Part shown: positions 1-39,392 of the stretch, piece by piece | Layout of the letters: every line of letters begins with the position of its first letter | Numbering within the stretch: the first letter of the stretch is position 1 | Origin: an uncultured Bacteroidales bacterium | Lineage (GTDB): Bacteria > Bacteroidota > Bacteroidia > Bacteroidales > Paludibacteraceae | NCBI GenBank assembly: GCA_902784425.1 | Contig: CACZUS010000020.1 | Location: 1-39,392 of the forward strand | Direction of reading: 5' to 3' | DNA: 39,392 nt | The notes under the pieces: model-generated | What the model was told of the DNA's origin: nothing | What the model saw: only the letters and a program-made list of their open reading frames with translations | Databases searched by the model: none | Program-made: the position numbers and the translations under genes

Positions 1-830
1 ACTTGTGCAGGTAGTTGCACACATCCTCGATGGTCTTCTGTTCGGGGGTGTAGACCTCTTCCAAAGGCTCGATGGGGTATTCCTCATTGTGAACGATGCA
101 GTCGGCGGCTTCGCTGTTGGAGCGGTAACCGCATTCGGGGCAGATGACGATGGTGTCCTCGCCAATGTCGGTGAGCAGCATGAACTCATGGGAGATGCGG
201 CCACCCATCATGCCCGAGTCGGACTTGACGGCCACGACCTGAGGCACGCCTGCACGGGCGAAGATGCGGTCGTAGGCATGGTAAGCCTTGGCGTAGTATT
301 GCTCCAAGTCCTCTTGCGAGGTGTGGAAGCTGTAGGCGTCCTTCATCGTGAACTCACGGGTACGGATCAAGCCACCGCGTGAACGAGGTTCATCGCGGAA
401 CTTGGTCTGGATCTGGTAGATCATGAAGGGGTACTGCGTGTAACTCTTTGCGGCGTCGCGGGCCAGCTGCACGGCGGCTTCTTCGTGGGTCATGCCCAGC
501 ACCATGTCGATGCCGTTACGATCCTTGAAGCGAAGCAGCTCCGAGCCGATGCTGTTGTAACGCCCTGACTCTTGCCACAGCGTACCCGGCATCACGACGG
601 GGAACATGACTTCCTGTCCGTCGATGCGGTCCATCTCCTCACGGATGATATTCTCGATCTTCTTCGCGATGCGCTTGGCTGGCATGAAGAAGGAAAACAG
701 GCCGGTACCCACCGACTTGATATATCCACCACGCACCATCAGCGCCTGACTGTCGAATACGCAGTCGGCCGGTGCCTTCTTGAAACGTTCGCCTAATAAT
801 GTTGCAGCCTAATAATGTTGCAACTTTCAT
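1..830 (-). CDS. proS: Proline--tRNA ligase, 5' part only, frameshifted near the start
   Basis: Class II prolyl-tRNA synthetase, which charges tRNA-Pro in the cytoplasm. The gene runs off the left edge; about 270 N-terminal residues are visible. Reading the minus strand from about 784 gives family signatures: ERFKKAPADC, then LWQESGRY (motif 2 region), GMTHEEAA, YQIQTKFRDE, TREFTMKDAYSFHT and MMGGRISHEFMLL. The expected start is the ATG at 830 (MKVATLLGERFKK). A 16-bp tandem duplication at 791-822 puts that ATG out of frame with the body, giving a 63-codon dead-end ORF. Removing one copy restores the family N-terminus exactly. Another ATG lies further in (before VRGGY), but starting there would lose about 20 conserved residues. 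proS is essential, so this is a sequencing or assembly error, a rare real mutation, or a second proS exists. The synthetase identification is firm; the state of the 5' end is not. Confidence 0.93.
791..822. repeat. 16-bp perfect tandem duplication inside proS
   Basis: GCCTAATAATGTTGCA occurs twice without a gap (791-806 and 807-822). Sixteen bases is not a multiple of three, so the duplication shifts the proS frame 24 bases after its ATG. Confidence 0.97.
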
Positions 831-868
831 TTCAGTATTACGTAATTAAAATGTTTAACCGATTATTT

Positions 869-941
869 GACACGGGACTACGGGACGCGAGACTACGGGA
901 CTTTTTATCGTCTCGTGTCTCGCGTCTCGAAGTCTCGTGTC
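869..941. repeat. Long inverted repeat with 33/32-base arms in the proS leader
   Basis: Arms at 869-901 and 910-941 flank an 8-base spacer. The arms are built from short units (GGGAC, TAC, GCGAGAC / GTCTC, GTGTC). Nearly all differences between the arms are C-to-T, so RNA from the plus strand would pair almost fully through G-U wobbles. RNA from the minus strand (the proS leader) would have A-C mismatches. No run of T follows, so it is not a standard terminator. The rest of 831-1160 holds the proS promoter and nothing else I can support. I could not find a clear promoter for the plus-strand genes. Confidence 0.8.
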
Positions 942-955
942 CTTCAAATCGGCTG

Positions 956-963
956 CAAAGGTA
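956..963 (-). promoter_or_regulatory. proS promoter -7 element (TACCTTTG)
   Basis: The minus strand reads TACCTTTG, an exact match to the Bacteroidota -7 consensus TAnnTTTG, 126 bases upstream of the proS ATG. The inverted repeat at 869-941 would lie in the untranslated leader. Confidence 0.6.
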
Positions 964-1160
964 CGGAAAAAAAATCATTATCAACTATTACTCTATCATT
1001 CAGATATCCCTTCCTCATGAGGTTAAACTACTTTAGCTGTGTTTTCAGCATAAGAGAGGTGGTATGGATTACTCTAAATCTACTCTCACTATAAAACTTG
1101 AATTTTTCAAAAACTTTGTGCCCAGAATACACGACAACTAACATCAAAACAACACAGCAT

Positions 1161-1310
1161 ATGACACCGACAAACGATTACTACTTAGAAATTGCCGAAG
1201 ACAAAAGGCTAAGCCAGACTTCGGAAGAAATTCATTCAGAGCTTAACTACGATAAGACAGAGCTCGATTGGACAATCCTTTTAAAGGAATGGGCCACAGC
1301 ATTTGCATAA
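1161..1310 (+). CDS. Small acidic protein, 49 aa, first gene of the BrxL/PBP locus
   Basis: Unrecognised protein of 49 residues beginning MTPTNDYYLEIAEDKRLSQT and ending LLKEWATAFA. I chose the ATG at 1161 over an upstream in-frame ATG at 1098 because the extra 21 residues look like non-coding sequence. It is soluble, acidic and probably helical, with no Cys and no membrane segment. It sits 38 bases before the coiled-coil membrane protein and is probably co-transcribed with it. Its place at the head of the locus would fit a regulator or small partner subunit, but nothing in the sequence shows a function. It may be missed by standard gene callers. Confidence 0.6.
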   Translation: MTPTNDYYLEIAEDKRLSQTSEEIHSELNYDKTELDWTILLKEWATAFA

Positions 1311-1348
1311 GGCTATTAAACTAACAGAAAAACAAAACACAAATTATT

Positions 1349-2617
1349 ATGGAAACAACACTTATCAACAAAATCCCCGAACTGATAGAAATGGATATCA
1401 ATTCGGGTGCAAAGCAACCGACGAGAGACAGCCAAAGCTTTAGAACCACCAATTACGGGGATAGGGCTATCCTGAATAGCTGGAAAATCAAAATTAATCC
1501 AGTGGTAAAAAGTATTCATGAAGCCATGTCGGAACTCAAAAAGATCGAAAGCAGAGGTAAATGCTTTCTCGATGCTGCGACTAAAAAACGAGTATGGTTT
1601 TTAACTGAAAAGAAAGCACATGAAGACAGAATCTGTAAATTTAAAGCTGAAATTGAAAAGCACAAGAAAAAACTTGAGTTTTATAACCATTTGAATTCCC
1701 TAAGAAATCGTGATATCGAATCCAACCCTCAAAAAACGAAGCAGCATTCGAAAAAAACGAATTTGTGGGGAAACATCTGGTTGGTCATTCTCATCGAAGC
1801 CATCGTGTCCTTCGCAACTTGGGTGATTCAGAGGGAGGCATTAGGCATTGACAATATCATTACACGAATCGTATTCCTGTTTTCAATTGGCATGGCATCG
1901 GTTTATCAACTCTACTTGTACCAAAAAACGGGAAAAAGACTGCTTAAAGTAATGCATGACATCATCCTCTTGCTGGGCTTTGTCTGCATTATCGATGGCC
2001 TTTTTGTCGGGTATTATTGGGGAACTGTTACAGCTGCCCCATCAACAGACTTCAATCTGGACCCCGTTAGTGTTGAACCACAAATCTATAAAGCTGAAGG
2101 TATTTCATATTTCTTAAAAAACTTCCCTGGAATCTTTGAGTTCTTGGTTACTGTTCTGATTACATTCTGTGGAAAAATGATAGCGGTTCCTAAGATGAAA
2201 GCAAGTGCCGAAGTGTCGGCCAGAACGACAAAAATGGAAAGTACTATAGATATTAAAATCGCCACGGCCAACAAAGCTATTGCTGATTGGAATAATAAGA
2301 TTGAAGAAGAAAACGCCCGTTTTAGCAAGATTGAAGAAATTAACAATGAGAATTTGAAGGCATCACAAGCACAACAGAAAGATTATGAAACCATGAAAAA
2401 GGCCTGTGATGACACCATTTCAGAAAAGAAGGATGAATTGGAAAAACATCTTGATCAAGTGGAGGAGGATATGGCACAATACAGATCCGTCTTTTTGGAA
2501 GCGCGTTCCATGAAACTGGATGTGCCCGTACAATCATTGCCTCCATACGAATTGGCCACAAAATCCGATATCAAAAACTACCTTAAAAAATATCATTCAA
2601 TAAATATTGACCTTTAA
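1349..2617 (+). CDS. Four-TM membrane protein with cytoplasmic coiled coils
   Basis: Protein of 422 residues with no family I recognise. The N-terminal 130 residues are charged and helical, with a coiled-coil run around 85-115 (KFKAEIEKHKKKLEFY). Four hydrophobic segments follow at about 139-160, 169-190, 200-225 and 255-280. Residues about 290-390 form a second strong coiled coil rich in K and E. The C-terminal tail ends NYLKKYHSINIDL. This layout suggests an inner-membrane scaffold with both ends in the cytoplasm. It lies 11 bases before the VWA-like lipoprotein, so the two are very likely one transcript. It might form the membrane platform that links the envelope components to the ATPase encoded downstream, but that role is inferred from gene order only. 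Confidence 0.75.
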   Translation: METTLINKIPELIEMDINSGAKQPTRDSQSFRTTNYGDRAILNSWKIKINPVVKSIHEAMSELKKIESRGKCFLDAATKKRVWFLTEKKAHEDRICKFKAEIEKHKKKLEFYNHLNSLRNRDIESNPQKTKQHSKKTNLWGNIWLVILIEAIVSFATWVIQREALGIDNIITRIVFLFSIGMASVYQLYLYQKTGKRLLKVMHDIILLLGFVCIIDGLFVGYYWGTVTAAPSTDFNLDPVSVEPQIYKAEGISYFLKNFPGIFEFLVTVLITFCGKMIAVPKMKASAEVSARTTKMESTIDIKIATANKAIADWNNKIEEENARFSKIEEINNENLKASQAQQKDYETMKKACDDTISEKKDELEKHLDQVEEDMAQYRSVFLEARSMKLDVPVQSLPPYELATKSDIKNYLKKYHSINIDL

Positions 2618-2628
2618 TACCAAGCACC

Positions 2629-3423
2629 ATGAACAAGTATTTTATCGTAGCAATTCTATTTGCAATAACCATGATCTACGGATGCAATTCCCACGATCCA
2701 AAAACAAACGATTACCAAGAGATATGCGTAACATTTGTTGCTGACTGCACTGATCCTGAACTGTTTAGTTCATCAATAGACCCTGATTTTCGAACCAATC
2801 TGAATTCATTCTTCCAAACCACCAAACTCTATCCTCTGGACTATGGCAAAATGCTTACTGTCAAAATGCTTCCTCTTGAGGCATCGGGAATGTTTTCCTC
2901 CAACAAAGCATCTATTGGACCGGCTTACAAATGGATGTCGACACGTGAAGCTTCTGCATGTCGCGATACCGGTCCTCTGCGCCAACTAATTGCAACGGAA
3001 TTGGATGCATACAAGACGCTCAGTGAATCCAACATGAAAAACAGCTCTATCCTTGAAACTCTGCTGAAAACATTCATAGATATGGATCCTGAAGCCGAAA
3101 AAAACATCATCGTTGTATTAACTGACGGTATTGAGCATAGTGGATACCTGAACATGTATCGGTCCCCGGTGCCGACAAAAGACGATGACATTAAAAACCT
3201 GACGAAGAAACTTGACCAATTTCTGGTGCAGGATGCCACTAACCGCATAGAACAAACAGACCCGGTTGTAGTCATGGTGATAAAAAAGAACGAAAAAGTG
3301 AGCACCAGCGATTTAAAGCAATTCTACAGCCAGTTCTTTTCCGGTGTTTTAGGCATCCCAACCGACCACGTGCTGTTTGTTGATAATCTTGGAAATAACA
3401 TTTTAATCCCCGAAGAGCCATGA
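2629..3423 (+). CDS. Lipoprotein with a von Willebrand factor A-like fold
   Basis: Protein of 264 residues. It begins with a lipoprotein signal peptide, MNKYFIVAILFAITMIYGC, with the lipid-modified Cys at residue 19. The mature part has a Rossmann-like alternation. An early strand, EICVTFVADCTD, sits where VWA domains carry the DxSxS metal site. A central strand, NIIVVLTDGIEHSG, matches the second VWA strand and TDG motif. A late strand, DPVVVMVIKK, follows. The metal-binding DxSxS itself is not intact, so metal dependence is uncertain. The stop codon overlaps the next ATG (ATGA), which suggests translational coupling with the PBP-like protein. A likely role is an envelope-anchored binding or sensing partner of that protein. 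The VWA call rests on motif shape and is moderate. Confidence 0.7.
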   Translation: MNKYFIVAILFAITMIYGCNSHDPKTNDYQEICVTFVADCTDPELFSSSIDPDFRTNLNSFFQTTKLYPLDYGKMLTVKMLPLEASGMFSSNKASIGPAYKWMSTREASACRDTGPLRQLIATELDAYKTLSESNMKNSSILETLLKTFIDMDPEAEKNIIVVLTDGIEHSGYLNMYRSPVPTKDDDIKNLTKKLDQFLVQDATNRIEQTDPVVVMVIKKNEKVSTSDLKQFYSQFFSGVLGIPTDHVLFVDNLGNNILIPEEP

Positions 3424-6392
3424 AAAATATTCTAATTGTTACGTCATTATCTTTGCTTGTTGTCTTGTTTCTGACAAGCCGCTATTTGCTTAAGGATCTC
3501 TTTAGGCAGTTTAGGAAATACACGGTTAACTTGTTTTCCGGTCATAATAGCATGTTTTATTGTGAACTCAGTGTTACTGTAATGATTGTTGTTTTGTTAG
3601 CGATGGGAGCTGCCGCCGTTCAATCGGCGGCGGCAGCCATCTTTTCATGCATTACAACAAATGACATTGCTGAATTCTGCATCACCTATCGAGGGGTATT
3701 CAGCTTTTATTCCTCGGAAATTCAAAATCCAAGCCATCATATCCTATGGCTTTTCGTGTCACCTTTCTTTAAGTTGTTGTCCGTAAGCGTTCTGCTCCTT
3801 TCCATCAGGAAGTATTTCTCCTTGTTCAACAAACTGTATGGAAAGAGGATTTATTCGGAATCGGATTGTTTCTATTTTTCATTGATTGGAGCGTTTCTGC
3901 TTTTTGGAGCCGATGTATTCTTGTACACTCAGTCTATACAAAACCTTAATATGACATCAAACAGCTTGTATATCGTGCTGCAAAACCTGTCTGTTTTCTT
4001 GTTCTTCTTTTCTTGTTATTGGATGTTTTCAAAGTCAAGCCGACAATTGTCCGAAAGCCTTGATAAGTATCTGGTAATGGGAAAGTTCGAAAAAGACGTT
4101 GTTTCTTCGCCGTGGAAGATGATGGTTGTCACATATATAATATCGGTTTTCTTGACTATTCCCTCTTATTTGGGTCTGCAATGGCAACCTGATAATAAAG
4201 TGCTGTTGGCTTTGTTTGCCCTCGTATGTGTTTCAGCATTTTTCTTCACAAAATTCTTTTTGGCTCGGTCTTGGAATTATTTGTCAGCCATTCTGTTTAA
4301 TTCCACATTGGAGCAATCCATGACAGAAACCAAGAAAGTTCAACTTAACAGCCGTTGGATTATTTTGCTGTATTCTTTGGTCGGCATAGGTATTTTGGCA
4401 TTTTCGGTGTTCTATCCTAAATCCATGTTCTTATTTGTCTGTATATTAATGTGCACGGTCGTTTTGTTGATAGTATCGTCATCGCTAGTATATGGTATTA
4501 TAATGCTGGTGGGTATAATTGTGGATAAGATAAAGGGAGTGAAACATGACAATAATTATTGGATTGATTACACACAATATATCAAGAACACGGTATTGTC
4601 GTTTGTTCCCTCTTGTAGATGGGTGTGTTGTTTCGTTTTTGTGGCCTTTTTACTGATTACTATATTCCCAAAACGCTTGGATTGCAGCCAAATATATTCA
4701 AATAACAATTGTGTTGTGGATCCTAATGGAGATGTGCTGTGGGTGGACGAGTCGCAGGATCATTTTTTTGTTCCAATCACAAGTAGGGAAATACCAAAAC
4801 AATATATTGATATGTTGCTGTTTCAGGAGGATCGCGGTTTTTGGAAACAAAATTCTTATCTTCCCAACAAATCAAATTGGCATGGTTTTTCTCCCTCCAT
4901 TCTAAAAAGAGGCGGGAGTAATATTAACTGTCAGATTGTTAAGCAATTAACTTATTACAATTCCCAAGCAACCCCTCGAGATGCTCAGCGTAAGGTCAGT
5001 GATCAGCTGGGTTCATACCAACTGTCACTATTGTACGAGCCAGAAGAACTACTCGAAATTTATTTGAATATTAGTTCTTTTAACGGCGGGCGAGGTTATC
5101 GGGGCATTAACGCAAGTAGTCTTTTTACATACGGACGCCCTATAGGAAAAATCAACGCGACAGAATTTTTGTATTTAATATCAACGTTGCCAAGATCCAA
5201 ATATTTGACGGATGGGGAACAAAGTATTGCTTATTCGCGCGTCCAGGAGGAACCCGAATTGGTAAAAAGCATGCTTCTTAAAAAGGCAAAAAAATGGAAA
5301 TTAGAGGGACTAATAACCAACCGCGAGTATAGAGCATTGTGTAACGACACTCTTGGCTTTTCAAATCATAGGTATCAATGTGCCGACTTGCCGATTAGCA
5401 CTCGCCTCATGTTTGAAAAAGAATTCAAGGATAATCCGGGGCGCCATGATTGTACCATCACCTTGGACAATGAAAAAGCCTTAATGTCGGCCTATAATCT
5501 GTTAAAGGACAAGGAAGCATTCAGACAAGGCGGGGCAGAACTACAAGTGGCAGCCCTCGTCGTAGAAGCCCAGAGCGGCAAGATTGTTGGTCACTTTTCT
5601 TCTTCCGAAGTGCTTGACTATGCAAATGAGTATACTTTCCCAATTGGTTCAATAGGCAAACCAGCTATTTGTTTGAGTCTGCTTCAAGCAGGCGTTCCCG
5701 CAAATTTTACATTGTATGATGGCGTGATCAACAAACGTAAAACGCCTCATAACAGCCATGGATGGAGCAACAACTATGTGAATATGGAGACCATCCTATC
5801 AAAGAGCCTTAATGCTCCGTTTAGGAATATAGATGCCCTAGGAAAGAATCCCAAGACTATCTTTGCTGATGTTGAGAGAGCCTATGACTCAATGCAAGTC
5901 ATAACAGACAAAGCTCATTGTAAAGATGATATTTTCAATTACCCACTGGGTATCAGGGAGATGCGCGTTCACGATGTAGCCCAAATCTATCAAGCAATCT
6001 TTAACTTAAATGGTGGCGTTTATGTACCGCTTTCATTAGAACAAAAAAGCGATGGCGTCAAGTCAAAAAGGATTTGGGATGAAACCCATGTCAACGAGGT
6101 TAAAAACGCTTTGAACAAGACGATTGAAAACGAAGGCGGTACGTTACACAGATACAAAAACGCCCTGCCCCAAGGAAAGACTTATTATGGGAAGACGGGG
6201 ACTAGCAGTAGACAACGAGATGGCTGGACGGTGCTTTCTGATGGCAATATCGTCATAGTCTGTTGGGCCTCATACGGCAAACAAGTTGGTGATAAAATGG
6301 ACCTGGGCCAGTCTCCTCTTGGGGGGGCGAATACTGCTGGTTTGTTCGCCGTGCTTGTATATAATGAGCTTGAAAAAACACACAACTTCTAA
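3420..6392 (+). CDS. Ten-TM protein fused to a bifunctional (GT51 + transpeptidase) penicillin-binding protein
   Basis: Protein of 990 residues. About ten hydrophobic segments fill residues 1-420, far more than the single anchor of a normal class A PBP. A GT51 glycosyltransferase domain follows: QEDRGFW (catalytic-type Glu 470), GGSNINCQIVKQ near 500, RKVSDQ, and EEIYLN-like EIYLN near 548. The GT site is divergent: the usual second Glu (RKxxE) is Asp, and GGSTITQQ is changed. The transpeptidase domain is well kept: SIGK (Ser 744, Lys 747), SLN (796-798) and KTG (925-927). It therefore probably has an active transpeptidase, with glycosyltransferase activity in doubt. The start overlaps the lipoprotein stop. 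It would act in the inner membrane and periplasm on peptidoglycan. It differs from housekeeping PBP1 in its N-terminal domain and its neighbours. Confidence 0.85.
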   Translation: MKNILIVTSLSLLVVLFLTSRYLLKDLFRQFRKYTVNLFSGHNSMFYCELSVTVMIVVLLAMGAAAVQSAAAAIFSCITTNDIAEFCITYRGVFSFYSSEIQNPSHHILWLFVSPFFKLLSVSVLLLSIRKYFSLFNKLYGKRIYSESDCFYFSLIGAFLLFGADVFLYTQSIQNLNMTSNSLYIVLQNLSVFLFFFSCYWMFSKSSRQLSESLDKYLVMGKFEKDVVSSPWKMMVVTYIISVFLTIPSYLGLQWQPDNKVLLALFALVCVSAFFFTKFFLARSWNYLSAILFNSTLEQSMTETKKVQLNSRWIILLYSLVGIGILAFSVFYPKSMFLFVCILMCTVVLLIVSSSLVYGIIMLVGIIVDKIKGVKHDNNYWIDYTQYIKNTVLSFVPSCRWVCCFVFVAFLLITIFPKRLDCSQIYSNNNCVVDPNGDVLWVDESQDHFFVPITSREIPKQYIDMLLFQEDRGFWKQNSYLPNKSNWHGFSPSILKRGGSNINCQIVKQLTYYNSQATPRDAQRKVSDQLGSYQLSLLYEPEELLEIYLNISSFNGGRGYRGINASSLFTYGRPIGKINATEFLYLISTLPRSKYLTDGEQSIAYSRVQEEPELVKSMLLKKAKKWKLEGLITNREYRALCNDTLGFSNHRYQCADLPISTRLMFEKEFKDNPGRHDCTITLDNEKALMSAYNLLKDKEAFRQGGAELQVAALVVEAQSGKIVGHFSSSEVLDYANEYTFPIGSIGKPAICLSLLQAGVPANFTLYDGVINKRKTPHNSHGWSNNYVNMETILSKSLNAPFRNIDALGKNPKTIFADVERAYDSMQVITDKAHCKDDIFNYPLGIREMRVHDVAQIYQAIFNLNGGVYVPLSLEQKSDGVKSKRIWDETHVNEVKNALNKTIENEGGTLHRYKNALPQGKTYYGKTGTSSRQRDGWTVLSDGNIVIVCWASYGKQVGDKMDLGQSPLGGANTAGLFAVLVYNELEKTHNF

Positions 6393-6403
6393 TTCTATTA
6401 GCC

Positions 6404-7012
6404 ATGCTATTAATGAAACTTGTTTCACCCAAGACCATTCCGAACAAATCGGAGTGGAAGTTTCGGCACAAGTTGTATCGTTTTTTGCTTCAAGCCTTTT
6501 CACTGCTATATGTGAGAGGTAAAATTGACGACTGCGTTGTTGTCAATGAAGTCGAGGTGATGCACTGCCTGTATGACAAATGGTTTGAAAACGAGTTGCA
6601 AAGATTTGGCTTTGACATCTCTGCGTCTTATTATGTCACTCCCCAAAATAGCTTTGGCAAAAGATGGTATCATCGCTTTGGTGTGTTTAATTGGGAAGAG
6701 AAGTTAACGATAGTGCATTGCGGAAAGGAGTGTTGTATTGCCCGAGGCCGTCGCGTCAGCTTTAATGCAGATGTGGACGGGGTGTTGTTGTCATCATCAA
6801 GTGATGCGGTGGCCATCAGGTTTTATGGGCGACAAGAAGGTTTGGTTAGCAGTCGAGCTGCTACACCAAAAGAGAAAGATGAAAAGAAGAAAATTCATTT
6901 CAAGGAAACCATAAATGTAAAGCCAGCAGCGGTTGAGGAGACAACCACAAAGACTTCCTCGGAGGATACTTATACCCAACACAAAGGGTTCGAAGAAAAC
7001 GATATTTTTTGA
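6404..7012 (+). CDS. Unknown soluble protein, 202 aa, with charged C-terminal tail
   Basis: Unrecognised protein encoded 11 bases after the PBP-like gene and 25 bases before the BrxL-like gene. A helical N-terminus (residues about 1-45) leads into a compact region with several strands (GVFNWEEKLTIVHC, CCIARGRRVSF, DAVAIRFYGRQE). A low-complexity tail rich in K, E and T (residues about 145-202) follows and looks unstructured. Two adjacent Cys (ECCIARG) stand out. The strand-rich middle could be a small beta-sandwich such as an FHA-like fold, but no diagnostic residues are present. It may connect the membrane parts to the ATPase. Its position in the locus is the only functional evidence. Confidence 0.65.
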   Translation: MLLMKLVSPKTIPNKSEWKFRHKLYRFLLQAFSLLYVRGKIDDCVVVNEVEVMHCLYDKWFENELQRFGFDISASYYVTPQNSFGKRWYHRFGVFNWEEKLTIVHCGKECCIARGRRVSFNADVDGVLLSSSSDAVAIRFYGRQEGLVSSRAATPKEKDEKKKIHFKETINVKPAAVEETTTKTSSEDTYTQHKGFEENDIF

Positions 7013-7037
7013 TTACTAACCAATAACACATAAAAAA

Positions 7038-8474
7038 ATGACTATCAACGAAAAAACGAAGGAGTGCTTTGCGGAGCTCTCCATCATGAAATCAAGAAAC
7101 TACGATTCGTTGTTCAAAGGAAGGAATCTTCCTTCTTTCGTCAAAGACTTCATCCTTCGCCGTTATACGGATGACAACGGTGCCGTGAACGGTCCTGCGG
7201 TGGAAGCCTATCTTGCCTCAAAGATGCCATCGGATGCTGAGATGCTGAAACAGTGTCTTTTGGGAGGCGACAGCGTCAACATCACCACAAGGTTCACAGT
7301 GAATACCGATATGGCCAAGGGGATGGTTCGCTTTACTTTGCCAGAGATCAACCTGTCGTCTGATGCCTTTGTAAGCCAAGAACTGCTTGAAAATGACGCT
7401 GAGCCCATTACCGACGGCGAGCATTGGGGCAACATCACATTGGTTTATGTTGAGCCAGAAGGCCGTCGTAAGGGTTATGTGCTTATGACGACCTACAAAG
7501 CATTCGAGCCATATCGCATCGATGTTCCATACTACATGCAGGCGCGTGAGAATTTTACAACTGACGAATGGATCGACTTCTTGGTTGCCACAATGGAGTA
7601 CAACCCAGAGGAGTTTTCTGAAGAGCAGAAACAAGAACTGATTTCAAGGTTGTTGACATTGGTGGAACCCCGCCTTAATATGATTGAGCTGGGACCCAAG
7701 GGAACCGGCAAGTCATACGTGTACAACAATTTGAGCAAACATACCTGGCTGTTGGCTGGTGGGCGCACTTCTCGGGCAAAGTTGTTTTACAACAAGGCCA
7801 CAAGACAATTCGGCGTGATGAAGAACTATGATGTGGTAGGCATCGATGAAATCACAACATTCCAGTTTTCAGACCCAAACGAGATGCAGTCCATCATGAA
7901 GTCTTATCTTGAAGCAGGTAAAGCTGCTGTGGACAATACCATGTTCCAATCGGAGTGCGGCTTGATGCTGCTGGGCAACATTCCCCTCGACAAAGATATG
8001 AGACCCATAAACCCTTCGTATGTGAAGTGCTTGCCAGAGATGTTTCGCGAGAGCGCGACCATGGATCGTTTCCACGGATTCATTGAGGGATGGAAACTGC
8101 CACGCTTGACCAAAGACCACATTATTGAAGGATGGGTTCTGAATTGTGAATACTTTTCTTCGGTGCTTCATATTCTGCGTTTCGCATCAGAGTACGACAG
8201 CATTTTCTCTGAGTTGGTCAATGTCCCTCATGGTTGTGACCTGCGCGACAAAACCGCTGTGCAACGTATGGCTACAGCATATCACAAGCTCTTGTTCCCG
8301 CACGTCCGCTCGCTGGACAATATCGACCCAAAGGAGATAGATACCTTCAAACAGTTGTATGACCATTATTGCCTACAACCCGCCATGCGTCGTAGGCAAA
8401 TCATCCGCGACCAATGCCACAGAATTGACCGTGAGTTCAAACTTGAAGTTTCAGAGTTTTCTATAATTCAATAA
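7038..8474 (+). CDS. BrxL-like AAA+ ATPase (TIGR02688 type), no Lon protease domain
   Basis: Protein of 478 residues resembling BrxL of BREX phage-defence systems. An N-terminal DNA-binding-type region (NLPSFVKDFILRRY) is followed by the family signature FTTDEWIDFLV, then Walker A GPKGTGKS (residues 219-226), then GGRTSRAKLFYN, Walker B VVGIDEIT (about 266-272), a sensor-type LLGNIP, and MFRESATMDRFHGFIEGWKLP. The protein stops soon after the AAA+ core, where longer BrxL proteins continue into a Lon-like domain. BrxL proteins form DNA-binding rings that hydrolyse ATP. No brxA, brxB, brxC, pglX or pglZ is visible in the window, so this is not a standard BREX locus. It is the last gene of the plus-strand locus. 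I recognise the family with good confidence; its role here is unknown. Confidence 0.88.
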   Translation: MTINEKTKECFAELSIMKSRNYDSLFKGRNLPSFVKDFILRRYTDDNGAVNGPAVEAYLASKMPSDAEMLKQCLLGGDSVNITTRFTVNTDMAKGMVRFTLPEINLSSDAFVSQELLENDAEPITDGEHWGNITLVYVEPEGRRKGYVLMTTYKAFEPYRIDVPYYMQARENFTTDEWIDFLVATMEYNPEEFSEEQKQELISRLLTLVEPRLNMIELGPKGTGKSYVYNNLSKHTWLLAGGRTSRAKLFYNKATRQFGVMKNYDVVGIDEITTFQFSDPNEMQSIMKSYLEAGKAAVDNTMFQSECGLMLLGNIPLDKDMRPINPSYVKCLPEMFRESATMDRFHGFIEGWKLPRLTKDHIIEGWVLNCEYFSSVLHILRFASEYDSIFSELVNVPHGCDLRDKTAVQRMATAYHKLLFPHVRSLDNIDPKEIDTFKQLYDHYCLQPAMRRRQIIRDQCHRIDREFKLEVSEFSIIQ

Positions 8475-8543
8475 TTCTAAGACCATTGTATAAGCGGTAG
8501 GTGTTTTCAATATATTGTCGACAAGATTACAAGAAACCGATTA

Positions 8544-9026
8544 TCAATCTTTCTCCAAAAACACGATGTCCATCTGGTCATTAATCTTCTCGACCCTACC
8601 GGTCCGATGATAACCTAGTTTTTCGTATATGTGAAGATTCCCTTCTTCCTGCAATATGGTGTCAAGGCACCAATTCTTCTGTCCATGCAATTTTTCTGCA
8701 TTACATATCGCCTGCTGGGCATATCCTTTATGCCTATGCTCCTTCATAATCCAGATGGGGGAAATACGTTTTCTGCTTCCGTCCTTTTTGTCCACAATAC
8801 GTATTACCCCCACCTTTTCATTGGAAACAATGATAAAGTAATAGGTTGTCCATGGTTGTTCGAACTTCGCTATTATTTTTTCAATGCTTTCCGCCCCAGG
8901 GCTCGTGTCAAAATCCTGATATTTTTCTAGCAGGTCGGAAAACGCTTCAACCTGCATCTCCCATACGGTTTCGACGTCTGCTCTTTCTATTGGCCTTAAT
9001 TCCACGTCCATCCTGAGATGTGTCAA
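8544..9026 (-). CDS. GNAT family N-acetyltransferase
   Basis: Protein of 160 residues with the GNAT fold, which transfers acetyl from acetyl-CoA to an amine. The N-terminus has the usual RPIERADVETVWEMQVEAF. The acetyl-CoA-binding loop appears as EHRHKGYAQQAI (Q/RxxGxG/A-type, residues about 95-106). The C-terminal strand NLHIYEKLGYHRTGR is typical of the family. The substrate cannot be told. Two starts are possible, at 9026 and at 9011 (MDVELRPIE). It follows the 89-residue protein by 6 bases, so the two probably form one transcript. It is convergent with the BrxL-like gene, and I see no clear terminator between them. Confidence 0.85.
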   Translation of the reverse strand: MTHLRMDVELRPIERADVETVWEMQVEAFSDLLEKYQDFDTSPGAESIEKIIAKFEQPWTTYYFIIVSNEKVGVIRIVDKKDGSRKRISPIWIMKEHRHKGYAQQAICNAEKLHGQKNWCLDTILQEEGNLHIYEKLGYHRTGRVEKINDQMDIVFLEKD

Positions 9027-9032
9027 AGTTCG

Positions 9033-9302
9033 TTATTTGATGATCTGGAACTTGATGTTTTGCGCTTTCATTTGTCGGCAAAGGGGCATGAGCTGCGACC
9101 ATTGACTTTGGTCTGTCGCATGGGCTTTTACCCCGACAAGAGAGATATCTTCACCACTCAAGGTATAGATGATTGTGGGGTCGGTAATGATTGTGATGTT
9201 CTCCATGGCGCACTTCGTTGTGTTGGCGAGACTGCGCTGTGCTGCCAATGCGTCCTCCTGAGTGAGGCCGTAGGCGATAATTTGTTTAGTAGCTTTCATC
9301 AT
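9033..9302 (-). CDS. Small hypothetical protein, 89 aa
   Basis: Unrecognised protein beginning MMKATKQIIAYGLTQEDALA. Predicted strands alternate with helices: ITIITDPTIIYTL, then SLVGVKAHA, then a helical QLMPLCRQMKAQNIKFQII. The layout resembles a small ferredoxin-like or Rossmann half-domain, but no catalytic residues stand out. It lies just before the GNAT gene with a 6-base gap, so the two are likely co-expressed and might form a modifier and target pair. That is a guess from spacing only. Confidence 0.6.
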   Translation of the reverse strand: MMKATKQIIAYGLTQEDALAAQRSLANTTKCAMENITIITDPTIIYTLSGEDISLVGVKAHATDQSQWSQLMPLCRQMKAQNIKFQIIK

Positions 9303-9430
9303 GGCGATAAGTATTTAGGTTGTTGTTTTTGTAACGATCTAAGAGCCTCGGTCTTACGATAGACTTTGTTGAGCTCTGTTTAACGTTGACAAAAATAGGG
9401 CTACTAAAGGATAATCCACTTAACTGAATG

Positions 9431-9468
9431 GTAGAGTAATATGGTTTTATGTTACCATGTTATTCTAT
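9431..9468 (+). repeat. Hairpin that pairs fully only as plus-strand RNA
   Basis: AGAGTAATATGGT (9433-9445) and ACCATGTTATTCT (9454-9466) pair over 13 positions, including two G-U wobbles, and the pairing extends by two bases at the base. On the minus strand the wobbles become A-C mismatches. It sits in the 287-base gap between kptA and the 89-residue gene. No T-run follows. It may be a small RNA element or a remnant of a mobile repeat. Confidence 0.5.
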
Positions 9469-9525
9469 AAAACGAGCCAACGTTTGATAGAAAGGCCCGA
9501 AACAAAGTGAAACTGGCAATGTTGC

Positions 9526-9589
9526 TATCTTTGCAAAAAACAACAATGGCACTCACTACTACAAAGGATGAGGGGCGTTTGGAGGATAT
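9526..9589 (+). pseudogene. Possible cut-off gene start: promoter and first codons facing the end of kptA
   Basis: TATCTTTG at 9526-9533 matches the -7 consensus on the plus strand. A start codon follows at 9546 (MALTTTKDEGRLEDIY). The frame then runs straight into the antisense of kptA, so only about 15 codons can belong to an original gene. This looks like the 5' end of a lost gene left at a recombination junction. It could be a chance match. Confidence 0.35.
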
Positions 9590-10129
9590 CTACTTCAAAG
9601 GCACATTCCCAATAATATACTTGGCATCCACAAACTCGGTAAGCCAAACACCATTCCGGCTGAGAAAAAACCTGATGCCGTCCTCGCTCATCCGTTTGGC
9701 ATCGATGGTCAGTACGACAGGCTCGCCGTGCCGCTCCCCTACTTTAGTGGCCATGTCGATGGTTGTGGAAAGGTGGACATATAGCCGCTTGCCTTTCAGA
9801 ATGCCTTGCTTCATGATGGAGCCAACTGCATCTTTTGCCGTGCCATGATACAGCATATCGGGCGGCGTGGCTTCTGCCAGTTCCACATCCACTTGAATGC
9901 TGTGGCCTTGCCTGGCACGGATGCGTGTCATGTCCTCTGAAAACTCATACCGCTGCTTGTTGTTGGTGGCCACAATCTCGCGTAACTCTTCCATGGTGAA
10001 ACCATGATTGGCCACCAAGTCATTCACCTCGCGCCAACCATGTTCGTCGAAGGTATAGGACTTGTCATGCCTAAGAAGATACGAGAGCTTTTTGCCTCGT
10101 TTGATGAGATGGGTGGCATGTGTATCCAT
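9590..10129 (-). CDS. kptA: RNA 2'-phosphotransferase
   Basis: KptA/Tpt1 family enzyme of 179 residues, the usual length. It moves an internal RNA 2'-phosphate to NAD+, giving ADP-ribose 1'',2''-cyclic phosphate. The N-terminal domain has KLSYLLRHD (catalytic-type Arg-His). The ADP-ribosyltransferase-like half has RIRARQGHS, then LYHGTA, then YVHLSTT, which carry the expected NAD-binding Arg, His and Ser. The C-terminus has FFLSRNGVWLTEFV. All main motifs are intact. In bacteria the natural substrate is unclear, since this RNA splicing step is absent. It has its own -7 element at 10153-10160 and appears independent of the RiPP operon upstream. Confidence 0.95.
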   Translation of the reverse strand: MDTHATHLIKRGKKLSYLLRHDKSYTFDEHGWREVNDLVANHGFTMEELREIVATNNKQRYEFSEDMTRIRARQGHSIQVDVELAEATPPDMLYHGTAKDAVGSIMKQGILKGKRLYVHLSTTIDMATKVGERHGEPVVLTIDAKRMSEDGIRFFLSRNGVWLTEFVDAKYIIGNVPLK

Positions 10130-10152
10130 TGGAGGAGGGAAAAGTTTGCTAC

Positions 10153-10160
10153 AAATATAC
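10153..10160 (-). promoter_or_regulatory. kptA promoter -7 element (TATATTTG)
   Basis: Exact TAnnTTTG match on the minus strand, 24 bases upstream of the kptA ATG, just after the methyltransferase stop. A CCTCC-rich stretch lies between it and the ATG. Confidence 0.6.
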
Positions 10161-10163
10161 TGC

Positions 10164-10742
10164 CTACTTACTAAAATCCATCATTATTAAAGACATCTGT
10201 TCTGCCTCTACTGTATAAAGAATGTATCTAAAAAAAGAATTTGGCAATAGTACAGCAGCATTTGAAAGATTTAATTTACTTATTACATCACAATAAATAT
10301 ATGCTATGCAATAACGAGACCCAGACTCCCTAATGTGAAGTAAAAAAGCATCACTATCGTCTTTCCTTAAGATACTAAGATCAAATAGTACTAAATCAAA
10401 ACTGCATTGAAAAACATAAGAACCAGCATCAATACAAAAAAAGTTATCTGCAAATTCAGGTAAAACACTACTTTTTGCTTCAAAAATTGATTCTTTTATA
10501 AAATCTACGCCAAAAGGTATTATCCTTTTTTTTGAGTTTCGAATAATATGCTTTAATAATAAAGCATTCCCGCATCCAATATCAATAATCTTTAATGCAT
10601 CATACGGTATAGTCTCTACCGCATCAACAAACATTGAATACTCATTGATTGGATATTCATCAAAACCATTTCTTTCATATACGGTTTCTCCTTGAGGATA
10701 TAAGGAATAGAAATCGTACCGATTAGAATAAAAACTATCCAT
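10164..10742 (-). CDS. SAM-dependent methyltransferase of the RiPP operon
   Basis: Class I methyltransferase-like protein of 192 residues. Motif I, IIDIGCGNALLL (residues about 52-63), binds S-adenosylmethionine. An acidic strand (IPFGVDFI) follows, and DLVLFDLSIL provides the motif IV region. The N-terminal section is rich in Tyr, Phe and Asn. It is the last gene of the AT-rich operon, after the 58-residue peptide gene and a strong hairpin. That position suggests it methylates the peptide product, but the substrate is not shown by sequence. It could also be a self-protection enzyme. Confidence 0.75.
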   Translation of the reverse strand: MDSFYSNRYDFYSLYPQGETVYERNGFDEYPINEYSMFVDAVETIPYDALKIIDIGCGNALLLKHIIRNSKKRIIPFGVDFIKESIFEAKSSVLPEFADNFFCIDAGSYVFQCSFDLVLFDLSILRKDDSDAFLLHIRESGSRYCIAYIYCDVISKLNLSNAAVLLPNSFFRYILYTVEAEQMSLIMMDFSK

Positions 10743-10750
10743 AATTAAAT

Positions 10751-10777
10751 GACACGGAGGAGACTCTCCTCCGTGTC
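10751..10777 (-). promoter_or_regulatory. Strong 12-bp hairpin between precursor peptide and methyltransferase
   Basis: GACACGGAGGAG (10751-10762) pairs perfectly with CTCCTCCGTGTC (10766-10777) around a 3-base loop. On the transcribed strand it ends 8 bases before the methyltransferase ATG and 7 bases after the precursor stop codon. The sequence after it (ATTTAATTATGG) is not a T-run, so it is not a classic terminator. The stem holds GGAGGAG. It may protect or cap the precursor mRNA, or lower methyltransferase expression. Confidence 0.75.
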
Positions 10778-10784
10778 TTTAGGC

Positions 10785-10961
10785 TTAATGATGATTTGTG
10801 AAACCACCATCGTTCCAATTCTGATGATTCCCTTGGTAATCCTTAGAAATGACATCAAGGTGAGGTTCAAAAGCTCGTTTTGAAGTAATACTCAATGGCT
10901 TTTCTTGAACTTTGCTAATCAAATTAGCCACAACGTTGTTTGAATTTGGATACGCATTCAT
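10785..10961 (-). CDS. RiPP precursor peptide, 58 aa (with radical SAM enzyme 2)
   Basis: Short ORF of 58 residues read directly from the DNA, starting MNAYPNSNNVVANLISK. The hydrophobic and charged first 40 residues look like a leader. The end is a likely core rich in aromatic residues, Asn, Gly and His: YQGNHQNWNDGGFTNHH. Aromatic-x-Asp/Asn units (WND, FTN) fit known targets of cyclophane-forming radical SAM enzymes. It starts 11 bases after the stop of the radical SAM enzyme at 10973-12118. It has no Cys, so thioether chemistry is unlikely. Its sequence differs from the 39-residue precursor at the head of the same operon, which suggests each of the two radical SAM enzymes has its own substrate. 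Confidence 0.7.
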   Translation of the reverse strand: MNAYPNSNNVVANLISKVQEKPLSITSKRAFEPHLDVISKDYQGNHQNWNDGGFTNHH

Positions 10962-10972
10962 ACAATAGTAAA

Positions 10973-12118
10973 TTAGAGTTTAACTTGATTATTTATGTAT
11001 TCCCACATATACGAGAATAGTTTTTTTCTTCCTTCACAATATAAATAGTGATTGTTTCCATCACGTTGCATAGTACATCCATTAAAACAACCAGAATGCC
11101 ATTTGCAGTTTTTGCATTCTGATGAAACATAGTTAATAACTTTGGAGTACTCTAAACGTTGATTGCTATTAAGAATGTCCAATAACTTATCATTTAATAT
11201 ATTAGAGGTTTTCTTGTAATCAGAATCAAAATAGTAGCTTTCACATGTCGGCGTAATAGCACCATCAGGATCAAGTGCAATAAAAGACGAACATATACCC
11301 GAGTTTTGGCAAATGCCCGAGTATTTCCCAAGTAAACCACTAATGAAAGTGTCAATTTCTCTAATCTCTATAGAAGGATCGTTTCTTTCTAACCATAGAT
11401 CAAAAAGAGACTTGTATAAGAAGAAATAATCATCATTGGATAATGATTGTTCTTTCATTAATGGATTGGTATTTCCCGTGTCATTATAAACATTTACACC
11501 CCATTTTTTAATCTTTAATGTGTCTACAAAAAAATCAAAACTATCTTTAATATAATTCAATGAAGACTTAGTAGCCGTTTGCAAAATACCTGGCTCCATA
11601 TCAAACTCACGAAACAATTCCATAGTAGCAACAACACGAAGAAAAGTGCCCTCGCCTTGTTGGTTTTTGCGGAACTGGTCGTGACAACATTGAACACCAT
11701 CCAAACTCATTCCAACATGAAAATCATTCTCCTTAAAAAATGAAACCCATGTTTTATCAATCAAAATGCCATTTGTCTGAATGTTATTCTTAATAATTTG
11801 TTCATCTCTTTTATATTGATTTTCAAATTCTACAACTCTTTTATAAAAATCAATTCCAGCCAATAAAGGTTCTCCCCCATGCCACACAAATGTCGCCTCG
11901 TCACCTGATATTTCAAGAAATTGAGAAATGAATGATTCTAATACTTCATTTGACATTATTTTTGAGTGACTAAACCTTTGATCAATGGAATTATAATAAC
12001 AATAAGCACATTTCAAATTGCACAAATCCCCACATGGTCTAATTATAGGCATTATTTTAGACATAGGGCAAGTAAATACTATTCTATTCTCATAAGTTCC
12101 CATCCTAATATTAGTCAA
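10973..12118 (-). CDS. Radical SAM/SPASM peptide-modifying enzyme 2
   Basis: Protein of 381 residues. The radical SAM cluster motif is CNLKCAYC (Cys 33, 37, 40), preceded by RPCGDL as in anaerobic sulfatase maturase-like enzymes. HGGEPLLAG, NNIQTNGILID and GMSLDG are the usual SAM-binding barrel motifs. The C-terminal SPASM region has Cys-rich sites for extra iron-sulfur clusters: YSGICQNSGICSS, PTCESYY, then CKNCKWHSGCFNGC. It lies 15 bases after enzyme 1 and 11 bases before the 58-residue peptide, its probable substrate. It belongs to a different branch from enzymes 1 and 3. SPASM enzymes install thioether or carbon-carbon links in peptides; the aromatic core points to the latter. Confidence 0.9.
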   Translation of the reverse strand: MTNIRMGTYENRIVFTCPMSKIMPIIRPCGDLCNLKCAYCYYNSIDQRFSHSKIMSNEVLESFISQFLEISGDEATFVWHGGEPLLAGIDFYKRVVEFENQYKRDEQIIKNNIQTNGILIDKTWVSFFKENDFHVGMSLDGVQCCHDQFRKNQQGEGTFLRVVATMELFREFDMEPGILQTATKSSLNYIKDSFDFFVDTLKIKKWGVNVYNDTGNTNPLMKEQSLSNDDYFFLYKSLFDLWLERNDPSIEIREIDTFISGLLGKYSGICQNSGICSSFIALDPDGAITPTCESYYFDSDYKKTSNILNDKLLDILNSNQRLEYSKVINYVSSECKNCKWHSGCFNGCTMQRDGNNHYLYCEGRKKLFSYMWEYINNQVKL

Positions 12119-12133
12119 TCTTCTACATACTGG

Positions 12134-13249
12134 TTAGTTTTCTATTTGATTTTTTGCGAAATCGTCATCTATGCTTTTTTGTACTTTCTCTTGAATAAAT
12201 GGGTACACTAATTTAAATGCATCACAAAAAGCATTTTTTTCATTAGGAAGAACGTTTCTAAAGCAGCCTCCGCCACATAGATTATTCACTTCACATTTAT
12301 TACACACTTTAATAATACTCCTTTTTGCAATTTCAACAAGCTGAACGTATAAATCAGAGCTCTTTATGCCGAAAAAATCATCACTTTTAATATTCCCTAT
12401 AATATTGTTGTCAAGTGTATATGGGTCACAAAAAGAAACGCTACCATCTGGCGTTATGGAAAGGATATTGCCACAATTTTCGTGATTACAAAATGTACAT
12501 GTTGGAGGAGTAATATTCAGTATTCTTCTAATGACATCTTCAAATTCCCTTACTTTTAAATCATAATCACCATAGTAATATCGCTCAAAAAGAGTAATAA
12601 GGAAGTCGGAAAGAATTCCATTATCAACAGTTTTTTGTGTTGCCTCGTCATACATACAATAGCATAGTCCAATAGAATGGATGTTATTTTCCACCAAAAA
12701 ATCATAATATTGATTTGCCATACCTTTGTGGTTATTAGTAATAACAGATAATACTCCGAAACTACAGCCACAAGCATTCATCTTTTGAATGTTGTCAAGA
12801 ACAATCTTTACACACTCATTGTTACCATGAAAGTTGCACGATTCTGGCCCATCAATTGAAACCCCTATACCAAATTCATTACTTTTAAAGAAATCTATCC
12901 ATTGTTGACTAAGTAACAGTCCATTTGTTTGAATGCTATTAGTGAATGTTAAGGTCGGATAGATCAATTTCATTTCGTTTTGAAAATCAACTGCTTTAAC
13001 AAAATTGTCAATCCCCCACAACAGCGGTTCACCCCCATGAAAAATAAGATGTACTTTTCTCCAGTTGTTAGCAAGATTGAATTTTATCGCCTTATCAACA
13101 ATGACTTTATATAATTCGATATCCATTTTGTTTTTTGCAGCACTGGTATGGTATCTACAAAAATCGCACTCATAATTACAATAATCTACTACTTTAATAA
13201 TTGGAGTAATGAGATTTCTTGAATTAGAATGTTTGAATTCGGCTTTCAT
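12134..13249 (-). CDS. Radical SAM/SPASM peptide-modifying enzyme 1
   Basis: Protein of 371 residues. The cluster motif is CNYECDFC (Cys 24, 28, 31), followed by HGGEPLLWG, NSIQTNGLLL and GVSIDGPES. The C-terminal SPASM part has CTFCNHENC, FCDPY, CNKCEVNNLCGGGC and AFCDAFK. It is closely related to the enzyme at 22312-23388; both contain CDFCRYH, HGGEPLLWGI, HKGMA, SVGLCYC/SIGLCYC and the same SPASM spacing. Both are paired with a 39-residue precursor ending in SDSWxDS. It is the first enzyme of the operon, 228 bases after its precursor gene. It probably links an aromatic ring to the residue two positions later within repeated aromatic-x-Asp units. Confidence 0.92.
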   Translation of the reverse strand: MKAEFKHSNSRNLITPIIKVVDYCNYECDFCRYHTSAAKNKMDIELYKVIVDKAIKFNLANNWRKVHLIFHGGEPLLWGIDNFVKAVDFQNEMKLIYPTLTFTNSIQTNGLLLSQQWIDFFKSNEFGIGVSIDGPESCNFHGNNECVKIVLDNIQKMNACGCSFGVLSVITNNHKGMANQYYDFLVENNIHSIGLCYCMYDEATQKTVDNGILSDFLITLFERYYYGDYDLKVREFEDVIRRILNITPPTCTFCNHENCGNILSITPDGSVSFCDPYTLDNNIIGNIKSDDFFGIKSSDLYVQLVEIAKRSIIKVCNKCEVNNLCGGGCFRNVLPNEKNAFCDAFKLVYPFIQEKVQKSIDDDFAKNQIEN

Positions 13250-13346
13250 AACAATAATAACGCTGTGTGTTTAATTTCTTTGCAAAACAACATCTGCCAA
13301 ATAACTTGTGAGTTGACGATTAACTTAAATAGGCACAAAAAAGATA

Positions 13347-13450
13347 GTGTGTCAAAACAGAAAAATAGCTAATGATTGACTATTTGAAATCGCCCAAAAA
13401 CTATAGTACAAAAAGCCACCTAAAATAAGCCTTTTTTTGTTTTGACACAC
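13347..13450. repeat. 104-bp element with 13-bp perfect terminal inverted repeats
   Basis: GTGTGTCAAAACA (13347-13359) and its complement TGTTTTGACACAC (13438-13450) bound an AT-rich 104-bp unit without coding capacity. Similarity between the ends continues imperfectly inward. I see no clear target duplication. It resembles a small non-autonomous transposable element (MITE) inserted between the precursor and enzyme 1. It could also act as an RNA structure that lowers enzyme expression relative to precursor. Confidence 0.6.
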
Positions 13451-13477
13451 CGTCCTATGCTAAAGTGTACTTTTTTC

Positions 13478-13597
13478 TCAATGAGAATCTCTCCAACTAT
13501 CTGAATAATCCGAATGGCTATAATCTGGCCAATTATCCACATAATCATGATGAATGCATCTGATATTCCTCAAATTCAACTCGTCTTTTAAAGCCAT
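13478..13597 (-). CDS. RiPP precursor peptide, 39 aa, with aromatic-x-Asp repeats
   Basis: Short ORF read from the DNA. The start at 13597 gives 39 residues (MALKDELNLRNIRCIHH...), the same length as the related precursor at 23427-23546. An upstream in-frame ATG at 13618 would add MNGKRRI. The leader is about 17 residues. The core repeats aromatic-x-Asp: YVD, WPD, YSD, WRD, and it ends SDSWRDSH, nearly the same as SDSWGDSYG in the other precursor. Radical SAM/SPASM enzymes of the triceptide group join the first and third residue of such units. It is the first gene after the promoter at 13676-13683. Function of the product is unknown. Confidence 0.8.
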   Translation of the reverse strand: MALKDELNLRNIRCIHHDYVDNWPDYSHSDYSDSWRDSH

Positions 13598-13622
13598 AAT
13601 TCTTCTTTTTCCGTTCATAATT

Positions 13623-13660
13623 CTTGTGTCTAGTTATACCCCATTAGACTCATCGGTTTT
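13623..13660 (-). promoter_or_regulatory. Leader motif shared with the second RiPP cassette (copy 1)
   Basis: The minus strand reads AAAACCGATGAGTCTAATGG then GGTATAACTAGAC. The cassette at 23576-23609 has AAAACCGAAGAGCCGATGGG then ATATAACCGAGCC at the same place in the leader. Here GTCTA and TAGAC can pair around the conserved 12-base loop. It may be a small RNA regulatory element or an inherited leader. Confidence 0.5.
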
Positions 13661-13675
13661 AATTATTTAACGTTA

Positions 13676-13683
13676 CAAAAATA
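13676..13683 (-). promoter_or_regulatory. RiPP operon promoter (TATTTTTG)
   Basis: Exact -7 match on the minus strand. A TTTG element lies about 20 bases upstream, near the usual distance for the Bacteroidota -33 box. It is 79 bases upstream of the 39-residue precursor start. From here to the phosphatase start at 14052 nothing else is supported except the divergent promoter at 14019. Confidence 0.65.
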
Positions 13684-14018
13684 AACATTTTTTCTTATCC
13701 AACCAAACTTTTTTTCCGTATTTTTTTCAACTACCAATCTTTTAGACTTTTCATACCATTTTCTTTCATTTTGTCAGACTTCCCTGTTGTATGATTCATG
13801 CCTTTTTTGTCACTGGCGTCATTATTATGACAAAGGTTGTTCATTACCTGAAAGCGTTGGTTATGTCCAATCATCAATTACACCGCAAAGATAGCCCCAT
13901 CAACAGCAATAAACTTAGAGGACAATTAGAGGAAAGCGCATGGGTATATTTATCACCCATTATGTTTTATCGTCACAAGAAGCACAGAGAGCGTGCATCG
14001 CATGAGTCTCGAAATTGT

Positions 14019-14026
14019 TATCTTTG
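14019..14026 (+). promoter_or_regulatory. Phosphatase gene promoter -7 element (TATCTTTG)
   Basis: Exact TAnnTTTG match, 25 bases upstream of the ATG at 14052. This decides that start over the in-frame ATG at 13791, which lies upstream of the promoter. Confidence 0.65.
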
Positions 14027-14051
14027 CGCCTCAAAGAATTGTATTCATATC

Positions 14052-14747
14052 ATGAGCAAATACAACATCATCGGCGACATTCATGGAAGAGATTCGTGGC
14101 GGCGTCTCGTTGACGAGAACTGCATCAACGTTTTCGTTGGGGACTATTTCGATCCGTACGAAGATATTCATTTCATGGACTTGCAGTATAACTTTATGGA
14201 GATTATAGAGTTCAAAAAGAAACACCCCGATAATGTCGTGCTTTTGTATGGGAACCATGATTTTGAATATCTCCCAGGTGTTTTTGAGAAATCCAATCGG
14301 TATGACGGTTTAAATGCGCAAACCATCTCGTGGCTGCTGATGAAAACGATTGACTTGTTTGAAGGCGTGGCATACGCCATCGGCGAGGACTATCTCGTCA
14401 CCCATGCCGGCGTGACAAGCGATTGGAAAAACACGTATCTACCTCATGTTGCCGACATCAAGCCAAGCAGCGTGGCAGCGGCCATCAACGACCTATGGCG
14501 CAAAGACAAAACGCCGTTTTCGTTCGGCGCAAATTGTTACGGGAATGATTTCTGTGGTGAAGACCCTCATCATTCACCGATATGGGTGCGACCCGAATCG
14601 TTATGCCTTCATAACCTATACAAAGGCACTTCTGTCAAACAGATTGTCGGCCACACCAAGGTGAAGGAAATCGCCGAGGTCGCAGGTGTGGTTTTGGTGG
14701 ATTGCCTTGACACAGTAGAGCGATCCTATAAGGTGGAATGGCCTTAA
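14052..14747 (+). CDS. Calcineurin-like metallophosphatase
   Basis: Protein of 231 residues beginning MSKYNIIGDIHGR. The two-metal site of the calcineurin-like superfamily is complete: GDIHG (Asp, His), GDYFDPY (bridging Asp), YGNHDFEY (Asn, His), THAG (His) and GHTK (His). The order resembles serine/threonine protein phosphatases of the PP2A/bacterial Pph group, but the protein is short, so it may act on a nucleotide or a phosphoprotein. The 87 residues encoded upstream in the same frame have no family features. The gene is single, with its own promoter, between the first RiPP operon and the ATPase gene. Confidence 0.88.
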   Translation: MSKYNIIGDIHGRDSWRRLVDENCINVFVGDYFDPYEDIHFMDLQYNFMEIIEFKKKHPDNVVLLYGNHDFEYLPGVFEKSNRYDGLNAQTISWLLMKTIDLFEGVAYAIGEDYLVTHAGVTSDWKNTYLPHVADIKPSSVAAAINDLWRKDKTPFSFGANCYGNDFCGEDPHHSPIWVRPESLCLHNLYKGTSVKQIVGHTKVKEIAEVAGVVLVDCLDTVERSYKVEWP

Positions 14748-14827
14748 AGGAAAGACGTTATGGGTTGCATTTATAGTCAAAATGATGGTTTTTACTCCTA
14801 AAAAGTTTCCATGTCAAGAAAAAACTT

Positions 14828-14835
14828 TATTTTTG
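14828..14835 (+). promoter_or_regulatory. ATPase gene promoter -7 element (TATTTTTG)
   Basis: Exact TAnnTTTG match, 76 bases upstream of the ATPase ATG and directly next to the inverted repeat at 14838-14872. Confidence 0.65.
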
Positions 14836-14837
14836 CA

Positions 14838-14872
14838 ATCGAACTACAAAGTTCCGAACTGTATAGTTCGAT
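14838..14872. promoter_or_regulatory. Operator-like inverted repeat at the ATPase promoter
   Basis: ATCGAACTA (14838-14846) and TAGTTCGAT (14864-14872) are perfect complements. Between them lies a second palindrome, AGTTCCGAACT (14850-14860). The GAACT/AGTTC unit thus occurs four times just after the -7 element. A repressor, perhaps the ATPase itself, could bind here and block transcription. Confidence 0.55.
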
Positions 14873-14911
14873 TTTAGCAAAATGATAATCAATGATTTAA
14901 AACAATAGAAA

Positions 14912-16231
14912 ATGAAGTTCTTCGACAGAAAATACGAAATCGGGAAGCTGAGGGAGATAAGGGAACTCTCGAACCATGCAGCCCAGTTTACGGTGCTGAC
15001 TGGACGGAGGCGCATCGGCAAGACATCCTTAGTGATGAAAGCCTACGAGAACGAGAACATCCTGTATTTCTTTGTTACAAGGAGCACGGAAAGCGTGCTT
15101 TGCGAGGAGTTCGTGGAGGAGCTGACCGAAAAGCTGCAAATTCCCCTATTAGGAAAGGTGGAACGCTTTGCCGACATCTTTGACTATCTGATGGAGCTGT
15201 CGAAGACACGCCCCTTGACGCTGATGATCGACGAATTCCAGGACTTTAGCCGCGTGAACAGAGCCATCTTCTCGCAGATGCAGAAGATATGGGACAAAAA
15301 GAAAGGCGAGGCGAAGATGAACTTGATCGTGTGCGGCTCGGTGTACTCGATGATGACCAAGCTGTTTCGTGACAGGAAAGAACCTCTTTACGGTCGTCAG
15401 ACGGAGTTCCTGAAGATTGAGCCTTTCACGCCTTCGGTAATCAAGGAAATCCTTGGATTTTACCACCCTGGATATACCAAGGAAGACCTATTGGCACTCT
15501 ACACCTACACGGGAGGCGTGGCGAAATATGTCGAGCTGCTGATGGATGCCGGAGCCACCTCGGCCGACAAGATGCTGGAGCGCATTATTACCAAAAACTC
15601 CTACTTCATCTACGAGGGAAAGAACATGCTGATAGAGGAGTTCGGACGCGACTACGGACGCTATTTTGACATCCTGAAACTGATTGCCACGGGACATAAC
15701 ACGCGTGGCGACATCGAAGGCATCCTGCACACGGAGGTGTCGGGCTACATGACCCGGTTGGAGAACGACTATGGGCTTATTGCGAAAAACAAGCCCATGT
15801 TCCAGAAAACCGCCAACAAGAACATCGTCTATTCGGTGAGCGACTTGTTTTTGCAGTTTTGGTTTAGGTTTATCTACAAGTACAACCATTTCATCGAGGC
15901 GAATGCCTACGGGAAACTGGCGGAGATAGTGAAACGCGACTACACTACCTACACGGGGAAAGTGCTTGAGCATTGGTTCAAGGCCGTGATGAAGGAGAGC
16001 GAGCGGTTCACGCACATCGACAGTTGGTGGGACCGCAAGGGCGAAAACGAGATAGACATCATCGCGGCGGACGATTTGGAAAAGCGGGTCACCTTTTATG
16101 AGGTGAAACGGCAACGCAGCGAGATCGACCTGAAGGTGCTGGAGGAGAAAGTGCAGCGGTTTAAGGCAGTGACGGGGGAGTTCAAAAAGTACGATTCGGA
16201 CATTGTTGGATTGAGCATGGAGAATATGTGA
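14912..16231 (+). CDS. ATP-binding protein, archaeal-ATPase-like with DUF234 domain
   Basis: Protein of 439 residues common in Bacteroidales genomes. It opens with FFDRKYEIGKLREI, then Walker A LTGRRRIGKTSL (residues about 29-40) and Walker B LTLMIDEFQDF (about 103-113). After an IVCGSVYSMM sensor region comes a winged-helix segment. The C-terminal DUF234 part (about 330-439) has FWFRFIYKY, WWDRKGENEIDII and VTFYEVKRQ, a PD-(D/E)xK-like nuclease arrangement (E..D...EVK). The cellular role of the family is not established; mobile and toxin-like behaviour have been suggested. A short copy of its DUF234 region survives at 22181-22249. It is flanked by the promoter and palindrome upstream. Confidence 0.88.
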   Translation: MKFFDRKYEIGKLREIRELSNHAAQFTVLTGRRRIGKTSLVMKAYENENILYFFVTRSTESVLCEEFVEELTEKLQIPLLGKVERFADIFDYLMELSKTRPLTLMIDEFQDFSRVNRAIFSQMQKIWDKKKGEAKMNLIVCGSVYSMMTKLFRDRKEPLYGRQTEFLKIEPFTPSVIKEILGFYHPGYTKEDLLALYTYTGGVAKYVELLMDAGATSADKMLERIITKNSYFIYEGKNMLIEEFGRDYGRYFDILKLIATGHNTRGDIEGILHTEVSGYMTRLENDYGLIAKNKPMFQKTANKNIVYSVSDLFLQFWFRFIYKYNHFIEANAYGKLAEIVKRDYTTYTGKVLEHWFKAVMKESERFTHIDSWWDRKGENEIDIIAADDLEKRVTFYEVKRQRSEIDLKVLEEKVQRFKAVTGEFKKYDSDIVGLSMENM

Positions 16232-16365
16232 ACTTTGCGTTTTTTCAAAAGCTAATCTTGAGATATGTTTTTGAGGTTTGACAATCAATTATGTCGCAAA
16301 AACAGACAAATCCATAACCATACACATAGAGGACAATTCGCGAGGAAACTGTTTGTGTGGAGTTC

Positions 16366-17310
16366 TCAATCCCGCAAACGCTTCCATATCAAATCAACAA
16401 TTATTTCCTCCACACCAGCCCTTGACGAATCCCGCTTTTTCTTTTCTTTCTTTTCAATCATTTTAACTACATCCATACTATTGTCGAGCATGTCGAAAAA
16501 CATGGATATCCGATCCTCGTCGTTTACTGATGGCGAATGAACGGTTTTGTTGTCGGAATCCGAAACGGAAGTGTGTTCCTCTTGATTATCCTTTTGGTTA
16601 TTTAGCATGATACGAAACAATTCAAGCGCTTTATGGGAATCCTTTTTTGTACCTTTGCCCTCCGCGTAACATTTTTGGAGCTGGTAGATGGCCCCAACAT
16701 GACCCGTATCACTTGCCATCGTAAAGTACTGAAACGCCCTTTTATAGTTCTTACGAACTTCGTTTTCACCATAATAATAAAAAAGTCCAAGCATGAATTG
16801 GGCATTCGCATGGCCTTGTTCGGCTGCCTTTCCATACCAATAAACAGCGGTTTTCTGGTTTTTAGCGACGCCCTGACCAAAATGATAGCAGTCAGCAAGC
16901 AAGGCTTGTGCTCCGCAATTATCTTGATGAGCAGCTTTTTCAAGCCAGAAGCAAGCTTTTTTATAATTTTTACGCATAGCAGTTCCATAGTAATAGCCGC
17001 TACCAAGAGCATACTGTGAGCAATGTTCACCTTTTCCGGCCGCCTTGCTCCAACATTTCAAAGCCTTGTGCGGATCCTCATCGTTTCCATATCCGACATA
17101 ATAGCATAATCCCAAAAGATACAGCCATCTCGGATCACCATGTTTTGCATAATCTTTTATACGTTCCACGATTTCGAATGCATCTTCAGTAGTGCCTTTC
17201 TTGAAACTCGTTTCCAAATACGCCCTGGCTTCTGATTTACTAGTAAACGAGATGATACCGTACGCTGGGCTATTGGCTTTTTCGCGAGTGTTTTCCTTGC
17301 GTGTTTTCAT
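16366..17310 (-). CDS. Sel1-repeat protein, 314 aa
   Basis: Residues about 55-245 hold five to six Sel1-like repeats of about 36 residues, with units such as WLYLLGLCYYVGYG, QALLADCYHFGQGV and AQFMLGLFYYYGE. These form an alpha solenoid used for protein binding. The N-terminus (MKTRKENTREK) is basic and has no signal peptide. The C-terminal 70 residues are acidic and then basic (KKEKKKRDSS). It is the last gene of the five-gene minus-strand operon, 45 bases after the lipoprotein. The first gene of that operon is another Sel1 protein. It is probably a cytoplasmic adaptor or scaffold. No enzymatic domain is seen. Confidence 0.85.
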   Translation of the reverse strand: MKTRKENTREKANSPAYGIISFTSKSEARAYLETSFKKGTTEDAFEIVERIKDYAKHGDPRWLYLLGLCYYVGYGNDEDPHKALKCWSKAAGKGEHCSQYALGSGYYYGTAMRKNYKKACFWLEKAAHQDNCGAQALLADCYHFGQGVAKNQKTAVYWYGKAAEQGHANAQFMLGLFYYYGENEVRKNYKRAFQYFTMASDTGHVGAIYQLQKCYAEGKGTKKDSHKALELFRIMLNNQKDNQEEHTSVSDSDNKTVHSPSVNDEDRISMFFDMLDNSMDVVKMIEKKEKKKRDSSRAGVEEIIVDLIWKRLRD

Positions 17311-17355
17311 AGCTGTTTGTTTTTATGGTTTGATAAGAAAATGTATTGGGCCTTT

Positions 17356-17982
17356 TTACCTATTTTGCTTGGTATTCCACCATGATTGTATATCGTCCCA
17401 GGATTGTTTACAAAACACACAATCTTTAATATCTTCATAAGAATAAATAGGCGGACACATATTCCCTACAAGGACGGAGTCCCAATTGGCCCTAAAGCCC
17501 GATAGGACAAAGACGGTTTCATCTGAATCGGTATATCCACTAAGAAACGAAAAGTCAATGTAGTCAGGACCTGGAACATAGTCGGTACCATACCCAACAA
17601 AAGTGGGTTCTCTGCCAAGTTCCGGGAAATGATACTCTCCTTTGCGCCAATAAACCGGTTCAAAAACCAAGACCCTGAAAGCATTTCCAAATTCATCAGA
17701 ATGAACCATCTCCAGCTTCAGCACATGCGTCGAATCCTCGGAGACATAACTACTCCAAGGATATGTTACATCTACATCATACATGAATTTGAAGTCTTCA
17801 TTGTCCTTGTTGGTACACACAATCGTATTGTGTTCAGCCTCTTTCTGTAACTGGTGCGTGCTTGTGACCTCATCGTTATCATGTTTTGTGCTGTTATGGC
17901 AGCCACACAATACAACGACAAACAATGCCATTAGTGCCATTGCTGCAATCTTTCCTGTTTTTTTTACTAAGTTTGTTTTCAT
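17356..17982 (-). CDS. Lipoprotein, 208 aa, unknown function
   Basis: The N-terminus has a basic start, a hydrophobic stretch (IAAMALMALFVVVL) and a lipobox CGC with the lipid-modified Cys at about residue 28. The mature protein is acidic and rich in aromatic residues, Tyr and Trp, with strands such as LKLEMVHS and FRVLVFEPVYW. I recognise no family. It lies between the large exported helical protein (27-base gap) and the Sel1 protein (45-base gap). A role at the periplasmic face of a membrane is likely from the signal alone. Confidence 0.75.
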   Translation of the reverse strand: MKTNLVKKTGKIAAMALMALFVVVLCGCHNSTKHDNDEVTSTHQLQKEAEHNTIVCTNKDNEDFKFMYDVDVTYPWSSYVSEDSTHVLKLEMVHSDEFGNAFRVLVFEPVYWRKGEYHFPELGREPTFVGYGTDYVPGPDYIDFSFLSGYTDSDETVFVLSGFRANWDSVLVGNMCPPIYSYEDIKDCVFCKQSWDDIQSWWNTKQNR

Positions 17983-18009
17983 GGTTTTATGTGTTTAATA
18001 GTATGATGA

Positions 18010-20223
18010 TCAATTATATTCTCCTAGATATGCAAATCTTTTCTTTTCGGCATGATAGTCTGTGAATTGATCGCAACGACCTCTGACTCGCTCCGCAGCA
18101 ATGGTTTCGGGATACTGTTCTTTGACAGTTTTGTAGTTGCTGAAACGCAGCTGGGCTTGTGCGGCATATTCATTTTCAGTAAAGGAAGCAAAGGCTTCTT
18201 CGAACATCCGTCCTGCTCGCTCCATGGCTTCTTGAATGCAGCTTCTGTTATGCTCGTCCAAATCATAATAATAGCCCTCTCCCTGCCTATACTGCGTCAA
18301 GGCCCAGCAATAATCAAACGAATTGCGCAACCCTATACCAAAGTCAAGCATCAGGAGCGCTTTCCGATTGGGATCGGCAGTAGCGGCTATTTCGTGCTCC
18401 AACTGGTTCATCGTCTTGGCAAAGCGGAATTTAGCCTCCACACCGTGACTCCACTGCTTTAACCCAAGACTGAACGGATCACGGTTAAGGTATCCCTCTT
18501 TGTAAACGTTGGTACACAAAAAGTATTCTGCTGAAACCTTTGAGAGGTAACGCTCCGCATCGGCATAACGCATCTCGCGCAAGCAATGGGTTCCGACCAT
18601 CTCGTTGAGGAAATCCAGGTCGTTGTAGGAATGCGCATTGAGGAACTTTTGAAATGGAGTTTGAGGTTTTTCCATTATTTGCACGTAGGCTATCAGTGCA
18701 TTGGCTGACAGGGTGTCCATCATCTCGGCGAAGCAACTGCTATAGTCATAGCTGTTGAACAGACCACTGCGGCGGTACTGCTCCAGGGTAAACAAAGCCC
18801 TGTCGCCATATTTTGCAATATCCTTAGGTGACCACAAATCCACATCAAGTTGATTGACTTCGTTAAGCAGTGTATAACCCGACATGTTGGCCAACTGCAG
18901 GGCCAGCGTGGTCTTGCCCGCTTTAATCATCTTCGGACACACCGTACCCAGCAGAATGCAGCGCATGGCATCGTTCCAGTAATAGTAACTACAGTTAATC
19001 TGCAGTTCATATAAAGAGCTGGTGCTGGCAATTACCTCATCGTCGATGTGGGTTTCCACCATGCCTTGCAGCCAACGCAGTTGGGTAAAGAGCTTCTGTT
19101 CGTAGGTTTTGTCGTAGGTGCAGATTTGGGCATCAATATACATGCGCATTACCTTGATGACATCCGCAAGGCTTTGGTCTTTGACGTTTTTTTCTGCCGT
19201 CTTCAAATAGCGGTCAGCCTTATTGTCATCGCCTTGTAGGTGGGCAATATATGTGGCAGCATAAGCCCATAGTGCCTTGTCTGCTCGCGAGTCGCCTTCA
19301 AGAACCTTGTCGCAGAGCGCAGCTAACTGGTTGATTTCGGCTTTCTCCTTATCCCAGTTCCAATGCCATTCGTTTTCATCGTCCAATTGGCAATTTGGCT
19401 CAATATGGCCCAGGATTTCCCACAAATTCAGTCGAAATGCCGGACAATCGGGATAGCTCTCATAGAGAAGTTCCATTCGCTCCACACGGCTCATATTGCC
19501 ATTATAGCGTTGGTCACATTCCAGAAGCCCATTCAAGTCGTTCGCTGAGATGAAATAACATTTGGCCTCTTCAAGATTATCGAGACGGGCGTACGCCCCC
19601 GCAACGTAGGATTGCATCATTTGACGCAGAAAGCCTTCGGGGATACGACCTTCTGTTTTGTCCCAAAAGCCAATGATATCCTCATATTGTTGGAGCGAAG
19701 TCATGGCTCTGATGGCCTGCAAGGCATAGCGGTCAGCGAACCGCCCGGCCGATTTCTGCTTGGCCACTTCGGCAATGTCGTTGAGCGAATACCTCACAGG
19801 GTCTTCCTTCGAGGGATAATACCAAGGCGAAAGGCTTTCACGCCGCAACCACTCACAGTTTTTGGCGAGGATAAGAAAGTCTATGGCCTCCTGGTCGTTA
19901 TGGTCAACAAGCCATTGAGCCATCTGGTTTTCCTTCACCTCGTCAAGAAGTCTGCCAGACTTTAGCTCGGTAAGCAGTTTCAGATCGGACTTATAAACCA
20001 AGTGATAGATATCCTCCAAGGGGATGGAGGTCGAGGTCTGCTGCTGCCACAGCAGACAGTTCTCGTTGCCATAGAGGTTGAAATTTTCCGGAGCATAGTC
20101 AGGCAAGTCCACAAAATGAAACAGGTAATACTCCGAAGGTGAATAATAAGGGGCTACGCAAGCCTGGGCTTGAACAAAGGCAAATAATAGGCTAATCGTG
20201 GTGATAAATCTGGCGTATTTCAT
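18010..20223 (-). CDS. Large exported helical-repeat protein, 737 aa
   Basis: A signal peptide, MKYARFITTISLLFAFVQAQA, is followed by about 715 residues that are almost all helical with TPR-like spacing: YALQAIRAMTSLQQYEDIIG, SYVAGAYARLDNLEEAKCYF and ALWAYAATYIAHLQGDDNKA. The C-terminal 120 residues have FASFTENEYAAQAQLRFSNY, a TPR-like unit. It probably folds as an alpha solenoid in the periplasm or on the cell surface. The start overlaps the end of the upstream lipoprotein by 32 bases, so the two are made together and probably act as a pair. Similar lipoprotein plus helical protein pairs occur in Bacteroidota, but I know of no assigned function. Confidence 0.8.
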   Translation of the reverse strand: MKYARFITTISLLFAFVQAQACVAPYYSPSEYYLFHFVDLPDYAPENFNLYGNENCLLWQQQTSTSIPLEDIYHLVYKSDLKLLTELKSGRLLDEVKENQMAQWLVDHNDQEAIDFLILAKNCEWLRRESLSPWYYPSKEDPVRYSLNDIAEVAKQKSAGRFADRYALQAIRAMTSLQQYEDIIGFWDKTEGRIPEGFLRQMMQSYVAGAYARLDNLEEAKCYFISANDLNGLLECDQRYNGNMSRVERMELLYESYPDCPAFRLNLWEILGHIEPNCQLDDENEWHWNWDKEKAEINQLAALCDKVLEGDSRADKALWAYAATYIAHLQGDDNKADRYLKTAEKNVKDQSLADVIKVMRMYIDAQICTYDKTYEQKLFTQLRWLQGMVETHIDDEVIASTSSLYELQINCSYYYWNDAMRCILLGTVCPKMIKAGKTTLALQLANMSGYTLLNEVNQLDVDLWSPKDIAKYGDRALFTLEQYRRSGLFNSYDYSSCFAEMMDTLSANALIAYVQIMEKPQTPFQKFLNAHSYNDLDFLNEMVGTHCLREMRYADAERYLSKVSAEYFLCTNVYKEGYLNRDPFSLGLKQWSHGVEAKFRFAKTMNQLEHEIAATADPNRKALLMLDFGIGLRNSFDYCWALTQYRQGEGYYYDLDEHNRSCIQEAMERAGRMFEEAFASFTENEYAAQAQLRFSNYKTVKEQYPETIAAERVRGRCDQFTDYHAEKKRFAYLGEYN

Positions 20224-21175
20224 CGGTGCTGTAATTTGAAAGGTTGGCAGAATCTAAATGGTAAAGAATAATTGAGGCGTTGTCAGCAGACAGTTTCATG
20301 CGCACAAGGCTGTCGAGACTCTGAAGGTCACTGAACTCCACTTGTTCTTGGCGCACCGTATCACCCTCTTCGATAAGAGATGTGTCGGGCTGATCGTGAA
20401 AAAGTCCCATATAGGTATTGTCATGGAACCACACGTACCAGCTGAAGGTGGGATAGGCGAAGTCCAAAGGCAGGTCGTAGGGTTTGCCGTTCAAATAGGC
20501 TTTCACATCGTTAAGATCAAGGATGGAATTCTGTGTTTTAGGGTTGGTAATATTGCCCGTGTTGTACATCATGAGCACACCACGGTCAACGGGCGGGCAG
20601 GCAGAGGCCAGCTGCCACAGCCGGATGGTGCAGCTGAGCTGAATACCGTGAGGCTTTAGCTTATCTTTCACTGCCTGACAGAGAGCAAAATAGGCATCTT
20701 GGGTCTGTTGTGTCCAGTCGCAGTCGAGCTGTACTTCACGGATGTCGCCCAATTCATTGAAATCGGCGATGTGCATCACTCTTTCAGCAATAAGGCCGGC
20801 ATAGTCTTCGTTCGAATGACTCATTAGACGCAACGCTTCGATGGTGATGTAAACCACGGGGATGACTTCGACATCGTCAGGAATGGCGCTTCGAAACGCA
20901 ATCGTAGCATTGGGCACAGCCTCAAAGTTAAAGTTGTTTTTGGCGTTTATTTCAGCAGGCACTACATCAAAGAAACGCAGATAAAGCCGTTTCACGTGAT
21001 GCTCTTTAAGGAAGTTCCGCTCGGTCTCATTAAGGTCAAAGATCGTTTTCCAGTAGTAGATACCGTTGGCGGGGACGTGCTCGGCTCTTTTATTAGGCTC
21101 ATTCTTCGCTGTGGGCGAGCATCCTGCTGTGGCCAACATCAACAATGTAACAAATAAGATGTGTTGAGGTTTCAT
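20192..21175 (-). CDS. Lipoprotein, 327 aa, probable TIM-barrel fold
   Basis: The signal peptide MKPQHILFVTLLMLATAGC ends in a lipobox with Cys 19. The mature region alternates strands and helices like a glycoside hydrolase barrel: KRLYLRFFDVV, VEVIPVVYIT, REVQLDCDW, IQLSCTIRLWQL, GVLMMYNTGN and LDFAYPTFSWYV. Acidic residues at strand ends (LDCDW) would suit a catalytic or binding site, though the exact family is unclear. It may act on a glycan or peptidoglycan at the outer membrane. It is translated with the helical exported protein, whose start lies inside its last 32 bases. Confidence 0.75.
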   Translation of the reverse strand: MKPQHILFVTLLMLATAGCSPTAKNEPNKRAEHVPANGIYYWKTIFDLNETERNFLKEHHVKRLYLRFFDVVPAEINAKNNFNFEAVPNATIAFRSAIPDDVEVIPVVYITIEALRLMSHSNEDYAGLIAERVMHIADFNELGDIREVQLDCDWTQQTQDAYFALCQAVKDKLKPHGIQLSCTIRLWQLASACPPVDRGVLMMYNTGNITNPKTQNSILDLNDVKAYLNGKPYDLPLDFAYPTFSWYVWFHDNTYMGLFHDQPDTSLIEEGDTVRQEQVEFSDLQSLDSLVRMKLSADNASIILYHLDSANLSNYSTDEIRQIYHHD

Positions 21176-21213
21176 GATTATATTATTTTCAACAAAAATA
21201 AATAAAGTTGCCG

Positions 21214-22080
21214 TTATTTTTCCAAATTATTCATCATGTTTTTCAGTAACTCTTCCACAGCTTCCATTTGGTCCTGAGGAATGTTGCGCCCTTCCAGGTA
21301 GAAAACGGCCAATCTGTAACATGCATCATCATTTCCCTGTTGTGCAGCTTTTATGTACCACTTTATTGCCGTTTTAAAGCTTCGTTTCACTCCTTTTCCG
21401 AATTCGTAACAATCCCCTAAATCAAACTGAGCAACTGCATTACCTTGCTCAGCAGCCTTTGCGAACCATTCGGCCGCTCTTTTGTGGTTTTTCGTAACGC
21501 CTCGGCCACTACTGTAGCCGTATCCTAAATGAAGTTGCGCGTCCGCATCGCCTTGCTCAGCGGCTTGAGAGAAAGACTCCATGGCTATTGTGTACCACTT
21601 CGATGCTTTTCTACTGTCTTTTTTTACGCCTAGGCCTTGTTCATAGAAACAACCTATTCGAAACTGCGCCAAAGCTTCACCTTGCTCCGCTGCTTTTGTG
21701 TACCATTTTGCCGCTATCTTGTAATCTTGTGGTACTCCGCAGCCATAGTCGTATAAAAGTCCCAAAGCAAACTGCGCTTCAGAGCATCCGTAACTGGCGG
21801 CTTTCTCATATAGTTCCGCGGCCTTTTTCTCGTCTTTGGGAACACCTCTTCCTGCATCGTAACACAATCCCAAACAATAGAGGGCCTCCACAAGACCCAT
21901 CTCTGCCGCCTTGCTGTAACACTCTACGGCCTTCTCATAATCTTGCGGCACCACTATTCCTTCCTCGTAACATAGCCCAAGTTTATACTGCGAGTATATG
22001 TGCCAGGCTTTTGCAGTTGTTAGATTCTCATTGACATTTTGGCCTTGGGCCGTGTTGTTGCTTTCTGTTTTTGTGCTCAT
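21214..22080 (-). CDS. Sel1-repeat protein, 288 aa
   Basis: Six or seven consecutive Sel1-like repeats cover about residues 28-275, each with a YxLGxCYxxGxGVxxDxxKAxxWYxKAAxQG-type pattern; examples are LYCLGLCYDAGRGV and AQFALGLLYDYGCG. There is no signal peptide. It is the first gene of the five-gene operon. A weak -7-like TATCTTTA lies at 22117-22124. These proteins usually act as scaffolds for other proteins. The repeats are regular and well kept, unlike those of the second Sel1 protein at the other end of the operon. Confidence 0.88.
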   Translation of the reverse strand: MSTKTESNNTAQGQNVNENLTTAKAWHIYSQYKLGLCYEEGIVVPQDYEKAVECYSKAAEMGLVEALYCLGLCYDAGRGVPKDEKKAAELYEKAASYGCSEAQFALGLLYDYGCGVPQDYKIAAKWYTKAAEQGEALAQFRIGCFYEQGLGVKKDSRKASKWYTIAMESFSQAAEQGDADAQLHLGYGYSSGRGVTKNHKRAAEWFAKAAEQGNAVAQFDLGDCYEFGKGVKRSFKTAIKWYIKAAQQGNDDACYRLAVFYLEGRNIPQDQMEAVEELLKNMMNNLEK

Positions 22081-22180
22081 AGTTCATGCGATTTTAGGTT
22101 TGACAAAAAAACTGCGTAAAGATAGTTTGACCTAAGATTATGGGCTTAGAGTAGAATAGGGGAATTAGAGTTCGGCGAGT

Positions 22181-22249
22181 GAACAGGTTAACGTCGACTG
22201 TTGGTGGGACCGCAAGAGCGAAAACAAAATCGACATCATTACCGCAAAG
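22181..22249 (+). pseudogene. Relic fragment of a DUF234 ATPase gene
   Basis: The frame reads EQVNVDCWWDRKSENKIDII, matching ERFTHIDSWWDRKGENEIDII in the intact ATPase at 14912-16231, with clear DNA similarity. There is no start, no upstream coding part, and a stop comes soon after. It is a remnant of a lost second copy, beside the second RiPP cassette. The remainder of 22081-22311 shows nothing else. Confidence 0.75.
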
Positions 22250-22311
22250 CCACCAACTATTCTTATAATTCCTTGAATTTTAGATCTTGCGCCTCGTCCA
22301 CATGCGGCACA

Positions 22312-23388
22312 TTATTTACGGTTACTTATCGTATTTTGAATGTAGGGATACAACGATTTAAAGGTTTTGCAAAAAGCGTTTTTCCCATCGGAAAACACAT
22401 GCCTATAACATCCTCCACCACAAATATCATGAATCTCACAATGATCACACTCGCGTCTCGCGCTTTCTGTGGCATCATTAATAATTGTAGTCAATTCTTT
22501 TGAGCAATGAATACTAAAAAAATCTTCTACTAAAATATTTCCTAATGCTTTTGTGTCGAAAGAATACGGATCACAGAAAAAAACGTCTCCGTTAGGAAGA
22601 ATTGATAATGCATATCCGCACTTGTTCCTATTACTATATGTACAGGCATTTGTCGTTGCTCCCAAACACAACTGCATTACATATTCAAATTCCCTTATTC
22701 TCAGGTGATAATTCCCAAAATAGTATCGATTAAACAACTTCGTCAGAAAATCAGACAGAATATCATTATCAACGGTAAGTCCTTTCTTGTCATCATAAAT
22801 GCAATAGCATAATCCGACAGAATGAATGCTGTTTTCTACCAAAAAGTCATAGTATTTATCGGCCATCCCTTTATGAGCATTCGTAATCACAGATAGTATT
22901 CCATAATTACATTTAGCTTGGTTTAATTCTTGGATGTTATGCAACACGATTTGGTTGCCTCCCTTATTTTCGTGGAAATTAATCTCTTCGGGACCGTCAA
23001 TGGAAACCCCAATATGGAAAGCATTGTCTTTTAAAAAGCCAATCCATTGTTGATTTAACAAGGAACCATTAGTTTGAATATTATTAATAAAAGACATGCC
23101 TGGATATTTCTGTTTCATTTCATTCTGAAAAGCAATAGCTCTTTCAAAGTTTTGAATACCCCATAGCAGAGGCTCCCCTCCGTGATAGATAACATTTAAA
23201 TGCATCCAACCATGTGAAACATTATAATCACATGCTTTCTCAACTACAGTTTTATATGTCTCAAAGTCCATTACGCTTTTGCGGTTATTCAAGTGATACC
23301 TACAAAAATCACATGAAAAATTGCAATTCTCGGTAACTTTGAGAATAGGGGTAATATAATCTCCTCTATTACAGAAATTGTTCATCAC
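22312..23388 (-). CDS. Radical SAM/SPASM peptide-modifying enzyme 3
   Basis: Protein of 358 residues, close relative of enzyme 1 (12134-13249). The cluster motif is CNFSCDFC (Cys 22, 26, 29), followed by HGGEPLLWG, NNIQTNGSLLN, GVSIDGPEE and SVITNAHKGMA. The SPASM region has ACTYSNRNKCG, FFCDPYSF, CDHCEIHDICGGGC and AFCKTFK. The precursor gene lies 38 bases upstream on the same strand. The expected reaction is a carbon-carbon link inside aromatic-x-Asp units of the precursor. No transporter, protease or methyltransferase gene accompanies this cassette, so export or leader removal must rely on other genes. Confidence 0.92.
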   Translation of the reverse strand: MMNNFCNRGDYITPILKVTENCNFSCDFCRYHLNNRKSVMDFETYKTVVEKACDYNVSHGWMHLNVIYHGGEPLLWGIQNFERAIAFQNEMKQKYPGMSFINNIQTNGSLLNQQWIGFLKDNAFHIGVSIDGPEEINFHENKGGNQIVLHNIQELNQAKCNYGILSVITNAHKGMADKYYDFLVENSIHSVGLCYCIYDDKKGLTVDNDILSDFLTKLFNRYYFGNYHLRIREFEYVMQLCLGATTNACTYSNRNKCGYALSILPNGDVFFCDPYSFDTKALGNILVEDFFSIHCSKELTTIINDATESARRECDHCEIHDICGGGCYRHVFSDGKNAFCKTFKSLYPYIQNTISNRK

Positions 23389-23426
23389 GAATCATTACAA
23401 TATTCAATACAGTATAGAAAATACAC

Positions 23427-23546
23427 TTAACCATATGAATCTCCCCAACTATCACTTGACCAACTATCACTCCAGTTATCATCCCAATCTCGAAAACCAG
23501 CAATCTGTTTTTGAGCAATCACGTTTTTTATGTGCTCTAACCTCAT
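23427..23546 (-). CDS. RiPP precursor peptide, 39 aa, Trp-x-Asp repeats
   Basis: Short ORF read from the DNA, starting MRLEHIKNVIAQKQIAG. The core repeats aromatic-x-Asp: FRD, WDD, WSD, WGD, and it ends SDSWGDSYG. It has the same length and end as the precursor at 13478-13597. Two very short upstream ORFs (MKSDQI and MVK) precede its ATG closely; the second stop overlaps the start region (ATGGTGAAATGAGG). This may couple translation. It is followed by radical SAM enzyme 3 after 38 bases. Confidence 0.8.
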   Translation of the reverse strand: MRLEHIKNVIAQKQIAGFRDWDDNWSDSWSSDSWGDSYG

Positions 23547-23575
23547 TTCACCATTAGATTTGATCACTTTTCATA

Positions 23576-23609
23576 TGGCTCGGTTATATCCCATCGGCTC
23601 TTCGGTTTT
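23576..23609 (-). promoter_or_regulatory. Leader motif shared with the first RiPP operon (copy 2)
   Basis: The minus strand has AAAACCGAAGAGCCGATGGG followed by ATATAACCGAGCC. It matches the leader at 13623-13660, including a loop of the same length (ATGGG[A/G]TATAAC). The flanking stem is weaker here (two G-C pairs). Confidence 0.5.
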
Positions 23610-23628
23610 TTAATATAAAGTTAGATTG

Positions 23629-23636
23629 CAAAAGTA
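23629..23636 (-). promoter_or_regulatory. Second RiPP cassette promoter -7 element (TACTTTTG)
   Basis: Exact TAnnTTTG match on the minus strand, 83 bases upstream of the precursor ATG and just ahead of the shared leader motif. The stretch 23640-23896 shows no gene I can support. Confidence 0.6.
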
Positions 23637-23896
23637 GTTCATTTTTCCCAAATGCTCATTAATAAAGTGCAATAATTTCTATACAAATCAATTGTTTTAT
23701 CTCAAGTTGTTGATGTTTTGGTAATTAATCCAAACCACTTCATTTCTTTCTCTACTTCCCCTTATGTTGATACTTATTGATTTGCAACCAGATCTGCGCA
23801 TTGGTTTGCATGGCTGCTTAATCATTATAGTGCTTGCCCAGTATTCCCTTGTAACACCATCCTCATATATATCAGCAATTCAGGTGGAACTCGTTT

Positions 23897-24086
23897 TTAG
23901 GTTTGATAGTTGATTTTATCATACATTACTTCTTTTACATACTTTTTCCATTTTACCTTGAACCCTCTATCCATAGCGTGTTTTATGGTCTTTTGTCGCG
24001 CGAAAATTTGCCAGATGAAAGACCGTGCGCATATCGTCAATGCGATAGTTTGACTGCATGATTTTATTTGTTTTCACCTTTGCCAT
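23897..24086 (-). pseudogene. Possible frameshifted small gene
   Basis: An ATG at 24086 follows a -7 match (TATCTTTG, minus strand, 24114-24121). The frame starts MAKVKTNKIMQ and stops after 39 codons. After a one-base shift an open frame continues (FIWQIFARQKTIKHAMDRGF and KVKWKKYVKEVM) to a stop at 23897. The joined product would be a basic helical protein of about 60 residues. I do not recognise it. It could be a decayed gene or two overlapping small ORFs. Confidence 0.3.
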
Positions 24087-24113
24087 GTTGTGGTAGCTTT
24101 AAATGTGATGCGA

Positions 24114-24121
24114 CAAAGATA
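24114..24121 (-). promoter_or_regulatory. Promoter -7 element (TATCTTTG) upstream of the frameshifted small ORF
   Basis: Exact TAnnTTTG match 27 bases upstream of the ATG at 24086. It lies downstream of the terminator at 24161-24195, so it would start a separate transcript. Confidence 0.45.
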
Positions 24122-24160
24122 GGCATCCTGTAGCATGGTGGATAGTTGAACCGTAGAGTA

Positions 24161-24195
24161 AAAACAAAAAAACGGCATCCCAAAGGGATGCCGTT
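24161..24195 (-). terminator. Strong intrinsic terminator after the third radical SAM cassette
   Basis: An 11-bp stem (AACGGCATCCC 24171-24181 with GGGATGCCGTT 24185-24195) and a 3-base loop, followed on the minus strand by TTTTTGTTTT. It ends the transcript carrying the enzyme at 24449-25762 and the 53-residue peptide. Confidence 0.92.
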
Positions 24196-24265
24196 TGATT
24201 GACGGTATATTGAGGTATGGCCCACAAAGGCCATCCCAGGTCATTACAATAACTACGCTGCGCCT

Positions 24266-24427
24266 TTACTTTTCGGATATGCAAGAACATACATACCTGT
24301 CAGGGGCAACCCTGGTTTCAAAATCGATAGTTCGACCAATGCTTGTTGTCGTTACGTTTGAACAAAAGCCTTGCTGTCCTTGGGTGTAACGGCCCTGCAG
24401 TGATTGATTTGATTTGATTACTCTCAT
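24266..24427 (-). CDS. Short Cys-containing peptide, 53 aa, possible RiPP precursor
   Basis: ORF of 53 residues starting MRVIKSNQSLQGRYTQGQQG, 22 bases after the radical SAM enzyme stop and before a strong terminator. It contains three Cys, one in GFCSNVTTTS and two in YVCSCISEK at the end. Together with a SPASM enzyme this suggests thioether crosslinks (ranthipeptide or sactipeptide-like). It is not related to the aromatic-x-Asp precursors. AGAGAAGA precedes the ATG as a weak ribosome site. It may also be a chance ORF, but its placement in the transcript supports it. Confidence 0.6.
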   Translation of the reverse strand: MRVIKSNQSLQGRYTQGQQGFCSNVTTTSIGRTIDFETRVAPDRYVCSCISEK

Positions 24428-24448
24428 TCTTCTCTGATATTTAATGAA

Positions 24449-25762
24449 TTAAACAATTGTATTTCTATGATAAATATTCTCGACATAAAGATCTAGGTTG
24501 TCTTTTTCGAAGATGCATTGCTTTTTGCCTTCCAACCTGAATTTCTTACAGCCACCATTGCATATTGGCAACACCTTGCATTGCAAACATTCGTTATCGT
24601 CCAGCACCGAGACATTTCTAAAGGCCAGGTATTGTGGCTCTTTTGATTGATGAATCCCATCACGCACATGACCGACAGAGACTTCCGGCTTGTAGTCGTG
24701 GACACATAAATAAATGTTTCCAAGGGGGTCTATCGTGTAGTAACCCGGATTGTCAGCCTCGCAAAATCGAAAGTCAACCGCTTCGCACCTGTTTTCAACA
24801 TGATATCCTTTTTCATGCGCCATCTTTATCAGCGCAAAGATACCTTTGTAGGGAGAACTTCCTGCTTTTTTCTCAGAGAACTCTTTCCAACCAGAGGTCT
24901 CGGTGGAATAAATCCATCTAAAAAAGATGGAGGAATGCTCTTTTACCACATCGGGCAACTCGTTCAGGAGTGTCTCGATGGATTCATAGTTCTCATCAGA
25001 TAGATTCACCCTTATCCTCAGAGGGAGGTGGCTCTTGGAATGGGTGCAGTAATTCACGATGTTTTCTACATTTTTTTTATACGACCCCTCTCCGTTGGAA
25101 AAACGCTTCATTTTGTTGTGATAGGCTTCAGACCCATCAAAAGTCACCTGCACGTTGAACACCTGGCATCTCTCCAATGTTTCAACCACTTCGGGGGTCA
25201 ACAAACATCCATTGGTAGTAATGCCAGCTTGATAATCGATATGGGAAGCACTGCAATGAGCAATAAAAGCCTCGGACAGCATTTCGATGCTCTTCATGTT
25301 AAGTAGAGGCTCGCCACCAAACCAATTGACGGAAAGCATTCGTTTCCCGTCAAGGTTGTTGACAACCCAATCTTTGACTTGATTTGCAGTAGTTACCTTC
25401 ATGCTCAAACCGTTTTTGTTTTCGTAACAGTAAGGGCATGACAAATTACATGCCAAAGATGTGAGAATGGACAGAGATAATGCAGATTGATCGAAATGGG
25501 ACCTGTTATAATGGAACTTATAATAGTCCAACTCGTTCGCGGATTCTGGGATGGCATATCTCATTCCCACCAACATCCGGCCAAACTCTGTTTCAGGATC
25601 AATGGAACCACGTTCAATTATGACAAGGTCTTCGTTATCCAGTTCAACCAATTGTTTGTACAATAAGTTGTATAGGAGAACGATTCCGTTTTCCGTGGAA
25701 CACAGGACGTTGTATCTTGATGCTACGAATCCCTTAACCCTTATTTCAGCGTTCAACAGCAT
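24449..25762 (-). CDS. Radical SAM/SPASM peptide maturase 4
   Basis: Protein of 437 residues from the ATG at 25762. An upstream GTG at 25798 overlaps the promoter and is unlikely. The N-terminal 90 residues (SRYNVLCSTENGIVLLYNLL, EDLVIIERG) form the small domain common before the barrel in Cys-peptide maturases. The cluster motif is CNLSCPYC (Cys 105, 109, 112), then NWFGGEPLL, GITTNGCLL and QVTFDGSE. The SPASM region has YLCVHDY, CLQCKVLPICNGGC and KQCIFEKDN. The following 53-residue peptide is its likely substrate. It belongs to a different branch from enzymes 1 to 3. It has its own promoter and terminator but lies directly downstream of the signalling cluster. Confidence 0.9.
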   Translation of the reverse strand: MLLNAEIRVKGFVASRYNVLCSTENGIVLLYNLLYKQLVELDNEDLVIIERGSIDPETEFGRMLVGMRYAIPESANELDYYKFHYNRSHFDQSALSLSILTSLACNLSCPYCYENKNGLSMKVTTANQVKDWVVNNLDGKRMLSVNWFGGEPLLNMKSIEMLSEAFIAHCSASHIDYQAGITTNGCLLTPEVVETLERCQVFNVQVTFDGSEAYHNKMKRFSNGEGSYKKNVENIVNYCTHSKSHLPLRIRVNLSDENYESIETLLNELPDVVKEHSSIFFRWIYSTETSGWKEFSEKKAGSSPYKGIFALIKMAHEKGYHVENRCEAVDFRFCEADNPGYYTIDPLGNIYLCVHDYKPEVSVGHVRDGIHQSKEPQYLAFRNVSVLDDNECLQCKVLPICNGGCKKFRLEGKKQCIFEKDNLDLYVENIYHRNTIV

Positions 25763-25787
25763 TGTCTTGGCGCGATGTTTTGGACTG

Positions 25788-25795
25788 CAAAAATA
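25788..25795 (-). promoter_or_regulatory. Promoter -7 element (TATTTTTG) of the third radical SAM cassette
   Basis: Exact TAnnTTTG match 25 bases upstream of the ATG at 25762. It decides the start of the enzyme. It suggests the cassette can be transcribed separately from the genes upstream. A TTTTG lies about 22 bases further upstream. Confidence 0.65.
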
Positions 25796-25800
25796 CACTA

Positions 25801-26463
25801 TTATTCACTAACTCCCTTCAAAAGGTCATTTAACCTATCCCAATCTTCGGCATATTCGGAACTGCTTTGACATGATTCGTACTTTTTCAGAAAGGCATCC
25901 AACTCGTTTTTGAAACCTTGTTCGCATAGGATGTGGTAAGAAGGCGAGTTTACGAGTTCAATTCTTTTATTTGGTACGAGGCATTTTTCTGTAAAATCAT
26001 GAATAACCAAGGGCATAAAAACCGAATTGACGATTCGATTCAGCTTGTCACCTTCCGAATCAGTAAGTATATCAAATACTGGTTCATAAGAATTACCCCA
26101 CCCTTCTTCGTGCATTCCACCATAAGGGAAAAGATAGTTCCACCGGTTGAATTTGTTTTGCGTATTATGGAATCCTTGAGAATGAAAAAGAACAAACGTT
26201 TGTTCTTTTTTCTTTTCACAATCGTCAAACAATACCTGCAGCGAAGCTTTACTTATCTCATCAAACACAAGATAACATCCTTCTGCTGACAAATTAGCAA
26301 CAGGTTGCAGAATAATACGGTATTCTTTATTTGTAACGCATTTCGCTATAGGATTGTCTTCATTAGGGTATGAATCCTCGTTCCAGTTAACTCGTTTTCT
26401 AATTTCGAACGGCATCCCCGAATCCCAACTATAATAGTTAGTCAATAACACTACTCTCTTCAT
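25801..26463 (-). CDS. Unknown protein, 220 aa, end of the signalling cluster
   Basis: Starts at the ATG at 26463 (MKRVVLLTNYYSWDSGMPF), which overlaps the end of the kinase-like gene by 26 bases and has GAAGGAAA in front. A longer reading from 26553 is just overlap with the upstream gene. Strands and helices alternate: RVVLLTNYY, YRIILQPVANL, CYLVFDE, TFVLFHSQGFHN and FMPLVIHDF, like a Rossmann or alpha/beta-hydrolase-type fold. FHSQG might be a nucleophile-like loop, but no full triad is evident. I recognise no family. The overlap points to coupled translation with the LRR-kinase-like protein, so it may be its effector. Confidence 0.65.
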   Translation of the reverse strand: MKRVVLLTNYYSWDSGMPFEIRKRVNWNEDSYPNEDNPIAKCVTNKEYRIILQPVANLSAEGCYLVFDEISKASLQVLFDDCEKKKEQTFVLFHSQGFHNTQNKFNRWNYLFPYGGMHEEGWGNSYEPVFDILTDSEGDKLNRIVNSVFMPLVIHDFTEKCLVPNKRIELVNSPSYHILCEQGFKNELDAFLKKYESCQSSSEYAEDWDRLNDLLKGVSE

Positions 26464-29400
26464 TTTTCCTTCTTGCTTGATGTAATAAATAATTGATGAT
26501 GTACTTGTTTCTGTTTTCGACAAATGCATAAAGAACCGAAGACAGATCGGCAAAACAAACAGATGGCGGTAAAGTCAAAGAGTGGGAACCACGCCCGCTT
26601 GTGACAACTAATCGTTTGGCCATGCCAGACCATTTATTGAGTTTTTTGGTAATAAGGTCTTCGTCGTTTTTATACATTCGTTCCAGGATGCCATAGTGTA
26701 TTAAAACCATGGCGTTTCGTGTATTCGTTTCAATATACTCCTCAACCTTCTCAATAAGACTTTGATTAAAATCTTTGGGAGCAAGAGGGATTGAGGATGC
26801 ATTGGGAACAAGCACGTTGGTTGATTCAAATAATGCACTTACAGGAATAGGACCTCCACATTTGGCATCCGACTTGCCTTCAACGCCTTTCAATTGATGT
26901 TTTTGGATTCTCTCGTCTATTACAACCACGCGGTTGTGATAAGCCTCAAATATTTCTTGTTTTATCCTTTTTGCATCTTTATCTTTTTTTATTTTTATTG
27001 TTCTCAAATAATTGACAATTGGTCTTTTTTTTCCAACAGAAAGGGTTTGAAACCCTGGTAGTTTTGCGCTTGAATGACTGGAAAGGTTTTCCACCCAGGC
27101 TTCCATTATTTCGTCGTCTTTGTAATGTAGAGCTTGTTTCCATTTCACTTGATGATTGTTTTTGTCTCCATGGTTGAGAAAGACTACATGGTTCGGGACT
27201 GGTTCCCCATTATCATCATCAACATCGATTTTGCCATCGATGCGTATCTTAGAATTGTTGGGATTTATTAGTTTAATTTCTGTTTTATAATAATGATCCC
27301 ATACTAACTCTTTCAATTGCGGGATAGGGTTATCCTTATCGATGCCAACAAGTATTTTAGTTATTTTAGCCGATTCATCACGGCTAATCTTTAGTTTGCG
27401 TATTGGTAGTAATGTTTTGCACACATTGTTTTCTGAAAGAAGTTCTTCTGCTTCTTTGGTGATGCTATCATTATAAACCAGGAACTGGTGTGCATACGAT
27501 TTGCCAGATTTCATGTCTTGAACAAACTGGTCTGTACCAACAATAAGAAGGCCATAATTAAACAATGCCTTTTGGTTGGGATTGATACCCCAATCGCCTA
27601 CAAGCAATATTTCCTTTGGCTTTGGCAGAAAAAAGCGATACCCTAGTTTCCCACCTTTGTTTATCGCTCTAAGAATTGTTAGGGTTGTATGCTCGTCATT
27701 ATGGTATTCATCATTATCATTAAAACCGTAAATATACGAATCAATCTTTGAGATGTTGATTTGACGCAAAAAAGCTGCCGAAGCTTCCATTTCAATCAAA
27801 CCAAGACCACGGGTGCGCAGATTGTTGTGCTCGTCAATAATAGAATCATTGATTTGTTTATTTTGTTTTTCAACCAAGTGTTTTATATTGTCTTCTTTTA
27901 TTCCATTGTCAATTTCAACACAATAGTATTCACGATATTCTGGGAAGTCGCCATCTTCTGAAAAATCATCTAAAAAATCTATTGTAAACGTCACACGATC
28001 ATTCTCACTTCGACCTATTGAAGCATGTTTTGCCGTGTTACGTATAATGTTCTCAATGATGTTATAAAAAGCCTGGTTGGCCAACACGTCACTTGGGAAA
28101 GCCACAGCAATGTCGTTCTGCCCATTTAGGGGTTTCCCGTTATAGAACAGTTGGAATTTGTATTCAAATCCTTGAACACCTGCGATGTGGTTGAGCAGTA
28201 GTCTCACTTGATCCAACTCTCTAAAAACATCACTATAAAAGTTTTTTGCAACCAAGATGCTCGGCACTCCAAAAGTCACTTCCGACAAATAATCCATACG
28301 ATTCTTCATGTATCTATTGAAGTAGGCCAGTTGTTGTCCGCTCTTTATTTTTATCTTGAAGATAGGATTAAAACCATAATCACTTGATGCAAGTTTTTTA
28401 ATACTCCGATAAAAACTATCTCCCGTGAATTCGCTTAGGACATGGGAGCCGATGTTGTGGCTTAAATTTCTATTGTTTACTTGATTAACGGCGGCACCCA
28501 CAGCCTTCTCCCTGTTCTTGTACATCCTAATACCTGCTTGGATTTGAGCTGAAAGTCTGTTCAGGAATTGCCTGAGTTGTCGCAGATATGACACAATACA
28601 TTCTTTGTTTGCAACTTTTGTACTGTTAATGCCTACATTGGCCCATAAAGAATAATCGTGATCCATCTTTTCGCCATAATTACCAATATAGAAAAAATTA
28701 GTGATGGCATCGTCGGAATAAGAATTCAATGCCATAAAATAGTCTTTTTTCGCATCAATTATCTCATTCGTATCGCTGTCCCCTAGTTTACCCAAAAAAT
28801 GAATACTCTCTCCAATCGGTCTATCATTTGGTCCATCATTGTGATTTCTTATTATTGGATAGAATTGAGGTAAGACAGGTTCGCTTTTATAGCAGCAATA
28901 TTCAACAATGTTACCAACCGGCGCAAACTCTTGCTTGTTGTTTTTCAAAATATAAATCAATGAATCCATGTCAAAAACTGGATTGTTTTTGTTTTCATCA
29001 GGTCTCTTGTCTGTTACAATGCGGTTTATATAATCAACATAGACATTGATGCTAAAAGGTTGGTTTTCGCCTATATTGTTGAAAATATGAAGGCATTGGA
29101 CAAAGCCAAATCTCGTTGACATAAGGTAGTTTTTAAACCACCGTAAGGAATTATACAATGTGCCGTTAAAACTTTTCGGGTAGATTATGTCCAAACCATC
29201 TGCAAAGTCAACAACAATCGGAGCAAATGCCCTTTCGGCAAAATAGTCAACAAAACTTGGTTTTTTAGGCATATTGAGCTCCTGTCCGGAATGCTCAGAT
29301 AACTTATTTAGATAGGGATGCACCATTTCTATATCGCTCGACACCCCTGCATCTTTCAAAAGAGAAGGGTTGTTGATGCTTATTTGCTTAAGGTTACGAC

Positions 29401-29923
29401 ATTCAGCCATGGCATTATCTCCAATACTTCGTGCATTTTCTATGCTAATTGTTGTTAGGCACACACAGCCCTTAAAGGCTTCATTGCCAATTGATTCAAC
29501 CATATCAATGGCGACAGTTGACAGTTTTGTGCAACCCTCAAACGCATTATCGCCAATTGATTCTATTGATGTCGAACTCAATTCCATCAGTTCTGAACAT
29601 CCTCGAAAGGAATTCTCTCTGATTTCGGTAACGGAAGATAAGTCAATAGCCTTTAGATTAGTGCATCCTTCAAATGCATTAGATGCAATTCCCTTAATTT
29701 GGTAGATTTCTCCGTTACAATCAATATGTTTTGGAATGATTATTTGACTCGGGCAGTCACATTGGTAAAGCCCCATGCAATACAAACCTACTGTCCGCTC
29801 ACTCGATTTGAACAAAAGTCCATAACCGGATTTGTGTTTTGAATGAAAATACATTTCGGAGTCGGTTGTCTCCTTGAGACAAACGGTTGTAAAGTCTTTA
29901 CTATTGTTCAAATCGTTAGCCAT
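26438..29923 (-). CDS. Soluble LRR / histidine-kinase-like ATPase, 1161 aa
   Basis: Large cytoplasmic protein without signal peptide or TM segments. Residues about 75-190 hold five BspA-type leucine-rich repeats (NAFEGCTNLKAIDL, SFRGCSELMEL, NAFEGCTKLSTV). About residue 484, LSHNIGSHVLSE resembles a histidine-kinase dimerisation helix with His. The GHKL ATPase follows: NIIENIIRNTAKHAS (N box, about 620), VEIDNGIKED (G1-type, about 667) and RTRGLGLIEME (G2, about 701). After this comes a receiver-like region (EILLVGDWG) and a C-terminal alpha/beta domain (NRVVVIDERIQ, NAMVLIHYGIL, KRLVVTSGRG) of unknown family. The LRR part may sense a ligand. Neighbour genes encode a receiver-like protein, a SecB-like fusion and a ClpX-like ATPase. 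The domain order is unusual for a two-component kinase. Confidence 0.75.
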   Translation of the reverse strand: MANDLNNSKDFTTVCLKETTDSEMYFHSKHKSGYGLLFKSSERTVGLYCMGLYQCDCPSQIIIPKHIDCNGEIYQIKGIASNAFEGCTNLKAIDLSSVTEIRENSFRGCSELMELSSTSIESIGDNAFEGCTKLSTVAIDMVESIGNEAFKGCVCLTTISIENARSIGDNAMAECRNLKQISINNPSLLKDAGVSSDIEMVHPYLNKLSEHSGQELNMPKKPSFVDYFAERAFAPIVVDFADGLDIIYPKSFNGTLYNSLRWFKNYLMSTRFGFVQCLHIFNNIGENQPFSINVYVDYINRIVTDKRPDENKNNPVFDMDSLIYILKNNKQEFAPVGNIVEYCCYKSEPVLPQFYPIIRNHNDGPNDRPIGESIHFLGKLGDSDTNEIIDAKKDYFMALNSYSDDAITNFFYIGNYGEKMDHDYSLWANVGINSTKVANKECIVSYLRQLRQFLNRLSAQIQAGIRMYKNREKAVGAAVNQVNNRNLSHNIGSHVLSEFTGDSFYRSIKKLASSDYGFNPIFKIKIKSGQQLAYFNRYMKNRMDYLSEVTFGVPSILVAKNFYSDVFRELDQVRLLLNHIAGVQGFEYKFQLFYNGKPLNGQNDIAVAFPSDVLANQAFYNIIENIIRNTAKHASIGRSENDRVTFTIDFLDDFSEDGDFPEYREYYCVEIDNGIKEDNIKHLVEKQNKQINDSIIDEHNNLRTRGLGLIEMEASAAFLRQINISKIDSYIYGFNDNDEYHNDEHTTLTILRAINKGGKLGYRFFLPKPKEILLVGDWGINPNQKALFNYGLLIVGTDQFVQDMKSGKSYAHQFLVYNDSITKEAEELLSENNVCKTLLPIRKLKISRDESAKITKILVGIDKDNPIPQLKELVWDHYYKTEIKLINPNNSKIRIDGKIDVDDDNGEPVPNHVVFLNHGDKNNHQVKWKQALHYKDDEIMEAWVENLSSHSSAKLPGFQTLSVGKKRPIVNYLRTIKIKKDKDAKRIKQEIFEAYHNRVVVIDERIQKHQLKGVEGKSDAKCGGPIPVSALFESTNVLVPNASSIPLAPKDFNQSLIEKVEEYIETNTRNAMVLIHYGILERMYKNDEDLITKKLNKWSGMAKRLVVTSGRGSHSLTLPPSVCFADLSSVLYAFVENRNKYIINYLLHQARRKNEESSVID

Positions 29924-29938
29924 TTCAATACTATTTAA

Positions 29939-31162
29939 TTAATTATTATTGTTATTGGCACCATCCTTGATGATAACACTGTAATTCTCGCTACTTGCGC
30001 AGGCAAAAAGGCCATTCCCGAGGTATTGAATATCCCAATAATCGTTCGGCATGACAACTACCCTGAAATTGGCATCCATAACGCCATAACCGTTTATGGC
30101 CTTGTACTGGATGTAGGGTGACACGTTCTCCTCTGGATCTCTAAGGACATAGACGTTGTCAGCATAGGCACAGTCATCGTAAAAGCAGAAATCGCTCATG
30201 AGGCTTCCGTTTTGGTCAATGCCTCTTAGTACGCCATCTTTTTGACAGAGAATCAACACTTTGCCGTAGGTGTCAACAAAAGCCATCTGGTCATAAATGG
30301 CGGAGACAGTCATATTGCCTTTCTTGTCGAACAAGCCATAATGGGGCATTCCTATCGAGTCGCGTCTTTCCAGAATGACGGGCTGCTCAAAATCATAGCT
30401 GTTATCATAGTCGCGATGCAACACGCCAGGAGATAATGACTCACACCAACTGTCACTCCATGGACGGCTTGGGCTTCCGAAATCTTTGATTTCAATGTCG
30501 TCATACTCAACGGGCAAAACGATTTCGCCAGCCTCATTGATGATTCCGACCTTGCCATGAAGACCAGGAACGAGTGACAAGCCACCACGGAACACGAAGT
30601 CAAAGTATTGATAGTTTTCACTATAATCATGGCGGAGATAAGCCGAGTCGATTTCAAACTGGAAGGGAATGGCTACCTGTCCGGTCTTGACATTGACAAA
30701 CCCCAGTTTTAGTTCATTGTTGAGACATGCGGCCAGTCCGCTAATAGGGTCGCTTTCCCAAGCCATGATATACTGAGGTTCCACGAGTACATTGCCCGAA
30801 ACGGGGTCAATGAACCCATACAGGCTGTCATTGCACACCATTACGGAGCCTTCGCTGGAATTGAGCATGATTTCACAAAGAGAGCTGCCGTAGTCTTGGG
30901 CATATACTTTGTCGTAACAACCTACAACTTTTCTAAGCTCTTTGTTGAATATTTCAACCCTGCCATTTTTAGCATCGCGGGTGTTCAGAGTTTCCGTCAG
31001 AAAATTGCCGGCTTTTTTCAGCCTAATTTCTTCGTGTTTGTCCATGCCCCAGCTAACAGCCCAAGAGAGGCCATAGCCTAAGAAAAAGAGAACTATGCCG
31101 CAACAAACGACATACAAGTACTTTCTGATGATCAACATCGTGCGCTTTGTTTTGAGTTTCAT
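29939..31162 (-). CDS. WG-repeat protein with N-terminal membrane anchor, 407 aa
   Basis: One hydrophobic segment at about residues 12-35 (YLYVVCCGIVLFFLGYGLSW) anchors or exports the protein. The rest contains at least five WG-type repeats (GFID.SGNVLVEPQY, GFVNVKTGQVAIPF, GIINEAGEIVLPVEYDD, GLFDKKGNMTVSAIYD, GVMDANFRVVVMPNDY). These likely form a beta-propeller-like binding domain on the outer side of the membrane. The C-terminus ends in five Asn. It lies 15 bases before the LRR-kinase-like gene and has a promoter-like element at 31206-31213. It may be the sensor or ligand-binding component of the cluster. Confidence 0.8.
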   Translation of the reverse strand: MKLKTKRTMLIIRKYLYVVCCGIVLFFLGYGLSWAVSWGMDKHEEIRLKKAGNFLTETLNTRDAKNGRVEIFNKELRKVVGCYDKVYAQDYGSSLCEIMLNSSEGSVMVCNDSLYGFIDPVSGNVLVEPQYIMAWESDPISGLAACLNNELKLGFVNVKTGQVAIPFQFEIDSAYLRHDYSENYQYFDFVFRGGLSLVPGLHGKVGIINEAGEIVLPVEYDDIEIKDFGSPSRPWSDSWCESLSPGVLHRDYDNSYDFEQPVILERRDSIGMPHYGLFDKKGNMTVSAIYDQMAFVDTYGKVLILCQKDGVLRGIDQNGSLMSDFCFYDDCAYADNVYVLRDPEENVSPYIQYKAINGYGVMDANFRVVVMPNDYWDIQYLGNGLFACASSENYSVIIKDGANNNNN

Positions 31163-31205
31163 TGTTCTAAAGATTTAGTTGTTAATACTACGTAAACTGT
31201 GAGCA

Positions 31206-31213
31206 CAAAATTA
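31206..31213 (-). promoter_or_regulatory. Internal promoter -7 element (TAATTTTG)
   Basis: Exact TAnnTTTG match on the minus strand in the 94-base gap before the WG-repeat gene. No clear -33 element is visible. Confidence 0.4.
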
Positions 31214-31256
31214 AGTACTTGGCTATTCTGGGGGGTAGTGTAATGCTTAGGGGAAT

Positions 31257-33464
31257 TTAGTAATCGAAATCCAACTGAGCGATTTTCTCCTCTGATGAAA
31301 AATCAAAGGCGGCAGCCCCTTTCCTTTCAATGGCATATACAAAGGATTTTTCCTCGTCTGTAAGTTGAATGCTGTCATCAAGATCATATTTACAATGAAA
31401 CTCAATAGAATAATGCAACGGGTCCTCTAAACATTTGGATTGGTTATTAGACGTTCCATCTCTATATTCACTACTTATAGCTCTACAAACTAAATCTTCA
31501 TCATAAAATGTAATGTCATTGATTCTAGGGTCGGCTTTGATGAGTTGTGCCATGATGTCATAATGTTTGACAAAAAGCCTTCCATACAAGAAAAACCTCC
31601 TAAGTATTAGCCTTTTAATAATGTTCTTAATGTCCGTTGCGTTGAGTTGCTCGCCTTGGATGACCTTTGTTTTCATCTCGCATCTGTTATTTCCCAGTCC
31701 AATGTATCTGCCGATATAATTCTTAGTTCTCGTGCAGACTTTATCATAAGACACCCAATCGTTACGATAGCAACTAGCGTTTTCTTTGAGAAAATGCTTA
31801 ATCAACTCCAATGAAACCATTCTGACAGCATCTTCCATGTCCCTATAATTATTAATGTAATAATAACAGGACACCTCTTCTTTCACAGCTTTCAATTTTA
31901 TGTTTTCACCATAATTACTCACTTTCTTCACATATTTATACATTTCCCTGAATGTTTTACAACAATTATACTCATCTAATGGTGCAAGATCTGTTGAGTT
32001 TTTCTGATAAGCTTCTTTGATGCCGTAAAGGAATTTGTCAATTGACTCGTCGGTAGCAAAAATGTCTTCTTTCAAGCGGATGTCTTTCAGGCTGTCATTG
32101 TAATAACCTTTGAGACGAGAGTGTAGATCGCGTGTCACATTTGTCGCGATGTAATACATGGTGGGAGAGTTTTGCCGCCATCTGGCCTCTTCGATAACAT
32201 CGAAACCTAGAGCGACTAACTCGCCTTTGGCCCATATTTCAATGTCACAGACAACAACTTTGAATGGGACAGCCTCATCCTCTAATTTTTCAAAGGAATA
32301 AAAGAAGTCAACTGCATTTCTGACGACAATCGGTTCCCTGAACAAATACAGTTGGCCATTTGCGGATTTTTCTTTGTTCTTTTTCACTATATAGTCGACA
32401 AAACGGTTCGCGTCATCATCTTTCTCATTGTCTTCAAGGAAAAGGATTGGAATTTGCTTCTCGCGAGAATCGCAGGTGTAATCACTGATAGTTTTTTGGC
32501 CCTTATATTCTTGTTGTTTTTTAAGTTTGTTGATAAGCGTAATGCTAAACTGTTCCAGGTCTATACTAGGGTTTTCGGCCTTTTTCAACAAATCTTCATT
32601 GCTCCCGAACTCAATTCCAATGGCATATCTAAGCTGCTCTCTGAACATTTGCTTTTCTTCTTCAGAGCAATTACGAGAGCGGTGCTTTATCTGTCGTAAC
32701 ATGCCTAAAGTGTCGCAGTATTGTTCGATGGTGAAATCTAATTGTTTGTCGCTTTTCATATAGTCCATACCGTCAAAAGCGTCCAACAGACTCTTTACAT
32801 TGGACAGCATGAACGGCACGAACTTATGCTGTAACGCTGTCGTTGAGATGATTGTGGCATCGGGCCTAGTTTTAAGGATTGTCTCTTTGGAGCCCATGGA
32901 GGTGAAAACGACAGGAGCCTTCATCCTTTTTTCGTATCTGATGAATTGTTGTACGAGAGTGATTCCTGCATATTCATTGGGCTTGACATCTGACTTTTCA
33001 TGATCCCACTCTAATTCACAGAGAACAATAATCCCATCGATAGCTTGTGAATGTTCGTTGAGTCGTTTTTGAAGCATGTCAAAGCTGGTACATATATCAT
33101 ATTTGTATCTTGTGATCTCTGAAATCAGTTTCTCCTTGTATTGATTCTCTTGTTTCTCAACTATTGTCTTAAGCTTAGAAACATTGTCAACACTATTAGT
33201 TTCCCCAAAGACATTCATTATACTAACAAACAAAGGGTTTTTCCTTATCTTTCCATTCGTCTTGTCGTAGATATATTGCAAACGTATCAGCTTGGGGTCA
33301 TCAGCTTCTTTGATTAAGTGCTCAAAATGCTTTTTTACGTCGCTTTTCTGCTTTCTAATCTTTTCGATTTCTTGATTAGCAGCATCATTGATGCCATCGA
33401 AAGCATCTTTGATGCCGTTTGCACTTGCTTTATTATTCCAGCAAACTATGATGTTCTTTTCCAT
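31257..33464 (-). CDS. Protein with two degenerate receiver-like domains, 735 aa
   Basis: Two alpha/beta regions look like response regulator receivers. The first (residues about 1-215) has NIIVCWNNK, then DGIIVLCELEWDHEKSD at about 140-156 and APVVFTSMGS at about 184-192, but the phospho-acceptor Asp position is Glu. The second (about 335-450) has PILFLEDNEKDD, FKVVVCDIEIWAKG (possible acceptor Asp) and MYYIATN, closer to a true receiver. The C-terminal 290 residues are helical and of unknown family, with KNIIKRLILRRFFLYG. It likely receives a signal from the LRR-kinase-like protein encoded downstream. It has a -7 match upstream at 33494-33501. The two receiver-like domains appear tuned for non-standard signalling. 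Confidence 0.65.
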   Translation of the reverse strand: MEKNIIVCWNNKASANGIKDAFDGINDAANQEIEKIRKQKSDVKKHFEHLIKEADDPKLIRLQYIYDKTNGKIRKNPLFVSIMNVFGETNSVDNVSKLKTIVEKQENQYKEKLISEITRYKYDICTSFDMLQKRLNEHSQAIDGIIVLCELEWDHEKSDVKPNEYAGITLVQQFIRYEKRMKAPVVFTSMGSKETILKTRPDATIISTTALQHKFVPFMLSNVKSLLDAFDGMDYMKSDKQLDFTIEQYCDTLGMLRQIKHRSRNCSEEEKQMFREQLRYAIGIEFGSNEDLLKKAENPSIDLEQFSITLINKLKKQQEYKGQKTISDYTCDSREKQIPILFLEDNEKDDDANRFVDYIVKKNKEKSANGQLYLFREPIVVRNAVDFFYSFEKLEDEAVPFKVVVCDIEIWAKGELVALGFDVIEEARWRQNSPTMYYIATNVTRDLHSRLKGYYNDSLKDIRLKEDIFATDESIDKFLYGIKEAYQKNSTDLAPLDEYNCCKTFREMYKYVKKVSNYGENIKLKAVKEEVSCYYYINNYRDMEDAVRMVSLELIKHFLKENASCYRNDWVSYDKVCTRTKNYIGRYIGLGNNRCEMKTKVIQGEQLNATDIKNIIKRLILRRFFLYGRLFVKHYDIMAQLIKADPRINDITFYDEDLVCRAISSEYRDGTSNNQSKCLEDPLHYSIEFHCKYDLDDSIQLTDEEKSFVYAIERKGAAAFDFSSEEKIAQLDFDY

Positions 33465-33493
33465 TGGTTTAATATTTAATGAGTTATTTCGCG

Positions 33494-33501
33494 CAAAAAT
33501 A
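33494..33501 (-). promoter_or_regulatory. Internal promoter -7 element (TATTTTTG)
   Basis: Exact TAnnTTTG match in the 49-base gap between the SecB-like and receiver-like genes, 30 bases before the ATG at 33464. It may separate the chaperone and signalling genes into two transcripts. Confidence 0.55.
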
Positions 33502-33513
33502 CAAATAATCTTA

Positions 33514-34680
33514 TCAAGATTGATATAAAAGCGTTTGGAGGTTACATTCTTTTATCTTTTCGTACATCATTCCCAAGAAAGAGGCGTTTTCGTCAGACAC
33601 ATTGGCATCGAAAATGCGATAAAATTCCTGCTCCGACAACAATTTACTGTTTTGTGATTGTTCCTCTGACAAAACGCTTTCGTTCTGATAACCTAGCAGA
33701 TTGACAGAAATATCAACCAATGCTTCCGTGATAAGATCGGAAAGCAGCTCTTTCAACTCTTCGATTGTCAGACTAGAGATGGTTCTGTCCTGAAAACTTT
33801 CATAGGAGAACTCGATTTCTGGAAGGCCATGCTCATCATCAATCACCTGACATTGCGACTTGAAACTCCCATACAGCATTTGGAACAAGATGGGCCAAAT
33901 GGATTCGTCACACTCGTCGAAATTGGGATGGAGATATTCGATTGGAGTGAAAAAGCAATAGTAGCATTTATAGATTGGCAGAGATTCATAATCTTTAATA
34001 GGTTCGTCACCAGCATGACTTGAATATAGTTCCCAAAAATTTCGGACTGCTTCCAGCAATTCCATATCTTCTTCAGCCCAACGGAAGTTAATCATCCACT
34101 GAAAATCGATTTTCTCAGATTCCAGGTCATTAGAGGTGTCTTGACTGAATGCGTCAAAGAGATTATAGACACCTTGCTCGAATTCAGGACACTCAGTTTC
34201 GACATCAGAAACACTTTCAATGATATCACTGATCCCGTCAATGAGTGGCTCTGATGATTCTGCATCATTGTTTTGTATCGGGTTGTCAAAAGTGTCGTCA
34301 CGCATCATGAAGGGAACACCGGCATCATGTGTCACTTGATAAACTGTGGAGCGAATGTTGTCCAAAAGGGCATGTGGCACCTGCACCTTAAGGATTTCAT
34401 CCCATTCTGTTTCAGAGATAAAGGAATCAAATGATCCAACAACAGCGGAATAGCCAAGGAGAAGATTGTAAACAGGAGAACCATCTTCTGCATTTGCAGA
34501 AATATGCACTTGCATTTCCACAAGGTGGTACATATTGTTTTCAGAGTTTCTTGTCCCGATTTCAACATGAATGCTCGTTTCGGTGGGCAAAATGGGATTG
34601 GGTGACAACTGGGCAGATTCGGCAACATCAAAAGCAATGCTTGTTACGAATGATTTAGCAATAAAAAATGGAGGTGTCAT
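33514..34680 (-). CDS. SecB-like chaperone domain fused to an acidic C-terminal domain, 388 aa
   Basis: Starts at the ATG at 34680 (MTPPFFIAKSFVTSIAFDV), 11 bases after the ClpX-like gene. The N-terminal 145 residues follow the SecB fold: a paired strand with VEIGTRNS, a MYHLVEMQVHISANAED strand with the SecB-type alternation, LLLGYSAVVGSF, and a C-terminal helix PHALLDNIRSTVYQVTHDAGVPFM. SecB binds unfolded proteins. Residues about 150-388 form a very acidic region rich in Asp, Glu and Phe with no known match (ESVSDVETECPEFEQ, LSSLTIEELKELLSDL-type helices). Normal SecB is about 150 residues. SecB-like proteins also serve as chaperones of antitoxins. Here it probably feeds clients to the ClpX-like ATPase. 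Confidence 0.7.
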   Translation of the reverse strand: MTPPFFIAKSFVTSIAFDVAESAQLSPNPILPTETSIHVEIGTRNSENNMYHLVEMQVHISANAEDGSPVYNLLLGYSAVVGSFDSFISETEWDEILKVQVPHALLDNIRSTVYQVTHDAGVPFMMRDDTFDNPIQNNDAESSEPLIDGISDIIESVSDVETECPEFEQGVYNLFDAFSQDTSNDLESEKIDFQWMINFRWAEEDMELLEAVRNFWELYSSHAGDEPIKDYESLPIYKCYYCFFTPIEYLHPNFDECDESIWPILFQMLYGSFKSQCQVIDDEHGLPEIEFSYESFQDRTISSLTIEELKELLSDLITEALVDISVNLLGYQNESVLSEEQSQNSKLLSEQEFYRIFDANVSDENASFLGMMYEKIKECNLQTLLYQS

Positions 34681-34691
34681 AGCTGTAAATT

Positions 34692-36152
34692 TTATTTGGT
34701 GAGTAAATTGAGTTGTTTGGCGATGAAGTCGCAATCGACATTGATAGTCAACATATCTTTCGTCTTGGGCAAATCGCTGAGTTCTTCAAAGTATAATGAC
34801 TGGAGATATAAGGAAAGATTTGGCTTAACCTCTCGGAACCCACAATTCGACTTATAAACAACTTCTGCAATTAAACGCAAGGCTTCGGAAGTAAAACTAA
34901 GATCGATATTGTGCAAACGACAGTAATCAATGTGTTTTTGAAGAATATTGTCCTTTGCATTGGTCAAAATGTTATAAATCGTATCAGGTGTAAAGGAATT
35001 CAAAACACAAATACGGCCAATACGTCCAACAAATTCACGGTTAAACCCCCATGTTTGAAGGTCTTCTTTAGAAACTTGTTTAAGCAAAGCTTCAGTTTCT
35101 GCTTCCGTTATCTCTACCTCAGAATTAGGTTGTTTGAATCCAATTGATTTATTTGGTATTAGTCTCTTCCTGATAATATCTTCAATTCCAGTGAACGCAC
35201 CTATAAACATAGGCAGCATGTCATCAACGGGCAGTTTGTATCCTTTAGTTGTTCCGTCTTGCTTGAATCCATCTCCCAAAAACAATTCGTGCCCTTGATC
35301 AAACAAACCCATAATCTGATTCATCTTAGCTTTAGCATAAGAATCTTCTTTATCTCCAACAGTCTTTTGGTCATATTCTGGAATCTTGTCAAATTCATCA
35401 AAAATAATGATTGCATACTTGAGTTCGTCAATGGTATGACCATCTTTGATTTCGCGTACAAGTATTTCGGATAACTGGTCTCCTTTCCAAGAATTCGGAG
35501 AAAAGTCTTGGCAATTGATGTAAATTACTGGGCATTTAGATATTCGTTTAAATTCCTGACAAATCATACTTTTACCCGTTCCCGTACGCCCAATCAGTAC
35601 CATTGGGGATGCAATTCTGAAATGGTAATTGTTTTTCAAACTTTCATTCTGCTGAAAGATTGGAACAGAAAATGCATTAACCACTTCTTCCTGTCCTATC
35701 ACAATTTGGTTTACGTGTGCTGCCATTTCTTTCGGACTATGAAATTCTGATTTCGATGGATTCTTTTGAGTATCCATCAATGTGTCTCGATTAAGACCAT
35801 AATGCTTTTCAAGATAAGCCCAGTCGGATGCAGATAGTTCACCGAACGTATTTGTCCAATCCTGGATTTTGTCATGCATGAGTTCGGAAAGGTCGGATTC
35901 TGACGACCGATAGAGAAGGGGGGCTTGCATACCTTTGTCGATGAGTTTCAAAAGCCGGTCCACCGAAATGATTCCTCTCTGCAGTTGGTCCAAGTAACGT
36001 ATGACATGTTCGGGAGTAATTTGAGGATTGAAAAACAGTTTTGCTATGAGTGTTTTAAAATCTTGTCTGCTTGATTTGTCGCACATGACGGGAATTCCAA
36101 AGAACAAGGCTTCTTCATTCGTGTGTTTTAAGGTGTTCGGGGTGGTTTTCAT
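34692..36152 (-). CDS. ClpX-like AAA+ ATPase, 486 aa
   Basis: AAA+ protein resembling ClpX/HslU unfoldases. Walker A is GRTGTGKS (residues about 187-194) after SPMVLI. Walker B is YAIIIFDEFDKI (about 243-254). FNREFVGRIGRICVLNSFT (about 367-385) matches the ClpX region PEFVGRLP that holds the sensor and arginine finger. A C-terminal small domain has FREVKPNLSLYLQSLYF. The N-terminal 130 residues are helical and have no zinc-binding Cys, unlike true ClpX. A Lys-Asp-rich insert after Walker B (TVGDKEDSYAKAKMNQ) is unusual. No ClpP-binding IGF loop is evident. It starts the signalling cluster, and the SecB-like fusion follows after 11 bases. Confidence 0.85.
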   Translation of the reverse strand: MKTTPNTLKHTNEEALFFGIPVMCDKSSRQDFKTLIAKLFFNPQITPEHVIRYLDQLQRGIISVDRLLKLIDKGMQAPLLYRSSESDLSELMHDKIQDWTNTFGELSASDWAYLEKHYGLNRDTLMDTQKNPSKSEFHSPKEMAAHVNQIVIGQEEVVNAFSVPIFQQNESLKNNYHFRIASPMVLIGRTGTGKSMICQEFKRISKCPVIYINCQDFSPNSWKGDQLSEILVREIKDGHTIDELKYAIIIFDEFDKIPEYDQKTVGDKEDSYAKAKMNQIMGLFDQGHELFLGDGFKQDGTTKGYKLPVDDMLPMFIGAFTGIEDIIRKRLIPNKSIGFKQPNSEVEITEAETEALLKQVSKEDLQTWGFNREFVGRIGRICVLNSFTPDTIYNILTNAKDNILQKHIDYCRLHNIDLSFTSEALRLIAEVVYKSNCGFREVKPNLSLYLQSLYFEELSDLPKTKDMLTINVDCDFIAKQLNLLTK

Positions 36153-36280
36153 GATGATTAGTTTTTAAGGTTTAATACTATTGATGTGAATTTTTGCCAA
36201 AAGTCGGCTATAATCTTTTAAAAGACACAGTGTAATGTTAGAGGACTATTCTCTGAAAACAAATCACAATCAATCTGTAT

Positions 36281-36307
36281 TCGCATACATATATACGACA
36301 TATGCGA
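36281..36307. promoter_or_regulatory. Inverted repeat upstream of the signalling cluster
   Basis: TCGCATA (36281-36287) and TATGCGA (36301-36307) are complements around 13 AT-rich bases, 129 bases upstream of the ClpX-like start. It may be a binding site for a regulator. No exact -7 element was found between it and the gene. Confidence 0.4.
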
Positions 36308-36332
36308 CAACAATAATGCGCTCTATTAACCC

Positions 36333-36368
36333 AAAAAATAAGCGTGCCTGCAAAGCAGACACGCTTAT
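36333..36368 (-). terminator. Intrinsic terminator of the T9SS-secreted protein gene
   Basis: ATAAGCGTG (36338-36346) and CACGCTTAT (36360-36368) form a 9-bp stem with CTGC/GCAG inside. The minus strand then runs into six T. It follows the stop codon of the PNGase F-like gene by 28 bases. Confidence 0.88.
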
Positions 36369-36396
36369 CAAAACACCCTATTAAGTATTTCGGTTC

Positions 36397-39051
36397 TTAA
36401 TTCTGAATCATCACCTTTCTCGTCACCATCTTGCCACCGATGACGTGGACGAAATACATACCCGAAGGCAGGTCGCTCACGTCGATGGTGCGCTGGCCTT
36501 CCACGCTGAAGCCACGCACTTTGGCGCCTTGCGGGTTGATGATGACGACGCTGGCTCTACCCTTATCGTAGTCCGTGGTGATGGTCATCTGGCCTCTCGC
36601 GGGGTTGGGGGTGATGGTCACATTGAAGGGTTCTGCGTCCACATCGGGAAGTTCAGGAACTTCCGTCAGGATGTCGGTGTTGTGGCTGTAGGTCACCAAC
36701 TTACCGGAGACCTTTAAGAGCGGGTTGCTGGAATTGGTACAATCCGGGCAGCTGTTCTGACCGCTCACGCAGTCGGGGTAGTTGGGGTGGCATTGGTCGA
36801 CATAGGTCGGGTCGAACTCATAAAGCACGTCCGCGTGACCATCGGCGAGATAGTCGTCGAGGCTGTAGTCCCACACCATCGTCATGCTGCCTGGGCACCA
36901 ACCGGCACGGGCATAGGTCCAAGTGCCGTTTTGGGGCTGGCAACCAGCGGGATTGGGGGTACAGGTTTGCCAGAGATCCTGAGTGTAGGCCGTTGCGCCA
37001 TTGATGTTGATGTTGTGGGGGTTGGCGTGGTAGAACTCGGCAGCATTGCCCGTATTGTAGGCACCATTGCCCGTGTCGCTCCAGTTGTGTCCCGAGGTTG
37101 TGATTTGCAGCTTGGCCTTTTCGACACAAGGATCAAATTCGACTGTACGCATCGGGATGGGGCACAAGTTCTCGTAATCGCCAAACGAATAGCTACCATA
37201 CCACAGTTCCTGTAAGTCCACGTAAGGATACTCTGGAGTGCCTTTGGTGTATTCAAAGATAGCCGTGGGGTTATAACCTTGACCGGTTGAATATTGTTCG
37301 CTATAATATTCAAATTCGACGAGTCCTTGCAGCACGGAGGTGAAGTCGGTCACGTCGAGGTCGTCGACACATTCTACGCCGAACGGGGTGATGTAACGGC
37401 AGAGTTCCACCCATTCGCCACGGTAGTTCTTCACGCGGAGATAGCTTTGGTGGTCGTAAGTGTTGCAGTCGCCGTTCACGCAGTTATGCAGATAATGCAA
37501 GTTGATGGCATTGAAGGCGTTGACATGGGTCGGGAAGGGATATTCGCCGTAGGCGGTGAAATAGGTTGTGTTCACCACCACCTCGCCGTTGAGGGCAGAG
37601 ACGTTCATGTCGTCATAGTCGGTGGTCACATCGAAAGTGTTGGAGGCCGTGGTGACCTTGCCACCCGTTTGGGTGATGGAGATGGTCATGTTGTAGGAAC
37701 CTTCACCTGAAGGCGTCCAAGTGGTGTACCAATAACCATTTTCAGGTTTGTCGGGATAGTCGGTCTTCAAGGTCAGCACTTGTCCATCGACTTCGCATTT
37801 CACTTCTTCGAACTTAAGGATGGAGCCATGGTCGATATAAGCGCTGATCACCACCATCACAGGATTTTCAAAATCGGGCATGTAGACCTTGGTGCCTTCG
37901 TAGGGACGGCGGATGGTGATCTCAGGTTCATAGTTCTCGGGGTCGACCACATAGAAGGAACGGTTCACTGCAGGGGCGGGTTGCCATTGGGTGCCGTCAC
38001 CGGGCTGTGAGGCGCGTACTTTCACGACGCCTTCCTCGCCGGTGAGGGTGAGAATGTTACCATCGATGGTGGCAGGACCTTGGATGACTTCAAAGGTCAC
38101 AGGAAGTCCCGAGGTGGCGCTGGCTTCAAGGGTGATGGGTTCGTTGTAGACCAACTGGTCGGGGATTTCAGTGAAGTCGATGAACTGTGCCGTCAAGCCG
38201 CCAGGGAAATGGCGAACGGTGAAGTTATCGAAGCCGCACCAGCCGCTGTTGAGCATGAAGATGTGGTGCCATGTGGCGGGGTCGTACTTGTCGCCACTGC
38301 CAGGGGTCAGACCGACGTTGACACCTTGGCATTCCGGGACAGCTTCCCACTCGCCGCCAGGCACATCATACATCGCATACAGGGTGACAGCACCGGCGCC
38401 GTTGTTGGCATCCAAGTCAATGGAGACCTTATAGCGGGCCCAATTCTTCTCTGTGGCGTTAGGTGTAAAATTGCAGGCAGGAGTGTTGTTGGGCAAAATC
38501 ACGCCTTTGATGAAGAGAGGATCGGTGTCGCTACCCGTGAGGAGAAAATAGACGCCGCCGTCGGGGAGGGTGCTGTTGGGATTGGGGGTGATAGGTTCGT
38601 AGAGGGCGTGGTTGGGGGCTGCCATGATGGGCGGAAGGACGGAGCCGTCGCCGTCGCCGTCATAGCCGATGCCGAACAGGGTGCCCCACCACTCGCGCAG
38701 CTGGTCGCATTCGATCTCGACGACGCCGCCATTGGAGAAGTCGAAGCCGTATTGGGTGATGTCGTGCGTGGCGATGTCGCCAAAGCTGGTGCCGGAGGCA
38801 TGCGAAAACACACCCAGGGTTTCGTCGGCCGTGGGTGTTTCCGGCGTGGTGCCCCAGAAGTGGCCAAGATAATCGGTATACATGGGACCCATGCTACCAT
38901 TACCTGCGCTGTGCACACGGACGTACCAGCCGTCTTGACCGTTAAGGATTTGACCTTCGTTATAATCGTTGAAGGTAAAGGTTTTTTCGACTTGGGCGTT
39001 CATCCCGAAGGAGAAAGCCAAGAGCATAAGGATTAGGGATAGTTTTTTCAT
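36397..39051 (-). CDS. Secreted PNGase F-like protein with T9SS sorting domain, 884 aa
   Basis: Starts at ATG 39051 with signal peptide MKKLSLILMLLAFSFGMNAQ; an upstream ATG at 39093 is less likely. Residues about 20-290 form a lectin/laminin-G-like beta domain. An Ig-like bacterial repeat follows (ITLEASATSGLPVTFEVIQG, NILTLTGEEGVVKVRAS). A region from about 490 to 770 resembles the peptide-N-glycosidase F family: TTYFTAYGEYPF, LRVKNYRGEWVELCRYITPF, TSGHNWSDTGN, NTGNAAEFYH and GTWTYARAGWCPGSM. The last 80 residues are the T9SS type A sorting domain: NVTITPNPARGQMTI, VVIINPQGAKV and LPSGMYFVHVIGGKMVTRKV. It is exported across the outer membrane and anchored or released. It probably removes or binds N-glycans. 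It is the most GC-rich gene of the window along with proS. Confidence 0.85.
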   Translation of the reverse strand: MKKLSLILMLLAFSFGMNAQVEKTFTFNDYNEGQILNGQDGWYVRVHSAGNGSMGPMYTDYLGHFWGTTPETPTADETLGVFSHASGTSFGDIATHDITQYGFDFSNGGVVEIECDQLREWWGTLFGIGYDGDGDGSVLPPIMAAPNHALYEPITPNPNSTLPDGGVYFLLTGSDTDPLFIKGVILPNNTPACNFTPNATEKNWARYKVSIDLDANNGAGAVTLYAMYDVPGGEWEAVPECQGVNVGLTPGSGDKYDPATWHHIFMLNSGWCGFDNFTVRHFPGGLTAQFIDFTEIPDQLVYNEPITLEASATSGLPVTFEVIQGPATIDGNILTLTGEEGVVKVRASQPGDGTQWQPAPAVNRSFYVVDPENYEPEITIRRPYEGTKVYMPDFENPVMVVISAYIDHGSILKFEEVKCEVDGQVLTLKTDYPDKPENGYWYTTWTPSGEGSYNMTISITQTGGKVTTASNTFDVTTDYDDMNVSALNGEVVVNTTYFTAYGEYPFPTHVNAFNAINLHYLHNCVNGDCNTYDHQSYLRVKNYRGEWVELCRYITPFGVECVDDLDVTDFTSVLQGLVEFEYYSEQYSTGQGYNPTAIFEYTKGTPEYPYVDLQELWYGSYSFGDYENLCPIPMRTVEFDPCVEKAKLQITTSGHNWSDTGNGAYNTGNAAEFYHANPHNININGATAYTQDLWQTCTPNPAGCQPQNGTWTYARAGWCPGSMTMVWDYSLDDYLADGHADVLYEFDPTYVDQCHPNYPDCVSGQNSCPDCTNSSNPLLKVSGKLVTYSHNTDILTEVPELPDVDAEPFNVTITPNPARGQMTITTDYDKGRASVVIINPQGAKVRGFSVEGQRTIDVSDLPSGMYFVHVIGGKMVTRKVMIQN

Positions 39052-39111
39052 AATATTAAGTTTAAGTAATATTGACAAACCGTTCAAAGCCAAAGAACAG
39101 AATTATTGGCG

Positions 39112-39119
39112 CAAAAATA
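39112..39119 (-). promoter_or_regulatory. PNGase F-like gene promoter -7 element (TATTTTTG)
   Basis: Exact TAnnTTTG match on the minus strand, 61 bases upstream of the ATG at 39051. Confidence 0.6.
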
Positions 39120-39318
39120 GTAAAAATACTCAATTAGCGTCAGGAAACAAGATTTTTTCCCTATGGTATTTCAACTTTCGTGAACAGCTTGAACAAATAG
39201 AATGAGCAAATTTAGTTTTCAGAAAAGACAAGTTGAGATTGACTACGTCGAAATCATCGATTCAGCGTAGCTAATCTTCGATTTCCCCGCAGGAGTTCAG
39301 GGAATCACTTTGACTTGA

Positions 39319-39357
39319 CAGGCCGGTCGATTTGCATATTTCATCACGACCAGCCTG
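39319..39357. repeat. 11-bp inverted repeat near the right edge
   Basis: CAGGCCGGTCG (39319-39329) and CGACCAGCCTG (39347-39357) pair with one mismatch, which becomes a G-U wobble in minus-strand RNA. No T-run follows. The region 39120-39392 otherwise holds only a 22-codon plus-strand ORF at 39202 (MSKFSFQKRQV), which I cannot support as a gene. Confidence 0.35.
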
Positions 39358-39392
39358 CCAAAGCCAAATGTGTCATGGAATCGTTACATCCG

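Follow-up and report, generated by a model that had tools for sequence, protein, structure and literature searches.

An eight-gene Bacteroidales cluster with a likely two-component core beside a ClpX-like unfoldase, a SecB-like protein and a predicted peptide maturase

Results

Gene content and limits of the cluster

The window, i.e. the whole 39,392-nucleotide stretch analysed, is a contig of an uncultured Bacteroidales bacterium. A sequence-only reading had described six genes on a single strand with gaps of 11-94 bases and one overlap. This layout is correct. The six genes occupy the minus strand from 36152 to 25801, the gaps measure 11, 49, 94 and 15 bases and the overlap 26 bases, with ATG starts adopted at 34680 for the SecB-like gene and at 26463 for the 220-aa gene. 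The cluster comprises eight genes and not six: those of a radical SAM/SPASM maturase and of a 53-codon precursor peptide come after the 220-aa gene. The eight genes are flanked on both sides by terminator-like stem-loops, and this same-strand cassette is predicted to be one operon. The loci compared with it carry L numbers; the related loci were found via the kinase.

36337..36369, minus strand: terminator-like stem-loop (15 pairs, T tail), 3' of the upstream gene, which it splits from the eight-gene unit
34692..36152, minus strand: AAA+ unfoldase, ClpX-like, 486 aa (NCBIfam and PDB matches; alignment)
33514..34680, minus strand: SecB-like protein, 388 aa (PF02556 match)
31257..33464, minus strand: tandem receiver protein, 735 aa (32-row alignment; 47 homologues)
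29939..31162, minus strand: WG-repeat protein, 407 aa (PF14903, 5e-12)
26438..29923, minus strand: divergent histidine kinase, 1161 aa (profile, alignment and AlphaFold model)
25801..26463, minus strand: 220-aa companion protein, its start overlapping the kinase gene by 26 bases
25788..25822, minus strand: Bacteroides-type promoter-like element (TTTG, 23 bases, TATTTTTG), preceding the maturase gene
24449..25762, minus strand: radical SAM/SPASM peptide maturase, 437 aa (nearest NCBIfam TIGR04463, 5.1e-64, below cut-off)
24266..24427, minus strand: precursor-peptide gene, 53 codons, conserved 3' of the maturase in L021 and L024
24170..24196, minus strand: terminator-like stem-loop (12 pairs, T tail), ending the eight-gene unit

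Two internal promoters had also been proposed. Sigma-70-type matches are at chance level (45 observed vs 41.9 +/- 6.6 in shuffles). The Bacteroides-type element at 25822-25788, whose first half lies within the 220-aa gene, also precedes the maturase gene of L024 and L021 at equal spacing. Elements of this type number seven in the window vs 2.09 expected. A second one, at 29816-29783, lies within the kinase gene.

Kinase and tandem receiver

For the 1161-aa protein, previously read as an LRR kinase, the LRR part holds (about residues 20-202; BspA-type match PF13306, 3e-21) and the kinase part holds solely as a histidine kinase. The predicted phosphoacceptor His489 and the N-box Asn625 are present in 19/19 aligned kinase sequences, the G2 glycine is also found, and residues 476-771 of the AlphaFold model match kinase-core folds. 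The LRR is followed by a possible GAF-like part (about residues 222-440), by DHp-like helices carrying His489 (about 441-550), by an ATP-binding domain (about 555-770) and by a conserved C-terminal region of ~400 aa (770-1161) with DERIQ, IHYGILER and SGRG motifs. Distant relatives have a degenerate G1 box, with Asp672 aligned in 6/19 sequences vs 41/41 in alignment A1. The curated Pfam profile HATPase_c matches one of 41 kinase members (0.027) and not the window protein. Hydropathy scoring reveals no strong hydrophobic segment in the kinase.

The description of the 735-aa protein as receiver-like proves right, from its residue pattern and from Pfam matches of the receiver proteins beside more distant kinases. 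Its second receiver displays D345, D349, D407 and K465 in 32/32 aligned rows and T441 in 31 of them (Ser in the other). The first, N-terminal one is a pseudo-receiver: Glu150 occupies the phospho-Asp place, and Glu replaces Asp in 30/32 rows. A further C-terminal part comes after the second receiver, and no DNA-binding domain was recognised in the protein. Pfam is nearly blind to this family, Response_reg matching 1/32 (0.0046), iREC 2/32 (best 0.0011) and neither the window protein. To judge from their residues, kinase and receiver likely form the core of a two-component switch without recognised DNA-binding output. The signalling role proposed earlier is supported by the conservation of these histidine-kinase-like and tandem-receiver residues and by the recurrence of the families, in order, at other loci (see below).

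Unfoldase and chaperone

The protein called ClpX-like is indeed an AAA+ protein closest to ClpX (NCBIfam PRK05342, 6.7e-43, below its cut-off; PDB ClpX, 6.5e-26), which does not reach the curated ClpX equivalog cut-off (147.1 bits vs 359). It was aligned with eight relatives and one housekeeping ClpX (L003). Walker A and Walker B are both found. The N-terminal region is unlike ClpX, and the pore loop reads WKG where ClpX, including the L003 row, has GYVG. At the IGF-type loop, which we take to be the ClpP-docking site of ClpX, the window protein and its eight relatives read IGF or LGF; a ClpP partner is therefore possible. The loop is nevertheless weak evidence because the single housekeeping ClpX compared reads VGY there. 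No ClpP was found above cut-off in the window genome; clpP and clpX adjoin each other in the genus, and both are probably missing from this genome via one shared assembly gap. The Walker B Asp is replaced by Thr in L022 and L025 and by Asn in L026, and the L025 reading frame is truncated, so that ATP use may not be retained in all relatives.

The SecB-like fusion is also as described: an N-domain at about residues 2-126 (PF02556, 1.6e-6, 28.6 bits vs a cut-off of 26) is followed by a C-terminal extension some 260 aa long. The NCBIfam SecB equivalog cut-off is not reached (1.6e-8, 34.5 bits vs 143).

WG-repeat protein, companion protein and peptide genes

The WG-repeat assignment agrees with the PF14903 match. 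This protein has the highest hydropathy (2.15) among the six scored, and its sequence points to one likely N-terminal membrane anchor at about residues 18-36. The model of the 220-aa protein, an alpha/beta part with C-terminal helices, is confident (pLDDT 91.4) and matches no structure clearly; we find no support for the suggestion that this protein is the effector.

As in radical SAM RiPP clusters, a SPASM maturase adjoins a small conserved precursor gene. Wherever this maturase occurs (window, L021 and L024), both genes lie directly 3' of the 220-aa gene; of the five same-order loci described below, just two have it. The maturase is 92% identical in L021 and L024, the precursor peptide 62% in L021 and 88% in L024; compared with L024 the precursor gene has 4/3/14 substitutions per codon position. 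L022 and L023 gave no maturase match in the DNA examined, and two radical SAM genes lie around the kinase in Parabacteroides L026. No export or leader-removal gene was recognised between the two terminator-like sites. With its own promoter-like element and 92% identity vs 50% for the kinase, the maturase appears to evolve apart. PADLOC matches of the maturase to pVip (1.9e-13) were rejected as radical SAM resemblance.

Recurrence of the gene set

The families do co-occur elsewhere in the same order, a point on which the sequence-only reading depended: 5/22 related kinase loci have the ClpX-like, SecB-like, receiver, kinase and 220-aa genes in this order, and two of the five also have the WG gene. 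The ClpX-like and SecB-like genes adjoin in 6/6 loci. L023 has receiver, kinase and 220-aa genes but no ClpX-like gene, and among loci not in the same order ClpX-like matches are limited to L026, L033 and L045; the switch can thus do without the unfoldase-chaperone pair. In more distant loci the kinase and the small protein persist, and their neighbours are receivers, importers or metabolic enzymes. The kinase profile is sporadic (4/393, 2/395 and 2/395 genomes, the own genome counted each time). Adjacent DNA is 96-97% identical to L022 or L024, yet the kinases are 45-50% identical.

Discussion

Gene order and boundaries, co-occurrence, kinase and receiver residues, AAA+ and SecB domains, maturase and peptide gene are read from the sequence. 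Our preferred reading, to which we give a tentative probability of about 0.4, is that the kinase signals to the tandem receiver, which gates a dedicated ClpX-like/SecB-like pair, alongside a maturase predicted to modify the small peptide. Input through the LRR, the GAF-like part or the WG propeller would lead to autophosphorylation of His489, whose phosphate would pass to D407 of the receiver, the Glu-bearing first receiver perhaps being a fixed “on” half. Given that no DNA-binding output is recognised, the receiver would act by contact with the SecB-like/ClpX-like pair. The latter, possibly with ClpP as partner of the unfoldase, would hold and unfold a client, for which the peptide precursor and the 220-aa protein are the likeliest candidates. 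In most two-component systems the output is DNA binding or a small enzyme. If our reading is true, a phosphorelay with an AAA+ unfoldase, a SecB-like chaperone and a radical SAM peptide maturase of its own is a new output type, namely regulated proteolysis through a dedicated machine, and SecB-like genes gain a role outside protein export.

We consider it unlikely that the cluster is a conflict or anti-phage system, in which the kinase-receiver switch would sense an invader and release a toxic or proteolytic effector (a HEPN-like receiver in distant relatives, the ClpX-like/SecB-like pair here). The sporadic kinase and its divergence within nearly identical flanking DNA would fit such a system, as would the RNxxxH motif, presumably typical of HEPN domains, near the C-terminus of 4/15 receiver-type proteins inspected (L031, L032, L044 and L047, the last matching Pfam DUF4145 at 0.0016, below cut-off). 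Strong defence genes also flank 4/20 loci, all distant relatives: HmaB, HmaC and PDC-S68 at L029, pAgo at L030, SIR2 and HerA at L051, AbiEii at L026. But defence-type proteins number 7/148 near the kinase loci (20 loci) vs about 2/130 in 19 control stretches at the same cut-off, an excess that is suggestive only and not clearly different from the control. The flanks of the five same-order loci contain no strong PADLOC match, and among the cluster proteins PADLOC gave nothing convincing (Nhi at 3e-4 for the AAA+ protein, DpdD at 0.07 for the SecB-like protein). On viral contigs no relative was found (50 pattern matches, 0 confirmed), and phage and plasmid matches span at most 13% of the protein, in or adjoining its LRR part. 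The defence role suggested at the outset is thus unsupported for this architecture.

The maturase and precursor of the window, L021 and L024, and the radical SAM pair of L026, would suit a regulated small-molecule or RiPP pathway, i.e. a signalling or antimicrobial peptide circuit in which a metabolite, imported or modified, is sensed by the kinase module, which would control its own maturation or turnover. So would the Pfam matches at distant loci: an NMT1-type ABC importer and a methyltransferase (L051), an ABC binding protein and a PALP enzyme (L047), a methyltransferase (L032), TyrRS and a PLP decarboxylase (L031), MFS and ketosynthase III (L029), and radical SAM at L031 and L045; L030 and L044, compared by reading alone, look similar to L032 and L031. 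This pathway nevertheless appears rather doubtful, as the eight-gene unit has no recognised exporter or leader peptidase, the kinase lacks a strong hydrophobic segment, L022 and L023 gave no maturase match in the DNA examined and the ABC genes that could be identified encode importers. Alternatively, a switch for proteostasis or envelope stress with maturase and peptide as mere passengers would agree with the constant ClpX-like/SecB-like adjacency and with the separate promoter-like element and identity of the maturase. It is very improbable, the maturase and precursor following the 220-aa gene directly wherever this maturase occurs.

It is conceivable, though hardly to be favoured, that these loci belong to a new class of modular phospho-switches with a constant core and with exchangeable inputs and non-transcriptional outputs. 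They would serve in two-component immunity or in self/non-self conflict, and a RiPP or metabolite would be the trigger or the weapon. The core would consist of the divergent histidine kinase, the small companion protein and receiver proteins. Inputs would be LRR, WG propeller, or ABC binding proteins together with metabolite-modifying enzymes; outputs would be the ClpX-like/SecB-like unfoldase, HEPN-like RNase receivers and HerA-type ATPase receivers. Such a class would extend over Bacteroidota and into one or more genomes labelled TM6.

The cluster shares with two-component signalling His489, the N-box, the G2 glycine and the modelled kinase-core fold, and the acidic pocket, phospho-Asp, Thr and Lys of the receiver. 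It differs by its LRR and possible GAF-like input, its conserved C-terminal kinase region of about 400 aa, its paired pseudo-receiver and receiver without recognised DNA-binding output, and its own unfoldase and chaperone genes. With ClpX it shares the AAA+ core, the Walker motifs and the IGF loop, and it differs by the score (147 bits vs a cut-off of 359), the WKG-type pore loop, the distinct N-terminal region and the SecB-like neighbour gene.

Toxin-antitoxin-chaperone (TAC) systems, in the sections of PMC7159879 drawn on here, include SecB-like chaperones and likewise have a SecB-family domain encoded next to regulatory genes. Here no toxin-antitoxin pair is recognised, and the 260-aa extension and adjacent AAA+ unfoldase are additional. 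No toxin or antitoxin family exceeds its curated cut-off among the window proteins (RelB-like, 14.5 bits vs 27). In Bacteroidales RiPP clusters, peptide-modifying genes also adjoin a kinase and a regulator, BGC5 having a histidine kinase and a response regulator, while SecB and ClpX are absent as words from the main text of that source (PMC10352776); the signalling core described here also exists without the maturase. The receivers of conflict systems, in the part of PMC8195603 relevant here, are non-transcriptional members of multi-gene systems as well. They are described there as independent of histidine kinases, whereas here a kinase adjoins the receivers, in loci that were themselves found via the kinase.

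Kinase homologues number 392 proteins at E 0.001 or better, the window's own included. The kinase core offers a means of classifying these several hundred proteins, which lack annotation, and of testing whether two-component switches take part in bacterial conflict.

Organization and distribution of the gene cluster

The sequence-only reading had described a cluster of six genes, all on one strand. All six do lie on the minus strand; 11, 49, 94 and 15 bases separate neighbours, one pair overlaps by 26 bases, and domain searches agree with the identities proposed (ClpX-like AAA+ protein, SecB domain with an extension, WG repeats, BspA-type LRR). Two genes lie beyond these six: a radical SAM/SPASM maturase gene starts 38 bases past the 220-aa gene and is followed, after 21 bases, by a peptide gene of 53 codons. 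Terminator-like stem-loops at both ends suggest that the predicted transcription unit likely comprises all eight genes:

36369-36337, terminator-like stem-loop before the unit
24196-24170, terminator-like stem-loop after the unit

Directly upstream of this cassette (36397-39093, minus strand) is encoded a Por-secretion-tail protein with a PNGase F C-terminal-like domain; the cassette of comparison locus L024 also has a homologue (83% identical) upstream.

A scan of the genome collection for the kinase profile yielded 18 loci, of which 17 contained a frame matching that profile; adding five further kinase loci from additional genome scans to these 17 makes 22. In five of the 22 (L021, L022, L024, L025 and L027) one strand carries, in this order, a ClpX-like gene, a SecB-like gene, the receiver gene, the kinase gene and the 220-aa gene. 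Thus these families do occur together elsewhere, and the outcome that would have refuted the sequence-only reading, a lack of co-occurrence, was not observed. A WG gene between receiver and kinase is also found in L022 and L024. The kinase is preceded by a second kinase-family gene in L025 and L027 and by an LRR gene in L022, and the ClpX-like frame of L025 is truncated. L023 is limited to the receiver, kinase and 220-aa genes. In L026 (Parabacteroides sp. PF5-9) the order is receiver, WG, kinase and 203-aa gene, and its SecB-like and AAA+ genes are on the opposite strand. In 20 of the 22 loci the gene right after the kinase is a small one (~160 to 280 codons); the exceptions are L035 and L030, the latter ending at the kinase.

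Matches to the kinase profile came from 4 of 393 genomes for the order, 2 of 395 for the phylum and 2 of 395 for the class; each count includes the window's own genome, and no more than two candidates per genome were scored. The receiver profile matched in 1 of 358 genomes of the family. Beyond the cassette the window DNA is 97.1% identical to L022 over 3,456 bases and 96.0% to L024 over 2,885 bases, against 45% and 50% for the respective kinases. Two readings fit: exchange of the cassette at common sites, or mobility of the flanking pieces themselves.

The predicted two-component core

The receiver protein was aligned with 31 of its 47 homologues (32 sequences). In the second receiver domain D345, D349, D407, N442 and K465 are present in 32/32 and T441 in 31/32, together the residues expected of a phosphorylatable receiver. 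In the first domain the position of the phospho-Asp holds Glu150 in 30/32 and Asp in the other two. The domain search recognised no DNA-binding domain in the window receiver. At the sequence level, a predicted two-component core of kinase and receiver is well supported. The distant kinases of loci L029 and L047 have neighbouring proteins in which Pfam finds a receiver preceded by a below-cut-off inactive-receiver match; the layout of these two proteins is similar, and the profile of our receiver alignment does not match them.

The ClpX-like and SecB-like proteins

The AAA+ protein falls well short of the ClpX equivalog cut-off. Its Walker motifs are retained, and the window protein and the 8/8 relatives aligned there have an IGF or LGF loop; a first caution is that a housekeeping ClpX reads VGY at this place. 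Where ClpX has the GYVG pore loop, the window protein has WKG. As a second caution, the Walker B Asp is replaced by Thr in L022 and L025 and by Asn in L026.

No clpX or clpP scored over cut-off in the window genome (96% complete assembly). In 14 of 15 other genomes of the genus clpP (E < 1e-80) adjoins the clpX match, so one missing contig would explain both absences, which are probably a single assembly gap. The SecB-like gene is the sole SecB match of the window genome.

Maturase, peptide and the proposed mechanism

The maturases of L021 and L024 are both 92% identical to that of the window, and the peptides after them 62% and 88%; at these loci identity is 50% for the kinase and 46-54% for the 220-aa protein. 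Maturase and peptide therefore change far less than the switch. Between window and L024 the peptide gene has 4/3/14 substitutions by codon position. Upstream of the maturase, the window, L021 and L024 share a Bacteroides-type promoter-like element whose 23-base spacing is identical in all three. Five of nine Bacteroidales loci (L021-L027, L033, L036; raw count) have a radical SAM gene near the kinase; those of L025, L026 and L027, within ~10 kb of it, are no more than distant relatives of the cassette's maturase, and the DNA examined at L022, L023, L033 and L036 holds none.

We tentatively infer that the kinase acts through the receiver to gate the ClpX-like/SecB-like pair, beside the maturase and a peptide presumed to take part. 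We give this mechanism as a whole a probability of about 0.40, slightly down from 0.42 because of the Walker B replacements and the differing conservation of the maturase. That maturase and peptide are passengers of a proteostasis or envelope-stress switch appears quite improbable, if a little less so on recheck.

A second radical SAM/SPASM gene lies at 22312-23388 (minus strand), preceded by a peptide frame (23570-23427, minus strand) rich in Trp, Asp and Ser that has its VIKSN start in common with the cassette's peptide. At 10973-13249 (minus strand) a further pair of neighbouring radical SAM genes, one of them with SPASM, brings the contig to at least four. In L026 two small peptide frames (9200-9380 and 13240-13356) stand beside radical SAM genes around the kinase.

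Relation to defence genes

The sequence-only reading considered a defence role and called for an enrichment test. With PADLOC, 7 of 148 flanking proteins (4 of 20 loci) matched at 3.1e-53 or better, against about 2 of 130 in 19 control stretches of six genomes (DndA/SspA and PDC-M16A models; families counted, proteins inferred). This difference is not decisive, and the DndA/SspA match is probably a housekeeping cysteine desulfurase. None of the five same-order loci has a flanking gene matching this strongly.

Strong PADLOC matches in the flanks
L026: AbiEii
L029: HmaB, HmaC, PDC-S68
L030: pAgo
L051: HerA, SIR2

The window itself encodes a BrxL-type Lon-like ATPase (7038-8474, plus strand; PF13337, 5e-107); a scan covering ten window proteins recognised no other BREX gene.

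Neighbours of the distant kinases

According to Pfam, the kinase of L051 has an NMT1-type ABC importer and a methyltransferase as neighbours, that of L047 a Liv-type binding protein with a PALP enzyme, that of L032 a methyltransferase, that of L031 TyrRS with a PLP decarboxylase, and that of L029 MFS with ketosynthase III. Radical SAM enzymes adjoin the kinase in L031 and L045. L030, L044 and L046 are similar in content, judged by reading only. An RNxxxH motif is found near the C-terminus in 4 of 15 receiver-type proteins inspected (L031, L032, L044, L047). These neighbours and motifs point to a modular switch whose inputs and outputs may be exchangeable; the bolder proposal that such a switch serves in conflict circuits is less likely than not.

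The kinase locus L032 (Flavobacteriaceae genome) has a receiver fused to a TrwB/HerA-type ATPase (16123-18738), and L033 a fusion of a protein kinase domain with an AAA+ ATPase (5101-6888), between an LRR-kinase-family gene and a ClpX-like one. The tyrosyl-tRNA synthetase and PLP-dependent decarboxylase of L031 (TM6-labelled genome; Pfam) lie inside the kinase-receiver gene run (13090-17145), and the kinase-receiver run of L044 (pair at 3793-7868) has within it, by reading, the same pair in the same order with similar starts.
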